A DNA stretch of 64,000 bases from Alopecurus myosuroides (taxonomy: Eukaryota > Streptophyta > Magnoliopsida > Poales > Poaceae). Shown here one piece after another: positions 1-64,000 of the stretch (its first letter is position 1; every line of letters begins with the position of its first letter). Where the stretch lies: assembly GCA_028641055.1 (NCBI GenBank), contig CM054060.1, positions 293,308,660-293,372,659 on the forward strand, written 5' to 3'. The notes below the pieces were generated by a model. The model did not search any database and was not told the origin of the DNA. It saw only the letters and a list, made by a program, of their open reading frames with translations. Made by a program: the position numbers and the translations under genes.

Positions 1-227
1 GTGGTTAGGAAAACATTCAAGTACCACTGATAATTTTGGTGTGCTCAAATTTTACATCTAGCATTTTTATTTGTATAAAAATCTTGGGTGTTGTTTTTTG
101 TTTAAGATAAAAAAGAATAACCCTTAGGAAAAAAATTGCCACCCAAGCTAGATCTGCTGGCCATGGGATAAACAGATGCCAATCCGGCCCACAGAGACGC
201 GCGCGTGTGGGGCGCTGCACGGGAACG
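1..227. other. Unassigned stretch at the window edge
   Basis: AT-rich up to about 140, then GC-richer. No coding frame, terminal repeat or recognisable element is visible. It directly precedes Athila-type LTR fragments and is probably the end of another repeat cut by the window edge. Confidence 0.4.
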
Positions 228-411
228 TGATATGTCATAAACATATCCATAATTTATGAAGTTCCATGTTGTTTTCATGCTAGATGCTTGATACGTCATA
301 AACGTATCCATAATTTCTGATGTTCCATGTTGATGTTATTTGCTACATGTTTGCTACAGACTTTATGTTATTTTTATCGATTTAATTGGACTAACCTATT
401 GACAAGATGCC
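228..411 (+). repeat. Two head-to-tail 5'-end fragments of an Athila-type LTR
   Basis: Positions 228-288 start TGATATGTCATAAACATATC and 289-411 start TGATACGTCATAAACGTATC. Both match the first bases of the LTRs at 3744 and 6859. The second fragment runs through the shared block 'gactaacctattgacaagat', which recurs near 3851 and 6964. It then joins the broken protease of element A without a gap. Two partial copies of the same LTR start suggest an aborted or recombined insertion. Confidence 0.75.
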
Positions 412-1761
412 ATGCTTGGTCATCCAATTCATACCAAGTACAACTTCTGTCCCTTGTGAGCCTAGTACTACGATATCAACATGAAATGTTTTCCCTTTAA
501 TATCAATGGGCACATTATTGCAAGCATGGTTGGCTTTGGTGGTTTCTCCGGGTATTTGCACTAACATAGCAATAGCCATGCGGTTGTATTCCATACCACT
601 CTTCTTAACAAATGGCTTAGTGATAAAGGAATGATATGCACCAATCACCGTGTCAGGTGCCTCCTGAGCCTCCTCGACGCTAACATGATCCAGATGTCCC
701 TTCACCACATTTCTCAGCTTCTTCTGAGTAGAGCCCTAAGTCATCTTGGCAGCATTAGGATGAGATGGAGAAGGGTTCTTGCTGGGACATTCACGAGAGA
801 AGTGCCCTGCCTTCCTACAAGAAAAATATCCACCTGCTCGCTTTGGAGAAGAAGGAGTAGCACGGTTGAAGGTGTTTCCAATGTTTCCACCTCCATGACG
901 TGGTGCATAAGGAGCATTGTGGTTGGATTTGAAAGTTCTTGGAGCAAACTGAGCATTGGGGTGAGGTGCATAACCAGGTGCTATAGGGGGTGGAGGTCTC
1001 ACAGGTGGAGCACTACGATCCCTAGGAGTACTTGGTCCTCCTTGCTGCATCATCTTCCTCTTGTGGTTATCATAAGAAGTCTGGTGCTTGTGCTCCATTA
1101 GGATGGCGGCATTAGCAAGCGAATCCATGTCTTGGAAAGGAATAACCACTCGAGTACATTGCAGTTCATCATGCAGCCCATTCAAAAACCTCTCTTTCTT
1201 CTTCTCTGCAGAATCAACACCATTGGGAGCATACCTAGCCAGAGTGGTAAACTCCTACTAATACTTTGACACAGACATTCCTCCTTGCCTCAGTTTCAGG
1301 AATTTGTCCCGCATAATGTTCATCACTCCCGTAGGGATGTGATACTTGCGGAACTTGGTAAAGGACTCATCCCAAGTGGTGACTTGATCAGCAGCCACCA
1401 TAGCACGAGTAGTTTCCCACCAAGTCCACGCCAGTCCAAGGAGAAAGTGAAAGGCATAAAGGACCTTTTCATTCTCTGCAACACCAGCTACTTCTATATT
1501 GTTTTCCATGGTGCGTAGCCAGTCATCTGCATCAAGAGGTTCAACTATTCGGGTGAAGGTTGGAGGGTTGGTGTTTTGGAATTCTTTCATCTTGGAACGG
1601 GCACCATTTCCCGTATTGTTAGTACCAAGATAGGCCAAGTGTTGGAGAGTAGCAAGAGTGGTTGTGCACTCAGCACGAGCGGCCTCACGGTCTTCCATCA
1701 TCATTGCAAGTATTTGAGCCACGGATAGCTCGAGTGGTGGTGGTGGAGGATCGCGAGCCAT
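412..1761 (-). pseudogene. Chromovirus-like gag-protease of element A (dead)
   Basis: Read on the minus strand from the ATG at 1761-1759. The protein has a proline-rich start, a retrotransposon gag domain (WLRTMENNIEVAG, then a FLKLRQGGMSVSKY motif), a proline-rich linker and a CCHC-type zinc knuckle. It continues in the same frame into an aspartic protease that ends LGMNWMTKHG. It is broken in several ways. Two consecutive TAG codons lie at 1255-1260 and another TAG at 736-738. The first cysteine of the zinc knuckle reads as tyrosine (YFSC then GHFSREC). The protease lacks the DSGA catalytic segment, since VIGAYHSFITKPF runs straight across it. The frame is cut at about 411 by the LTR scrap, so RT and integrase are missing. 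The PBS and LTR to the right fit a minus-strand Ty3/gypsy chromovirus of the del/Tekay type. The lineage is inferred from gag and protease only. Confidence 0.85.
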
Positions 1762-2073
1762 GCTGAAGGAAAAAGGGGGTTTAACAACCCAGGATTAATA
1801 GGTTTGGGGCAAGCAAAAAGACAGGAAGTAAGGAATGCAAGGTAAAGATTTAAGAGAAGACCAGAAGAAAAAAAACATTACATACATACATCACATAGAT
1901 TCTCATACAAGCCAACGTACACAAACATAAGTCTCACAACACAACCATACACCAAAAAATGTGACTCGAGGGGACATCGCAACACTACTAGCATCCTGAT
2001 CTAACTCACATACGACCACAAGGAAAAGGGTATCCACCTAATCCTCTCCATCTTTATCATCGTCAAAGAGGAT
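1762..2073 (-). other. Spacer between gag and the coiled-coil ORF of element A
   Basis: About 310 bases upstream of the gag ATG, on the sense (minus) strand of element A. There is no sustained frame or repeat. It presumably served as gag leader. Confidence 0.5.
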
Positions 2074-2470
2074 CTAGTTTGGTTCCTCCTCGTCACCGAC
2101 GCGGTCGTCATCCTCCTGGTCACTTGGGTCACTAATATCCATACCATCGGATGGAATATCGTCGTCTGGAAAGAGGCCCACGTTCTCCTTGCGGACCTCG
2201 GTGATCTCCTCCTCCAAATCCTCAATGGTCGAGTCTCTCGTGGCCAAGTCCTCTCTAGCAGTCTTCAGCCAACCACAAAAAATGACATTAGCCTTCTGGA
2301 GCGCCTCTACCTTCTTGGAGAGGCTGGTACGGGCCAACCTGGCGGTTCGCAGTTGTCCCTCCATGGTGCGAGTCTTTGTAGACTGTGTGTTGAATTGCAC
2401 ACGCAGAGTGTCGAGGCTGTTCTGGGTACGGTGCAGGAAATACTCCACATCGTCCAAGTGAGTACACATG
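2074..2470 (-). pseudogene. Extra coiled-coil ORF upstream of gag in element A
   Basis: The open frame runs from the ATG at 2470-2468 to a stop at 2074, about 131 codons. It shows heptad-rich segments (LDTLRVQF; KKVEALQKAN; TIEDLEEEITEVRKEN) followed by an acidic tail rich in D and E. No catalytic motif is seen. It lies between the PBS and gag and is read in the gag direction, so it is part of element A and not a host gene. Many grass chromoviruses carry an additional ORF before gag, and this looks like the C-terminal remnant of one. Its function is unknown. Frames at 2583-2916 on the same strand may be the broken N-terminal part. Confidence 0.55.
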
Positions 2471-3072
2471 CTGCTCAAAGGCTACGAGTAAGGAATAGGA
2501 AGCCTATCCTCATCTTACCACCCGTACAACTCAAAGCTTGTATCAACGAAGCGTAAGTCACACAGGTAGGCCAGGAGTGCAATCACCTGCTAAAGAACTC
2601 GAACAACTCCGCAATCCACGAGCGGACAATCGCGTGGAAGACGTAAACTAGAGAAGAAGGTGTCGTCAGAGTCGGGCGGATATTACATTTCACCAGCCAA
2701 GAAAACTCGCTACTAGCAACGCCGACCTGCCCTCCTCTCAACTGTGGTAGTGGACGCCCGTGGATCTGGGTCATTTCTACCACCTCTGTCTCGAAGCGAA
2801 AGTGAAGCCAAGTGTAACCCCCAATTTCTGCGACTGAGTGAAGACGACGTCCATCTACACAAATTTAAAGTATAGTTTAAGTTAGTAACTAGTGTGCAAA
2901 ATTTTGAGGTATGCAAGATGTAAATTAATGTTAGTGGAGTTTAAAACACAGAGGGGACATGGTATAAGGAATATTTTGGTACTTAGTCATCTGCGGATAT
3001 TTTTCTCTTATAAAATATCTTTCGGAGTACTAGCCAACCTCCATGCTAACTAAGGTATCCTATGGTCAGGAT
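2471..3072 (-). other. Leader of element A with broken coding remnants
   Basis: This lies between the PBS (3073-3085) and the coiled-coil ORF. Two short overlapping minus-strand frames (2583-2783 and 2713-2916) share an apparent frameshift around 2780-2830. They could be the N-terminal half of the extra ORF. The rest (2917-3072) is AT-rich and featureless. Confidence 0.4.
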
Positions 3073-3085
3073 GGCTCTGATACCA
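3073..3085 (-). other. Primer binding site of element A (initiator-Met tRNA type)
   Basis: The minus strand reads TGGTATCAGAGCC, the usual initiator-methionine tRNA complement. It is four bases inside the LTR end at 3090. Element C has the identical arrangement at 62059-62075, which fixes the minus orientation of A. Confidence 0.9.
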
Positions 3086-3743
3086 ACTCTGTGGGGACCC
3101 CAGACTAGTAGTCCAAGACCTCCAATATGCATACATTCACTATCCCGGGATCATTCAGTCATGAACAACATATTTAGAGTTTTCAAACAGAGTACAACAT
3201 CCATTACACAAATACAACACAAGTATTTTAAAATTTTACATGACCAAGTCTTTAGATAATGTCCATGCAGGGAAGACTACGCACACGACAATGGAAGATA
3301 GGAAAATACAACACGATAGGACCCAAGTGATGCCTTAACACCACGGGCTGCTGACCGAGAGACGTGAGTAATCTGCAGGGTTGTCAAAGTACACCTCCTC
3401 ATAGTGATCTTCCTGAGAATCCTCCTTGAAGTCTGACCAGGTAAATATCCCGGGGAAAAACCAATGTGAGTACATTTGATTGCAGTTGCAAGTCACCCTA
3501 AATGAAAGCATAAAGATGCAAGTATGCATAGGTATTATAGGTAGGCCATAATTAGGGTTCATCTAGCCATGATGGATATAAGATTCATCATGGTTGCACA
3601 AATTTTAATAAACTTTGTTGAAGATGATACTTCAAAAGATAGATATAATTTCTCTTTTAGATATTGCATATTCACAAGGTTTTACTGAAGACGTTTGTAG
3701 AAAAGAGTTTTCTTTGCAAAACTTCTTGGAAGACAAAGCCCCT

Positions 3744-5134
3744 TGATACATCATAAACATATCCGTAATTTGTGATGTTCCATCTTGTTTTCGTGCTATA
3801 TGCCACATGTTTAATATACACTTTATGACATTTTTATCGATTTTCTGGGACTAACCTATTGACAAGATGCCACAGAGCCCTGTTTTTTATTTCAGAAAAG
3901 TTGTTCTGGAAATATTCTCGGAATTGGATGAAACAAAAGCCAAAAGTATTAGAATTCCCGACACGTCAACGGAGTCCAAAGGAGACCCGGAGGGGTGCCC
4001 TGGATCAGCCACACAATGGGGCCGCACGGACTCCCCCTGGCTGTGCCGGCTAGTGTTGTGGGCCCCTGAGGTGCCCACCGACGTTGCCGTTTCGCCTATA
4101 TAGTCTGCCAAAGCATAAACCCTAAATATATCAGCCCCCTTCTATGAAAAGTTACGTAGCTCCGCCATCGCCGCCGACAAGTTTCGAGGGACAGAAATAT
4201 CTGTTCTGGCACCCTGCCGGGACAGGGAAGTGCCCCCTGAGCCATCTCCATTGAACTCCACTGCCATCTTCATCGTCACTGATGTCTGTTATGATGAAGA
4301 GGGAGTAGTTATCCCCAGGGCTGAGGGATCTACCGGTATCTCTCTCCCCATGGTGTGATCTTTATGTGATCATGAGCTTTGTAATCTAGCTGAATAAGTG
4401 GATGTTACTCTTCATTTATTATGCTACTCAAGTGGTTTCGTTATGAGATATCTGTAGACACTTTGATCACGGTGTAAAGGTGAAAGTGTGTGCACCGCGT
4501 GGTTTAGCATGATATTTATATTTTGTGTTGGATGATCCTATGAAATTGTGGTGTTTGTTTGGAACCCTCTAGGTCTCATGGTGATAGCGTGGGGGTTACC
4601 TAGATGGGTAAATGCGAACTCTAAGGAGTGCGTTTTGCGTCCCTACAAAATGATTGTTGTTTGTTATCCGATTGGAGAGTGGTTCGGAGTAGCATAGTGA
4701 AGAAAGATATTTATGCACTCAATTATGTTATTATTGTTGAGAGTGTTCACTAGTGAAATTATGATCCCTAGGCCTTGTTTTCGACCATTGAAATACCATT
4801 TCCGGTCAATTTTGCTACATGTTTGCTTGCTGCCATTTTTTTATTTCAGATTTCTATTATCACTTAGAATCATCCATATTACTTGTATTTTACTCTATTT
4901 TCGCCGGACTAGTGCACATATACAACTGACAATTGTATTAGGTGTGTTGGGGACACAAGATACTTCTTGTATCGTAATTGCAGGGTTGCTTGAGAGGGAT
5001 ATCTTTGACCTCTTCCTCCCTGAGTTTGATAAACCTTGGGTAATCCACTTAAGGGATACTTGTAGCTGTTCGACAAACCTCTGCACTTGGAGGCCCAACA
5101 GTGTCTACAAGAATAGAAGTTTGTGTAGACATCA
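3744..5134 (+). mobile_element. Complete solo LTR, Athila-type
   Basis: It begins TGATACATCATAAACATATC and ends GTAGACATCA, so it has TG...CA termini. No internal region or second LTR is attached. The flanking 5-mers are CCCCT (3739-3743) and CACCT (5135-5139), an imperfect target duplication inside the LTR of element A. A TATA-like TATATAG lies at 4097-4103. The 3' half keeps the typical segment ending in 'ggaggcccaacagtgtctac'. The structure implies LTR-LTR recombination removed the internal part. Confidence 0.8.
4097..4103 (+). promoter_or_regulatory. TATA box of the solo LTR
   Basis: TATATAG follows 'tttcgcc' at the position equivalent to the TATATAT at 7211-7217 of the second Athila-type LTR. 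Conservation between the two LTRs supports a core promoter. Confidence 0.5.
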
Positions 5135-5546
5135 CACCTCCAAGCTTATCAAATATCCAGTACCTCCAAGGTATGAAGTTCCAATGTCCAAGTACCTCCT
5201 AGGTACTTCACCATTTTCCTCCTCCTTTCTTTTGAAAAGAACGACACAATACTAGCTATATGGTCACTCAACTTTCCATATCCGAGGACGCAGATATTCT
5301 GAATAGTTTTACTCTGCGACGGTGTACACATTCCACAAGATCCAGTAAATCCGTGTGAACAACCACGGACTGTCCGTGACAGTATGCGAACATCTGATAA
5401 CTTATCCTAACCATCCGCTATATTTATGTTAGTAAATGACTACCTATTCAACTGAGTTTGTTCTTCCCGGCACCGAGTGAGTCAGCCGTAACGATCCATT
5501 TTCCCCTGATAACACACAACCATGGATGGAGACCAATTGTTGTAAC

Positions 5547-5561
5547 GGGGGGGGGGGGGGG
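5547..5561 (+). repeat. Homopolymer run of 15 G
   Basis: Uninterrupted guanines sit inside the A LTR, where the homologous stretch of element C (about 60975-60995) has ordinary sequence. It could be slippage or a sequencing or assembly artefact. Confidence 0.8.
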
Positions 5562-6275
5562 ATTTAATCCCACACTTTGGATGTCCTGTTACACTCTCTC
5601 GTCGACAATTTGGTTCAGGTGACTCGAACCCCTATAGCACATTGAGGTAGACTATGGACTAACACATACAAGTTTCAAGATAGGCCTCGTACCCATATTG
5701 AGATAATTTGGCAGCACGATTTGGTTGCCCGGGAAAGACTAGATTATGTGTCGTTTTTAGAAAACACTTTCGAAAAAGTTCCTCTTCACATCCTCCCCTG
5801 GGCAAGGTACACATTTCTACGAGTTTTTTTTTTCATACAAACATTGTTTTCCAAAAACAACTTTTAACGTATCCACTAGGGGACTTAAGGATTATAAGAT
5901 TTGGTGGTAAGTATATAATATGGTGGCCAAGGGCTTGGTAACACCAAGATTAAACTAGTGGCAATAGTATTAATAACCATAGTATTACTAATAGTAACAA
6001 CACACTAGGAAATAGTTCCTCGAACGAGATTTCGTAAAAATTCAGAAGTAAAACAATGCATGATACAACGGATAAGTAAAAAAAACGTTTAGAATGGCTT
6101 GCCTTGGTACTGATCTTGTCCCTGGTCTTGGAATCAACAGGAGTGGTAATAAACCTCCTCAACAACTTATCCTTTTTCGTTTTCTAGCGTCGTAAAAGGA
6201 AAAATAAACACTCAATTAGAACCAAACAAAGACAAGCACTTGAAATAACACTGAAGATACATCAAGCATTTCAGA

Positions 6276-6858
6276 AAAATAAAAAGACTCCAATTTAGCA
6301 ATAATGAGGACTTCAAAAGAGAAAGGTTTTTCAAATTCCTGTTTAGCATGCTGTACCAGCTCTTCCATTGTGTCACCTTGTGTCCACTCAATTTATTAGT
6401 AAGAAAAAATCTCAACCTGAATGGCATTTAAATAAGAGGTGTTCCCAGGTTTCCACTTCATCAGAGTGACATAATTCACGGTGAAGCAAATCACTGACAT
6501 TGCAATTTCTCCTCCTTAGCATATCTCTAGTATTCAGTCTATCAGAACATTTACTCTTCCAGATGTGATTGTATATATTGCTTGCAACTTGATTTCTGAA
6601 AGAATAATGGTAGTATAAGCTTGAGGTATATGAACCATTTTTCAAAATTGTGGCCCAACAATCCTGCCCAGAGCTATATAATGATATGGAATAAGCTCAT
6701 GTTGCAACTGTAGCATTTCAGAAAAGGCCTAGGCAGATAGGGACAGGTAAAAGAACTATGAAATGTCCTCTTCATCCAAGAAATTTTTAGTAGAGAGGTG
6801 TGGGTCTAGGGCAAAGGAATATAATCTAGGAAACTGCTCAGCCAAAATCCTTGACCTC
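6276..6858 (-). pseudogene. LINE (L1-type) 3'-end fragment: RT zinc-binding region
   Basis: On the minus strand, two broken frames (6645-6412 and 6427-6212) resemble the zinc-binding domain at the C-terminus of plant LINE reverse transcriptases. Visible motifs are IWKSKCSDRLNTRDMLRRRN, then a cysteine cluster, then ETWEHLLFKC, followed by a hydrophobic tail. It lacks the RT catalytic domain and is frameshifted near 6425. It is wedged between the truncated LTR of element A and the LTR of element D. The assignment rests on motif resemblance. Confidence 0.6.
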
Positions 6859-7210
6859 TAATACGTCATAAACATATCCTTAATTTCTGATGTTCCATGT
6901 TGTTTTCATGTTATTTGCTACATGTTTGCTATAAATTTTATGTCATTTTTATCGATTTTCGGGACTAACCTATTGACAAGATGCCACAGAGCCAGTTCCA
7001 TGTTTTCTGCTGTTTTTAGTATCAGAAAAGTTATTCTGGAAATATTCTCGGAATTTTAAGATTCAAAGCCCGGAAGTCTTAGAATTCCACAAGGTTCCAC
7101 GGAATCCCGAAGAGGGGCCACATGGGGGTCACACCATAGGACGGCGCCCCCTGGCCACGCCTGGGGGTGTTGTGGGCCCCTCGGGCGTCCACCGCCATCG
7201 CCCTTTCGCC

Positions 7211-7217
7211 TATATAT
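7211..7217 (+). promoter_or_regulatory. TATA box of LTR D
   Basis: TATATAT follows 'tttcgcc', in the same context as the solo LTR at 4097. Confidence 0.5.
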
Positions 7218-8606
7218 CCCCCCCGAAACGTGAACCCTAAAGATATACCAAATTTCCACGAAAAACACCCGAGGCCGCCGTCATCGTCAACCCGAGATCG
7301 GGAGGGTTCTAGAGTTCTCCCCGGCACCCTGCCGGGAGGGAAAATCATCACTGGAGGGTTCTACAGCACCATGCCCGCTTTCGGAGTGATGCGTGAGTAG
7401 TTCATCCCTGGACTACGGGTCCATAGCAATAGCTAGATGGTTGTACTCTCCACTTTATGTCTCATGTTTAGATCTCTTGAGCAGCCTCACATGATCGAGA
7501 TCATCTTATTCCATTGAATGTTGAATGCTATGTCTCTTAATTATCAATCTATCATGTTATATTCATGTTTATGTTATTTATGATCTTGCATGATCTCCGT
7601 TTTTAGTAGATTCTTCGGCCAAGTAGATGTTAGTGACTCCAAGAGGGAGTATTTATGCTCGATAGTGGGTTCATGCCTCCTTTGCATCTATGCTCGAGTG
7701 ACAGAAACGTGACGAATGGAGGATGTGTTGTTGCCATTAGGGAGAAAACAACAATGTTTACTTTGTTCACATTACACACTTTCCTTCCTGCGATAATCCG
7801 TTGCTTGCAACTTAATACCCAAAGTTTGTTCGGATGATATTCATAGGGTGGATTATAAGTCATAGATGCAGTTGGATGATGGTCTATGCATTGTGTTGTA
7901 ATGCCTGCATGATTCACATAGTAATCATCATGTCATGCATATGCACTACGGTGCAGCCTTGATATCTATCAATTTCCCAGCTATAATTTGTTCACCACAC
8001 ATTTTATCTATCTTTATGGAGAGACACCACTAGTGAATTGTGGACCCCGGTCCATCTTATATATATATATTTACTAATTGGAGGCACCAAACGAGGCACC
8101 ACAGTAATCCTAGGAATTAAGAATTTTTAACCGTCTAGATAATTAATGATGTGTCCGACACCGTTAGATGAAGCTTGAAACGCGCGATCCCCTGGCCAGT
8201 TAACGTGAGTCGTTTGCTACCTGGACTCCTGTTTCCAACTACCTGGACTCTACCTGTTTCTAATTCACTCAAGACAAAAAAGGAAACAAAAAAGCTGGGC
8301 GTCGTCCTCTCCTATGCTTAGCGCGGAAGTGCATCCATCTATTTTCGTGACCTGCACGTGATTAACACAGGCAATTGATGCTGCGGCCGGATTCGCATGG
8401 CAAGAAACGAACGGATTGCGCGTCTCCGCGGGCGCATACCCGCACTGCGTGAAGTCTGCACCATAATCGCTTGCCCATGGCAGGGAGCGATCAGCTGCAG
8501 TAGTTTTTGGTTCTCTGGTAATGGTAAAGATTTCAGTAGGGTGCTCTCGATCCGTTTGACCTAAAAACTAGAAAACTCTTTTGGTCCCGATCAGATATAT
8601 CTAATA

Positions 8607-8688
8607 TTCCCTCCGTTCACTTTTATAAGACTCACTTCTTACTATTGAAATGCTAGGAAGTGGGACTTATAAAAGTGGACGGAGGGAG
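8607..8688. mobile_element. Stowaway-type MITE (82 bp)
   Basis: Terminal inverted repeats TTCCCTCCGTTCAC and GTGGACGGAGGGAG are flanked by TA on both sides (8605-8606, 8689-8690). The two arms are nearly complementary along their whole length. Nested in the Helitron. Confidence 0.9.
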
Positions 8689-9148
8689 TACTTTATTCTA
8701 AAACACTACACTTGCCGCCCAGCAAGTCAGTTTGTTTTCTACTGCTCCGTATGAATTTGTTCAGACTCTAATTAATATGGCACTCGGTAACCAAACAATT
8801 TTTTTTTGGCATAAACCACATATTAAATGTGGTGCTCTAGCCTTGAACTAGGAACGTAGTATATGTCAAAAAAATATCATATACGAATTTATAAATTCAA
8901 TTAGGATTGGGTAAAATCTAGCCATGGCTAAATTCCATGTTTCCCGTCTATATGCGTGCTTATGTCATGCATTTAATGAGAACAAGCTTGGGCTCAAGCT
9001 ATGCTGCAGAACAAAATTTGGTTGGCTGAGCTGACAAACTTATGATGTAAAAATACTTCAAATTTATAATCGGGGAATATCCGAGTTGATTTTTTTAAAA
9101 AATTTTGCATCCCGAGAAATCTACAAATAATAAATAAATCTGTTGCTA

Positions 9149-9250
9149 CTTCCTCCGTTCCAAATTAGATGACTTCCACATACATGTATCTAGACATATT
9201 TTAGTATAGATACATCTATTTGAGAGTCATCTAATATGGAACGGAGGGAG
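9149..9250. mobile_element. Stowaway-type MITE (102 bp)
   Basis: Ends CTTCCTCCGTTCC and GGAACGGAGGGAG. TA is on the left (9147-9148) and a mutated AA on the right. The arms fold back on each other (ATTAGATGACT with its complement). Nested in the Helitron. Confidence 0.9.
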
Positions 9251-10833
9251 AACTATTTTACTCAATCTACTTACAATTAAACTCCTTTGTATTACAAAGT
9301 AAAGACCATGTAACTCAAATATTTACTAAGCTACTTCTCACAAATTCAAGATTTTTATTTCTTATGTATGATTAGTCTGCGACTATGGATATCTTCCAGA
9401 AGAATTATTACTCTTAACTCAGAATTAACTTTTCCATATTTTTTCTTAAAGGTTCTGTGAAATGGTGTGCATCACATAACGTTAGTGGTTTGTTTATACA
9501 ATTTTTTTTATTCTGAATGAGCCGTAAAATTTGGCACACCTAGAACTATTCTGATGCATTATGATATGTCGACATGGCTTTTCCATTTAGTGCTTCATGG
9601 AAAGTGATCAGTCTTGCAATTTTCATTGTGTATATTTGTACCTTCTGAATGTATATATCCTAAAAGATTAATTGTGTAAGTTATTTTGTTTTAAAAAAAT
9701 CAGAAACTCATTGAGTTTGTAATGTTAAGCGTGTGCTATATTCCAGAAAATCCATTATTATAATTTAGAAAGAGCATACTTGAAGAAACTGTGCGTTTTT
9801 TAACATTCTGAAATGTCGGTAACTCTGCTCAGATTTGTTGAGTTTTTCAGTCTTACAACACTACTCTCCATGTCTATGGATTATAACACACCTTTTTTGA
9901 AAGAATATTACTGCACAATTTGGTGTTCCATTTTTTTGTAATATATGTATGTTGTTTGTTTGTTTCTCCAGCAGTATAAATTTTTCTAGAAAGATAAATC
10001 ATTGATTTTGTTCGCCTTTCTTGAAAACTTATTCATAAATATGGTGCAGTTTTTGGAAAACTGAACAGATGTAAGAACTATGCTTGCGTTATTCAAATGG
10101 CCATGTAATTCTCTGAATAAAATTATTATTTAGTTATGTAATAAATTGTTAGGTGATCTGCTATTATGATAAACTGTTTTGTCACACTGTCTCTTAGAGT
10201 GTCTAAATGCAGGTACATCATTAAATCATTACACACACTCAATTTTATTTATTTATTCTAGATGCCTCATGGATGAGAGGAAAGTACTTTTTAGCTTCTT
10301 TCGTAAGTGATTGCAGTTATATAAATACTTAAATAGTAAAGAATTCAGTGTGTTGACCTAGAGAATACGGCGCAAATTATTTTTGGGATGGGCGGCACAG
10401 TAAATCAATATTAAAATCTTTATTTATCAAAGAGGAAACCAAATCAAATAGCACAATGCATATAAACTGGAAAAATAGATAGAGTCCTGAGGCTGTAAGG
10501 ATAAAATAGCAATTTTTTCGGTCATAAACGAAAAAAATATTTGCACATAAACTTACTGTTTGTATTTTAATTTTGGATTCGACAAAAAAAAATTGTTTTA
10601 TATCCAAAGTCCCAAGTACTTGAACACAAATATTATCTCATTTATGCATCCATAACCAAAAAGTAATCGTGTTTGAACCTAAGAAGCAAATATTTCCATA
10701 TAAAATGGCAGTAGAAAAAATATAGCTTTTTTCAAGAATTATTAGTGATTCTGTTTATAGGCGATTCAAGCATTTTTCATACCAAAATAGTGCTTTGAAA
10801 ATGGTTATATTAACGCATATTTAAAATAACTAG

Positions 10834-10861
10834 CCGTGCAGTTGCACGGGTTAACGACTAG
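10834..10861 (+). other. Helitron 3' terminal hairpin and CTAG end
   Basis: A perfect 7-bp stem with a 2-nt loop, an 8-nt spacer, then CTAG. This is the termination signal of rolling-circle Helitron transposition. Confidence 0.85.
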
Positions 10862-11226
10862 TTTTGTCATAATGATAATACAATCACTACAATTACTGTT
10901 TCCACTGTTTTCACATTACTACTACTGTTTCCATATTGTTCTACTGGTGTTTTCCACACTATACATTTAACCTCTTTGTTATCAGCAAAACCTGTGAGAT
11001 TGACAACCTCACTTCTTCGTTGGGGTAAAGTGAATTGATTTTTTGTGTGTAGGTTCCACGTTGCTTCTGAAAAAGTAGTGCGTCCTACCACATCAACTTC
11101 ATCAACCAACAGAGATTTCTTGTCCTCCTACTGGTCGATTCAACCTTGGTTTCTTTCCTGAGGGAAAACTAACCGCTGCACACTTCACGCCCTTCTCTTG
11201 GGGTTTACCAACGTCATCCATCAACA

Positions 11227-11344
11227 AGTTTTTTGGCGTCGTTGCATGGGAGTTCAAAGTCATCAAGAAGCAACCACTCCCCCGTCAACTCTTGCATCAA
11301 CGATTTTTCTGGCGCCGTTCCCGGGGAGGAAGATAATTTCCATA
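11227..11344 (+). other. Primer binding site region of element D, with two PBS-like copies
   Basis: TTGGCGTCGTTGC lies just after the LTR end, and a better match, CTGGCGCCGTTCCCGGGGA, lies at about 11309-11327. The motif TGGCGCCGTTGCCGGGGA is typical of Athila-type elements. The two copies are about 80 bp apart, which suggests a small duplication or a second LTR end. Confidence 0.6.
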
Positions 11345-11533
11345 AGGGGAGTGATGTGTGTGATCATACGTTCGTTGGGAGACCCCAAGAGGAAGGTGTG
11401 AAGAGTGCGGTGGCAAGTTTCCCTCAGAAAGAAACCAAGGTTGAATCAACCAGTAGGAGGAAGGAGTAAATTCATAAGGTTGATGCAGCTCAGACGGCAA
11501 GGTGCACAACCGGTTCAGCAGCAACGTGGAACC
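11345..11533 (-). repeat. Inverted Athila-type LTR 3' end, facing element D
   Basis: The block 'tttccctcagaaagaaacca' and its flanks are the reverse complement, with changes, of 11130-11220 in LTR D. The segment ending 'caacgtggaacc' at 11533 is the complement of 'ggttccacgttgc' at 11052. A second copy of the family in minus orientation therefore begins here and is cut by the copia element at 11534. Confidence 0.7.
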
Positions 11534-13166
11534 TGAAGGGGTCGTTGCATAGAAAACAAAAAAAAAATCCTACGGGAGATACACCCGAAAGGCCAAGATT
11601 TAATCTAGGAGATGAAAGAAACAAGCATAGAGAGAGTCTTAAGAACAACATACCCTCAAAGACCCAAAGAGTTAAGAGTTCAAATCTTGTTGTTGGCGTA
11701 GTCGTACTCACACCGATCCCAAGAGCGAGAAGATGTGCACCGTAATCTGGCGATGCCTCCGTGATCAGTCACACGTACGGTTGATGACGACATCCGTTAC
11801 CTCGATCCAGCGGGGAGGCGGAAGTAGAGGATCCCTCGGAAATGCAGCAGCACGAAGGCGTGGTGGTCGTGAAGAAAACTTCGTTCAGGGCTTCGCCAAG
11901 CGCATGAACATGAGGTGGATCAGCGGGAGGATGGAGATGAAGATGACACCAAGTTGTGTGAGGGAGAGGGATCTCATGCCCTCTACTTATAGGAGGGGAG
12001 GCAGCCAAGAAATTTTGGTGCCTCCGCCTCTCCCCTCATCATGTGGGTGGATTCTCCACTGAACCCACCCATTCTCTCATCAATCCCCACTCAAAATTCC
12101 AAAGGTTTTCTTTAATAAATAAATAAAACAATTTTATTTCTTTATTTTAATATTATATTTGTTAATCCTATTAACAAACATTAACACTTACCCCCTCGAA
12201 CTATTTGTTAATAGAACACTAACATATACCACCTTGAACTATTTCAATATTCCCCGAAACAATTCCGGTGACTATTTGAATATTCCTCGAAACAATTCCG
12301 GTGTTGTCCAAACTTTTCTCCGATATTCCGTATCCTCCCAAATGCGTCGCGAATAACATAGACATGATCGAGACTCCTCTCCGATCAATAATCAACAGCG
12401 GGATCTGGAGATCCATGATTACTCCTATGTATTCAACGACGACTTTTGTGATCGTGTGAACCATCAACGTCGTGAATATTCCCTTTGTCTCGCGATATTT
12501 TACTTGTCCGAGATCTGATCATCGGTATCACCCATACCTTGTTTTGATCTCGTTACCGACAAGTACTCTTTTCTCGTTTCCGTGATATGACATCCTTGTG
12601 ACCTAGTCACGTGCTTGCAAGCGATGTCGATGTGATATCACCGAGAGGGCCCAGAGTATATCTCTCCGTCATTTGGATGGACAAATCCCACTCTTGATCC
12701 ATCAGCCTCTACTAATACTTTCCGAATACCTAACGACACCTTTATAGTCACCCTATTACAGTGTGACGTTTGATGACATCAAAGCACCCTTCCGGTATGA
12801 GTGATTGACATGATCTCATGGTCTAAGGAATTAGTTACTACATATATTTGATATAAAAATATAAACTAAATGACTTGATCGTATTGTTATACTTAGTTAG
12901 GGTCTATGTTCATCACATAATTCTTCTAATGATATGACCCCGTTATTAACAACATCCAATGTTCATGATCAGGAAACCTTCATCATCTATTAATCAATGA
13001 GCTAGTTAAAAGAGAGGATGTACTAGGAACCATTGTTTGTTTATTAAACACACATGTATCAACGTTTCCGGTTAATACAATTCTAGCATGAGAAATAAAC
13101 ATTTATCATAAACAAGGAATAAGATAATAACCACTTTATTATTGCCTCTCGGGCATATTTCCTTCA
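11534..13166 (-). repeat. 3' LTR of copia element H (1633 bp)
   Basis: TG...CA termini. On the minus strand a TATA-like CTATAAGTA lies at 11992-11984. A roughly 33-bp tandem duplication built on 'gaaacaattccggtg' lies at 12240-12305. The first 220 bp from the left match 18004-18223, the surviving part of the other LTR, with about 90% identity by eye. Confidence 0.85.
11984..11992 (-). promoter_or_regulatory. TATA box in the copia LTR
   Basis: CTATAAGTA on the minus strand within a GC-rich stretch, about 450 bp from the 3' end of the LTR. This is the usual place for the core promoter of this LTR type. Confidence 0.5.
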
Positions 13167-16100
13167 GTCTCCCACTTGCACTAGAGTCAATAATATAGTC
13201 TGTAAGCATTTAACACATATGGCGTTCCAGTGTTATTACCATGCTTTGCATGTGGTAAACATCATCAAAAAGATCTGAACTGTTCAGGTCCTATTTTATT
13301 TGCATGCTCTTTTCGTCTACACGCATCACTCATTCTCTAATGAGATGGCTTTGTATATATTTGGTAAATGGGTGATACCTTAATTCCCCATCTTAAACCA
13401 ATGTTACTAACATTGTGAAAATGTAGCTTCATAGTGTCAGCATTCTTGGAAATTCACCAAGTTCAATAAAGAACTCCTTGACACAAAATACTCTTATTAT
13501 CTGTTGTCAACACAACGATATACTTAGCGTTTGTTATAGTATCCGTCACAATACTTTAATTTTGAAACTCTTTCAAATCCAGCATGGAACTTTCTTCCAG
13601 CCTATTGTGCTACCCTTCATCACATATTTTAATTGAGATAAATTTATTTGAATATATGACAAGACTATTAGTGTAACATATTACAACAAATAGTTTGTCA
13701 CTACTATATAGGAAAACACATCCTTAGAATTTCTAAAATGACACAAGGATCTCTCCCACTGTTGTCTAATCATCATATAAATTATCCTGCTATAACATTT
13801 TATAGCATAGAACTCATCTGGTTGTGTACGTAGCATGGAACATTTAACTTAGAAATCTCAATTTCATTATGCTCATCATGTGTCAAAAACACTTGAATAT
13901 TGATCAATTGTTTTCCATGTGGCAAGAACTCCTTCTTGTCATTTCGATATTGACTTACTTCAATATTTCATCTATGTAATTTGGCTTCAATCATATCAGG
14001 CGCTTCAATCCATCTCTTATAGATATCGATTCCCAATATCTTCTAAGCCTTTCATCAATATAAAAATCTTAACCGTGTTAATTTAAATACATATTTTACA
14101 ATCAACCATATGTCATCAACATAAAGCATTGGAAATATGTCATAGTGCTCCCACTTAATTTCTTGTAACTTTACAAGCATCTTTATCGTTCATGATGAAA
14201 TCAAACTCTTTTGATAACTTCATTAAGGTAAAGATTCCTACTTCGTTATGCTCACTTCAACCATTGAAGTTTGCATACCTTTCCAACAACCTTTTGAATT
14301 CTACAAAACTCTCAGACTGCGTCAAGTACATATCCTCGATCAAACTACCTCGAGAGGGGAGTTGGTTTCGTTATTCAACTTCCATATAATAATATATAAC
14401 TTTTGCTAGAACTATCCGCAAAGACAAATAATCACTACTGAAGATCAAAATCTTGTAGTAGTCAACTCTTTGAACTTCGCCGAAAACAACTTTTCGATAA
14501 GTACAACTTTCAAAGGATGTAAAAATCCATGTCTTTGTCGCTATATAGACCCTTTTGCTATCGTTAGGCATCATGCCTATCGAAAGGACTACCAAGTCAC
14601 ATACTTGATATTCATACAAGGAACTATGGCGGATGTAATGAATCATAGTCAATTTTACGAAGTCAGGGCCCATCATTTGCTTCCATTATAAGGTCCAGGT
14701 CCTTTGTTGTCAAAACAACACTTTAATATTAAACCATAAGTTGGTCTAAGTACAAAGTTTTAGGAATTTTGTGGTTCAGTTCGCAAACTCATTCTCTAAT
14801 CCCGTTGAGTTTGTACTGTCCTCCCACTCACTTATTTCACAAGAACTATTTTCTCGAGAAATCAACCCTTTGTGACAAACAAAATTTGTCTTTGGACGGT
14901 GATAAGAGAAATACCCAATGTATTATTTAGGATAACCTTATAAACATATATTTATCCCATTTGGTTGTAAACATTTTACACATGCTAAGCATACCAAAAT
15001 TTAAGAAAACGACAATTCAGGTCACTACCCAAACCATATCTTATATGGTGTCAATTTTAACGGATCATGATGGCGCTCTTTTCAGTGTAAAAGCGGTTGT
15101 CTCTAATGTATAAACTACAAAATTATAATGGCAATTTTATTAATCTTACCATGTCCAACAAGGTTTGATTTTGTTTCTTGAATACTCCAAACTAATGTGG
15201 GGTATTCGAGAAGTATAAGTTGTAGAACAGTTCTGCAACTTCTCAGATGTTTTTCTAAACTTCTAACTCAAACTTTATCCTTTATGATCCAATCATAAAT
15301 ACTTGATTATCTTGTTACGATGATTTTTTACTTCGTACTAACAATAATATGAACCAATTCAAAATTGTCAAACTCCATTCTCTTTAAATAGATATATCCG
15401 TATATCTACTCAAATCATAGACGATATTTTATGAAGGAAAAATTATTCCACCACACATGACTATACATAATGGACTATATACATCAACATGTACAATTTC
15501 CATTAAATTAGTCCTCCATTCTACTTGAGCCTATGAACGGAATTCTAGTCATGTTTTGGAAGAGGTCTCACAAGCGTCAATTTATTCAAAAAAATGACTC
15601 TGAAACTCCATCAATATGGAGTTCTTTCATGTTTTCCTTTCCGATATGAACTAAAATGGTGGTGTCACAATTTAAGTGAAACTATTTTACATCTTGCAAT
15701 ATTTAGCATTTAGTCTTATAGATTTTTTACTTTACCAACATGATTTATATTAACATATCCATCAATTATGGAATATGGTCATAGTTTGAACAATCTCATT
15801 TGTTCTGAAAAAATACCAGAACAAAATAATAACTTATTAAGTTCTTAAAATAAATCTTGAATTTTTGGTTCAATACGACAATAAACACAATAACACATTA
15901 TATCTGTTCTTGTCATAATCAACTCCACATCTATTACTAGTTTCTTTTAGGCCCTTGTATTTCTTGCATTGCGTTGCTTTGTATGACAACTCATACCAAC
16001 CAATGTGGTATAAAAATACCCCAAAAATACTTTGTTAACTAGTAATACATCTATAACTTGTATATCAAGCATATACTCCTGAGCTAGACTTTTCCAGTTA

Positions 16101-17989
16101 TCTTCTTTTTCTGCCATATATCTTTTGTAATACTATCTTCAATATTCCCTTTCCTTTACAAAAGAATCATTCAACATCAAACAATGCTAGTCGTACTAGC
16201 TCATTTTCTTTGGCGTGTTAGTCATATACTATCACCCATTGAGTCATACTTTGATTTTTATTGTTCTACTAATACCACCATACTAATTGTATTCTTCTAT
16301 ATTCCATTCTTAGCAATATCAAAGTAAGGTAAACGACTTTACTCATACTTTTAATTCATCCCATCATAACAATTTTATGATTAAGCTACTATAGCTCGAA
16401 GGAAGGAATTTAGAGGATAATTTTTAGCGCCCAAATTCTTGGAATATTCAAACGCCTAGCGTCTTTAATCATTGCATATATTCAAATAATATAAGCATAC
16501 ATTGTCAAGCTAAATTATACTCAGTCATGTTGCCAAATATAAGTTTCTAGATATCAACATATCTGTCACTTGATTGTTTCTGAAGACAATTCTTTTCAGT
16601 TCCTAAATCACCTTGATCAACAAAACATTCTTTTGAAGATAAAGTAATATGGAAGCAACCATGACTCTGGATTCTAAGTAGGAATTATTTGCTCTCTAGA
16701 TCAATCAATCATTAACCATATGGAGCTAGGTAGGAAATACCAAAAATCTACAATAGGACTCAATTTTAAATTTCACTAATACGGTACCAATCTTAAATGA
16801 TTTTTACCAGATCATAACGGTTATATCTCAATTAACAATCTAAGTGTAGGGTAGTTTTTGTGGATGCCAATGAATACTACAATTTATGAAAATTCACTTT
16901 GATTGGTTGTTCACGATAAATAAGTTCAAGTTAATTCAAAATTATACCATGAACTCCCACTCAAAAAAAAAACATCCCTCTTAGTCGTCTTTAGTGATTG
17001 CACAAACCAAATTCACTACACCAGAACCGATCATCACGTGAGATGATGTAGCTTCAAAGGCAAACATCGACATGTTCATCATATCATCCATATGACTCAT
17101 GCTTTACCTTTCGGTTACGTGTTCTGAGGCCATGTCTGTACATGCTAGGCTCGCCAAGTAGAACCGTAGTATTGTGTGTGTTTCGAGGCCATGCTTTTAC
17201 ATGCTAGGCTCGTCAGCAACCGTTGTATGCGAAAGTTGAGTCGGCCACACCCGATCATCACGTGGTGTCTCGAAACGACGAAATTTCTTAACGGTGCATA
17301 CGAAGGAAGAACATATTATTGTCTTGATATTAAGTGAGAGTGATCATATTATAATGCTACCGTCGCGATGTAAGCAAAAAAAGATGCATAAAAGGATTAA
17401 CATCACATGTATGGATAATATGATATGATATGGTCCTTCTTGTACTTGATCTCCATCATGTGCATCATGGCATGATCTCCATCATTCCACCGGCGTGGCA
17501 CCAAGTACCATGGCACCCCCATCTTGATTGTCCATCATTAATAAGACAACCATATGGATATCTTATGGTAATATCAATAATTTACAAAAGAGATCATCTC
17601 ATAATCAAATTTGTAATATTGATCATATCACATCACATGCCCATCAAAAACTAGTTAGACGCCTCTAATTAATTTTTGCATATTTTACGTGGCTTAGGGC
17701 TTTCGAGAATAGAACCATTCATACCTATGAACATCAACCACAACGTTGATAAACACATTTTCAACAACCCTTCGTAGATGAGATCTTAACTATAGTTGGA
17801 GAAACGGATACCCCCTCAGCTACAAGTTAGACAATTCTCGCGTACATAGTACGAGTAAACTTAGTCTAGGGAAGTTTCATCCAACTATGCCACTAAGATC
17901 ATAAAATACTCAAGGAGGCAATAACATGATCATCAACGCCCACATACACCTATGTGTTCTACCCGTACAAAACATTTACGCATAGATCT
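13167..17989 (-). pseudogene. Degraded copia gag-pol internal region
   Basis: The stretch is AT-rich and full of stops in every frame. Remnants show on the minus strand. TATGTTGATGACATATG at 14123-14107 encodes YVDDI, the copia reverse transcriptase catalytic motif. The flanking text (14124-14330) matches in order the RT region of grass copia elements. The sequence next to the 3' LTR (13167-13180, minus strand TGCAAGTGGGAGAC) is the polypurine tract typical of Angela/BARE. The region 17000-17990 resembles the leader of such elements. No gag zinc knuckle or integrase motif could be read. Decay is much older than in elements E and F. Confidence 0.75.
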
Positions 17990-18003
17990 GGCTCGGATAC
18001 CAC
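17990..18003 (-). other. Primer binding site of copia element H
   Basis: The minus strand reads GTGGTATCCGAGCC directly beside the LTR end at 18004. This is one mismatch from the initiator-Met tRNA complement TGGTATCAGAGCC. Confidence 0.85.
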
Positions 18004-18223
18004 TGACGGGGTCGTTGCATAGAAAACAAAAAAAAATTCCTACGCGAGAGACACCCGAAAGGCCAAGATCTAATCTAGGAGAGAAAGCAACGGCATAGAG
18101 AGAGTCTTAAGAAGAACATACCCTTGAAGACACAAAGATTTACGAGATCAAATCTCTTTGTTGGCGTAGTCGTACTCACACCGATCCCGAGAGCGAGAAG
18201 TTGTGCACCGTAATCCGGCGGTG
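18004..18223 (-). repeat. Partial 5' LTR of copia element H
   Basis: Begins TGACGGGGTCGTTGC and aligns with 11534-11760. Cut at 18223 by the start of element B. Confidence 0.85.
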
Positions 18224-19219
18224 TGATACCCCAAATTTCGATGCTAGTTTTGTATGCCTAATTAATCTTGTAGAAAACAAATAGGCTCAGGAGGTTATTT
18301 GAATGTGATTTGAAAAGAGGAAATTAGAGAAAAATAAAATAAAAGAACAAATTAGTGTTAGTGGTAGCACTTGAACCGGTGACATATGGTGAGATTGCAC
18401 AAAGTTGTAACCATTTGATCCGTGCGTTGGTATTATTATAGTAGCAGTCTGCTTGTACTTATCGAGACAACTAGAACAGAGAAACTCATGGACTGGGCCT
18501 AAGGCCTTGGACTCGGAGTCCATGCCCAGCTCGGCCACGATTCCTAGCGTTTTAGGTCAGGGCGGTTCTCCTCCTATCGTAGCACTACCCCTGCCTTCCC
18601 AATCGAAGCCGCCACCATGAGGTTGTTCAATTGAACCTGCTGCTGCTAGGTCCGCGGGCGATCTGCCGGATCAAGTTTTCGTCTCCGTTGTTCATCGTCA
18701 CAGCAGTGCGTGCATCCTTCCCATTGTCTTGTTTCTTATACAGGTTGGGCTAACATCAGAATTGGTGTTCTGTTCTTCTTTGTTCCCATAATCATTGGGA
18801 CTATAGCAGCATGTACCTTTTAGCTTCAGGTTTTGGACATGGAGAACCGATTATTCCTGCAGTTTGCTAGCTCCCTCTTAGCCTGTACGTGTGTTTCTCT
18901 GTACCGATTCAGTTAGAGAATATACTGCAGTTTCTGTCAAGTACTGTAACCTTTGAGTTGAATTCTGGGTTGATCTGCACATAATTTCGAATTACAATTT
19001 GTATGGAAGTTGTAGAGCATGTTTCAGCCTTCCCGTAGAGTTTTTAATTGCGCAATTTGGTTGAGCAGTTTGCTCGCAGCGTTCCGTTTAGTTTACTGTC
19101 CAGAACTGTTTAATTCCTGTACACCATGGCCTCCTTTACAACTTTAGGCATTATAAACGTTGGAATTAAATTATGGGCTGAACATAAAGGTTGTGGAGAA
19201 TGTTTTTCTGATCGTATAA
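18224..19219 (+). repeat. Element B, first LTR copy, left part
   Basis: Starts TGATACCCCAAATTTC, directly beside copia DNA. It is repeated at 37893-38748 with about 98% identity by eye, except that this copy has roughly 140 extra bases (about 18679-18819). It is interrupted at 19219 by element E, and the TATAA at 19215-19219 is the target duplication. No gene is contained. The short frame at 18287-18538 is present in both copies but looks non-coding. Confidence 0.85.
19215..19219. repeat. Target site duplication of element E (left)
   Basis: TATAA, repeated at 34478-34482. The empty site is visible in the second LTR copy of B at 38744-38748. Confidence 0.95.
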
Positions 19220-20106
19220 TGTCGTGGTGGTGTCAAGACAGATGCCATAGGATGGCTAAAAGTGTGGGGACGAAGGACGCTGGAGGTGCTCGGGGAGGGA
19301 TCACGCGACGAGTAGCCGCGTGAGGTAAAGATCAAACACTGCAAACAACACAATCTACCCAGGTTCAGGGCCCTCGTGAGGAGGTAAAACCTCTACTCCT
19401 GCCTTTCTCTTTATGTATTGAGGTCACACCGAGTAGCCACAGTACAAGTGTTCTTGCTACCGAGTAGCCTCTCTTCTCTACGTGATGAACTAGGTCAAGA
19501 ATCTAGGTCAGTATTGAGTGATCAAGTCCAACGCCCTGCGGATCCCTCGCGCAGGAGGCGGCGGGGCACCTTATATACTCGGTGCCCAGCCGGATACGTC
19601 CAAATACAAACAGATGTCGACATTGTGTGCACACCGTCCTTCTTCCGAGTTCCCGCTGACAGCTTTGGTTCCTAATCTTGTCCTGTCCGGAAAGTCGTTG
19701 GGCAAAACCAAGTGAACAGTCTGTTATCACTGCGCGGAACACAGAGTAGGTCCCCCCTATCCTGCGACGGCCTGCTGACACACTGTCGCTGTCAGGCACG
19801 CCGGCCCCAGATGAACAGTGCCGTGAATAGTGCCAAGTACGGACCCGGGATACGCGGGATCCGTAGTCAGAACGGCTCCTTTGACTTCTGGCCCGAGTAG
19901 GTTCCCGCCATTCCTACTCGGACCAGCTCTTCTACTCGAATAAAACATATCTTGCTTGACGTATCCTGCTGATCATCTTTTGTGTAAGACCGAGTAGCAG
20001 TCGACCGGGTAGCAAGTACCGGGTAGGCGGCTACTCGACCAAACATAACTTCTGACCTTTGCCTTTACCACTTACCTTTACCCTACTCGGGGGTAACCCC
20101 CCGACA
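19220..20106 (-). repeat. 3' LTR of element E (887 bp)
   Basis: The same length as the partner at 33591-34477, with 10 substitutions and no indel. It is dense in CCGAGTAG/CTACTCGG motifs. Confidence 0.95.
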
Positions 20107-20122
20107 TTAGTCCCCGAAGCTG
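20107..20122 (-). other. Polypurine tract of element E
   Basis: The minus strand reads CCAGCTTCGGGGACTAA up to the LTR TGTCG. Element F has CAGCTTCGGGGACTGC in the same place, which supports its role in plus-strand priming. Confidence 0.7.
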
Positions 20123-20633
20123 GTAGAGTCCTGCGAACTCGTTCACTGGGCCCTGCCAGCTTAAAAACCAACCCTGGCAACCTCGTCCTTGAGCCTCAAG
20201 GTGCCGAGTAAAACCTCCGAGTAGCACTCTGGAAAGTACATCGAGTTTCCTCTCTTCCGAATAGAGCTAGTCTTCTCCTCTGCGACCGAGTAAAAGGACT
20301 TAGGGAATTTCTCAAACAGAATCTCCGCAGCGCAGAGCACAATCCGGCTTTCCGCATCGCGACTGGGCACGTGTCACGCATCCAGGACCGCGACGCCTCG
20401 CTGCCCAGGACCTGACAGGCCACGCGCCCAGTTTTCACGGAGTGGGCCCACCAGCTCGTTATGTCCCATCACGCGCAGTAAGTGCCCACGATCTCGTCGT
20501 GGGATCTAATGCGGCCGTTACGCGCGCGTTCCGCGCTGTGTGCGTTTCTAACCGGCCCACAGACCCCACGCCGCACGATTACTGCCACGATCGATCCCAC
20601 TACCGCGAATCGTAACGGTAACCCGGGGTGCGG

Positions 20634-20640
20634 TATAAAT
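20634..20640 (+). promoter_or_regulatory. TATA box of the antisense gene in element E
   Basis: TATAAATACCCCC begins 171 bp before the ATG at 20805. The same string lies at the equivalent distance before the antisense gene of element F. Upstream DNA (20380-20600) also aligns with F (53760-54000). Confidence 0.75.
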
Positions 20641-20804
20641 ACCCCCACGGTAACTCCTTCTTCTCCTTCCGCTCATAATTCCCCTCTGCCTTCTCGTTTC
20701 TCCGCCGCCACAGAGCTCTCCGCCGCCGTGCAACTCTTTGCGCCGCCGCGGATTCATCCACCAAATCCTTCCGTCAATTTCTTCTCGATCTCCTCCTTGA
20801 CGCC

Positions 20805-23800
20805 ATGGCTCGCGACGACAACGCCCGCGCCGGCTGGGCCGGCTCCGACGTCACCGCTGAAGACTGCCAGTGGCTGGTGAACACCCGGAGGGTTCCTCCC
20901 GGTGTTCGCTGCCGGCCGGCTAACGGCGAGCTTGTTCCGGCTCCAGAAGAGGGGGAGCACGTCGTCTTCCTCGCGCACTTCGCGCGAGGATTCGGGCTTC
21001 CGGCGTCGAACTTCCTCCGCTCCTTCTTGAACCACTACGGCCTCCAAATGCATCATTTTCCTCCCAACGCCGTCGTCTTCCTCTCCTACCACGCCCTGGT
21101 GTGCGAAGCCTTCCTCGGCATTCGCCCCACGACGGAGACGTGGTCAAGGTATTTCTTCTTCCGCCAACAGAGCAAGGGCAAGAAGGACGGCGCGGACACC
21201 AGCAGCCGGATAACCGAGACCGGGAGCGCCATGATGGTGCAGCGCCCCAGAACGAATCATCCCCGCATCAAGGGCTTGGATTCAGTCCGGAAATGGCAGA
21301 AGTCGTTCTTGTACGTGAAGAACATGCCCGCCAAGAAGGGAGCCAAGGTGGAGGACAGGATCAACCTGCCCCCTTGGAGCAACCGAGTTCCTACCGGGCA
21401 GAATTGGAAGAGCAAGCCATCCAACAACAGGAACCTGACGCAGATGGAGGAGCGCCTTGCCCATCTAATCGGAGAGGGGCTCAAGAGCGACGATCTAGTT
21501 GCCTGCTGGATCTCTAAGCGGGTGCTGCCGCTCCAGCAACGCTCCCACCCCATGTGCTACATGGGCGGCCCCAGCGACTGTACTCGGACGACAACGTTCG
21601 AGCTCAGCAACGCGGATGTCGCCGCTCACGCGCGGTCCATCCTTACCACCAACCTCAAAGACAACTGGCAGTATGGCTTCATCCCATACGCCGCACGAAG
21701 CCGATTCCACGGGTATGTTTTTCTTAATCTGCTTCTTGTATATGCAATCCGAGTAGATAGCCTTCTCTCCTTGCTGCGACTAGCATTTGCACTCTGCGCC
21801 GAGTAGGGCGCTTAGCGGAACTGCTCAGGCTTGGTGTGCTTGGTGTTTGCACGCCTTGTCGGGTAGCACACTTAGGAGAATCACTTAGGCTTGATATGCT
21901 TGGTGTTTGCACGCCTTGCCGAGTAGGACCCTTAGCAAGTTTCTCTAGGCTTAGTGTGCTTTGTGTTTGCACGCCTATTCGGGTAGGGTACCTTCATGCT
22001 ACTCGACTAACTTGTGATGTTTCTTTATTCTTCAGGTCCTTGATCGCCAGCTTGCTGAGAGCAGTGAACGCTTCGAGGGCAACTGGTCTGAGGACCGAGA
22101 AGAAGACGACGAGGTCTCCTACGAGAACGCGGACAAACTCAACCTTCCTCACGCCGCTCAGACGGCCAAGCATCACGTAGATACGTCTGTCCGTGATTGG
22201 ACTGAGGACGAGGACGAAGGTAATTGAATTCATCTTGTCTGGTTGCGAGTAGCGCAAACCAACTGCTTCCTGCTTCTGAGTTATTTTCCTTCTTCTCAAC
22301 TTCGCAGATGGTGCTGATGCCGAAGATGAAGAGGAGGACGAGGAAGAAGAAGCCCTTGTCGTCGACCCTCTCGCGGTTGCCGCTCCTCTTACCCGCCAGC
22401 GCACGGGTAGCGGCGCTCAAGAGCCCCCCGCAAGCGCACGGGTAGCGGCGCACGACCAAGAAGACTGTGACGAGGAAAGGACGGGCGATCACTACCCGCA
22501 AAGGGTAAGTATTTTCTCCTCCGTTATACCTCGTTGTTTTCTTCTCGGTTTCTTCTGCCCTCTTCTCTTTTCTGAACATGCTTCCTTCTTCAGAGCCCCC
22601 TTGGATGCTAACGCCGCTCTTGCGACCACTAAGACCAAGAAGAAAACCGCCATCGACGTCGATAACCTCATCGACCTTGATGACGAGAGCGAAGTCGCAG
22701 CGCAGGGCCGAGCGCATGCGTCCTCTCCTGCACAAGGAGAAGACTCCGACGAGGCTCGATATATGGACACCGACGCCCACGACGTCGAGCAGGAGCAGCA
22801 GTCCCGCGCCGAGCAAGAGGCGCAGGATGCTGCTCGCCAAGAAAGACCTCCCTCTCCTCCAGCCAATACGGCCGAGGAGAATTTAGTACAAGACACCGAG
22901 ATGCACGATGATGCCGCCCCTGAGCGGCATGGAGAAGAACAAGAGCAGCCAGCCACAGGGGCTGCTGAACAGGAAGATCCCGCGACCCAGAGGCGGGTGG
23001 AAGAACAAGATACCTCACAGCAAGGTCCCGCTGCCGAGCAGCGGGTTGAAGTAGTCGACGCGACGGAGCAGTACCCTCTGAGCGACGCGCAATCAGACGC
23101 CACGCAGGGTAGCGCCCAGCCGGATGTCGCGCCCCTGGCGCCGCCTACTCAGCAGGGCACCTCCTCCACTGCACCAGATTCCTCCTTGGTGCAGAAAACC
23201 AAGGCCGCAGCCAGCCCTCCGGCCAAGCCGGTTACGAGGAAGAACACTCAGGAAGCTGCAGAAAAGAAGGCCGCCGAGAAGAAGGCCACCGAGAAGAAAA
23301 CCACCGAGAAGCCAACCACCGAGAAGCCAACCACCCAGAAGGAGATTTCGAAGAAGCGGGCTGCCGAGAAGCCAGCAGGCCCGGCAGAAGGCACTGTTCG
23401 CCGGAACCCAGCGCGTGGTGCCGGTCAAGATGCAGCCGTGATGCCGCCGCCAACATCAACCGCAAGTCCGGTCAGCTGGCTATCCGCGAGCCTGGCGCGG
23501 CTGCTGACGCCGTCGCAGCGTCCAGCGTTTCAGATCCGCCCAGCTTCCCACCCTATATGGTGAAGGTCAGCCAACAGTACCAGGTTGGCTTAACCTCCAC
23601 GGAGAGAAGGGGAAGAAGGCCGTGGCAGTGGACTCCAGACCCCCGGCCAAAAATCAGGACAAATCCCTCTCCATTTCTTCGCGCGAGGTTCAGGACACGG
23701 CGGTGACGTCCCAGGGCCTTGAGCAAGTGATCGATTTGATTGGCTTCATCGACGCCAAGTGGGACAGCAAGATCCTTGGCAACCCGAACTGGGACGGTAC

Positions 23801-26000
23801 GGAGTTGGGCGACGTGGACCACATGCGTGTTGATTGGAAGAAGGCGGACATGGGTTACAAACCCATGACTATCTCATCCAACTCCAGCACGCTCGCCACG
23901 CTCGCCGCCAAGATGTTCGTCCACCGCAAGGCTGCCGAGGACCTCGAGCAATCCTACGCGGTAAGTCTTACTCGCCCTTCCCGAGTTGCGTTTCACTTTT
24001 CTTCTACTCTTCTTATTTTCCTTATCCATCACCCAGTCCCCGAGATTCTGGCCGAGTAGACGGATACTCTCCCGAGTTGCCGCCTTCTCGGGTTGAATCT
24101 CTATCACTTTGCCTGACTCTTTTTTCTTTTGCTTCTCAGAATAGCTTATTGAAGCGGACCGGCCTGTACCGTCGGCTACTCTGGAACCATGCCATTGCTA
24201 GGAGACGCATTGACGCCCTGGAAAGAGAGCGTGCAGCCGACGAGGCAGCCGAGAAGGATGTTATGAACAGCACACTGAGACTTTCTGAAGTCGAAGGTAC
24301 GCTTTTAGCTATGCGGTTCTTGCGTTTGGTGTTTACGCCCGCTCTTGCTTTTTGTGCTAACCAATCCTATTCTGCAGGGAAGTTAAAGGCCTTGGCCGAC
24401 GAGCACGCGAACTGCCGTGCCTTTGTTGAGAATGGCCAAGCCACCATCAAGAGATTGGAAGGTATGACACCGTCCTTTCGGCTTGTCTTTGTGTTTCTTT
24501 CTTCACTACTCTGCTAACCGTGCTTTGCTCTTCTGAGAAGATCATAAAAAATTTGCCGAGGAACATCAAGACTGCCTCAAGCCTGCTGAGGTGCAGCAGC
24601 AATTGTCCAGCCAGGCTGTCGAGCTGATGAAAGAGCACACTACCGAGATGGAAGCTCTCCAACTCCAGCTGCAGACTGCGCTCCAGGACGCCCTCAACTT
24701 AGCAGCCGAGAAGAAGGATTTGCTTGCCGAGAAGGAGAAGAACGAAGCAGCAGCCAAAGCCAAGGAGAGAGCCCTCGAACAGGAGTGCGAGGTGCTGAAG
24801 AAAAGCAACGCTGCCCTCTTCGCTCAGCTGGACGGGCTCCGCTTGATTGAAGAGAAGCACCTAGCCGACGAGGAATCGTGGAAGAACCAGCTGCAAGGGC
24901 TGCGCTATGACTTGAACAGTAAGTGCTCTCTTTTCTTTGCTTCACTGCTACTCGTTTTGCTCCTCTGCTACTCGTTTCTTATTTCTTCTCTGTTTCTGTT
25001 TCTGATCTTCTCGATAGCTCTTGCAGGAGTCTTCCCCGACCTCGAGTCTTCTTGCGGGCCTGCCCTGGCGAAGGCCCGAGCAGCTCGCGCTGAGAAGGGC
25101 GAGCCTTTGGACACCAGAGCAGAAATCGAGGAGAGCATCCTGATCATGCAAGGGCAATTCCAGCGTCTAGCGGGCGTGGGCACCGAGCTGGTGCGCTTCG
25201 CCTTCGAGATCCACGACCTCTTCTGGCCTCAGGACTCCGCGCCAACGACAATCCGCGGGCTCGCCTTGAAATTGCGCAGCGTGAAGGCCGAGCTGAAGAA
25301 GTGGCGCGCATCGGGAGCTCGGGCAGGCGCGGACATGATGCTTCTATTCATCACCAGCTGGTACGAAAATCTCAACTTGCAAATTGTCCGCGAGATGCGC
25401 CAAGACTCCAAGTGGGAGAAGAACTCCGACTGCGTGGCTATCCGCAAGCTTGTCGCTCACGAGGTCGCCCAGTATGCTGACACTGCGACCTTCATTGACG
25501 GCCTCACCGAGCCCGACACCGAGGTGGACGAGGGCGAGGAGGAGGACGAAGATGAAGAGACGGACGAGGAGGAATTGGATCTAAGCTTCTTCGAGTCTCC
25601 TGGTGGCAAGGCCGGGAAGGGGAAGGCCGCTGTCGTCGCGGGTAGCGATGAGGAGGACGAGAGCGAGAAGATGTCGATTGACACCGCCGCGCTCGAGTTC
25701 GGCACCTCGTCAGGAGCTGCCCTCGACGACACGATTAGCCTTCGCGCCCAAGCCACTGGCTCCACTTCAGCGACAGTGCCCGTCTCGGTGGCCACGGCCA
25801 CTTCAGTCCAGGTAGCCACCGAGCCCGACGCCGAGCTAGCGCAGACCGTCCCCGGCAACTCGGAAGCGGATGGAACCAATGCCAGCGCCGAAAACGAAAC
25901 TGCGAAGACTGTTGACGCCAGCTCGGAAGCAGACGCGACCAAGGCCACTACTGAAGATGAAGCAGCCAAGGCCAGCACCGAGAACGTCGCCTCGACCTGA
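20805..26000 (+). pseudogene. Antisense eight-exon gene of element E (frame broken)
   Basis: Exons by GT/AG sites and homology to element F: 20805-21712, 22036-22219, 22308-22504, 22594-23960, 24140-24296, 24378-24461, 24538-24918, 25027-26000. Exon 1 has the EGEHVVFLAHFARGFGLP region and GIRPTTETWSRYFFFRQQ, resembling the plant 'putative gypsy type transposon' domain (Pfam Transposase_28). Exons 2-4 are acidic, then rich in K, A, E and P. Exons 5-8 form coiled coils (LEQECEVLKKSNAALFAQLD) and an acidic Ser/Ala tail. Relative to F, exon 1 lost one base near 21690. The frame also breaks in exon 4 between about 23410 and 23620. Exons 5, 6 and 7 and intron 7 have exactly the lengths seen in F (157, 84, 381 and 108). 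The exon 7 acceptor reads TGAG where F has GCAG. Function unknown. Confidence 0.8.
21785..21990 (+). repeat. 60-bp tandem repeat in intron 1 of the antisense gene (E)
   Basis: 'gtgtttgcacgcc' recurs at exactly 60-bp spacing (about 21844, 21904, 21964), with a weaker unit before. Element F has four units of 59-61 bp in the same intron. Confidence 0.85.
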
Positions 26001-26652
26001 ATCTGTCCTGCAGCTCATTCCTCAAACACTTATCAGATCCCCGGAATGCCGGGTGCAAATGTATCAAACTACTTATGCCGTTTGCTACTCATTTTTATTC
26101 ACGCTTGTTATTTTCAACTTAATCATTTTGTTCAGCCTTGGCTCGATGCCGGGTTGCGTTATCATGCGAGTCCCCGAGTTGCCTTTCTTATTCACTCTCT
26201 ATTTTCGTCTCAGCTCTACCCGCAACTTGTTGCTTTTTTGGTATTCGAGTCACAAGAGTCAAGGAGTAGAGCTGCAAATACTTAGCCGCTTAGAAACAAT
26301 CATAGTAACGCAGCCCACCACTTAGCCGAAAAGGAAAGACAAATAACAGTAGTAAATGCACCCTACTCGGTTCCTGCACTCTTTTCTTCCTTAGCAATTT
26401 TTCTTGTGCTCATTGACCTTTTGCTTGTTCTCTTGCTTGCCATGAAGCCGGGTTTCGGTCAGCAGCAGAGTCGAAGAGTTGGCATCTGGTTTAAACACAA
26501 TACTCAATGTACTTATGAATTTTGAAGCAGAGCAACCGAATAGACAAAAAGTAAAGCCGAGTAGAAACACTTAGGGCAATTTTGGACGAGGGCAGTCCCC
26601 GAGTTCAATTTCAGATTGCAGAGTAGAATTGAGAGTACATAAACATTTTTGC
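26001..26652. other. Convergent intergenic spacer of element E
   Basis: Lies between the antisense gene stop (26000) and the pol stop (26653). It aligns with 47663-48333 of element F. No frame. It includes the complement of TCGGGGACTGC at about 26592. Polyadenylation signals for both strands should lie here, but I cannot single one out. Confidence 0.6.
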
Positions 26653-29600
26653 TCACGAATGAAAGCGACGGAGTAGAGCTACATTCCAGGGGCGCTTAGA
26701 TTCCTCTCCAGCTTTATCTACCCTGTTCTCCTGTGATGGACGCACGTCCACGAGATAATATGCATCATTGTGCAAAGCTTTGCTCACAATGAAGGGCCCT
26801 TCCCATGGAGGAGACAACTTGTGCATCCCGGCTGTGCGTTGCACCAGCCTAAGCACCATGTCGCCTTCTCGGAAAACCCTTGGGTTCACCTTTCGGCTAT
26901 GATAACGCCGCAGGTTTTGCTGGTAGATAGCCGAACGTGACAGAGTCAGCTCTCTTGCTTCTTCAAGCAGGTCAACATCGTCTTCTCGAGCTTCTCTCGC
27001 CTCCACCTCAGTGTAGAGGGTTACTCGGGGGGAGTCATGCTCTAGGTCTATTGGCAATACGGCCTCAGCCCCATATACCAAGAAGAATGGTGTGTAGCCG
27101 GTTGACCGGTTAGGGGTAGTCCTTAGACTCCACAACACCGCTGGCAACTCGTCTAGCCAACACCCAGGCGTTTTCAACAGTGGCTCAATCAGCCTTGGTT
27201 TTCTGCCGGCTAGCACCATGCCATTTGCTCTTTCAACCTGCCCATTGGAGGCGGGATGCGCGACTGACGCAACGTCTAGTCGGATATGCTTATCTCTGCA
27301 GAACCGCACCATTGCTCCCTCAGCAAAGTTTGTGCCGTTATCCGTGATGATGCTATGCGGGTAGCCGTATCGCAGGATCACATCCTTCAAGAAACTCACA
27401 GTTGTGGCTCCATCGCACTTCCGAATAGGCTTCACTTCTATCCACTTGGTGAATTTGTCAACCATGACCAAGATGTGAGTCATGTTGCCTCTAGCCGGCT
27501 TGAAGGGGCCGACCATATCCAAGCACCAAACAGCAAATGGCCAAGTGATGGGAATTGTTTTCAACTCGGAAGCAGGCACGTGAATCTTGCTCGCAAACAT
27601 CTGGCATCCATTGCACTTCCTCATGATGTCTTCAGCTTGCTGCAGAGCTGTGAGCCAGTAGAAGCCATGCCGAAAAGCCTTCTTGACCAATGCCCAAGAA
27701 GAGGCGTGATGCCCATATTCTCCTTGGTGTATCTCTACCAGAATTTCTTCTCCTTCTTCTGGTTCCACACAGCGCTGCAGCACGCCGGTAGCACTTCTCT
27801 TGTGCAGCACATTTCGGAATATAGCATACCCCTTGGATCTTCTTTGAATCTGCCTGGCAGCAACTTCGTCTACTGGCACGGTACCGTCCTTTAGAAAGGA
27901 TAATATGGGCATAGCCCAACTCGGTGTTTCCCGCGTAGGAAACACTGGTTCGTCCACTTCCATTGGAGCAGGTACCTCTGTCTGCTCTGCAGGGTTAGGA
28001 GCACTTCTTTGAAGCCCTGAACGGTTTGCGAGAACCTCCTCAATGAATGCGACAGTCCCCGGGTTGGGAGGGGCAGTCCCCGAGTAAGAAGCAGCAGTCC
28101 CCGAGTAAGGAACGGCAGTCCCCGAGTAGGGAACGGCAGTCCCCGAGTAGGGAACGGCAGTCCCCGGGTTCTGTGTTGCATTCTCCCAGTCAATATCCAT
28201 TGGAACAGCTTCCTCATTTGGCATAGAAGGAACGAAAATGGATTCCGAGTTGGGGGATGGCTTGATGGATGGCTTCCTTAAGTGCTCCAAGGCAATTCCC
28301 ACCGGGATGGATTGCCGAGAAGATCCCAACTTGGACAGCTCGTCTGCTGCTTCATTTTCTGCTCGGTGGATGTGCTGGAACTCGCATCCTTCGAAGAATC
28401 CAGTCATAGACTGCACCAGGAAGCGATACGATGCCATGTTGGCATCCAGAGCATCCCAAGTGCCATAAACTTGATGCACCACCAGATCGGAATCACCATA
28501 GCATATGATGCGCTGCACGCCAACCTCCTTGGCTACTCGCAAGCCATGCACCACGGCTTCGTATTCGGCAACGTTGTTCGATGCCTTGAAGTGGATTTGC
28601 AGCACATACTTGAGTTGATCTCGTTTGGGTGATGTAAGCACTACGCCAGCACCAAGCCCTTCCTTCACCTTGGAGCCATCAAAGTGCATCTTCCAGTAAT
28701 TTGAAACTGGAGCAGGAGGTTCATACTGCACCTCGGCCCAGTCTACCAGAAACTCCGCCAGAATTTGAGACTTGATGGCTTCTCTTCTCGCATACGCGGG
28801 AGCGTACGCGGCTAGTTCAATCGCCCACTTGGCTACTCTTCCACTCGCCTCCTTGTTTCCCATGATATCCGAGATGGGAGCAGAGCTCACCACAGTGATG
28901 GGGTGCTCCTGGAAATAGTGCTTCAGCTTCTTGGCGCCCAGGTACACGCCGTAGGTCATCTTCTGGTAGTGTGGGTAGTTCTGCTTGGAGCTGGACAGCA
29001 CTTCGCTAAGATAGTACACGGGGCGCTGCACACTCTTGCCTTCTTCTTCTCGCTCCACCACAATCACCACGCTGACTACCCGGTTAGTAGCAGCGATGTA
29101 CAGCAGCATTGGCTCCTTGGGTAGCGGACTAGCCAAGATGGGAGCGCTACCCAGCATCGCCTTCAGCTCATTAAACGCCACGTCTGCTTGTGGCGTCCAG
29201 ACGAACTTATCACTCTTCTTCATCAACTGATATAGAGGCAGGGCCTTCTCGCCCATTCGACCAAGGAAACGGCTCAGAGATGCCAAGCACCCAGTAAACT
29301 TTTGCACGTCCTTCAAGGATCTCGGCAAAGACATGCTCTCAATAGCTTTTATCTTTGAAGGATTGGCCTCAATGCCCCGACTAGACACCAGGAAGCCGAG
29401 TAGCTTGCCAGCCGGGACGCCAAAGGTACACTTACTCGGATTCAGCTTTATTTTGTACTTGCGTAGGTTAGCAAAGGTTTCCTCAAGGTCGGCAAGCAGA
29501 GTATGTGTTTTATTCGTTTTGATGACAATGTCATCTACGTACACCTGCACATTCTTGCCGAGCTGATCATGCAAGCATTTCTGCATGCATCTCTGATAGG

Positions 29601-30141
29601 TTGCACCAGCATTCCTCAAGCCAAAACACATGACACGATAGCAATAAGCCCCGTACGGGGTAATAAAAGCAGTCTTTATTTGATCAGCAGGGTTGAGAGC
29701 TATTTGATGAAAACCCGAGTAGGCATCTATGAAAGACAAGAGCTCACAACCAGCAGTGGAATCGATAACCTGATCGATGCGAGGTAGCGGAAAAGGATCC
29801 TTGGGGAAGGCCTTGTTCAGGTCGGTGTAGTCGACGCACATGCGCCACGCGGTAGCGGCCTTAGGATCCTCCTTCTTCTTCTCGACCATGACCGGGTTGG
29901 CTAGCCAATCCGGGTGCAGTACCTCCACGATGAAATTGCTTATCAGCAGCTTGGTGATCTGATCACCGATAGCTTTCCTTCTCTCATCTCCGAAACGGCG
30001 CATAGCTTGCTTCACCGGCTTGGCGTCTGGACGCACATGCAAAGAGTGCTCAACCAACTCCCTCGGGACACCTGGCAGATCTTCATTGGACCAGGCAAAC
30101 ACGTCCCGATTCTCACGGAGGAAGTGGATGAGCTCGCCTTC
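26653..30141 (-). CDS. pol: Pol of element E: RT, RNase H, second RNase H, integrase
   Basis: The open frame begins directly after the UAG at 30144-30142 and is about 1162 codons. Domains in order: RT with WRMCVDYTDLNK and YVDDIVIKTNK; a Ty3-type RNase H (HYFQEHPITVVS); and a second, archaeal-like RNase H (MHFDGSKVKEGLGAGVVL, AEYEAVVHGL, GDSDLVVHQV). A linker of PYSGTAV repeats follows. Then comes integrase with an HHCC finger (CNGCQMFAS), the three acidic residues in LDMVGPF, ITDNGTNF and NGQVERAN, and a C-terminal LSPPWEGPFIV region. The extra RNase H is a known mark of the Tat lineage. It has no internal stop and could be active, although its gag is dead. There is no ATG at the N-terminus, so expression would need readthrough of the UAG. 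Confidence 0.92.
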   Translation of the reverse strand, partial: EGELIHFLRENRDVFAWSNEDLPGVPRELVEHSLHVRPDAKPVKQAMRRFGDERRKAIGDQITKLLISNFIVEVLHPDWLANPVMVEKKKEDPKAATAWRMCVDYTDLNKAFPKDPFPLPRIDQVIDSTAGCELLSFIDAYSGFHQIALNPADQIKTAFITPYGAYCYRVMCFGLRNAGATYQRCMQKCLHDQLGKNVQVYVDDIVIKTNKTHTLLADLEETFANLRKYKIKLNPSKCTFGVPAGKLLGFLVSSRGIEANPSKIKAIESMSLPRSLKDVQKFTGCLASLSRFLGRMGEKALPLYQLMKKSDKFVWTPQADVAFNELKAMLGSAPILASPLPKEPMLLYIAATNRVVSVVIVVEREEEGKSVQRPVYYLSEVLSSSKQNYPHYQKMTYGVYLGAKKLKHYFQEHPITVVSSAPISDIMGNKEASGRVAKWAIELAAYAPAYARREAIKSQILAEFLVDWAEVQYEPPAPVSNYWKMHFDGSKVKEGLGAGVVLTSPKRDQLKYVLQIHFKASNNVAEYEAVVHGLRVAKEVGVQRIICYGDSDLVVHQVYGTWDALDANMASYRFLVQSMTGFFEGCEFQHIHRAENEAADELSKLGSSRQSIPVGIALEHLRKPSIKPSPNSESIFVPSMPNEEAVPMDIDWENATQNPGTAVPYSGTAVPYSGTAVPYSGTAASYSGTAPPNPGTVAFIEEVLANRSGLQRSAPNPAEQTEVPAPMEVDEPVFPTRETPSWAMPILSFLKDGTVPVDEVAARQIQRRSKGYAIFRNVLHKRSATGVLQRCVEPEEGEEILVEIHQGEYGHHASSWALVKKAFRHGFYWLTALQQAEDIMRKCNGCQMFASKIHVPASELKTIPITWPFAVWCLDMVGPFKPARGNMTHILVMVDKFTKWIEVKPIRKCDGATTVSFLKDVILRYGYPHSIITDNGTNFAEGAMVRFCRDKHIRLDVASVAHPASNGQVERANGMVLAGRKPRLIEPLLKTPGCWLDELPAVLWSLRTTPNRSTGYTPFFLVYGAEAVLPIDLEHDSPRVTLYTEVEAREAREDDVDLLEEARELTLSRSAIYQQNLRRYHSRKVNPRVFREGDMVLRLVQRTAGMHKLSPPWEGPFIVSKALHNDAYYLVDVRPSQENRVDKAGEESKRPWNVALLRRFHS
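28053..28178 (-). repeat. Six 21-bp repeats in the pol linker of element E
   Basis: 'cagtccccgagta' recurs at 28053, 28074, 28095, 28116, 28137 and 28158. The sense strand carries CTCGGGGACTGCC, which resembles the PPT of the family. It encodes the linker repeat GTAVPYS. Confidence 0.9.
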
Positions 30142-30144
30142 CTA

Positions 30145-33100
30145 TTTCTCCGCCAACCCGGAGCCAATGATGGCAACTCAGTCGGGGAACTCAGGGTCAA
30201 CCTGGACCTTCTTCGTTTCCTGGGAAGCCTGGAACGCAGTCCCGTGTTGGGAGCTCGGCATCCCAGGCGCAACACCTTGCGCCGCCTGCGCCATAGCCAC
30301 CACCTCATGTATCTTCTTCTTCTCGGCAGCAATCACCATCGACTCTGCCAGCTGCGAACTAGCAGAGGCACACTCCATGGACTTCTTGTAATCGCCAGAG
30401 ATGGTGATTACGCCATTGGGGCCAGGGATCTTCATCTTCAGGTAGGCAGTATGGGTAGATGCCATGAACTTGCTCAGAGCAGGCCTGCCAAGTAGAGCGT
30501 GGTAAGGACTCTGATGATCAACCACCTCAAACTGCAGCCTCTCTGTGCGGCAGTTCTCCCTGGTGCCGAATAGCACATCTATCCACACTCTGCCCATCGG
30601 AGAGCAAGAAATCCCTGGCACGATGCCATGGAAAGTGGTCTTGCTAGGTAGCAGCATGTTCTGGCCAATCCCGAGCTTCTCGAGTGTATCCTTGTACACG
30701 ATGTTGATGCTGCTGCCGTTGTCGATTAGCACCTTGCTGAACCTTACATTCTTCTCGGGACCCAGGAAGGTAGGATCCAGCACCAAGGCGTAGCTACCCG
30801 GGTTGGGCATCACCTTGGGATGATCAGCTCGGGACCAAGTGATCTCTACGTTGCACCAGTGCATGTAGTGAGGAACAGCAGGGATCACAGCATTGACCTC
30901 CATGGCACGCCTATGTTGCGACTGCTTGTCGACAGGCTCGGAAGTGAAGATCATGTAGCTCTCGTGGTGCTCTTGGTACTGGTTGCGGCCCCCATCATCG
31001 TTGTTGTCGTTGTTGTTGCCCTGGAAGTTGTTGTTGTTGCCTCTGTTGTTGTTGCGGTTGCGGTTGTTGTTGTTGTTGCGGTAACCCTCATTGTTGAAGT
31101 AGCGGTTGGCTCCTAAAGCCACTTGATTCACATTCTCTCTTCTCGGGAACACTGGAGGCCGAGCTGCGGGTGCGCGAGCAGGCTGAACAGCAGCATTCGC
31201 AACTGGCAGGGGAGGAGGAGGAGGCAAGCCTTCATTCCTGATCAGATCCCACCATTCGCACTGCCGGGTAGTGTGGTTGGCTGGCCTTGAGGGGTGCTGA
31301 GTGTGGAAACTGCATGGGCCATCCTTCATATCGTCAAAGACGAACTTCTTAGCAGGCTCCGAGTTGCCGCTACCCGACTGAGGAGCTCGGTATGGCTTCT
31401 TGTTGCCTTGGCCCTGGTTCTGGTTGCGCCCGTACTGGGCTCCAGCAGGTTTTTGCCCTTGGCTGCTCCCAGCTCCAACACCCACATCATTCACCTCCTC
31501 AGGGTCATACCGAGTATCTATTCGGTCACCCCTGCGCTTGTTGCGGAACTCGTTGCGCTTGTTGTTGAAATTTCTTCTCGGCTCGGAAGAGTCCATCAGT
31601 GGCTGAGTAGGATCACCAAGCGCGTACTGATCCGCGATCTTGATGGTCTCCGCCAGAGTGGTTGGCATCTCCCTCTGCAACCTCTGCCATAGCATACTGC
31701 CATGCTTGCACCCCTGCGCAAACCAAGTGATGGCCTGCGCCTCGTTCACACCATCGCAGGTGTTCCACAATGTGCTCCACCGAGTAAGATACTCGCGATC
31801 TGTCTCGTCTTCTCGCTGTTTGCAGGCAGACAGCTACTGCGGCCTATTCGGCCTCTTGTACGTGCTGGTGAAGTTGCTGATGAATGCCTCCGAGAAATCC
31901 AGCCAGCAATTGATGCTGTTCTTGGGCAAATTGTTGAGCCAAGTGCGAGCTGGACCCTCTAGCATTTGCGGCACGTAGCACACAGCCCATCTCCGGTTGC
32001 CGCTCGCGATATGGACCGCGGTGACATAGTCGTTGAGCCAGTCTTCTGGCTTGGTGCTGCCGTTGTAGCTCTTGGTGCCCCTCGCGAGCTGGAAGTTCTT
32101 CACGGATGGATCGTTCATGATGCGCGGGCCGAAACACTCAGGGCCGGGAGGCCCCGTGTTCTCTAGCCGTGCAGACAGATTGATCGATCCAGCTTGTACC
32201 GAACATCAGCGGGCTCCAGCACGCGCTCTCCTACGCGGTCCAGGATATCATACCCAGCCAGCCCCATAGCCGAGTTGCCGTCATCGTACCTGTCCATCTC
32301 CATGGCCACAGGCTGCTCCGCTAGGTTGGCTACTCGGTCAGCCGCACGCGGCTGAGCAGCAGCTGCCTGGTGAGGCCTTCGCCGAGTAGGCTGAGCACCC
32401 TACTGCCGAGAAGGGCTTGGACGATCTCCTCCTCGCGTTTGGCTATGAGCTTTATGGGCTTGAAAGCCTGCTCCAGCAGAGTTGTGTTTCTGGCCGGACT
32501 GTCGCGGCACAGTGAGCTGTTTCGCGGCGACAGTCGGGTCATACACCTGCATTTGCCTGTTCCTACCCGAGATGCCACTGCGGTCCCTCTCGCGGCTGGG
32601 GTGCGGAGACGAGGCCTGATCGTTAGATCTGGCCGCATGCGAGAGCACCACATGCGAGCCGCCAGCACCCGGGTTGGCTTTCCGGAACTCCTCGTTCTGC
32701 CTAGCCGCCTCTAACACCAACTCGTTGAGCCTCTCCTGCTGCCTAACGCGCGCGTTGCCGTCGAGATGAGGCAACTCGGCAGCCACGGCCTCTGCAGCTC
32801 TAAGTGTTTTGGCAGGTGTGCTGTATCTAGGCCTAGTGGAGGTGTTTGCGGTGGCGGACTGAATGGGAGCCTCTACAACAGTTGCCATCTCGGCACCTAG
32901 GTTGCGCCGCGTAGCGCCTACCTTGCTAGCTCTCCTAGCGACTGGCGTGAAGCCGTGAGCCTTGTTGTACTCGTTTTGGTCTAGGCTAAGCTCTAGCCTG
33001 ATCCTGTCCAGCTCCGCCTGCTCGACGAGCATCTCCTGCCGCTGCCGGTCGAGCTGCGACTTCATAGTCAGAAGCTCGAGGTCAGTGGGAGGAGACATGC

Positions 33101-33619
33101 CAATCCGCCCAGCGGACGCAGGAATGGTCGGAGTAGTAGAGATGGTGCGGTTGCAGTCCTTCTCGTAAGGCTTGTGGGTCTTCCCACCAGCGCTCGAGCC
33201 AGCAACATCCTCGATGACGCTCGCGGCGCCAGCTGCGCCCTTGCCGGCATCCTGGCCACGCCAGCCACCATCACCTCCACGCAGTCCGCAGAACGGCACG
33301 CAGGCCTTCCGCGTGCAGCGATCACAGCAGGAGGATCCTCTGCGACCAGCACCTCCGCCGGGAACTCGTTGACGACGGCGGTGGTGACGTAGACGAGGTG
33401 CGAGCCGAAGGAGATCACCGTGCCGCCCTCCGGCATGGTCATGCCGCCGAAATCGCCTGCGTTGTCGGTGACGAAGTCGAAGGAGCCGAATATGTGGACA
33501 AGGCCACAGACTACGCGCTCTGCTGAAGAAGATCCCGTCCGAACAGAAACTCCAGCCAGCGCCGCTGGTTGCCCCACGGTGGGCGCCAACTGTCGTGGTG
33601 GTGTTAAGACAGATGCCAT
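30145..33619 (-). pseudogene. gag: Gag-protease of element E (broken)
   Basis: It starts at the ATG at 33619-33617, inside the 5' LTR end (MASVLTPPRQLAPTVGQ). It reads across the PBS as in element F. Conserved parts are an N-terminal region, a coiled coil (LDRQRQEMLVEQAELDRIRL), the gag domain (WLNDYVTAVHIASGNRRW), an Asn-rich tract (31020-31110), a CSFHTQHPS...CEWW cluster, and a protease with VLIDNGSSINIVY. Damage: frameshifts near 33245 and between 32400 and 32118; stops at 32400-32402 (TAG), 31834-31836 (TAG) and 30178-30180 (TGA, opposite CGC in F). The terminal UAG at 30142-30144 is shared with F and is not decay. Confidence 0.88.
33571..33589 (-). other. Primer binding site of element E
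   Basis: The minus strand reads TTGGCGCCCACCGTGGGGC, one base inside the LTR end at 33591. Identical in element F (40700-40718). The cognate tRNA is not certain; the TGGCGCC core is shared with the Athila-type PBS. Confidence 0.8.
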
Positions 33620-34477
33620 AGGATGGCTAAAAGTGTGGGGACGAAGGACGCTGGAGGTGCTCGGGGAGGGATCACGCGACGAGTAGCCGCGTGAGGTAAA
33701 GATCAAACACTGCAAACAACACAATCTACCCAGGTTCAGGGCCCTCGTGAGGAGGTAAAACCCCTACTCCTACCTTTCTCTTTATGTATTGAGGTCACAC
33801 CGAGTAGCCACATTACAAGTGTTCTTGCTACCGAGTAGCCTCTCTTCTCTACGTGATGAACTAGGTCAAGAATCTAGGTCAGTATTGAGTGATCAAGTCC
33901 AACGCCCTGCGGATCCCTCGCGCAGGAGGCGGCGGGGCACCCTATATACTCGGTGCCCAGCCGGATACGTCCAAATACAAACAGATGTCGACATTGTGTG
34001 CACACCGTCCTTCTTCCGAGTTCCCGCTGACAGCTTTGGTTCCTAATCTTGTCCTGTCCGGAAAGTCGTTGGGCAAAACCAAGTGAAAAGTATGTTATCA
34101 CTGCGCGGAACACAGAGTAGGTCCCCCCTATCCTGCGACGGCCTGCTGACACACTGTCGCTGTCAGGCACGCCGGCCCCAGATGAACAGTGCCGTGAATA
34201 GTGCCAAGTACGGACCCGGGATACGCGGGATCCGTAGTCAGAACAGCTCCTTTGACTTCTGGCCCGAGTAGGTTCCCGCCATTCCTACTCGGACCAGCTC
34301 TTCTACTCGAATAAAACATATCTTGCTTGACGTATCCTGCTGATCATCTTTTGTGTAAGACCGAGTAGCAGTCCACCGGGTAGCAAGTACCGGGTAGGCG
34401 GCTACTCGACCAAACATAACTTCTGACCTTTGCCTTTACCACTTGCCTTTACCCTACTCGGGGGTAACCCCCCGACA
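33591..34477 (-). repeat. 5' LTR of element E (887 bp)
   Basis: Partner of 19220-20106. On the minus strand a TATA-like TATATAGGGTGCC lies near 33950-33940, in the same setting as the F TATA box. Confidence 0.95.
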
Positions 34478-35545
34478 TATAACTTCCATTGTTTGAAATA
34501 TTTCGAGAAGAATAATAATCCTTATGTAAATATTAATTGTTCTGTCCTGTAATGACAGAATTTCAGCAATGTTCAAGTTTGAGGTAGTTATGAAATTATT
34601 GTCCAGAATTTTGTCTATATAGTGAAGTGTGAGAAGTAGTGTGTTGATGGTGAATAAATCATTGATATGGTTGCGTTTTGGTTATAACTGGTTTCTCAGT
34701 TTTATCGAGGGTCATTTGTTGCTCAAGACGAGGGGCTTGCACATAGGAAGCGTTGTTTGATTTCGAAATGTATTGTTTATGGAACCATACTGTGTATTGA
34801 GTGCTATTTGTTTGAATAACATGTGTCGATAATTCCAGTTCAGCACCTTACAACTCACAGTTTGTGCCCCGCGGTTGAAGCAAGTTCATGATGGATAGTG
34901 AAATTTGCACATCCCTCTTCACTTGATTTAAATATAAAGTTTTCCATTTATGTTTATGATATTTCCATGATGATGATGATAAAGGCTGATGATGACATGT
35001 GCATTATCCATATTTCATACCCATTATGACAATGATGTTAAAGTGACCTACCTCGGTGGGCACAATGAGACTTCCTTTGTTGGGTTGCGGCCCACATTGG
35101 AAGCACCCTCCACGAGTTGGAGTGAGTGGATGCCGACGGGTGTTCACTCAAGCGATACCGGTATTCGCGATGAGATGAGATGAGCATATAGGCATGTAGG
35201 ACATCATAAAATATGCTAATGAGTGAATGATGATTTGAGTTATGTGAAGTTACTATTTGTCTATGAACTTGTTGAGTCTTTGTACTCACCCTTGTTGCTT
35301 TTGTGTTTTTAGGTAAACACTGAGGACAACATGCATGGGGAGTTATGGGAGTAGCACACTCACCTTCATCACCACACGATTCACTTTTTCATCACAAAAT
35401 CTCAGAACACTTACATTTGATCTTTAGGAGTTTTACCTCATCATTTCTGGTCGTGTTTCTTAATGGAAGTGTCGTTCTAGACGATTTTGGTTATTCATCC
35501 GTTTGTCGTGGTGGTAGCTTAATAACAATTTTGTGGACCGAGTCT
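34478..35545 (+). repeat. Element B, first LTR copy, right part
   Basis: Continues the LTR after the right target duplication TATAA (34478-34482). It matches 38744-39810 plus 55161-55165 with about 98-99% identity. It contains no gene. A pyrimidine tract and AG at about 35300-35313 look like an intron acceptor. The true LTR end is not resolved, because this copy and the second copy both run directly into the same inverted pol fragment. Confidence 0.8.
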
Positions 35546-37793
35546 CATATTTTTTTTTCAAATCCTGATACATCTTTGTCTCTCCAGGATGAACGGTGTA
35601 GGGAGTCCGGTGTGCCTCTCTGGGAATGTCCTCCTTCACCTGAGACTTTTGTGGCACACAAATACGGCCATGAAACCGGACAGCTCCGGTCCCATCTATA
35701 GTAAATTCTCCAGTTCTACCTTCAAGGACGCGCTCTCGGACTCGCTGTAAGAGTCTATCACTTTGTTGCGCCTCTCTCACTCTATCCGGGATAGCTGACT
35801 GAAGGATGAATTGTGTCTTGTCATGTGCTACACCAGCAAAACAATATGATATTCCCATCCTTTCAAAATCAGCAACAAGACAATCGACAGTAGGAGGTAC
35901 AAACTTACGGCTAAGAGCATCTGCAACCACATTCGCCCTGCCTGGGTTCTATTTGATAGTGAGGTCATAGTCCTTTATCAATTCCAGCCACCGTCGTTGC
36001 CTCAAGTTCAACTCCTTCTGTGTGAAGAGGTATTTTAAACTCTTATGGTCAGTGAAAATATCACAAGATTCTCCATAAAGATAATGCCTCCAAAGCTTGA
36101 GTGCAAAGACCACCGCCGCAAGCTCTAGATCATGAGTAGGATAGTTCTGCTCGTGCTTTTTCAATTGCCTAGAAGCATAAGCAATAACCTTCCCATCTTG
36201 CATGAGAACACAACCAAGTCCAACTAGGGAAGCATCAGAGTAGACTGTAAAGCGCTTCCAGGGCTCAGGAAGAGTTAGAATAGGAGCAGTCACTAGACTA
36301 TTCTTGAGAGTGGAGAAGCTATGCTCACATTCATCGGTCCACTTGAATTTCACATCCTTTTGTGTCAGCTTGGTCATTGGCTTTGCTATGATAGAAAAAT
36401 CCTTCACAAACTTCCTATAATAACCTGCCAAGCCCAAGAAACTCCTCACTTCCTTGACATTGGATGGTCTCGGCCAATCTATAATGGTAGAAACCTTACT
36501 AGGATCAACCAAGATGCCATGTTGATTGATAACATGACCTAGAAAAGCCACTTCCGAAAGCCAAAACTCACATTTCTTTAACTTTCCATAAAATTTATTA
36601 TTCTTCAAAGTCTCAAGCACGAGTCTCAAATGGCGCTCATGCTCCTCTTCATTCTTGGAATAAATAAGGATGTCATCAATGAACACTACCACAAAAGTAT
36701 CAAGGAACCCACGTAGCATGTTGTTAATTGTCTCCATAAAGATTGCAGGAGCATTGGTTAGTCCAAAAGACATAACTTTGTATTCATAATGACCATATTT
36801 AGCGCAAAAAGCAGTCTTTTCAATGTCTTGTTCCCGCACACGAATTTGATTGTAGCCAGATTGGAGATCAATCTTCGAGAACACCTTAGCTCCATTAAGC
36901 TGATCAAACAAGTCCTCGATGCGAGGCAATGGATATTTGTTCTTGATGGTTACCGCATTAAGAGCATGATAATCAACACACTTTCGCCAACTGCCATCCC
37001 TCTTGGAAGTAAACATAACAGGTGCTCCCCAAGGTGAGACACTACGGCGAATCAAACCTTTGGATAACATATCGTCCGGCTGCTTGTTCAACTCTTCTTG
37101 AAATGGTCTTGATAGTCGATAAGGAGCCATAGATATAGGCCGAGTGCCAGGAATAAGATCAATACGAAACTCCACATCGCGTTCTGGTGGCATACCAGGA
37201 AGCTCGTTGGGGAATACATCTGGGTAGTCTCGTACCACTGGGATCGACTCAACTAACAAGGAGGTGCTTGGTGTCTCAACAAGAGCCAACAATAACCCCA
37301 TCTTGACTGGTTGTTGCCCAGGAAATAAGCTAGCCAAGACAAATAAAGAGTGTGAAGGAGCAGTTCCTTGAAAGATCAACTCCTCGCCGGATGGGGCCTG
37401 TAGAGATACAGTCTTCCAAAAACATGATATCACGGCGCGATAGCGATGCAACCAATCCATGCCAAGAATAACATCAAAAGGCTTAAGTGGAATGACCATA
37501 AGGTTAGCTACAAAATCTTCATCGTCTATAGATATAACACAACCAGGACAAACTATGGAAGAAGAAATCAGTCCACCGGGAGAACTAACGACCGCTGATT
37601 GTCCAATCTATTGTCGAGATAAATTAGCTTTATTTGCAAACTCTAGCGAAACAAACGAATAAGTAGCTCCAGAATCAAAGAGAACCAGTGCATCATGAGA
37701 ATCAACTGGAAGTGTACCTGTGATGATATCTGGACGTCGTAGAGAAGCACCGGTCGGCATGGCATAGACCCTAGGTTGTGGTGGAGCAGATGG
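35546..37793 (-). pseudogene. pol: Captured, inverted chromovirus pol fragment in element B
   Basis: On the minus strand: protease (VLFDSGATYSFVS, then [14 protein letters not shown]), RT ([30 protein letters not shown]), RNase H ([26 protein letters not shown]), and the start of the integrase zinc finger up to DLKKKY. The rest of integrase is missing. Stops lie at 37610-37608 and 35951-35949 (both TAG). The stop after YDLTIK falls where related elements continue into the NPGRANVVADALSR motif. The fragment is opposite in orientation to element B, whose PPT and LTRs read plus, so it is cargo. Its right end is followed by a 32-bp piece of the B LTR. Confidence 0.85.
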
Positions 37794-37892
37794 TGGGACT
37801 ATAGCAGCATGTACCTTTTAACTTCTACGTTAGTTCGGGTAGTAGTAAAGCGAGGAAGAATTCGGGGACGAATTCTGTTTAAGGGGATAAGA
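37794..37892 (+). other. 3' end of the element B internal region: LTR-derived 32-mer and PPT
   Basis: 37794-37825 repeats 18796-18827 of the first LTR with one mismatch. Then comes 'ttcggggacgaattctgttt' and the purine-rich AAGGGGATAAGAATG immediately before TGATACCCC. This is the usual chromovirus-style PPT and fixes plus orientation. Confidence 0.75.
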
Positions 37893-39810
37893 ATGTGATA
37901 CCCCAAATTTCTATGCTAGTTTTGTATGCCTAATTAATCTTGTAGAAATTAAATAGGCTCAGGAGGTTATTTGAATGTGATTTGAAAAGAGGAAATTAGA
38001 GAAAAATAAAATAAAAGAACAAATTAGTGTTAGTGGTAGCACTTGAACCGGTGACATATGGTGAGATTGCACAAAGTTGTAACCATTTGATCTGTGCGTT
38101 GGTATTATTATAGTAGCAGTCTGCTTGTACTTATCGAGACAACTAGAACAGAGAAACTCATGGACTGGGCCTAAGGCCTTGGACTCGGAGTCCATGCCCA
38201 GCTTGGCCACGATTCCTAGCGTTTTAGGTCAGGGCGGTTCTCCTCCTATCGTAGCACTACCCCTGCCTTCCCAATCGAAGCCGCCACCATAAGGTTGTTC
38301 AATTGAACCTGCTGCTGCTAGGTCCGCGGGCGATCTGCCGGATCAAGTTTTCGTCTCACGTTTTGGGTATAGAGAACCGATTATTCCTGCAGTTTGCTAG
38401 CTCCCTCTTAACCTGTACGTGTGTTTCTCTGTACCGATTCAGTTAGAGAATATACTGCAGTTTCTGTCAAGTACTGTAACCTTTGAGTTGAATTCTGGGT
38501 TGATCTGCACATAATTTCGAATTACAATTTGAATGGAAGTTGTAGAGCATGTTTCAGCCTTTCCGTAGAATTTTTAATTGCACAATTTGGTTGAGCAGTT
38601 TGCTCGCAGCGTTCCGTTTAGTTTACTGTCCAGAACTGTTTAATTCCTGTACACCATGGCCTCCTTTACAACTTTAGGCATTATAAACATTGGAATTAAA
38701 TTATGGGCTGAACATAAAGGTTGTGGAGAATGTTTTCTGATCGTATAACTTCCATTGTTTGAAATATTTCGAGAAGAATAATAATTCTTATGTAAATATT
38801 AATTGTTCTGTCCTGTAATGACAGAATTTCAGCAATGTTCAAGTTTGAGGTAGTTATGAAATTATTGTCCAGAATTTTGTCTATATAGTGAAGTGTGAGA
38901 AGTAGCGTGTTGATGGTGAATATATCATCGCTATGGTCGCGTTTTGGTTATAGCTGGTTTCTCAGTTTTATCGAGGGTCATTTGTTGCTCAAGAGGAGGG
39001 GCTTGCACATAGGAAGCGTTGTTTGATTTCGAAATGTATTGTTTATGGAACCATACTATGTATTGAGTGCTATTTGTTTGAATAACATGTGTCGATAATT
39101 CCAGTTCAGCACCTTACAACTCACAGTTTGTGCCCCGCGGTTGAAGCAAGTTCATGATGGATAGTGAAATTTGCACATCTCTCTTCACTTGATTTAAATA
39201 TAAAGTTTTCCATTTATGTTTATGATATTTCCATGATGATGATGATAAAGGCTGATGATGACATGTGCATTATCCATATTTCATACCCATTATGACAATG
39301 ATGTTAAAGTGACCTACTTCGGTGGGCACAATGAGACTTCCTTTGTTGGGTTGCGGCCCACATTGGAAGCACCCTCCACGAGTTGGAGTGAGTGGATGCC
39401 GACGGGTGTTCACTCAAGCGATACCGGTATTCGCGATGAGATGAGATGAGCATATAGGCATGTAGGACATCATAAAATATGCTAATGAGTGAATGATGAT
39501 TTGAGTTATGTGAAGTTACTATTTGTCTATGAACTTGTTGAGTCTTTGTACTCACCCTTGTTGCTTTTGTGTTTTTAGGTAAACACTGAGGACAACATGC
39601 ATGGGGAGTTATGGGAGTAGCACACTCACCTTCATCACCACACGATTCACTTTTTCATCACAAAATCTCAGAACACTTACATTTGATCTTTAGGAGTTTT
39701 ACCTCATCATTTCTGGTCGTGTTTCTTAATGGAAGTGTCGTTCTAGACGATTTTGGTTATTCATCCGTTTGTCGTGGTGGTAGCTTAATAATAATTTTGT
39801 GGACCGAGTC
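37893..39810 (+). repeat. Element B, second LTR copy
   Basis: Begins TGATACCCCAAATTTC directly after the PPT. It aligns with 18224-19219 plus 34483-35545 but lacks about 140 bases after 'gttttcgtctc' (38341-38356). It is cut at 39810 by element F, with GAGTC duplicated. No gene. Confidence 0.88.
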
Positions 39811-40698
39811 TGTCGGGGGGTTACCCCCGAGTAGGGTAAAGACAGGTGGTAAAGGCAGCTTACAGAAGAGAGGTTTGGTCGAGTAGCCGACTACCTGGTA
39901 CTCGCTACCCGGTCGACTGCTACTCGGTCTCACCTCAAGATGACCAGAAGGAGATATCAATCAAGTTCTATCCTTTCGAGTAGAAGGATTGGCCCGAGTA
40001 CAAATTGGCGGGAACCTACTCGGGCCAGAAAGTCAAAGGAGCCGTTCTGACACAGGATCCCGCGTATCCTGGGTCCGTACTTGGCAGCATTCGAACTACT
40101 GTTCATCTGGGACCGGCCTGCCTGACAGTGACAGCATGGAAGCAGGCCGTGGCAGGATAAGGGGGGCCTACTCTGTGCCTAGGTACAGTGATACCAGTCT
40201 GTCCCCTAGTTTTGCCCAACGACTTTACAGAAGCAGCCAAGGTTAGGAACCAAAGCTGTCAGCGGGTACTCGGAGAAAGGACGATGTGCACACTATGTCG
40301 ACACTTGTCTAGATTTGGACGTATCCGGCTGGGCGCCATGTATATAAGGTGCCCCGCCGCCTCCTGCGCGAGGCACGCTAACAGTTGCTCACTGGGAACC
40401 CTAGAAACCCTAAGTTCTTGACCTAGCTCTACTCGGAGAGGAGAGAGAAGCTACTCGGTAGCGATATCATTTGTACTGTGGCTACTCGGAGAGACATCAT
40501 AATACATAGAGAAAGGCAGGAGTAGGGGTTTTACCTCCTCACGAGGGCCCTGAACCTGGGTACATCGTGTTGTTTGTGTTGTGTGGATCTTACCTCACGC
40601 GGCTACTCGTCGCGTGATCCCTCCCCGGACACCTCCAGCGTCCATCGTCCCCACATCTTTAGCCATCCCATGGCATCTGCCGTGACACCACCACGACA
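39811..40698 (+). repeat. 5' LTR of element F (888 bp)
   Basis: TGTCGGGGGG...CCACGACA. It carries TACTCGG or CCGAGTA at least eight times (39827, 39921, 39994, 40017, 40267, 40430, 40452, 40483). The TATA box is at 40341, and the gag ATG (40670) lies inside its 3' end. Confidence 0.97.
40341..40348 (+). promoter_or_regulatory. TATA box of the F LTR promoter
   Basis: TATATAAG follows 'gggcgccatg' and precedes a GC-rich start region, about 330 bp before the gag ATG. The copy in the 3' LTR is identical. Confidence 0.75.
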
Positions 40699-43600
40699 GT
40701 TGGCGCCCACCGTGGGGCAACCAGCGGCGCTGGCTGGAGTTTCTGTTCGGACGGGATCTTCTTCGGCGGAGCGCGTAGTTTGTGGCCTTGTCCACAGATT
40801 CGGCTCCTTCGACTTCGTCACCGACAACGCCGGCTGTTTCGGCGGCATGGCCATGCCCGAGGGCGGCTCGGTGATCTCCTTCGGCTCGCATCTCGTCTAC
40901 GTCGCCACCGTCGCCAACAGCGCCTACCCCGAGCTGGTGCATGACGCGGAGGATCCTCCTGCGGTGGTTGCTGCTCGCGGAAGGCCTGCATGCAGCTCTG
41001 CATGCTGCGCTGAGGTGATGGTGACGGGTTTGGCGGCGAACACTGGCGCAGCTGCTACTGGCGCTGCGGCCGTCGTCGAGGAGGTTGACGACCCGCCTGC
41101 TGGTGGCAGGAATCACCGGCCCTACGAGAAGGAGAGCAACTTGCCACCTTCCACGTCTACGGTCATCCCCGCGTCTGCTGCGCGAACCGGCATGCCCACT
41201 CCCACCGACATCGAGCTCCTAGCCGCGAGGGAGCAGCTCGAGCGGCAACGCCAGGAACTGCTTGCCGAGCAGGCGGAGTTGGAGAAGATCAGGCTCGAGC
41301 TGAGTCTGGACCAGCTCGAGTACAACAAGGCTCACGGCTTCACGCCGGTCGCCAGGAGGCCCAGCAGAGTAGGCGCTACGCGGCGCAACTTGGGTGCCGA
41401 GATGGCGACAGTTGCGGAGGTGCCCGCGCAGTCCGCCACCGCGAACACCTTCACAAGGCCAAGGTACAGCACACCCGCCAAGACGCTCAGAGCTGCACAG
41501 GCCGTGGCTGCCGAGTTGCCGCGCCTGGATGGAGAGGCGCGTCTCAGGCAGCAGGAGAGGCTCAACGAGTTGGTGTTGGAGGCCGCTAGGCAGAACGAGG
41601 AGTTCCGGAAGGCCAACCCGGGAGCTGGAGCTTCGCAGGTGGTTCATTCGCACGCGGCTAGATCTAACGATCAGGCCTCGTCTCCGCATCCCAGCCGCGA
41701 GAAGAGCCGCAGCGGGCGTTCGGGTAGAGACAGGCAAATGCAGGTGTATGACCCGGCTGCTGCCGCGAAACAGGTTGCTGTGCCGCAGCAGCCCGGGCAG
41801 GAACACAACGCTGCAAGAGCAGGCTCTCAAGCCCATCAAGCTCAAAGCCGTGCCCGAGAAGCCGCGCGTCCGGGTACTTCTCGGCAACCCGCAGCTCAGC
41901 CTACTCGGCAGAGGCAGCAGCCGCGCCCGGTGGCACCAGTCGCCAACCCGGTGGAGCAGCCCGCAGCTATGCAGGTGGATAGGTATGATGATGGCTACTC
42001 GGCTATGGAGATGGCTGGTTATGACATTCATGACCGTGTTGGTGAGCGTGTGTTGGTGCCTGGAGATGCAAGGCACCAGCTGGACCGTATCAGCTTGTCG
42101 GCGCGGCTTGAGAGCACGGGTCCTCCTGGCCCCGAGTGCTTTGGCCCGCGCATCATGAACGAGCCTTCCGTGAAGGGTTTCCAGCGTGCAAGGGGCACCA
42201 AGAGTTACAATGGCAGCACCAAGCCCGAAGATTGGCTCAATGACTACGTCACCGCAGTCCACATTGCGGGCGGCAACAGGAGATGGGCAGTGCGGTACGT
42301 CCCGCAGATGCTAGAGGGTCCAGCTCGCACTTGGCTCAACAACTTGCCCAAGCACAGCATAAATTGCTGGCTGGATTTCTCGGACGCCTTCGTCAGCAAC
42401 TTCACCAGCACCTACAAGAGGCCGAATAGGCCACAGCAGCTGTCCGCTTGCAGGCAGCGAGAAGACGAGACAGACCGCGAGTACCTTACTCGGTGGAGCA
42501 CCTTGAGGAACACTTGTGAGGGTGTGAATGAGGCACAGGCCATCACTTGGTTTGCGCAGGGTTGCCGACATGGCAGCATGCTTTGGCAGAGATTGCAGAG
42601 GGAGATGCCGAACACCCTGGCCGAGACCATCAAGATTGCAGATCAGTACGCACTCGGTGATCCTACTCAGCCACTGATGGACTCCTCTGAGCCGAGAAGA
42701 AACTTCAACAGCAGCAAGCGCAACGAGTTCCGCAACAAGCGCCGAGTAGATACTCGGTATGACCCCGAGGAGGTGAATGCAGTGAATGTTGGAGGTGGTG
42801 GTGGCCAAAGGCAGAAACCTGCTGGAGCCTACGGGCAGAACCAGAATCAGGGCCAAGGCAACAAGAAGCCATTTCGCGCCTCTCAGTCGGGTAGCGGGAA
42901 CTCCGAGCAGCCGAAGAAGTTTGTCTTTGACGACATGAAGGATGGCCCGTGCAGCTTTCACACTCATCATCCTTCGAGGCCTGCGAACCATACTACTCGG
43001 CAATGCGAATGGTGGGATGTGATCAAGAGTGATGGCTTGCCTCCTCCTCCTCCCCTGCCAGCCGCCAATGCTACTGTTCAGCCTACTCGCGCACCCGCAG
43101 CTCGGCCGCCAGTGTACCCGAGAAGAGAGAATGTCAACCAGGTGGCTTTAGGAGCCAACCGGAACTTCAACAATGAGAGATACCGCAACAACAACAACAA
43201 CTACAACCGCAACAACAACAACAGAGGCAACAACAACTATCAAGGCAGCAACAATGGCAACAATGGCAACAATGGGGGCAATGGCTCCAACCAGTACCAA
43301 GAGCACCATGAGAGCTATATGATCTTCACTTCTGAGGCAGTCGACAAGCAGTCACAGCACAGGCGGACCATGGAGGTCAACGCAGTGATTCCTGCTGTCC
43401 CTCACTACATGTATTGGTGTGACCAGGAGATCAGGTGGACTCGGGCAGATCATCCCAAGGTGATGCCCAATCCGGGTACCTATGCCTTGGTGTTGGATCC
43501 CACCTTCCTGGGCCCCGAGAAGAATGTGAGGTTCAGCAAGGTGCTAATCGACAACGGCAGCAGCATCAACATTGTGTACAAGGACACACTCGAGAAGCTT

Positions 43601-44131
43601 GGCCTAGCCGAGAACATGATGCTGCCCAGCAAGACCACCTTCCATGGCATTGTGCCCGGGATCTCATGCAACCCGATTGGCCGAGTATGGATTGATGTGC
43701 TATTCGGTACCCGAGAGAACTGCCGCACAGAGCGCCTGCAGTTCGAAGTGGTGGATCATCAGAGCCCCTATCATGCTCTACTCGGCAGGCCTGCTCTGAG
43801 CAAGTTCATGGCCTCTACTCATGTGGCTTATCTGAAGATGCAGATCCCTGGCCCCAATGGCATCATCACCATCTCGGGAGATTACAAGAAGTCCATGGAG
43901 TGTGCCTCTGCTAGCTCCCAGCTGGCGGAATCAATGGTGATTGCTGCCGAGAAGAAGAAGATGTACGAGGTGGTGGCCATGGCTCAGTCCGCACAAGCTG
44001 GCGCACAAGGTGTGCCGAGTACCCAGCATGGTACTGCTTTCCAAGCTGCCAAGGAGACCAAGACAGTCCAGGTTGACCCCGAGTTCCCGGAGCGCGTGGC
44101 CATCATTGGTGCCGGGTTGGCGGAGAAATAG
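40670..44131 (+). CDS. gag: Gag-protease polyprotein of element F
   Basis: About 1153 codons from the first in-frame ATG (40670, 29 bp inside the LTR) to the UAG at 44129-44131. Order: a conserved N-terminal region (residues 1-110); a long coiled coil (REQLERQRQELLAEQAELEK, about 185-215); a disordered Arg/Ala/Gln-rich linker; the retrotransposon gag domain (about 505-665, WLNDYVTAVHIAGGNRRWAV); a CSFHTHHPS...QCEWW cluster that may replace a normal CCHC knuckle; an Asn-rich tract (about 835-875); and an aspartic protease with IDNGSSINIVY (about 960) and LLGRPALSKF (about 1038). Gag assembles the particle and the protease matures it. No stop or frameshift is present, in contrast to element E. 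The start codon lies in the LTR, so the same ATG is also present in the 3' LTR. Confidence 0.93.
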   Translation: MASAVTPPRQLAPTVGQPAALAGVSVRTGSSSAERVVCGLVHRFGSFDFVTDNAGCFGGMAMPEGGSVISFGSHLVYVATVANSAYPELVHDAEDPPAVVAARGRPACSSACCAEVMVTGLAANTGAAATGAAAVVEEVDDPPAGGRNHRPYEKESNLPPSTSTVIPASAARTGMPTPTDIELLAAREQLERQRQELLAEQAELEKIRLELSLDQLEYNKAHGFTPVARRPSRVGATRRNLGAEMATVAEVPAQSATANTFTRPRYSTPAKTLRAAQAVAAELPRLDGEARLRQQERLNELVLEAARQNEEFRKANPGAGASQVVHSHAARSNDQASSPHPSREKSRSGRSGRDRQMQVYDPAAAAKQVAVPQQPGQEHNAARAGSQAHQAQSRAREAARPGTSRQPAAQPTRQRQQPRPVAPVANPVEQPAAMQVDRYDDGYSAMEMAGYDIHDRVGERVLVPGDARHQLDRISLSARLESTGPPGPECFGPRIMNEPSVKGFQRARGTKSYNGSTKPEDWLNDYVTAVHIAGGNRRWAVRYVPQMLEGPARTWLNNLPKHSINCWLDFSDAFVSNFTSTYKRPNRPQQLSACRQREDETDREYLTRWSTLRNTCEGVNEAQAITWFAQGCRHGSMLWQRLQREMPNTLAETIKIADQYALGDPTQPLMDSSEPRRNFNSSKRNEFRNKRRVDTRYDPEEVNAVNVGGGGGQRQKPAGAYGQNQNQGQGNKKPFRASQSGSGNSEQPKKFVFDDMKDGPCSFHTHHPSRPANHTTRQCEWWDVIKSDGLPPPPPLPAANATVQPTRAPAARPPVYPRRENVNQVALGANRNFNNERYRNNNNNYNRNNNNRGNNNYQGSNNGNNGNNGGNGSNQYQEHHESYMIFTSEAVDKQSQHRRTMEVNAVIPAVPHYMYWCDQEIRWTRADHPKVMPNPGTYALVLDPTFLGPEKNVRFSKVLIDNGSSINIVYKDTLEKLGLAENMMLPSKTTFHGIVPGISCNPIGRVWIDVLFGTRENCRTERLQFEVVDHQSPYHALLGRPALSKFMASTHVAYLKMQIPGPNGIITISGDYKKSMECASASSQLAESMVIAAEKKKMYEVVAMAQSAQAGAQGVPSTQHGTAFQAAKETKTVQVDPEFPERVAIIGAGLAEK
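40700..40718 (+). other. Primer binding site of element F
   Basis: TTGGCGCCCACCGTGGGGC lies one base after the LTR end. It falls inside the gag reading frame and encodes LAPTVGQ. Confidence 0.82.
44129..44131 (+). promoter_or_regulatory. In-frame UAG between protease and RT (candidate readthrough site)
   Basis: The context GCGGAGAAATAGGAA is identical in element E (30142-30144, minus). The frame stays open on both sides in F. Readthrough is inferred from conservation and not seen directly. Confidence 0.6.
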
Positions 44132-47100
44132 GAAAGCGCGCTCATCCACTTCCTCCGTGAGAATCGGGATGTGTTCGCCTGGACCAATGAAGATCTACCA
44201 GGAGTCCCGAGGGAGTTGGTTGAGCACTCTTTGCATGTGCGTCCTGACGCCAAGCCCGTGAAGCAGGCTTTGCGCCGTTTCGGAGATGAGAGAAGGAAGG
44301 CCATCGGTGATCAGATCACAAAGCTGCTGATAAGTAACTTCATCATGGAAGTGCTGCATCCGGATTGGTTAGCCAACCCGGTCATGGTCGAGAAGAAAAA
44401 GGAAGATCCCAAGGCTGCCACTGCATGGCGCATGTGTGTCGACTACACCGACTTGAACAAGGCATGCCCCAAGGATCCATTCCCGCTACCTCGCATCGAT
44501 CAGGTGATCGATTCCACTGCCGGCTGTGAACTGTTGTCTTTCATAGATGCCTACTCTGGTTTCCACCAGATTGCACTCAACCCTGCTGATCAAATAAAGA
44601 CTGCTTTCATTACCCCGTACGGGGCTTATTGCTATCGTGTCATGTGTTTTGGCTTGAGGAATGCGGGTGCAACCTATCAGAGATGCATGCAGAATTGCTT
44701 GCACGACCAGCTCGGCAAGAATGTGCAGGTGTACGTAGATGACATTGTCATCAAAACGAATAAAACACATACTCTGCTTGCCGACCTGGAGGAAACCTTT
44801 GCTAACCTACGCAAGTACAAAATGAAACTGAATCCGAGTAAGTGCATCTTTGGTGTACCAGCTGGAAAGCTACTCGGTTTTCTGGTTTCTAGTCGGGGCA
44901 TTGAAGCCAATCCTTCTAAGATAAAAGCTATTGAGAGCATGTCTTTACCGAGATCACTGAAAGATGTGCAGAAGTTCACGGGTTGTCTGGCATCTTTGAG
45001 CCGTTTTCTGGGCCGAATGGGCGAGAAGGCTCTGCCTCTGTACCAGCTAATGAAGAAAAGTGACAAGTTTGTCTGGACTCCGCAAGCGGACGTGGCATTC
45101 AATGAGCTGAAAGCAATGCTGGCTAGCGCTCCCGTCTTAGCTAGTCCGCTACCCAAGGAGCCTATGCTGCTGTACATTGCTGCGACTAACCGAGTAGTCA
45201 GCGTGGTGATAGTGGTGGAGCGAGAAGAAGAAGGCAAGAGTGTGCAGCGCCCAGTCTATTATCTCAGTGAAGTGCTGTCCAGTTCCAAGCAAAACTATCC
45301 GCACTACCAGAAGATGACATATGGTGTGTACCTGGGCACCAGGAAGCTGAAACATTACTTCCAGGAGCACCCCATCACTGTTGTGAGCTCTGCTCCCATC
45401 TCGGATATCATGGGTAACAAGGAGGCGAGTGGCAGAGTAGCCAAGTGGGCGATTGAGCTGGCCGCGTACGCTCCCGCGTACGCGAGAAGAGAAGCAATCA
45501 AGTCTCAGGTCCTGGCAGAGTTTCTTGTAGACTGGGCCGAGATGCAGTACGAACCTCCTGCTCCAGTTTCCAATTATTGGAAGATGCATTTCGATGGCTC
45601 GAAAGTGAAAGAAGGCCTTGGTGCTGGCGTTGTGCTTACATCACCCAAGCGGGATCAACTCAAATACGTGCTGCAGATTCATTTCAAGGCATCCAACAAT
45701 GTAGCCGAGTACGAGGCAGTGGTGCATGGTTTGAGAGTAGCAAAGGAGGTTGGTGTGCAGCGCATTATATGCTATGGTGATTCAGATCTAGTGGTGCAGC
45801 AGGTCTCAGGTACCTGGGATGCTTTGGATGCCAACATGGCATCGTATCGCTTCCTGGTGCAGTCAATGACTGGGTTTTTCGAAGGCTGTGAGTTCCAGCA
45901 CATTCACCGAGCAGAGAACGAAGCGGCAGACGAGCTATCCAAGTTGGGATCTTCTCGGCAGTCCATCCCGGCAGGGATTGCCTTGGAGCATTTGAGGAAG
46001 CCATCCATCAAGCCTTCCCCCAACTCGGAATCCATCTTTGTTCCTTCTCTGCCAAGTGAAGAATCTGACCCAATGGAGATTGACTGGGAGAGTGCTGCAG
46101 GGAACCCGGGGACTGCCGTCCTCTACTCGGGGACTGCCACTCCTTACTCGGGGACTGCCGTTCCCTACTCGGGGACTGCCATTCCCTACTCGGGGACTGC
46201 GACTCCTTACTCGGGGACTGCCACTCCGTACTCGGGGACTGCCGCCCTCAACCCAGAAGCTGTTGCATTCATTGAAGAGGTTCTTGCCAATCGGTCTGGG
46301 CTGCAAAGAAGCGCTCCTACTCCTCCTGTGCAACCGCCAGAGCCTGTCCCAATGGAAATGGACGAACCAGTGTTTCCCGTGCGGGAGACACCGAGTTGGG
46401 CAATGCCCATATTATCCTTTCTAAGGGACGGTACCTTACCTGAAGATGAGGTGACTGCGAGGCAGATTCAGAGAAGGTCCAAGGGCTACACTATAGTCCG
46501 AGATGTGCTGCACAAGAGAAGTGCCACTGGTGTGCTGCAACGTTGTGTGAGCCCAGAAGAGGGAGAAGAAATCCTGGTGGAGATACATCAAGGGGAATGT
46601 GGGCATCACGCCTCATCTCGGGCTTTGGTCAAGAAAGCTTTTCGGCATGGCTTCTACTGGCTCACTGCACTGCAGCAAGCTGAAGATATTGTGAGGAAGT
46701 GCAACGGCTGCCAGATGTTCGCAAGTAAGATTCACATGCCTGCTTCCGAGTTGAAAACAATTCCTATCACATGGCCATTTGCTGTTTGGTGCTTGGATAT
46801 GGTTGGTCCTTTCAAGCCGGCTAAAGGCAATATGACACATATCTTGGTCATGGTGGACAAGTTCACCAAGTGGATCGAGGTGAAACCTATTCGGAAGTGC
46901 GATGGGGTCACAGCTGTGAAGTTTGTGAAGGATGTGATTATGAGATATGGCTACCCGCACAGTATCATCACCGACAACGGCACCAACTTTGCAGAGGGGG
47001 CAATGGTGCGATTCTGCAGAGATAAGCATATCCGACTAGACGTTGCGTCAGTCGCGCACCCTGCCTCCAATGGGCAAGTTGAGAGAGCCAACGGAATGGT

Positions 47101-47662
47101 ACTGGCAGGCATCAAGCCAAGGCTGATTGAGCCATTGCTGAAAACACCTGGGTGTTGGCTAGAAGAGTTGCCAGCGGTGTTGTGGAGTCTAAGGACTACC
47201 CCTAACCGGTCAACCGGCTACACGCCATTCTTCTTGGTATACGGGGCTGAGGCCGTGTTGCCAATAGACTTAGAGCATGACTCCCCCCGAGTAGCCCTCT
47301 ACACTGAGGTGGAGGCGAGAGAAGCTCGAGAAGACGACGTTGACCTGCTTGAAGAAGCAAGAGAGCTGACTCTGTCACGTTCGGCTATCTACCAGCAAAA
47401 CCTGCGGCGCTATCATAGCCGAAAGGTGAACCCAAGGGTTTTCCGAGAAGGAGACATGGTCCTTAGGCTTGTGCAGCGCACATCCGGGATGCACAAGTTG
47501 TCTCCTCCTTGGGAAGGGCCTTTCATTGTGAGCAAAGCGCTGCACAATGATGCGTACTACCTTGTAGATGTGCGCCCGTCGCAGGCGAACAGGGCAGATA
47601 AAGCTGGAGAGGAAACCAAGCGTCCTTGGAATGTAGCTCTACTTCGTCGTTTTCATTCGTGA
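44132..47662 (+). CDS. pol: Pol of element F: RT, RNase H, second RNase H, integrase
   Basis: In the same frame as gag-protease but after the UAG at 44129-44131; about 1176 codons. RT (about 75-260) has CVDYTDLNKACPKD and YVDD at residues 201-204. The Ty3-type RNase H follows to about 425. A second, archaeal-like RNase H (about 485-610: FDGSKVKEGLGAG, AEYEAVV, GDSDLVVQQ, NEAADELSKL) marks the Tat lineage. A linker with seven GTAxPYS repeats spans about 655-710. Integrase has an HHCC finger (HQGECGHH...CNGCQMF), the catalytic triad in LDMVGPF, ITDNGTNF and NGQVERAN, and a C-terminal DNA-binding region. There is no ATG near the start, so synthesis most likely depends on UAG readthrough. It converges on the antisense gene 671 bp downstream. 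Confidence 0.94.
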   Translation, partial: ESALIHFLRENRDVFAWTNEDLPGVPRELVEHSLHVRPDAKPVKQALRRFGDERRKAIGDQITKLLISNFIMEVLHPDWLANPVMVEKKKEDPKAATAWRMCVDYTDLNKACPKDPFPLPRIDQVIDSTAGCELLSFIDAYSGFHQIALNPADQIKTAFITPYGAYCYRVMCFGLRNAGATYQRCMQNCLHDQLGKNVQVYVDDIVIKTNKTHTLLADLEETFANLRKYKMKLNPSKCIFGVPAGKLLGFLVSSRGIEANPSKIKAIESMSLPRSLKDVQKFTGCLASLSRFLGRMGEKALPLYQLMKKSDKFVWTPQADVAFNELKAMLASAPVLASPLPKEPMLLYIAATNRVVSVVIVVEREEEGKSVQRPVYYLSEVLSSSKQNYPHYQKMTYGVYLGTRKLKHYFQEHPITVVSSAPISDIMGNKEASGRVAKWAIELAAYAPAYARREAIKSQVLAEFLVDWAEMQYEPPAPVSNYWKMHFDGSKVKEGLGAGVVLTSPKRDQLKYVLQIHFKASNNVAEYEAVVHGLRVAKEVGVQRIICYGDSDLVVQQVSGTWDALDANMASYRFLVQSMTGFFEGCEFQHIHRAENEAADELSKLGSSRQSIPAGIALEHLRKPSIKPSPNSESIFVPSLPSEESDPMEIDWESAAGNPGTAVLYSGTATPYSGTAVPYSGTAIPYSGTATPYSGTATPYSGTAALNPEAVAFIEEVLANRSGLQRSAPTPPVQPPEPVPMEMDEPVFPVRETPSWAMPILSFLRDGTLPEDEVTARQIQRRSKGYTIVRDVLHKRSATGVLQRCVSPEEGEEILVEIHQGECGHHASSRALVKKAFRHGFYWLTALQQAEDIVRKCNGCQMFASKIHMPASELKTIPITWPFAVWCLDMVGPFKPAKGNMTHILVMVDKFTKWIEVKPIRKCDGVTAVKFVKDVIMRYGYPHSIITDNGTNFAEGAMVRFCRDKHIRLDVASVAHPASNGQVERANGMVLAGIKPRLIEPLLKTPGCWLEELPAVLWSLRTTPNRSTGYTPFFLVYGAEAVLPIDLEHDSPRVALYTEVEAREAREDDVDLLEEARELTLSRSAIYQQNLRRYHSRKVNPRVFREGDMVLRLVQRTSGMHKLSPPWEGPFIVSKALHNDAYYLVDVRPSQANRADKAGEETKRPWNVALLRRFHS
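46105..46251 (+). repeat. Seven 21-bp repeats in the pol linker of element F
   Basis: Units start at 46105, 46126, 46147, 46168, 46189, 46210 and 46231 with consensus CTCGGGGACTGCCNYTCCYTA. They encode GTAxPYS. Element E has six units. The core TCGGGGACTGC equals the PPT core at 54249-54259. Confidence 0.95.
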
Positions 47663-48333
47663 GCAAAGATGTGTATGTACCCTCTTATCCGAGTTGAAAT
47701 TCTACTCTGCAATCTGAAATTGTTCTCGGGGACTGCCCTCGTCCAAAATTGCTCTAAGTGTTTTTACTCGGCTTGACCCTTTGTCTACTCGGTTGCTCCA
47801 CTTCAGAACTCATAAGTGCATTGAGTAGTGTGTTTAAACCTATATGCCAACTCTTCGACTCTGCTGCTGTCCGAAACCCGGCTTCATGGCAAGCAAGAGA
47901 ACAAGCAAAAGGTCAATGAGCACACGAAAATCGCTAAGGAAGAAAGAGTGCAGGAGCCGAGTAGATTGTTTGTTACTTTCGTTCCCTGTTTTCGTCTTCT
48001 CGGCTAAGTGGTGGGCTGCGTTACCATGATTGTTTCTAGCGGCTAAGTATTTGCAGCCCTACTACTTGATTCTTGTGACTCGAATACCAAAAAAGCGACA
48101 AGTCGCGGGTAGAGCAGAGATGAAAAGATAGGGTGAATAAGAAATGCAACTCGGGGACTCGCATGGAAGCGCAACTCGGCATTAAGCCAGCGTCGTTCAA
48201 ATTGATTAATGTTGAAATAAACAGAGTGGGCATAAAAACTGAGTAGCAAGCAAAACAAAGATAGTCTATTACATCTGCTCCCGGCATCCCGGGGATCTGA
48301 TAAGTTTTCGAGTAAAAGAGAGTGCAGGTTGCT
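47663..48333. other. Convergent intergenic spacer of element F
   Basis: Lies between the pol stop and the antisense gene stop. It has no frame. It contains another TCGGGGACTGCC at about 47726-47737. It is homologous to 26001-26652 of element E in reverse. Confidence 0.6.
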
Positions 48334-51300
48334 TCAAGATGAGTAGGCAGTGTTCTCGGCGCTGGCCTTGGCTGCTGTTTCTTCGGCGGCGGTCTTGGCA
48401 GCGGCTTCTTCGGTGGCGGTCGTGGCAGCTGTTCCTTCGGTGCTGGCATGGGTGGCATCCGCTCCCGTCTGGACGGTGGCGGATTCCTTCATCTCGGCAT
48501 CATCCTGGGTGGCCGCCTGCTCAGAAGTGGCCGTGGCCACCGAGACGGGTCCTGGAGCCGAAGAGGAGCCTGAAGCCTGGCCAGGAGGGGGCACCGTGTC
48601 GTCGAGAGCAGCACCTGAGGAGGTGCCGAAGTCGAGTGCGGCGGTGTCGATGTGGGCGTACTCGTCCTCATCGCTACTCGCGACGGCGACGTTCTTCCCC
48701 TTCCCGGCCTTGCCCTCAGGAGATTCGAAGAAGCCTTCCAAGTCGGATTCCACTTCGTCCTCCTCTCCCTCTTCCTCTTCGTACTCGGTGTCGGGCTCGG
48801 GGAGGCCATCGATGAAGGTCTCCGTCTCAGCGCACTCCGCCACCTCGTAGGCGATCTGCTTGCGTGTGGCCACGCAGTCGGGATCTACCTCCCACCTGGA
48901 ATTGTTGCGCTTCCCGCGGATGAGCTGCATGTTGAGGTTTTCATACCAGGATGCTATGCAGAGAAGCATCACGTCTGCACCAGCACGGGCGCCCGAGGCA
49001 CGCCACTTCTTCAACTCCTTCTTCACATTCTTCAGCTTGAAGGCTAGGCCCTTCATGGTTGTTGGCCGATCATCATGAGGCCAAAACAGCCTGTGGAGCT
49101 CAAAGCCCTCGTGCACCAGGTCAGTTCCGACGCCAGCCAGCTGTTCGAAATAGCTGTTGAGCACCAGCAAGCTGTCCTCGATCTCGGCTCTGGTATCTGC
49201 TGCCTCACCTTTCGCAAGGCGAGCTGCTTTGGCCTTGGCCACCATAGGCACAGAAGGGGAATCAAGATGAGGCCAGATCTCTGAAATAGCATGTGGTAAC
49301 TTCAGAACCGAGAAGAGAACAACCGAGTAGAGGAAAACCGAGGAGAAATACGACCGAGAAGAAAAGAAGCAGCAAAGAAAAGACTTACCGGGCAGTTCGT
49401 TGCGCAGCCGCTGCAACTGGGTCTTCCAGGACTCTTCGTTGGCTATGTGCTTTTCTTGGATCAGGCGCAAGCTATCCATCTGAGCGAAGAGATCAGCATT
49501 GGTCTTCTTCAAAGTTTCGCATTCTTGCTCAAGGGCCCTTTCCTTGGCTCTGAAAGTGGTCTCGGCCTTGGCCTTCTCGGCGTTGGCTCTGTCCCTCTCG
49601 GCGCCAATCTTGACGGCATCCTGGAGTGCCTTTTGCAACTGGAGTTGCAGCTTCTCGGTCTCCGTGGTGTGGTCCTTCAACAGCTCAACGGCCTGGTCGG
49701 ACAGCTGCTTCTGCACCTCCGCTGGCTTGACACAATCTTGGTGTGCCTCAGCAAACAACTTGTGATCTTCTGCGAAGAGATAGAAAAGGTTAGCAGAGGA
49801 GCAAAGAAGAAACAAATTCAAAGTCAAACCGAGTAAACAACAAACTTACCTTCTAGCCTTTTGATGGTGGCCTCGGAGTTCTCCACGAAGCTGCGGCACT
49901 TCTCATGTTCGTCTGCTAAGGCCTTCAGTTTCTCTGCAGAGAAGGAAAGGTTAGCGCAATAGAAAGCATAAGCGAGCGTAAACAAAAAACGCATAAATCG
50001 CACAGCTAAAAGTGTACCTTGCAATTCAGCCAGCTGCTGGGTGCTGTCGTTAGCGTTCTTGCTGGCTGCCTCCGCAGCTGCCTTTTCCTTCTCTAAAGCA
50101 GCAATTCGCCTCCTGGCGATGGAGTGGTTCCAGAGAAGATGGCGGTACAGGTTGGTCCGCTTCAGGACGCTATCCTGAGAAGCGAGAAGAAGCAAGTTAG
50201 AAAAAGCAGAGTAGATTCGATCCGAGTAGGAGGCTACTCGGAGAGTATCCACCTACTCGGCTAGAATCTCGGGGACTGGGAGTGATAGAAAGGAGCAGAA
50301 AGGCGAATAGAAGAAAAGATAAGGAAAACTCACTGCGTAGGACTGCTCGATGTCCTCGGCATTCTTGCGGTGCAGGAACATCTTGGCTGCGAGTGTCGCG
50401 GTCTCGGTGGAGACGGACATGGGATTGCGTCCCAGGTCAACCTTGTTCCAGTCCACGCGCATGTGGTCGATGCCGCCAAGGCTAAGACCGTGCCACTTCT
50501 CCACGCCGAGAACCTTGCTATCCCATTTGGCGTCGATGAAGCCAATGGTGTCCAGTACCTGCTCAAGGCCTTTTGAGGTTATTGGTTTGTCTTGGACTCC
50601 ACGAGAAGCGATGTTGACAGACTGGGGTTGGCTTGGATCTGGAGGAGGGGAGTTCATGGCTACAACCTTCCTTCCCCTCTGGATAGCTAAAGCTTTGTCC
50701 TTGGGAGGGAAGCCGATTGAGTGCTGATGGCTAACCTCAATCATGTACTCCGGGTAGCAAGGCTGGCCAGCAGCGCGAGCATCGGCTGAGAGCGCGGCGG
50801 GAATCGGGCCAGACTCATGGATCACGAGTGCTCCACCTGAGGCTGGTAGCGGCACTTGGTCTCTGGACCGCTTCTTCGTCTTTTCCTTCTCGGGATCCTG
50901 AGTTTTCTTCCCGTCAGCTTTGGCCTTCGCCTTCTCGGCCGCTTCCTTCTCGGCCTTGGCTCTCTCAGCAGCTTCCTTCTCAGCCTTGGCCTTCTCGGCG
51001 GCTTCCTCCTCGGCCTTGGCCTTCTCAGCAGCTTCCTTCTCGGCTGCCCTTCTGTCAACCTCACCCCTCAGAGCATCCAGGGCTCGTTGCCTGGTTACTC
51101 GCCCGGCAGGAGGGCTGGATGTATCCTTGGTCTTCGGCGGCGAGGAGGAGGTTGGCGGTGTAGGGCCTTGCGCAGTTGGTGGTGTAGGGCCTTGCGCAGT
51201 TGGTGGTGTAGGGCCTTGCGCAGTTGGTGGTGTAGGGCCTTGCGCAGTTGGTGGTGTAGGGCCTTGCGCAGTTTGTGATGCCGCAGATCCGTCGCCCGCT

Positions 51301-53568
51301 GCAGCTCCCGGCTGGGCGCTACTTGGTGCGCCACCCGGCTTCACGCTGCTCAATGGATAGGCATCTCTCTTGGTGGCGTCCGTGGCGGTGGTGTCTTCTG
51401 CTCGCTGCTCGGCAGCGAGATTCTCTTGTGCAGCAGCCCCTGTGGTGGGCTGCTCTTGCTCTGCTTCAGGCCGCTCAGCGGCGGTGTTGTCTTGCATCAC
51501 TTGATCTTGGTTCTCCTCGGCATTGCTAGCCGGAGGAGAAGGGGGTCTCTCATCGTGGATGGTAGTGTCCTGTGCTGCTGGTTCAGACGCTGCTCCTTGC
51601 GCACCGGCGGTCTGTGGATTGGCAGCAGCAGCGTTGGCGGTGTCGTCCTCATCATCATCCAGGTTGACCAGAGGTACTGGTTTTTCCTTAGTGTGATCAG
51701 ACGCGAGAGCTGCGTTCGCGTCCATAGGAGGTCTGCAGAGAAAGGGAAACCAGAAATTAGAAGGAATTTGGGGAAAATAGTACCGCGCGAGAAGGGAAAC
51801 GACCGAGAAGAGGGCTTACGCGGTGGTGCATTTGAGCTCTCGTCTGGATCTCTTCACGACCACTTTCTTCTCGGCGGGTTTCTTCCGCTTGGCAGGAGGC
51901 GCTGGAGCTCCGCTACCAGCCCGTTTGCGGGTCTCAGGAGCGGCGACGGACAGAGGCTTGACGACTAGGGGCGCATCGCCCTCGTTCTCGTCCTCGTCCT
52001 CATCGTCCTTTTCCGCGGCAACTTCATCTGAGAATCCAAGAGAAAAGAGGAAAGAATCAGAAACAGCACACGAGGGGTTGGTGCTTCTCGGAAGCAAACA
52101 GAATGGAAGTATAGTTACCGTCAAAGTCTTCATCAGACCAGGTGCGGAGAGCGTCGCGCTTGTCAGTAGTGGGGGAGCGAGAAAGGTTGGTCTGCTCCGC
52201 GGCATCGAAAGAGGGCACATCATCCTCCTCACGATCAGGAGACCAGTTGCCCTCAAAAACTTCGCAGCTCTCGATTATCTGGCGAGTGAGAACCTGAAAA
52301 ACAGAGAAGGATCACAGGCTAGCCGAGTACCAGGAAGGAATTCTACTCGGATAGGCGTGCAGGTACAAAGCACACAAAGCCTAGGCAGTTTACTAAGCAT
52401 TCTACCCGGATAGGCGTGCAAACACAAAGCATACTAAGCCTAAGCATGTTTGCCGAAAGGTATTACTCGGAAGGGCGTGCAGGCATAAAGTACATCAAGC
52501 CTAAGAATCGTTCTCGAGTAGGCTATCCGGCAAGGCGTGCAAACACAAAGCATACTAAGCCTAAGGCGATTCGGCTAGATGTCCTACTCGGAACGCAAGG
52601 CAATTGCTAGTTGATGCAAGAAGGAGAAGTTATCTACTCGGAAAGTGTATGCAGAGAGCAAAGTAAGAAAGGCGTACCCGCTCAATTGGCTTTGTACGGC
52701 TGTACGGGACGAGCCCGTATTGCCAGTGGTCGCCAAGGCTTGTCGTCAAGATGTTCCTTGCGTGCCAGGGGACATCGATGTTGTCAATCTCGATGGTGGT
52801 TGTCCTGGTGCAGTCGCGGGGCCCTCCCATGTAACACATGAGATGGCAGCGTTCCTGCAAGGGCAGCACTCGGCGCTGGATCCAGCAAGCCACCGGATCG
52901 TCGTTCTTGAGGCCCTGCGCCTTCAGCCAGCCGAGTCTATTCTCCATCTCGATGGCGTCATCGTCATTGACGGGCTTGTCCTTCCAGTACATCCCGATTG
53001 GAGCGCGATTGCTCCAAACGGGCAAGTTGATTCGATCGTTCACCGGGGCTCCTTCCGCGGCGGCAACGTTCCTGACGTAGAGGAACGTCTTCTGCCATAG
53101 CTTGACGGAGTCCAGCCCCTTGATGCGGGGGTGGTTCGTCCCGGACCGCTGCACCATCATGGCGCAGCCGGTGTCGGTAGCGCGGGCGACGCCCGCGGAG
53201 TCCTTCTTCCCGGTAGATTGCTGGCGCAGGTGGAAATACCTGAGCCACGTCTCCCACGTGGGCCGGATGCCGAGGAAGGCCTCGCAGACCACGGCGTGGT
53301 AGGCGAGGAAGACGACGGCGTTGGGGGGCAGATGGTGCATCTGGATGCCGAAGTGGTTGAGGAACTTCCGCAAGAAATCGGAGGCGGGCAATCCGAACCC
53401 GCGCTCGAAATGCGCCAGGAAGACGACGCGCTCTCCCTCCCGCGGGGACGGCACGATTTCACCGTCCGGCGCCCGGCACTCCACGCCGGGAGGGACTCGC
53501 CTGGTATTGACGAGCCAGGCGCAATCTTCTGCGGTGACGGAGGAGCCGGCCCAGCCAGATTTGGCCAT
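48334..53568 (-). CDS. Antisense eight-exon gene of element F, open over 1413 codons
   Basis: Exons on the minus strand: 53568-52678, 52293-52119, 52027-51820, 51732-50334, 50174-50018, 49933-49850, 49769-49389, 49280-48334. All introns are GT...AG. The exon sum is 4242 nt, exactly 1414 triplets, and every junction keeps the frame. Exon 1 encodes a domain like the grass 'putative gypsy type transposon' family (GLPASDFLRKFLNHFGIQMH; FLGIRPTWETWLRYFHLRQQ). Exons 2-3 are acidic, then basic. Exon 4 has a disordered Pro/Ala part, PTPPTAQG repeats, a K/A/E helix and a conserved block (GLEQVLDTIGFIDAKWDSKV). Exons 5-7 are coiled coil. Exon 8 ends in an acidic Ala/Thr-rich tail. Its own TATA box lies about 166 bp upstream. 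The gene is antisense to gag-pol and lies between pol and the 3' LTR, like the antisense ORFs reported for Tat elements such as Grande. Its function is unknown. Expression and splicing are inferred from sequence only. Confidence 0.82.
51151..51270 (-). repeat. Five 24-bp repeats in exon 4 of the antisense gene (F)
   Basis: 'gttggtggtgtagggccttg' plus CGCA recurs five times at exact 24-bp spacing. It encodes the peptide repeat PTPPTAQG. I do not see the repeat in element E. Confidence 0.95.
52350..52590 (-). repeat. Approx. 60-bp tandem repeat in intron 1 of the antisense gene (F)
   Basis: 'ggcgtgcaaacacaaagcat' or close variants start at about 52352, 52411, 52472 and 52531. It is the reverse-strand counterpart of the 60-bp repeat in element E. 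Confidence 0.85.
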
Positions 53569-53733
53569 TGTCGCGAGTACGGAAGGTGGAAGAAATCGAA
53601 GGAGTTGGTTGGGGGATTGAGCCCGCGGCGGCGCGAGAGCTTGCGCGGCGGCGGAGAGCTCGGTGGCGGAGAAGAGCAGGAGACGAAGAAGGAATAGTGC
53701 GAGGGAAGGGGAAAAGGAAGTTACCGACGGGGG

Positions 53734-53741
53734 TATTTATA
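53734..53741 (-). promoter_or_regulatory. TATA box of the antisense gene in element F
   Basis: The minus strand reads TATAAATACCCCC, about 166 bp before the ATG at 53568. Identical to E at 20634. The surrounding promoter DNA is also alignable between the two elements. Confidence 0.75.
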
Positions 53742-54246
53742 TCTCCTCCGCGAGTTTACCGTTACCGTCGTGGGAGTGGGATCGATTGTGGCGTGTGGTG
53801 GATCCTGTGGCCGGCTAGAAACGCACACAAGCGCCGGTTGCGCGCGTAATGGCCACAGTTGATCCCACCACCGAATCGTGGCCTATAACTACACTTGATG
53901 GGACATGACGGCCGGTGGGCCCACCGCGTGAAAACTGGACGCGTGGCGGGTCGTGTCCTGGGCAACGAAACGACAAGGTCGTGGATGCTTGACACGTGTG
54001 CAGTTGCTGCGCGAAGGGCTGGATTGTGCTCTGTGCTGCAGAGGCTAAATCTGAGAAATTTCTCTAAGTCTTTTTACTCGGTTACAGAGTAGAAAGCAAG
54101 TGCTACTCGGTAGAGAGGAAACTCAAGGTACTTTCCAGATAGCTACTCGGAGGTTCTACTCGGCATCTTGAGGTTCAAGGGCTGAGATGCAAAGGCTGGT
54201 TTTAAGCTGGCAGAGCCTAGTGAACAAGTTCACAAGACTCAACCAG
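53742..54246. other. Upstream region of the antisense gene, between its promoter and the PPT
   Basis: About 500 bases without a frame. 53760-54000 aligns with 20600-20380 of element E, including the blocks CCAGTTTTCACG and GTGGGCCCACC, so it may hold promoter elements. CTACTCGG occurs repeatedly at 54070-54170. Confidence 0.6.
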
Positions 54247-54259
54247 CTTCGGGGACTGC
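54247..54259 (+). other. Polypurine tract of element F
   Basis: CTTCGGGGACTGC abuts the 3' LTR start TGTCGGGG at 54260. The equivalent in E is CTTCGGGGACTAA. Confidence 0.75.
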
Positions 54260-55160
54260 TGTCGGGGGGTTACCCCCGAGTAGGGTAAAGACAGGTGGTA
54301 AAGGCAGCTTACAGAAGAGAGGTTTGGTCGAGTAGCCGACTACCTGGTACTCGCTACCCGGTCGACTGCTACTCGGTCTCACCTCAAGATGACCAGAAGG
54401 AGATATCAATCAAGTTCTATCCTTTCGAGTAGAAGGATTGGCCCGAGTACAAATTGGCGGGAACAATTGGCGGGAACCTACTCGGGCCAGAAAGTCAAAG
54501 GAGCCGTTCTGACACAGGATCCCGCGTATCCTGGGTCCGTACTTGGCAGCATTCGAACTACTGTTCATCTGGGACCGGCCTGCCTGACAGTGACAGCATG
54601 GAAGCAGGCCGTGGCAGGATAAGGGGGGCCTACTCTGTGCCTAGGTACAGTGATACCAGTCTGTCCCCTAGTTTTGCCCAACGACTTTACAGAAGCAGCC
54701 AAGGTTAGGAACCAAAGCTGTCAGCGGGTACTCGGAGAAAGGACGATGTGCACACTATGTCGACACTTGTCTAGATTTGGACGTATCCGGCTGGGCGCCA
54801 TGTATATAAGGTGCCCCGCCGCCTCCTGCGCGAGGCACGCTAACAGTTGCTCACTGGGAACCCTAGAAACCCTAAGTTCTTGACCTAGCTCTACTCGGAG
54901 AGGAGAGAGAAGCTACTCGGTAGCGATATCATTTGTACTGTGGCTACTCGGAGAGACATCATAATACATAGAGAAAGGCAGGAGTAGGGGTTTTACCTCC
55001 TCACGAGGGCCCTGAACCTGGGTACATCGTGTTGTTTGTGTTGTGTGGATCTTATCTCACGCGGCTACTCGTCGCGTGATCCCTCCCCGGACACCTCCAG
55101 CGTCCATCGTCCCCACATCTTTAGCCATCCCATGGCATCTGCCGTGACACCACCACGACA
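54260..55160 (+). repeat. 3' LTR of element F (901 bp)
   Basis: Identical to the 5' LTR except for C to T in 'cttatctcac' (about 55052) and a 13-bp tandem duplication of AATTGGCGGGAAC near 54454-54479. Confidence 0.97.
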
Positions 55161-55165
55161 GAGTC
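55161..55165. repeat. Target site duplication of element F (right)
   Basis: GAGTC matches 39806-39810. The uninterrupted site is seen at 35540-35544 in the first copy of B. Confidence 0.95.
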
Positions 55166-55958
55166 TCATATTTTTTTTTCAAATCCTGATACATCTTTGT
55201 CTCTCCAGGATGAACGGTGTAGGGAGTCCGGTGTGCCTCTCTGAGAATGTCCTCCTTCACCAGAGACTTTTGTGGCACACAAATACGGCCATGAAACCGG
55301 ACAGCTCCGGTCTCATCTATAGTAAATTCTCCAGTTCTACCTTCAAGGACGCGCTCTCGGACTCGCTGTAAGAGTCTATCACTTTGCTGCGCCTCTCTCA
55401 CTCTATCCGGGATAGCTGACTGAAGGATGAATTGTGTCTCGTCATGTGCTACACCAGCAAAACAATATGATATTCCCATCCTTTCAAAACCAGCAACAAG
55501 ACAATCGACAGTAGGAGGTACAGACTTGCGTCTAAGAGCATCTACAACCACATTCGCCCTGCCTGGGTTCTATTTGATAGTGAGGTCATAGTCCTTTATC
55601 AATTCCAGCCACCGTCGTTGCCTCAAGTTCAACTCCTTCTGTGTGAAGAGGTATTTTAAACTCTTATGGTTAGTGAAAATATCACAAGATTCTCCATAAA
55701 GATAATGCCTCCAAAGCTTGAGTGCAAAGACCACCGCCGCAAGCTCTAGATCATGAGTAGGATAGTTCTGCTCGTGCTTTTTCAATTGCCTAGAAGCATA
55801 AGCAATAACCTTCCCATCTTGCATGAGAACACAACCAAGTCCAACTAGGGAAGCATCAGAGTAGACTGTAAAGCGCTTCCCGGGCTCAAGAAGAGTTAGA
55901 ATAGGAGCAGTCACTAGACTATTCTTGAGAGTGGAGAAGCTATGCTCACTTTCATCGG
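55166..55958 (-). pseudogene. pol: Second copy of the inverted pol fragment of element B (partial)
   Basis: Aligns with 35546-36341 at roughly 98%. Minus strand: RNase H ([26 protein letters not shown]) and the integrase start (VHPGETKMYQDLKKKY). It shares the TAG after YDLTIK (55571-55569) with the first copy, so the fragment was already dead before duplication. It is cut at 55958 by element C. The rest would lie beyond the window. Confidence 0.85.
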
Positions 55959-58900
55959 TGTACAGCCCAATTCTTGGAAGACAGGAAAACCTTATTTTCA
56001 ATAACCCAAAAATCAGGGCCAACAAAAACTTTTTAATGTGTTTGACTAGTGCTTGTGTTTCATTTCTATTTGCTAGTTGATTGTGCATTTGTTTGAGTTT
56101 GTTAACAACTAATATTACAACCTTTGATCATAACTTTCTTCAAGCACAAACCTTGTGATCAAGTCATGACAAGAATGCTTATCATCTTCATCCATCACAC
56201 TCTTTTGGCAAAAACCTTTTTGAAAATGTTTTGATTTTAGAAGAAACCCAAAGGCCAAGTTTTGAGAAAACAAAAAAAACATATTTTCCAAAACTATATA
56301 AAAAGTATTTTGGAGCTAATCATCTTCAACCTGTTTTTAACCAAGATGTTTGTGCAAAGTATTTCAGAAACTCCTTCTCACTTCCTTCTTTTGCAAAAAA
56401 AAAATAAGAGGGGATTATGTTACACCTGTGTTTTCTCCTCAATTATATTCTTTTGGCAATAACAACATTTGAGCTGGATCTATTTGTAAAATCCTCTTGT
56501 CATGGTATGCCTTGATCACTACCTCTATTTAACACTTGAGTGAAACACCTGGAAATTAAATTGGAGAACTTAGTTGTTTGAGTGATCTTGTGTGTCTTGT
56601 TATTTTACCTGCTTGTTGTATGATCTTATCTTGTGTTTGATTGAAGTGTTTATTTCTGTTTGTTGATAAGTGTGTGCTGTTTTAAAGATAATAAAACCTA
56701 GTTATAACAAGATCAAGCATCTATATCATATCCCATCCCATGTCCATATTATCCTCTGTTTTCCTAAAACCTTCAACTTTGGAGACATGCTCTTATGTCC
56801 TATTTTCTTCTATTCACATTGCATCATCATAAATCTCTTTGTATATATCTATTATATCTATCCAAGTTGTTATTCTTGTTCTTGAAAACACTTTGGTATC
56901 ATCTATAAAAGTCCTATTGAAGGCATCCCCAAAAATAATGATCATACCACCTTTATTATGAAGCACTTTGTCCATGTTACTCCAAATCACTCCTTATTGT
57001 TTTCAGGCCCAATGAACCTACCCTTGTAATCTTCATGACCTATAAATCACCTCCATATGGTCTATTTATTTTCCAAAGACCATTTGATTATTTATCTCTC
57101 ATGGTTTTTAACCTATTAAATAAACCTCTGTTTTCACTTTTTTCCACTTGGTGTCTCGATTTTTTTTCAAAGGAGTTGTTTATTAAAAATCACTTTTGAG
57201 ACCTATATAATGTACTATCTCTTTCCAACTCAAAAATATTTGTTTTAAAAGCATTTTACTATTTATTATTTTCCATTTTCCAAAAGTCCAGAAATGGATT
57301 TAAAAATATTTTGTGAAGAAAAGTACTTCCTAAAATCTTGGAAAAATTACCCAACATGCCTATGGTCATGTGGAACTTATTTATAGAAAAATATTTGCAA
57401 CTTGTGTTGAAAATTTTGGATAAAACATTTAAAAAATGTTTCTGTCATTTTTGAAATTCCAAGAGAAACAAATATTTTTAAAAATCCTTGAGACCACCAC
57501 CCCTAGACTCCATTTTTGATTATCTATCCAATGGACATGATCTTGCACATATGTTCTATTCAATATCTTGGTGAAAACAATCAAAAACCCCTTCTGGTCT
57601 TTTTGGACATTGATGAGTTCATCCATGTCTTGATCAATGATTTCACTATCTCTACCTCTCTCCTGTTCTGAGAGATGAAAAACATCCATTCTCACCTCCT
57701 AGACATGGTCTAGCTGATCCACCAACTTTCTCTCTCTCTCTAGCTCATCCAACCACTAATGGACAGGGATGGTACTCCCCCTCCTTTTTTTCTCTATCCA
57801 CCACCACAGACCAAACCAGGGGCAGCCCTTGCGCCAGCACACCCCTCTCACGCCGTGAACAACCCTGGAAGAAACCCTCCCCCTCTGCTTGTCCCTTTCC
57901 TCCATTTCCATGAGGTGTCCATGGCGCTCTGGACGCGCTCGCCACGTCCATCGCGTTCCGCCACTTGGAACTCATGCCCGAGCTCGTGGCCTCATCACTT
58001 AGCTCCGCAAGCTCTCCAGTATCACACCCGTGACCCTCACTTTCCCACTCTCCCCTCCATTGCCCCTCGATCCACTATCGAACACCTGCGAGTGCAGGAC
58101 GGCCACACTCGAGTCCGGACACTCCCGGCCCTCTCCCTGTCTTCCCTCTCGCCTGCTCGATCCCCTCACCACGGCCACCTCCCCAGACACGCTCTACGGC
58201 GCTGTACCTTTCGTGAGCTTCCCCGCCATGTCCTCCATGGCCGATGTCCGCCATGCTCGCCGAGAGACAAGTGCAGAGCACCTCGGCCCCTCTAGTTTCC
58301 TCCTCTGTACTCCCCTTGCTTCCTCCGAGCTTAATCATACAACATTTTTGGCTCTCATTCCTTGCAGGTCAACATCCATGCTCGGCCTAGGTCAGCCGCC
58401 GCCGCACCCCACCGAGGAGCCTGCTCGGGCCCTCCTTTCACCAAATTGGTGCGAGCAATCAGCGGGCGCGGCGATTAGGAACCCTCCGGTGACTTCCTCG
58501 TTTCCAGGAGCTGCCGGGAACGCCCCACGGCGGACTTCCGGCGAAGCCCGCCCTCGGACGCCGTTTTCTTCTGTTTCCGCCGCTAGTAATTGGTCGCCGC
58601 CGGCCACTTGCGACGTGGAACAATCCTGCGTGTTGGATCTGAATCCAACGACAGCGTACCCGTTCGCACCGCTTCTGTCCCCAACGGGTTGGCCCAGCCG
58701 CGGCCCGTTTCTGCGTTTGAACTCTTCCCGCGCGGCAGAGCTCCTGGCAGGCCGACCTAGTTCGCAGATCTGGCCTGCTCCTTCTCTGCAGGTTGTTTTA
58801 TTTTCTTTTTCCTGCAGACACAGATCTGATGCTCTACTTTAATTCAAAATAAAAATGCAAATGTGTAAAACTTGTCAAACCAAAAATCATAGATGTAGAT

Positions 58901-61900
58901 CTACATTTTATTAACCATATCCAATTTGCAGATCTAGTTTTTGTGCTTTATTTTGGGAGAAATAAAATAGATGGCAGAGACACTCTTTAACACCATTTAT
59001 ATCATAACTTGAGTTTGGAGTATCCAAATCATGCAAACTAAACTGTTTTGAGTATCTATTGTTAATATCTATCTGAGAAACTTGACTTTGTGTTGACTTG
59101 AGGTGTGATGTGAAAATTACATGCATGTTAGTTTTTAGGCCAGAGGGCACTTATGTGAATTGTTTAATTTTACTGGTGATGATTTTTGATGTGAATCCAA
59201 TTGGGTTGGTTTGCTAGTGACTAGGAGCACCATATACTAGATTTTTTGATGATGTTAGGAGTTACAGAATAGGATTGGTGCAATATTTAGTGTTTATCCA
59301 TTTTCTGCATATTATTGCTATGCCTTTATTAAATTGTGTGTTATATTGTTTTGTTATAAAATTGATTCCTAGCATGTGTAGGGTATCAATACATGTTTTA
59401 TTTGTGCTTGAGTGTGTCATTATCATATTAGTAAAATGTGTGTGAAAAGCATGTTGTTGTAGTATATTTTCCATAGGGTGGTTTTCCTTGTAATATTAGG
59501 ATAAATCTTGTATTTCTTCTTATGAGTATGATGACTTTCATAAATGTTTTAGTATTTTTATCCATAGCATAGCTATTGTTATTTTTGCATGTTATAATTG
59601 CTTGCATTATTGGATAAGTTCTAGATCATGTTGGCATGCCATGCTAGTTGTAGGTGATTTCTGCCATAGTAGTTATATTGCATGCTTAATTTTTGAAGCA
59701 TTAATTAGATTGTTATTTTGTTATTACTAGCATGTCTAGGTGTTGTTTTCTCTGTTATTTGGATGCCATATTACATATCCATCATGTTAGAATAAATCAT
59801 GCTTGATGATCCCTTATGGTTATGCATGTCTGCTTGTCTATATAGACATTTTCATGTCTAGTTTTAATAGTTGTTTTGCTCCATGATTATTTCCATGCAT
59901 TGAGTGATGCCATGGTATTTTGGTATGGTTTTGTATCTGTTATTAGGTTGCTTAGGTACTGTTTATAGTAATTCTCCATGATTAGAAAAGCATGTGTTAC
60001 TTTGGGCTTGTAGTATTGCTTGATAATATTTTCCTATGCATGTGTATGTGTTCCTAGGTAGTTTTCTTGTTATTTTGCTCATCCTTATGAATGACCAGAG
60101 AGTCATTTAACCTTATTTGAGCATGATATGAGAGTGGCACACCCACTGAACTCATGCCATTTTGGTTGAGGATCCATAGCACCTATTCTAGTGCTATTCA
60201 TGTGTGTTGTCTGTGCATGTTTTGCTTGATGGTGTGCACCCTAGTAATTTTGTTTGTGAGTGTACTTGATTGATGAAATGCTTGCTGTATGTGTACATTT
60301 TATCAAGTGATTGCCTTTGTTTGGTTCTGATTGGGTGTTTTCCTTTTATGTTTACGACGTTAGATAACGAAGACGGTATTATTTCCCGGAGAGGTTTTTA
60401 TTGCAACTCTTGTTTATTTCAAGAGCAAGACCAAGACCAGTGCCAAGGCAAGACATTCTAAATGCTTGCTTTTTTTTTACTTATCATTATCTATCATGCA
60501 TGTTTTACTTCTGAAGTTTTACAAAAGTTTGATTCAAAAACTATTCTTTTAAGTGGACTATACCACTATGTATTTTATGTATCTAATATGCTATATCCAA
60601 TATATAATCTTGGCGTTACCAAGACCGTTAGATATTTTAGTATCATAACTTAATCAACTTAAGTCCCCTAGTGGACATTTTAACTTGATGTTTTTGAAAA
60701 GGCAAAAGCTTGGAAAAACCCCAAGGAAAGGTGGGTCCTTGTCCGAGGGAGGTTTGTGAAGAAGGAAATGTTTTCGTCTTGTTTTCCAAAAATGACACAT
60801 AACCTAGTATTCGCCGGACAACCAAGCCGTGCTACCACATTACCCCAATATGGGAACGGGGTCTAGCTAATTGCTTGTCGGTGTTAGTCCGTGTCTACCT
60901 CAAAGTGCTATAGGGGTTAGAGTCCCCCGAACCGAATTGTCGCCATGAGGGAGAATGGGACATTCACAGAGTGGGATTAAGTTCACTACCGGTTGCAGCA
61001 ATTGGGTCTCCTTCCATGGCGGTGTGTTGTCAGGGGAAACCGGATCGATACGACTGACTCACTCGATGCCGGGGAGAATAAACCCAGTTGAAGAGGTAGT
61101 AATTTACTAGCACTGACATAGTGGATGGTTAGGACCAGTTATCCGATGTTTGCATACTGTCTCGGACAGTCCGTGGTTGTTCACGGCGGATGTACTGGAT
61201 CTTGTGGATTGTGTACACCTCTACAGAATAAAACTATTCAGAATAGCCGCGTCCTCGGATATGGACAGTTGAATGGCCATGTAGCTAGCATTGTGTCAAT
61301 GTTTTCAAAAAGCTATAAAAGTGTTTTGGAACTTGTACCTGGGAGGTTCGTTGAAAGGGAATGATTGTACCTTTGAGGTACCGGATAAATGATGATCTTA
61401 AAGATATGTTTTTCCAAGAAGTTTTGCAAAGAGAAATGTTTTCTTTATCTTGAATGTTTTATCAAAACCTTGTGGACATGCTATATCTACAAGAGAAATG
61501 AAATACCTTTTGAAGTGTCTTCTTCAACAAAGAAAAATAAAACTTGTGCAACTATGATGAGTCTTAAATTCATCATGGCTAGTGGAACCTTAATTACATC
61601 CTTCCTACCACCTATATTTAATCATAATTGCATGTTTAGCTTTCATTTGGGGTGTCTTGCAGGAGTACATTCAAACGTACTCATGTATGGTTTCATCCCT
61701 GGCTATTGTCTTAGTCAGATTTTGAGCAGAAATCCGGAGCACCTGAAGAAGATGGTGTCGCTGACGGCTATGAGAACTAGGAACGTCTCCGAGTCAGTAG
61801 CCTGTAGGTAGTCAAGGCATGACTTGGGTTTACCACGAGTGTGTTTTGCAGTCTTCCGTTGTTTTGGTGTGTGTTCATGCCCTGCGTGGCAGTTGCTTTC

Positions 61901-62058
61901 AACTGAGTCAAGTGACCAGTTGTGTAAGCCGTGTATTCGTGTAGTGGATGTTGTAATCTGCAATGCCAACTCGAGTATGTTGTTCACGACTAACTGATCA
62001 TGGGATCGTGAATGTATGCATACTGGAGGTCTCGGACTGCTAGTCTGGGGCCCCCACA
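55959..62058 (+). repeat. 5' LTR of element C (6100 bp)
   Basis: Three zones are visible: AT-rich 55959-57740, GC-rich 57740-58850, and AT-rich 58850-62058. A TATA-like CTATATAATG lies near 57206. The GC-rich zone has overlapping frames (57759-58295, 58030-58842), but composition explains them and no domain is recognised, so I do not call a gene. GCAG|GTTG near 58792 and a pyrimidine tract with GCAG near 61663 could bound an intron in a leader transcript. I saw no nested element. The last 1.8 kb is shared with element A. Confidence 0.8.
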
Positions 62059-62062
62059 GAGT

Positions 62063-62075
62063 TGGTATCAGAGCC
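62063..62075 (+). other. Primer binding site of element C
   Basis: TGGTATCAGAGCC lies four bases after the LTR end, of the initiator-Met tRNA type. Identical to element A. Confidence 0.92.
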
Positions 62076-63812
62076 ATCCTGACTTTAGGAGACCTTAGTT
62101 TAGCATGGACGTAAGATAGGAAACAAAACTATTTTGGTAAGAAAATTATATTACCGCCTAAAATGTTTTTATCTCATGAACCCTAAGCATGGTTTCCATC
62201 TTTCTCACAATTTCAGAAAAAAAGTATTACCTTGTTTATAAAACTGAAGTTTTGAAGGAAAAACAATGAAAATAGTAAACATACCTTGTTTCTCTTTTGT
62301 TTTCATGACTCAAAATACTTTCAAACTCAATAAACATGAGTTTATAAAATTTTGGTTTTCATTTAAAAGTCTATCAAAAAGTTTTTCTTCTGTTTTCTTT
62401 CTATAAAAAGATTACATACTTGGCGATGCCCGAGAAGACCTTAGTGGTTAGCAATCCGAAGGAAAGGGAACTTTCTTCCGAAGACCTCGACATCAAGAGG
62501 AGATAAAGAGGAGACCTCAACGACCCTTTTGTCGACCCAGACCCATAGGAATTGATAGGTTTCGCTCAGTTATTTTACTTGAGCTAACCCGTTCTTCCGC
62601 GGTAATAGACGTTTGCTGGTATTAAAGGTACCTTGTTTTCCCTTTCGCATGTGTGCTAATTGTGTGTTTCTACTCTTGCGGTATGTTTTTACTTGCTCCC
62701 TTGTTTGGTGTGCTTTTGAATTTGTTTGCTTGAGTGTCTCACAAGCACGCCTTTTCAGCAAAAACAAAGTCACCACACATCCACCTCTTGCTTTGTTCCT
62801 GCTTGTTTGCGAACAAATCTTTTTGCCATGTCGGCCTTAGCTACTATTTTTGGGTATCTCTTCAAAAGTCTGACTTAGCAAAAGCCCTTTTAAAAAAAAG
62901 TTTTATCTCCCATTCCCTCATGTGAACTGCAAGATTGTGGAGCGCTCTCTACTTCAACCCGAGAGCCCAAGATCTCTTAAATCTTCTTCAAGATCGACGA
63001 CGGACTTCACGCGCCATTTTTTGTAACTACATCAAGAGCCGTCATGAAGAACGACAAATTCAGATTCAAACCCGAGAAGACGCGAGATGTGTCTCGCGAC
63101 ACCAACCAAAAACTTTTACTAGTCTAACACTACTAACATAACTGTCTAATTTTAGACTAACATATAACCGACGTTTTTCTTAAGGTGCTAGCTAGTTTTC
63201 CCGAGGGAAAGCTAACTATGTGATCCTAAGTCACCTATAAAGACGCCTGCAAAGCTCCATGAAGATCAAGACACAATTAAGTCCTCCACTACCTGCCATC
63301 GCCACCAAGCAAAAATGAGACGGAGACGAAGATAATTCCCGACAACTACAAAGACTAATCAAAGGGGGGAAGCATCCGCACTTCAACGCGGTCGACCACT
63401 CAAGAAGCCAAGAAGCATATGGGAGCTTCTAACAGCTTTCGTAGCGATAATCAGAGAGAGTCAAGCCTACGGGCCTGACGCCTGTGAGACTCGATTGTTG
63501 TCCTGGGTAACTACCCGTGAAACTCCTAAATAAGATCAGGTCCAGACAACGACAGAAGGTCTACGAAGCAGAAAAATCAAGAACCTTCATTAGCTTGTGT
63601 CGTTCCACCAACATCAGCAACAAGGACATGAAGTGTCAAGCAAACGTATCCATCTCCTCGACAAGCAACATTCTGACAACATCAACACCTCGAGTTCTCA
63701 AGAAGACCACCCTGTCAAAGGATCTTCATTTACAAAAATTGAAGAAGCCCGAGACTCTTGTTTTTAGTTACACTCTTAAGTACCCACTTACGAATCTCGG
63801 GGACGAGATTCA
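62076..63812 (+). other. Non-coding internal region of element C
   Basis: No gag, protease, RT or integrase motif on either strand. Frames are short (up to about 130 codons at 63517-63909, running into the LTR) and resemble nothing known. Composition changes from AT-rich (to about 62930) to purine-rich and balanced (62930-63780). Confidence 0.75.
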
Positions 63813-63830
63813 TTTTAAGGGGGGAAGAGC
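63813..63830 (+). other. Polypurine tract of element C
   Basis: 'ttttaaggggggaagagc' lies directly before TGTAACAGCCC, preceded by 'ctcggggacgagattc'. This is the typical chromovirus 3' end and is similar to element B at 37862-37892. Confidence 0.85.
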
Positions 63831-64000
63831 TGTAACAGCCCAATTCTTGGACGACAGGAAAAACTTGTTTTCAATAACCCAAAAATCAGGGCCAACAAAA
63901 ACTTTTTAATGTGTTTGACTAGTGCTTGTGTTTCATTTCTATTTGCTAGTTGATTGTGCATTTGTTTGAGTTTGTTAACAACTAATATTACAACCTTTGA
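63831..64000 (+). repeat. Start of the 3' LTR of element C
   Basis: The first 170 bases align with 55959-56127 with a handful of differences, including an extra A in TGTAACAG. Cut by the window end. Confidence 0.92.

What the first reader, a model, noticed from the sequence alone, without database searches (positions are those of the whole stretch)
48334..53568. An intact eight-exon antisense gene inside a young retrotransposon
The minus strand of element F holds eight exons with canonical GT/AG sites whose lengths sum to 4242 nt. Every junction phase agrees and there is no stop. A 1413-residue protein with a gypsy-transposon-type N-terminal domain and a long coiled coil can thus be produced from the strand opposite to gag-pol. 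Antisense ORFs are known in Tat-lineage elements, but a complete multi-intron gene with this domain order is unusual and its role is unknown. It could regulate gag-pol by antisense transcription, or act as a structural or targeting protein.
Basis: partly seen in the sequence, partly recalled or inferred. Interest (0 to 1): 0.88.

Follow-up and report, generated by a model that had tools for sequence, protein, structure and literature searches.

The report
Spliced antisense gene in grass retrotransposon
A young retrotransposon of black-grass carries, on the strand opposite to its replication genes, an eight-exon protein gene that selection has kept intact in many copies; antisense genes of this family are known, but I found no description of their being split by conserved introns.

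Summary
The minus strand of 48334-53568 has eight exons joined by seven GT/AG introns, 4242 nt, no internal stop, 1413 residues. The host is a young Retand-type LTR retrotransposon (39811-55160) of Alopecurus myosuroides: seven contigs sum exactly to the published pseudomolecules. The gene is neither chance nor relic. All seven introns recur at matching places in a second family in the window, and splice sites of four recur in a third family at 41% protein identity. Among 28 other, best-scoring copies 20 frames are fully open. dN/dS is 0.18 in 21 open copies, 0.19 in all 29. A TATA box (TATAAATACCC) 173 nt before the ATG is unchanged in 29 of 29 copies. Antisense Transposase_28 ORFs in Retand elements are already published (PMC11963269), as separate ORFs, introns not mentioned. 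New here: one spliced gene with its own promoter-like element and a conserved C-terminal domain. Most likely it makes a nuclear accessory protein. Expression and molecular role were not testable.

The parts
52678..53568 (-). exon 1 (891 nt); N-terminal domain with Pfam Transposase_28 at residues 48-115
   Evidence: dN/dS 0.09
52119..52293 (-). exon 2 (175 nt)
51820..52027 (-). exon 3 (208 nt); basic clusters at residues 401-406 and 414-418 (nuclear-signal-like)
50334..51732 (-). exon 4 (1399 nt); low-complexity region with in-frame 24-bp and 30-bp tandem repeats
50018..50174 (-). exon 5 (157 nt); start of the helical, coiled-coil-like part
49850..49933 (-). exon 6 (84 nt)
49389..49769 (-). exon 7 (381 nt)
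48334..49280 (-). exon 8 (947 nt) with stop; conserved C-terminal domain (about residues 1134-1260) and acidic tail
53731..53741 (-). TATA box TATAAATACCC, first base 173 nt before the ATG
   Evidence: unchanged in 29 of 29 copies; second family has TATAAA 171 nt before its ATG
53800..54258 (-). strongly conserved block next to the 3' LTR, upstream of the gene
   Evidence: p-distance 0.016 against 0.053 in introns
39811..40698 (+). 5' LTR of the host element
54260..55160 (+). 3' LTR of the host element; target duplication GAGTC at 39806-39810 and 55161-55165
40526..44131 (+). gag open frame (stop to stop, so its start is not fixed), ends in TAG
   Evidence: Retrotrans_gag
44132..47662 (+). pol open frame: RT, RNase H, second RNase H, integrase
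20805..26000 (+). homologous antisense gene of the second element (19220-34477, opposite orientation); 8 exons and 7 introns at matching places, this copy not fully open

Best explanation
This is a spliced accessory gene of a Retand-type LTR retrotransposon, read from the strand opposite to gag-pol. SHOWN from sequence: eight exons with seven introns, intron places conserved in a second family and partly in a third; protein-level purifying selection; an invariant TATA box outside the LTR; a two-domain protein (Transposase_28 N-terminus, conserved C-terminal domain) shared with Lolium and Festuca gene models. INFERRED: RNA polymerase II transcribes it from its own promoter, the introns are spliced out, and the protein enters the nucleus by its basic clusters. 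INFERRED logic of the introns: in the full-length sense RNA that is reverse-transcribed, the splice signals are reversed and cannot be used, so introns pass unharmed through every round of transposition; a sense gene would tend to lose them. INFERRED role: a nucleic-acid-binding, coiled-coil-like factor that favours its own element, most likely by keeping it transcribed against silencing or by helping the nuclear steps of the cycle. I put the spliced coding gene at about 0.93, a nuclear accessory protein at about 0.65, and anti-silencing or transcriptional control specifically at about 0.35.
For: Exact exon chain; one open frame per exon, in all eight the demanded one. Across 29 copies GT at 199 of 203 donors and AG at 197 of 203 acceptors. 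20 of 28 other copies fully open. dN/dS 0.181 (95% codon bootstrap 0.150-0.217) in 21 open copies, 0.194 in all 29; 1.4-1.8 in four of the other five frames of the same exon DNA and 0.24 in the fifth, a reverse frame with 17 stops in the window copy, whose low value I ascribe to shared third positions. Indels in the 21 open copies: 13 of 15 distinct exon gaps and 2 of 11 intron gaps are multiples of three. Second family: seven of seven introns at matching places with GT/AG; dN/dS 0.10-0.39 in exons 1, 5, 7 and 8. Third family: intron 1 donor, introns 4 and 7 on both sides and the intron 6 acceptor at the same place and phase. TATAAATACCC 29 of 29. C-terminal domain in 23 of 39 Lolium/Festuca proteins that were found with the whole protein. 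Published precedent: Grande gene23 has its own promoter and a nuclear product (PMC7264820). Clusters lacking GAG, or RH and INT, still have TRP28 in PMC11963269 Table 1, which fits a need in cis.
Against: No RNA or protein data were available. Only the 29 best of 10,766 first-look candidates were scored, which favours intact copies; 8 of the 28 others are broken. The exon gap count was made in copies chosen for open frames, so it is partly built in; the broken copies add nine frame-shifting gaps (1 in L017, 2 in L035, 6 in L036). Constraint is weaker than on a pol piece in the same nine copies (0.163 against 0.023) and is slight in places (residues 601-700 0.46, 1301-1400 0.41; the last 13 residues 3.9 on too few sites). 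A 2019 survey found Transposase_28 in only 23% of Retand elements (PMC6317226). No solved structure matches the predicted N-terminal domain (model pLDDT 62.7), so nucleic-acid binding rests on a published predictor (PMC11963269). Introns 5 and 7 can be retained without a stop. Two very divergent Transposase_28 loci lack a detectable C-terminal domain.
Confidence: 0.85

Rival explanations
1. The antisense transcript, not the protein, does the work: it pairs with the sense RNA, makes double-stranded RNA and limits copy number; the open frame is incidental.
For: Antisense transcription with dsRNA control is proposed for such elements (PMC7264820). The block next to the 3' LTR, upstream of the gene, is the most conserved stretch measured (p 0.016).
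Against: A regulatory RNA does not need a reading frame, yet dN/dS is 0.18, or 0.19 with the broken copies. Spliced RNA would pair with the genomic RNA only in pieces. It can coexist with a protein function.
Confidence: 0.06
2. The frame is open only because the copies are young: a captured gene carried as a passenger.
For: The LTRs of the window copy are nearly identical, and the copies examined were the best scoring.
Against: Copies differ at about 10% of synonymous but 2% of nonsynonymous sites; two families with exons 62-72% identical keep intron places and, in the exons compared, dN/dS of 0.10-0.39.
Confidence: 0.03
3. The region is transcribed but the real products are several shorter proteins, each from its own ORF, as drawn in published maps; the eight-exon joining is partly wrong.
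For: PMC11963269 predicts separate antisense ORFs with ORF Finder; introns 5 and 7 may be retained without a stop.
Against: Splice sites recur in three families, and exons 2, 3, 5 and 6 (84-208 nt) hold the frame though too short for separate ORFs. N- and C-terminal domains lie in one gene model in 23 of 39 Lolium/Festuca proteins.
Confidence: 0.06

Closest known systems
Antisense TRP28 (Pfam PF04195) ORFs of Retand-lineage elements (Vicient 2025, PMC11963269; parts 1-3 of 5 read)
   Same: Same place (between pol and 3' LTR), same strand, same N-terminal domain, same kind of host element; the same species is in that survey.
   Different: Described there as ORFs of at least 600 bp (shorter ones if they hold TRP28); the word intron does not occur in the main text. 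Splicing, promoter, C-terminal domain and selection are not reported in the parts I read. This family's internal region (13,561 bp) and POL-3'LTR region (6,597 bp) exceed the largest in its Table 1; its LTRs (888/901 bp) do not.
Grande gene23 of maize (from the review PMC7264820, parts 1-2 of 3 read; the 2013 original is not held)
   Same: Antisense accessory gene in the long 3' internal region, transcribed from a promoter upstream of it, nuclear product.
   Different: Sequence relation and exon structure not compared here.
Ogre elements (PMC6317226, passages only)
   Same: Tat clade, second RNase H between RH and integrase, extra ORF, a known intron.
   Different: The Ogre intron lies in the sense strand between gag-prot and RT, and its extra ORF carries the plant mobile domain in 57% of elements.
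Antisense retroviral genes such as HTLV-1 HBZ (named in PMC11963269; details partly recalled)
   Same: Nuclear regulatory protein from the minus strand of a retroelement.
   Different: No sequence relation shown; the HTLV antisense promoter lies in the 3' LTR (PMC7264820), here the TATA box lies inside the internal region.

Membership tests
Retand lineage (Tat clade, Ty3/gypsy) | second (archaeal-type) RNase H between RNase H and integrase | tested here: met
   RVT_1 92-250, RT_RNaseH 341-446, RVT_3 487-604, rve 882-977 of the pol frame; rule, shared with Ogre, from PMC6317226; that RVT_3 is that domain is recalled
Retand lineage (Tat clade, Ty3/gypsy) | antisense ORF with Transposase_28 between pol and 3' LTR | tested here: met
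   feature from PMC11963269
Retand lineage (Tat clade, Ty3/gypsy) | 5-bp target site duplication (usual for plant LTR elements), TG...CA LTRs | tested here: met
   GAGTC on both sides
Retand lineage (Tat clade, Ty3/gypsy) | sizes within the published range | tested here: inconclusive
   LTR 888/901 bp inside 315-1,194; internal 13,561 and POL-3'LTR 6,597 bp slightly above the published maxima (12,869 and 6,556-6,566)
Retand lineage (Tat clade, Ty3/gypsy) | RT groups with Retand in a tree | not tested
   no reference RT set was built
Transposase_28 (PF04195) family | match above the curated cut-off | tested here: met
   66.7 bits against 26.2
Grande gene23-like antisense accessory genes | own promoter upstream of the gene | tested here: inconclusive
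   TATAAATACCC in 29 of 29 copies, no transcription data
Grande gene23-like antisense accessory genes | nuclear localisation | not testable with these tools
   only basic clusters at 401-406, 414-418, 709-715
Ogre | two sense ORFs separated by an intron-like region of 274 bp on average before RT | tested here: not met
   gag and pol frames meet at a single TAG, 44129-44131; feature from PMC6317226

The most novel reading that the evidence does not exclude
The antisense TRP28 genes of Retand elements descend from one complete gene, with its own promoter and introns, that was captured in reverse orientation; being antisense is what let a retrotransposon keep spliceosomal introns through endless rounds of reverse transcription, and the product is a nuclear factor that protects or activates its own element.
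Probability: 0.35. Interest if true: 0.8.

Novelty: new variant of a known kind. Interest (0 to 1): 0.6.

Why it matters
A December 2025 review states that plant LTR retrotransposons generally lack introns, with Ogre and EVADE among the exceptions (PMC12786077, passages), and a 2019 survey asks whether these extra ORFs have any function (PMC6317226, passages). Here one extra ORF is a seven-intron gene under clear selection, in a genome where a loose first look gave 57,073 candidate places for its domain (150 scored). If general, published maps that draw several antisense ORFs may show exons of one gene; the long pol-3'LTR region of Retand elements is explained; introns argue for capture of a cellular gene rather than descent from an unknown virus; and spliced antisense reads become a simple marker of element activity. 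It also gives a defined protein for asking how such elements became so abundant in grass genomes.

Tried and rejected
Considered and rejected: chance open frame; decayed or passenger gene; antisense RNA alone.

Mended on re-check: the TATA motif invariant in 29 of 29 copies is TATAAATACCC (L026 differs two bases further on); the 5' LTR ends at 40698; the third-family evidence for intron 1 is its donor only; exons 2-4 were not in the comparison.
Full report
WHAT WAS CLAIMED AND WHAT IS THERE. The finding says that 48334-53568, minus strand, holds eight exons with canonical splice sites, 4242 nt, without a stop. I rebuilt it and obtained the same figures: exons of 891, 175, 208, 1399, 157, 84, 381 and 947 nt, seven introns of 384, 91, 87, 159, 84, 80 and 108 nt, all GT...AG, 1413 residues plus stop. 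Exons are richer in G+C (0.52-0.63) than introns (0.38-0.48). Each exon is open in exactly one of three frames, and for all eight exons that frame is the one dictated by the splice phases. The two wrong frames of the spliced sequence contain 36 and 64 stops, and 0 of 500 shuffles were open.

THE ELEMENT AND THE SPECIES. The element runs from 39811 to 55160, with LTRs of 888 and 901 bp that differ by one mismatch and one gap and a perfect 5-bp duplication GAGTC on both sides. Its sense strand has a gag frame (40526-44131, stop to stop) and a pol frame (44132-47662) with RT, RNase H, a second RNase H and integrase in that order. By the published rule this order marks the Ogre and Retand parts of the Tat clade (PMC6317226, passages), and antisense Transposase_28 marks Retand (PMC11963269). 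I built no RT tree. The seven large contigs of the held genome add up to 3,400,051,202 bases (contig lengths, summed by hand), exactly the pseudomolecule total of the black-grass genome, Alopecurus myosuroides, in Table 1 of PMC10108218 (passages); the whole held assembly is about 5 Mb smaller than the published total (3,566,735,433 against 3,572,044,634).

IS IT A GENE? Four lines say yes. (1) Copies. The own genome gave 28 other places of more than 3 kb at 91-95% DNA identity among the 29 scored of 10,766 first-look candidates. In these 28, 20 have the whole eight-exon frame open, one of them (L021) with two gaps that cancel; 8 are broken. Over 29 copies, GT stands at 199 of 203 donors and AG at 197 of 203 acceptors. 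(2) Selection. In the 21 open copies pN is 0.0195 and pS 0.1017, dN/dS 0.181 (95% codon bootstrap 0.150-0.217); with the broken copies added it is 0.194. Exon 1 has 0.09, exon 4 0.25, exon 8 0.25; constraint is slight at residues 601-700 (0.46) and 1301-1400 (0.41), and the last 13 residues give 3.9 on very few sites. Of the five wrong frames, four give 1.4-1.8; the fifth, a reverse frame with 17 stops in the window copy, gives 0.24, which I take to reflect shared third positions. Gap lengths are multiples of three in 13 of 15 distinct exon gaps and 2 of 11 intron gaps; this was counted in the open copies, so it is partly built in, and three broken copies add nine frame-shifting exon gaps. As a yardstick, a 1.2-kb piece of pol (RT to RNase H) from eight copies plus the window gives 0.023, the antisense gene in the same copies 0.163, its exon 1 0.089: constrained, but less than pol. 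(3) A second family. The element at 19220-34477, in the opposite orientation (ends and TATAA duplication), carries the homologous gene at 20805-26000 on the plus strand; all seven introns lie at matching places with GT/AG, although exons are only 62-72% identical. dN/dS is 0.24, 0.19, 0.10 and 0.39 in exons 1, 5, 7 and 8; exon 6 is saturated, and exons 2-4 were not compared. (4) A third family. Locus L051, 41% identical in exon 1 and 35% in the C-terminal domain, has the intron 1 donor, both sides of introns 4 and 7 and the intron 6 acceptor at the same residue and phase. That copy is decayed; introns 2, 3 and 5 are at best plausible there.

PROMOTER. TATAAATACCC, starting at 53741 on the minus strand, is unchanged in 29 of 29 copies; the second family has TATAAA 171 nt before its ATG, the first 173. 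The 459 bp next to the 3' LTR (54258-53800) are the most conserved stretch measured (p-distance 0.016, against 0.053 in introns and 0.070 at third positions); 53799-53569, which hold the box, are at 0.042. The conserved block could be promoter, a signal for the sense RNA, or both.

THE PROTEIN. Transposase_28 at residues 48-115 lies in a larger conserved N-terminal domain (exon 1) that matches 39 of 39 proteins found with the whole protein, all Lolium or Festuca; 23 of these 39 also match the exon 8 domain (residues about 1134-1260, 29-41% identity). So gene models of two other genera join the same two ends. Between them lie a charged and low-complexity region with in-frame tandem repeats, basic clusters at 401-406, 414-418 and 709-715, and a Pro/Gly-poor stretch at 891-1100 with a modest heptad signal (z 2.0). 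No solved fold resembles the N-terminal model.

HOW IT PROBABLY WORKS. Shown: structure, conservation, constraint, promoter element. Inferred: transcription by its own promoter, splicing, nuclear entry, action on the element. The orientation explains the introns: in the sense RNA that serves as template for reverse transcription the splice signals lie reversed, so the introns are copied faithfully. That selection maintains the frame in so many copies suggests that the product favours the copy that makes it; in the published survey, clusters without GAG, or without RH and INT, still have the domain (PMC11963269 Table 1), which fits. Of the possible roles I prefer protection from silencing or control of transcription, by analogy with Vandal accessory proteins (mentioned in PMC11728184, passages) and with the regulatory role suggested in PMC11963269; this step is a guess at about 0.35.

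WHAT IS KNOWN AND WHAT IS NEW. Antisense Transposase_28 ORFs are published as a hallmark of Retand elements (97% of clusters, PMC11963269; but 23% of Retand elements in PMC6317226), and Grande gene23 has its own promoter and a nuclear product (PMC7264820). 'Putative gypsy type transposon' (PF04195) heads both tables of shared Pfam domains on circular DNA of black-grass, 416 and 361 circles (PMC10606437, one section and passages), and that genome had an LTR burst about 0.1 Ma ago (PMC10108218, passages). The authors of the 2020 review asked that antisense and spliced transcripts be looked for. In the listings of eight searches and the passages read I saw no report of introns in such a gene, but two key originals are not held. 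New here, as far as I could see: the split structure with places conserved between families, the selection test, the invariant TATA box and the second conserved domain.

LIMITS. The copies are the best-scoring ones, so the open fraction is not a genome-wide rate. Introns 5 and 7 may be retained without a stop in 16 and 20 of 21 open copies, so the mature protein may come in isoforms. Two very divergent Transposase_28 loci lacked a detectable C-terminal domain. No RNA, protein or functional data were available.

Noticed in passing
window 44129-44131: gag and pol are in one frame separated by a single TAG (context AAATAGGAA); the same TAG stands in the second element (reverse strand near 30142). 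Possible stop-codon readthrough.
   Followed up: partly
G000 C1:541.7-543.7 Mb: Eight of the 150 scored Transposase_28 matches, and five of the top seven, lie within 2 Mb: a local cluster. One member, fetched as L038, is only about 28% identical to exon 1 here.
   Followed up: partly
window 53800-54258: Block just inside the 3' LTR about three times more conserved between copies than introns (p 0.016 against 0.053).
   Followed up: partly
window 52294-52677 (intron 1): About two thirds of intron 1 (52343-52593) is a diverged repeat of about 60 bp.
   Followed up: no
window 50922-51044 and 51151-51277: In-frame tandem repeats of 30 and 24 bp in exon 4.
   Followed up: no
window 46107-46243: 21-bp tandem array (7-residue repeat) inside the pol frame between the second RNase H and integrase.
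   Followed up: no
window 19220-34477 against 39811-55160: Between the two elements dS is 0.7-2.0 in antisense exons 1, 5, 7 and 8 but 0.52 in pol, whereas within the family pS is lower in the antisense gene than in the pol piece (0.106 against 0.137): the antisense module may have an older or separate history (module exchange), or a different mutation rate.
   Followed up: no
window 18222-55959: Both elements sit inside two long copies of an outer repeat (18222-36338 and 37894-55959 without the inserts, 96-99% alike), that is nested insertions.
   Followed up: partly
PMC10606437 tables 2 and 3: PF04195 heads the lists of shared Pfam domains on black-grass circular DNA; it may reflect activity of these elements, or that this gene escapes repeat masking while RT does not.
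   Followed up: no
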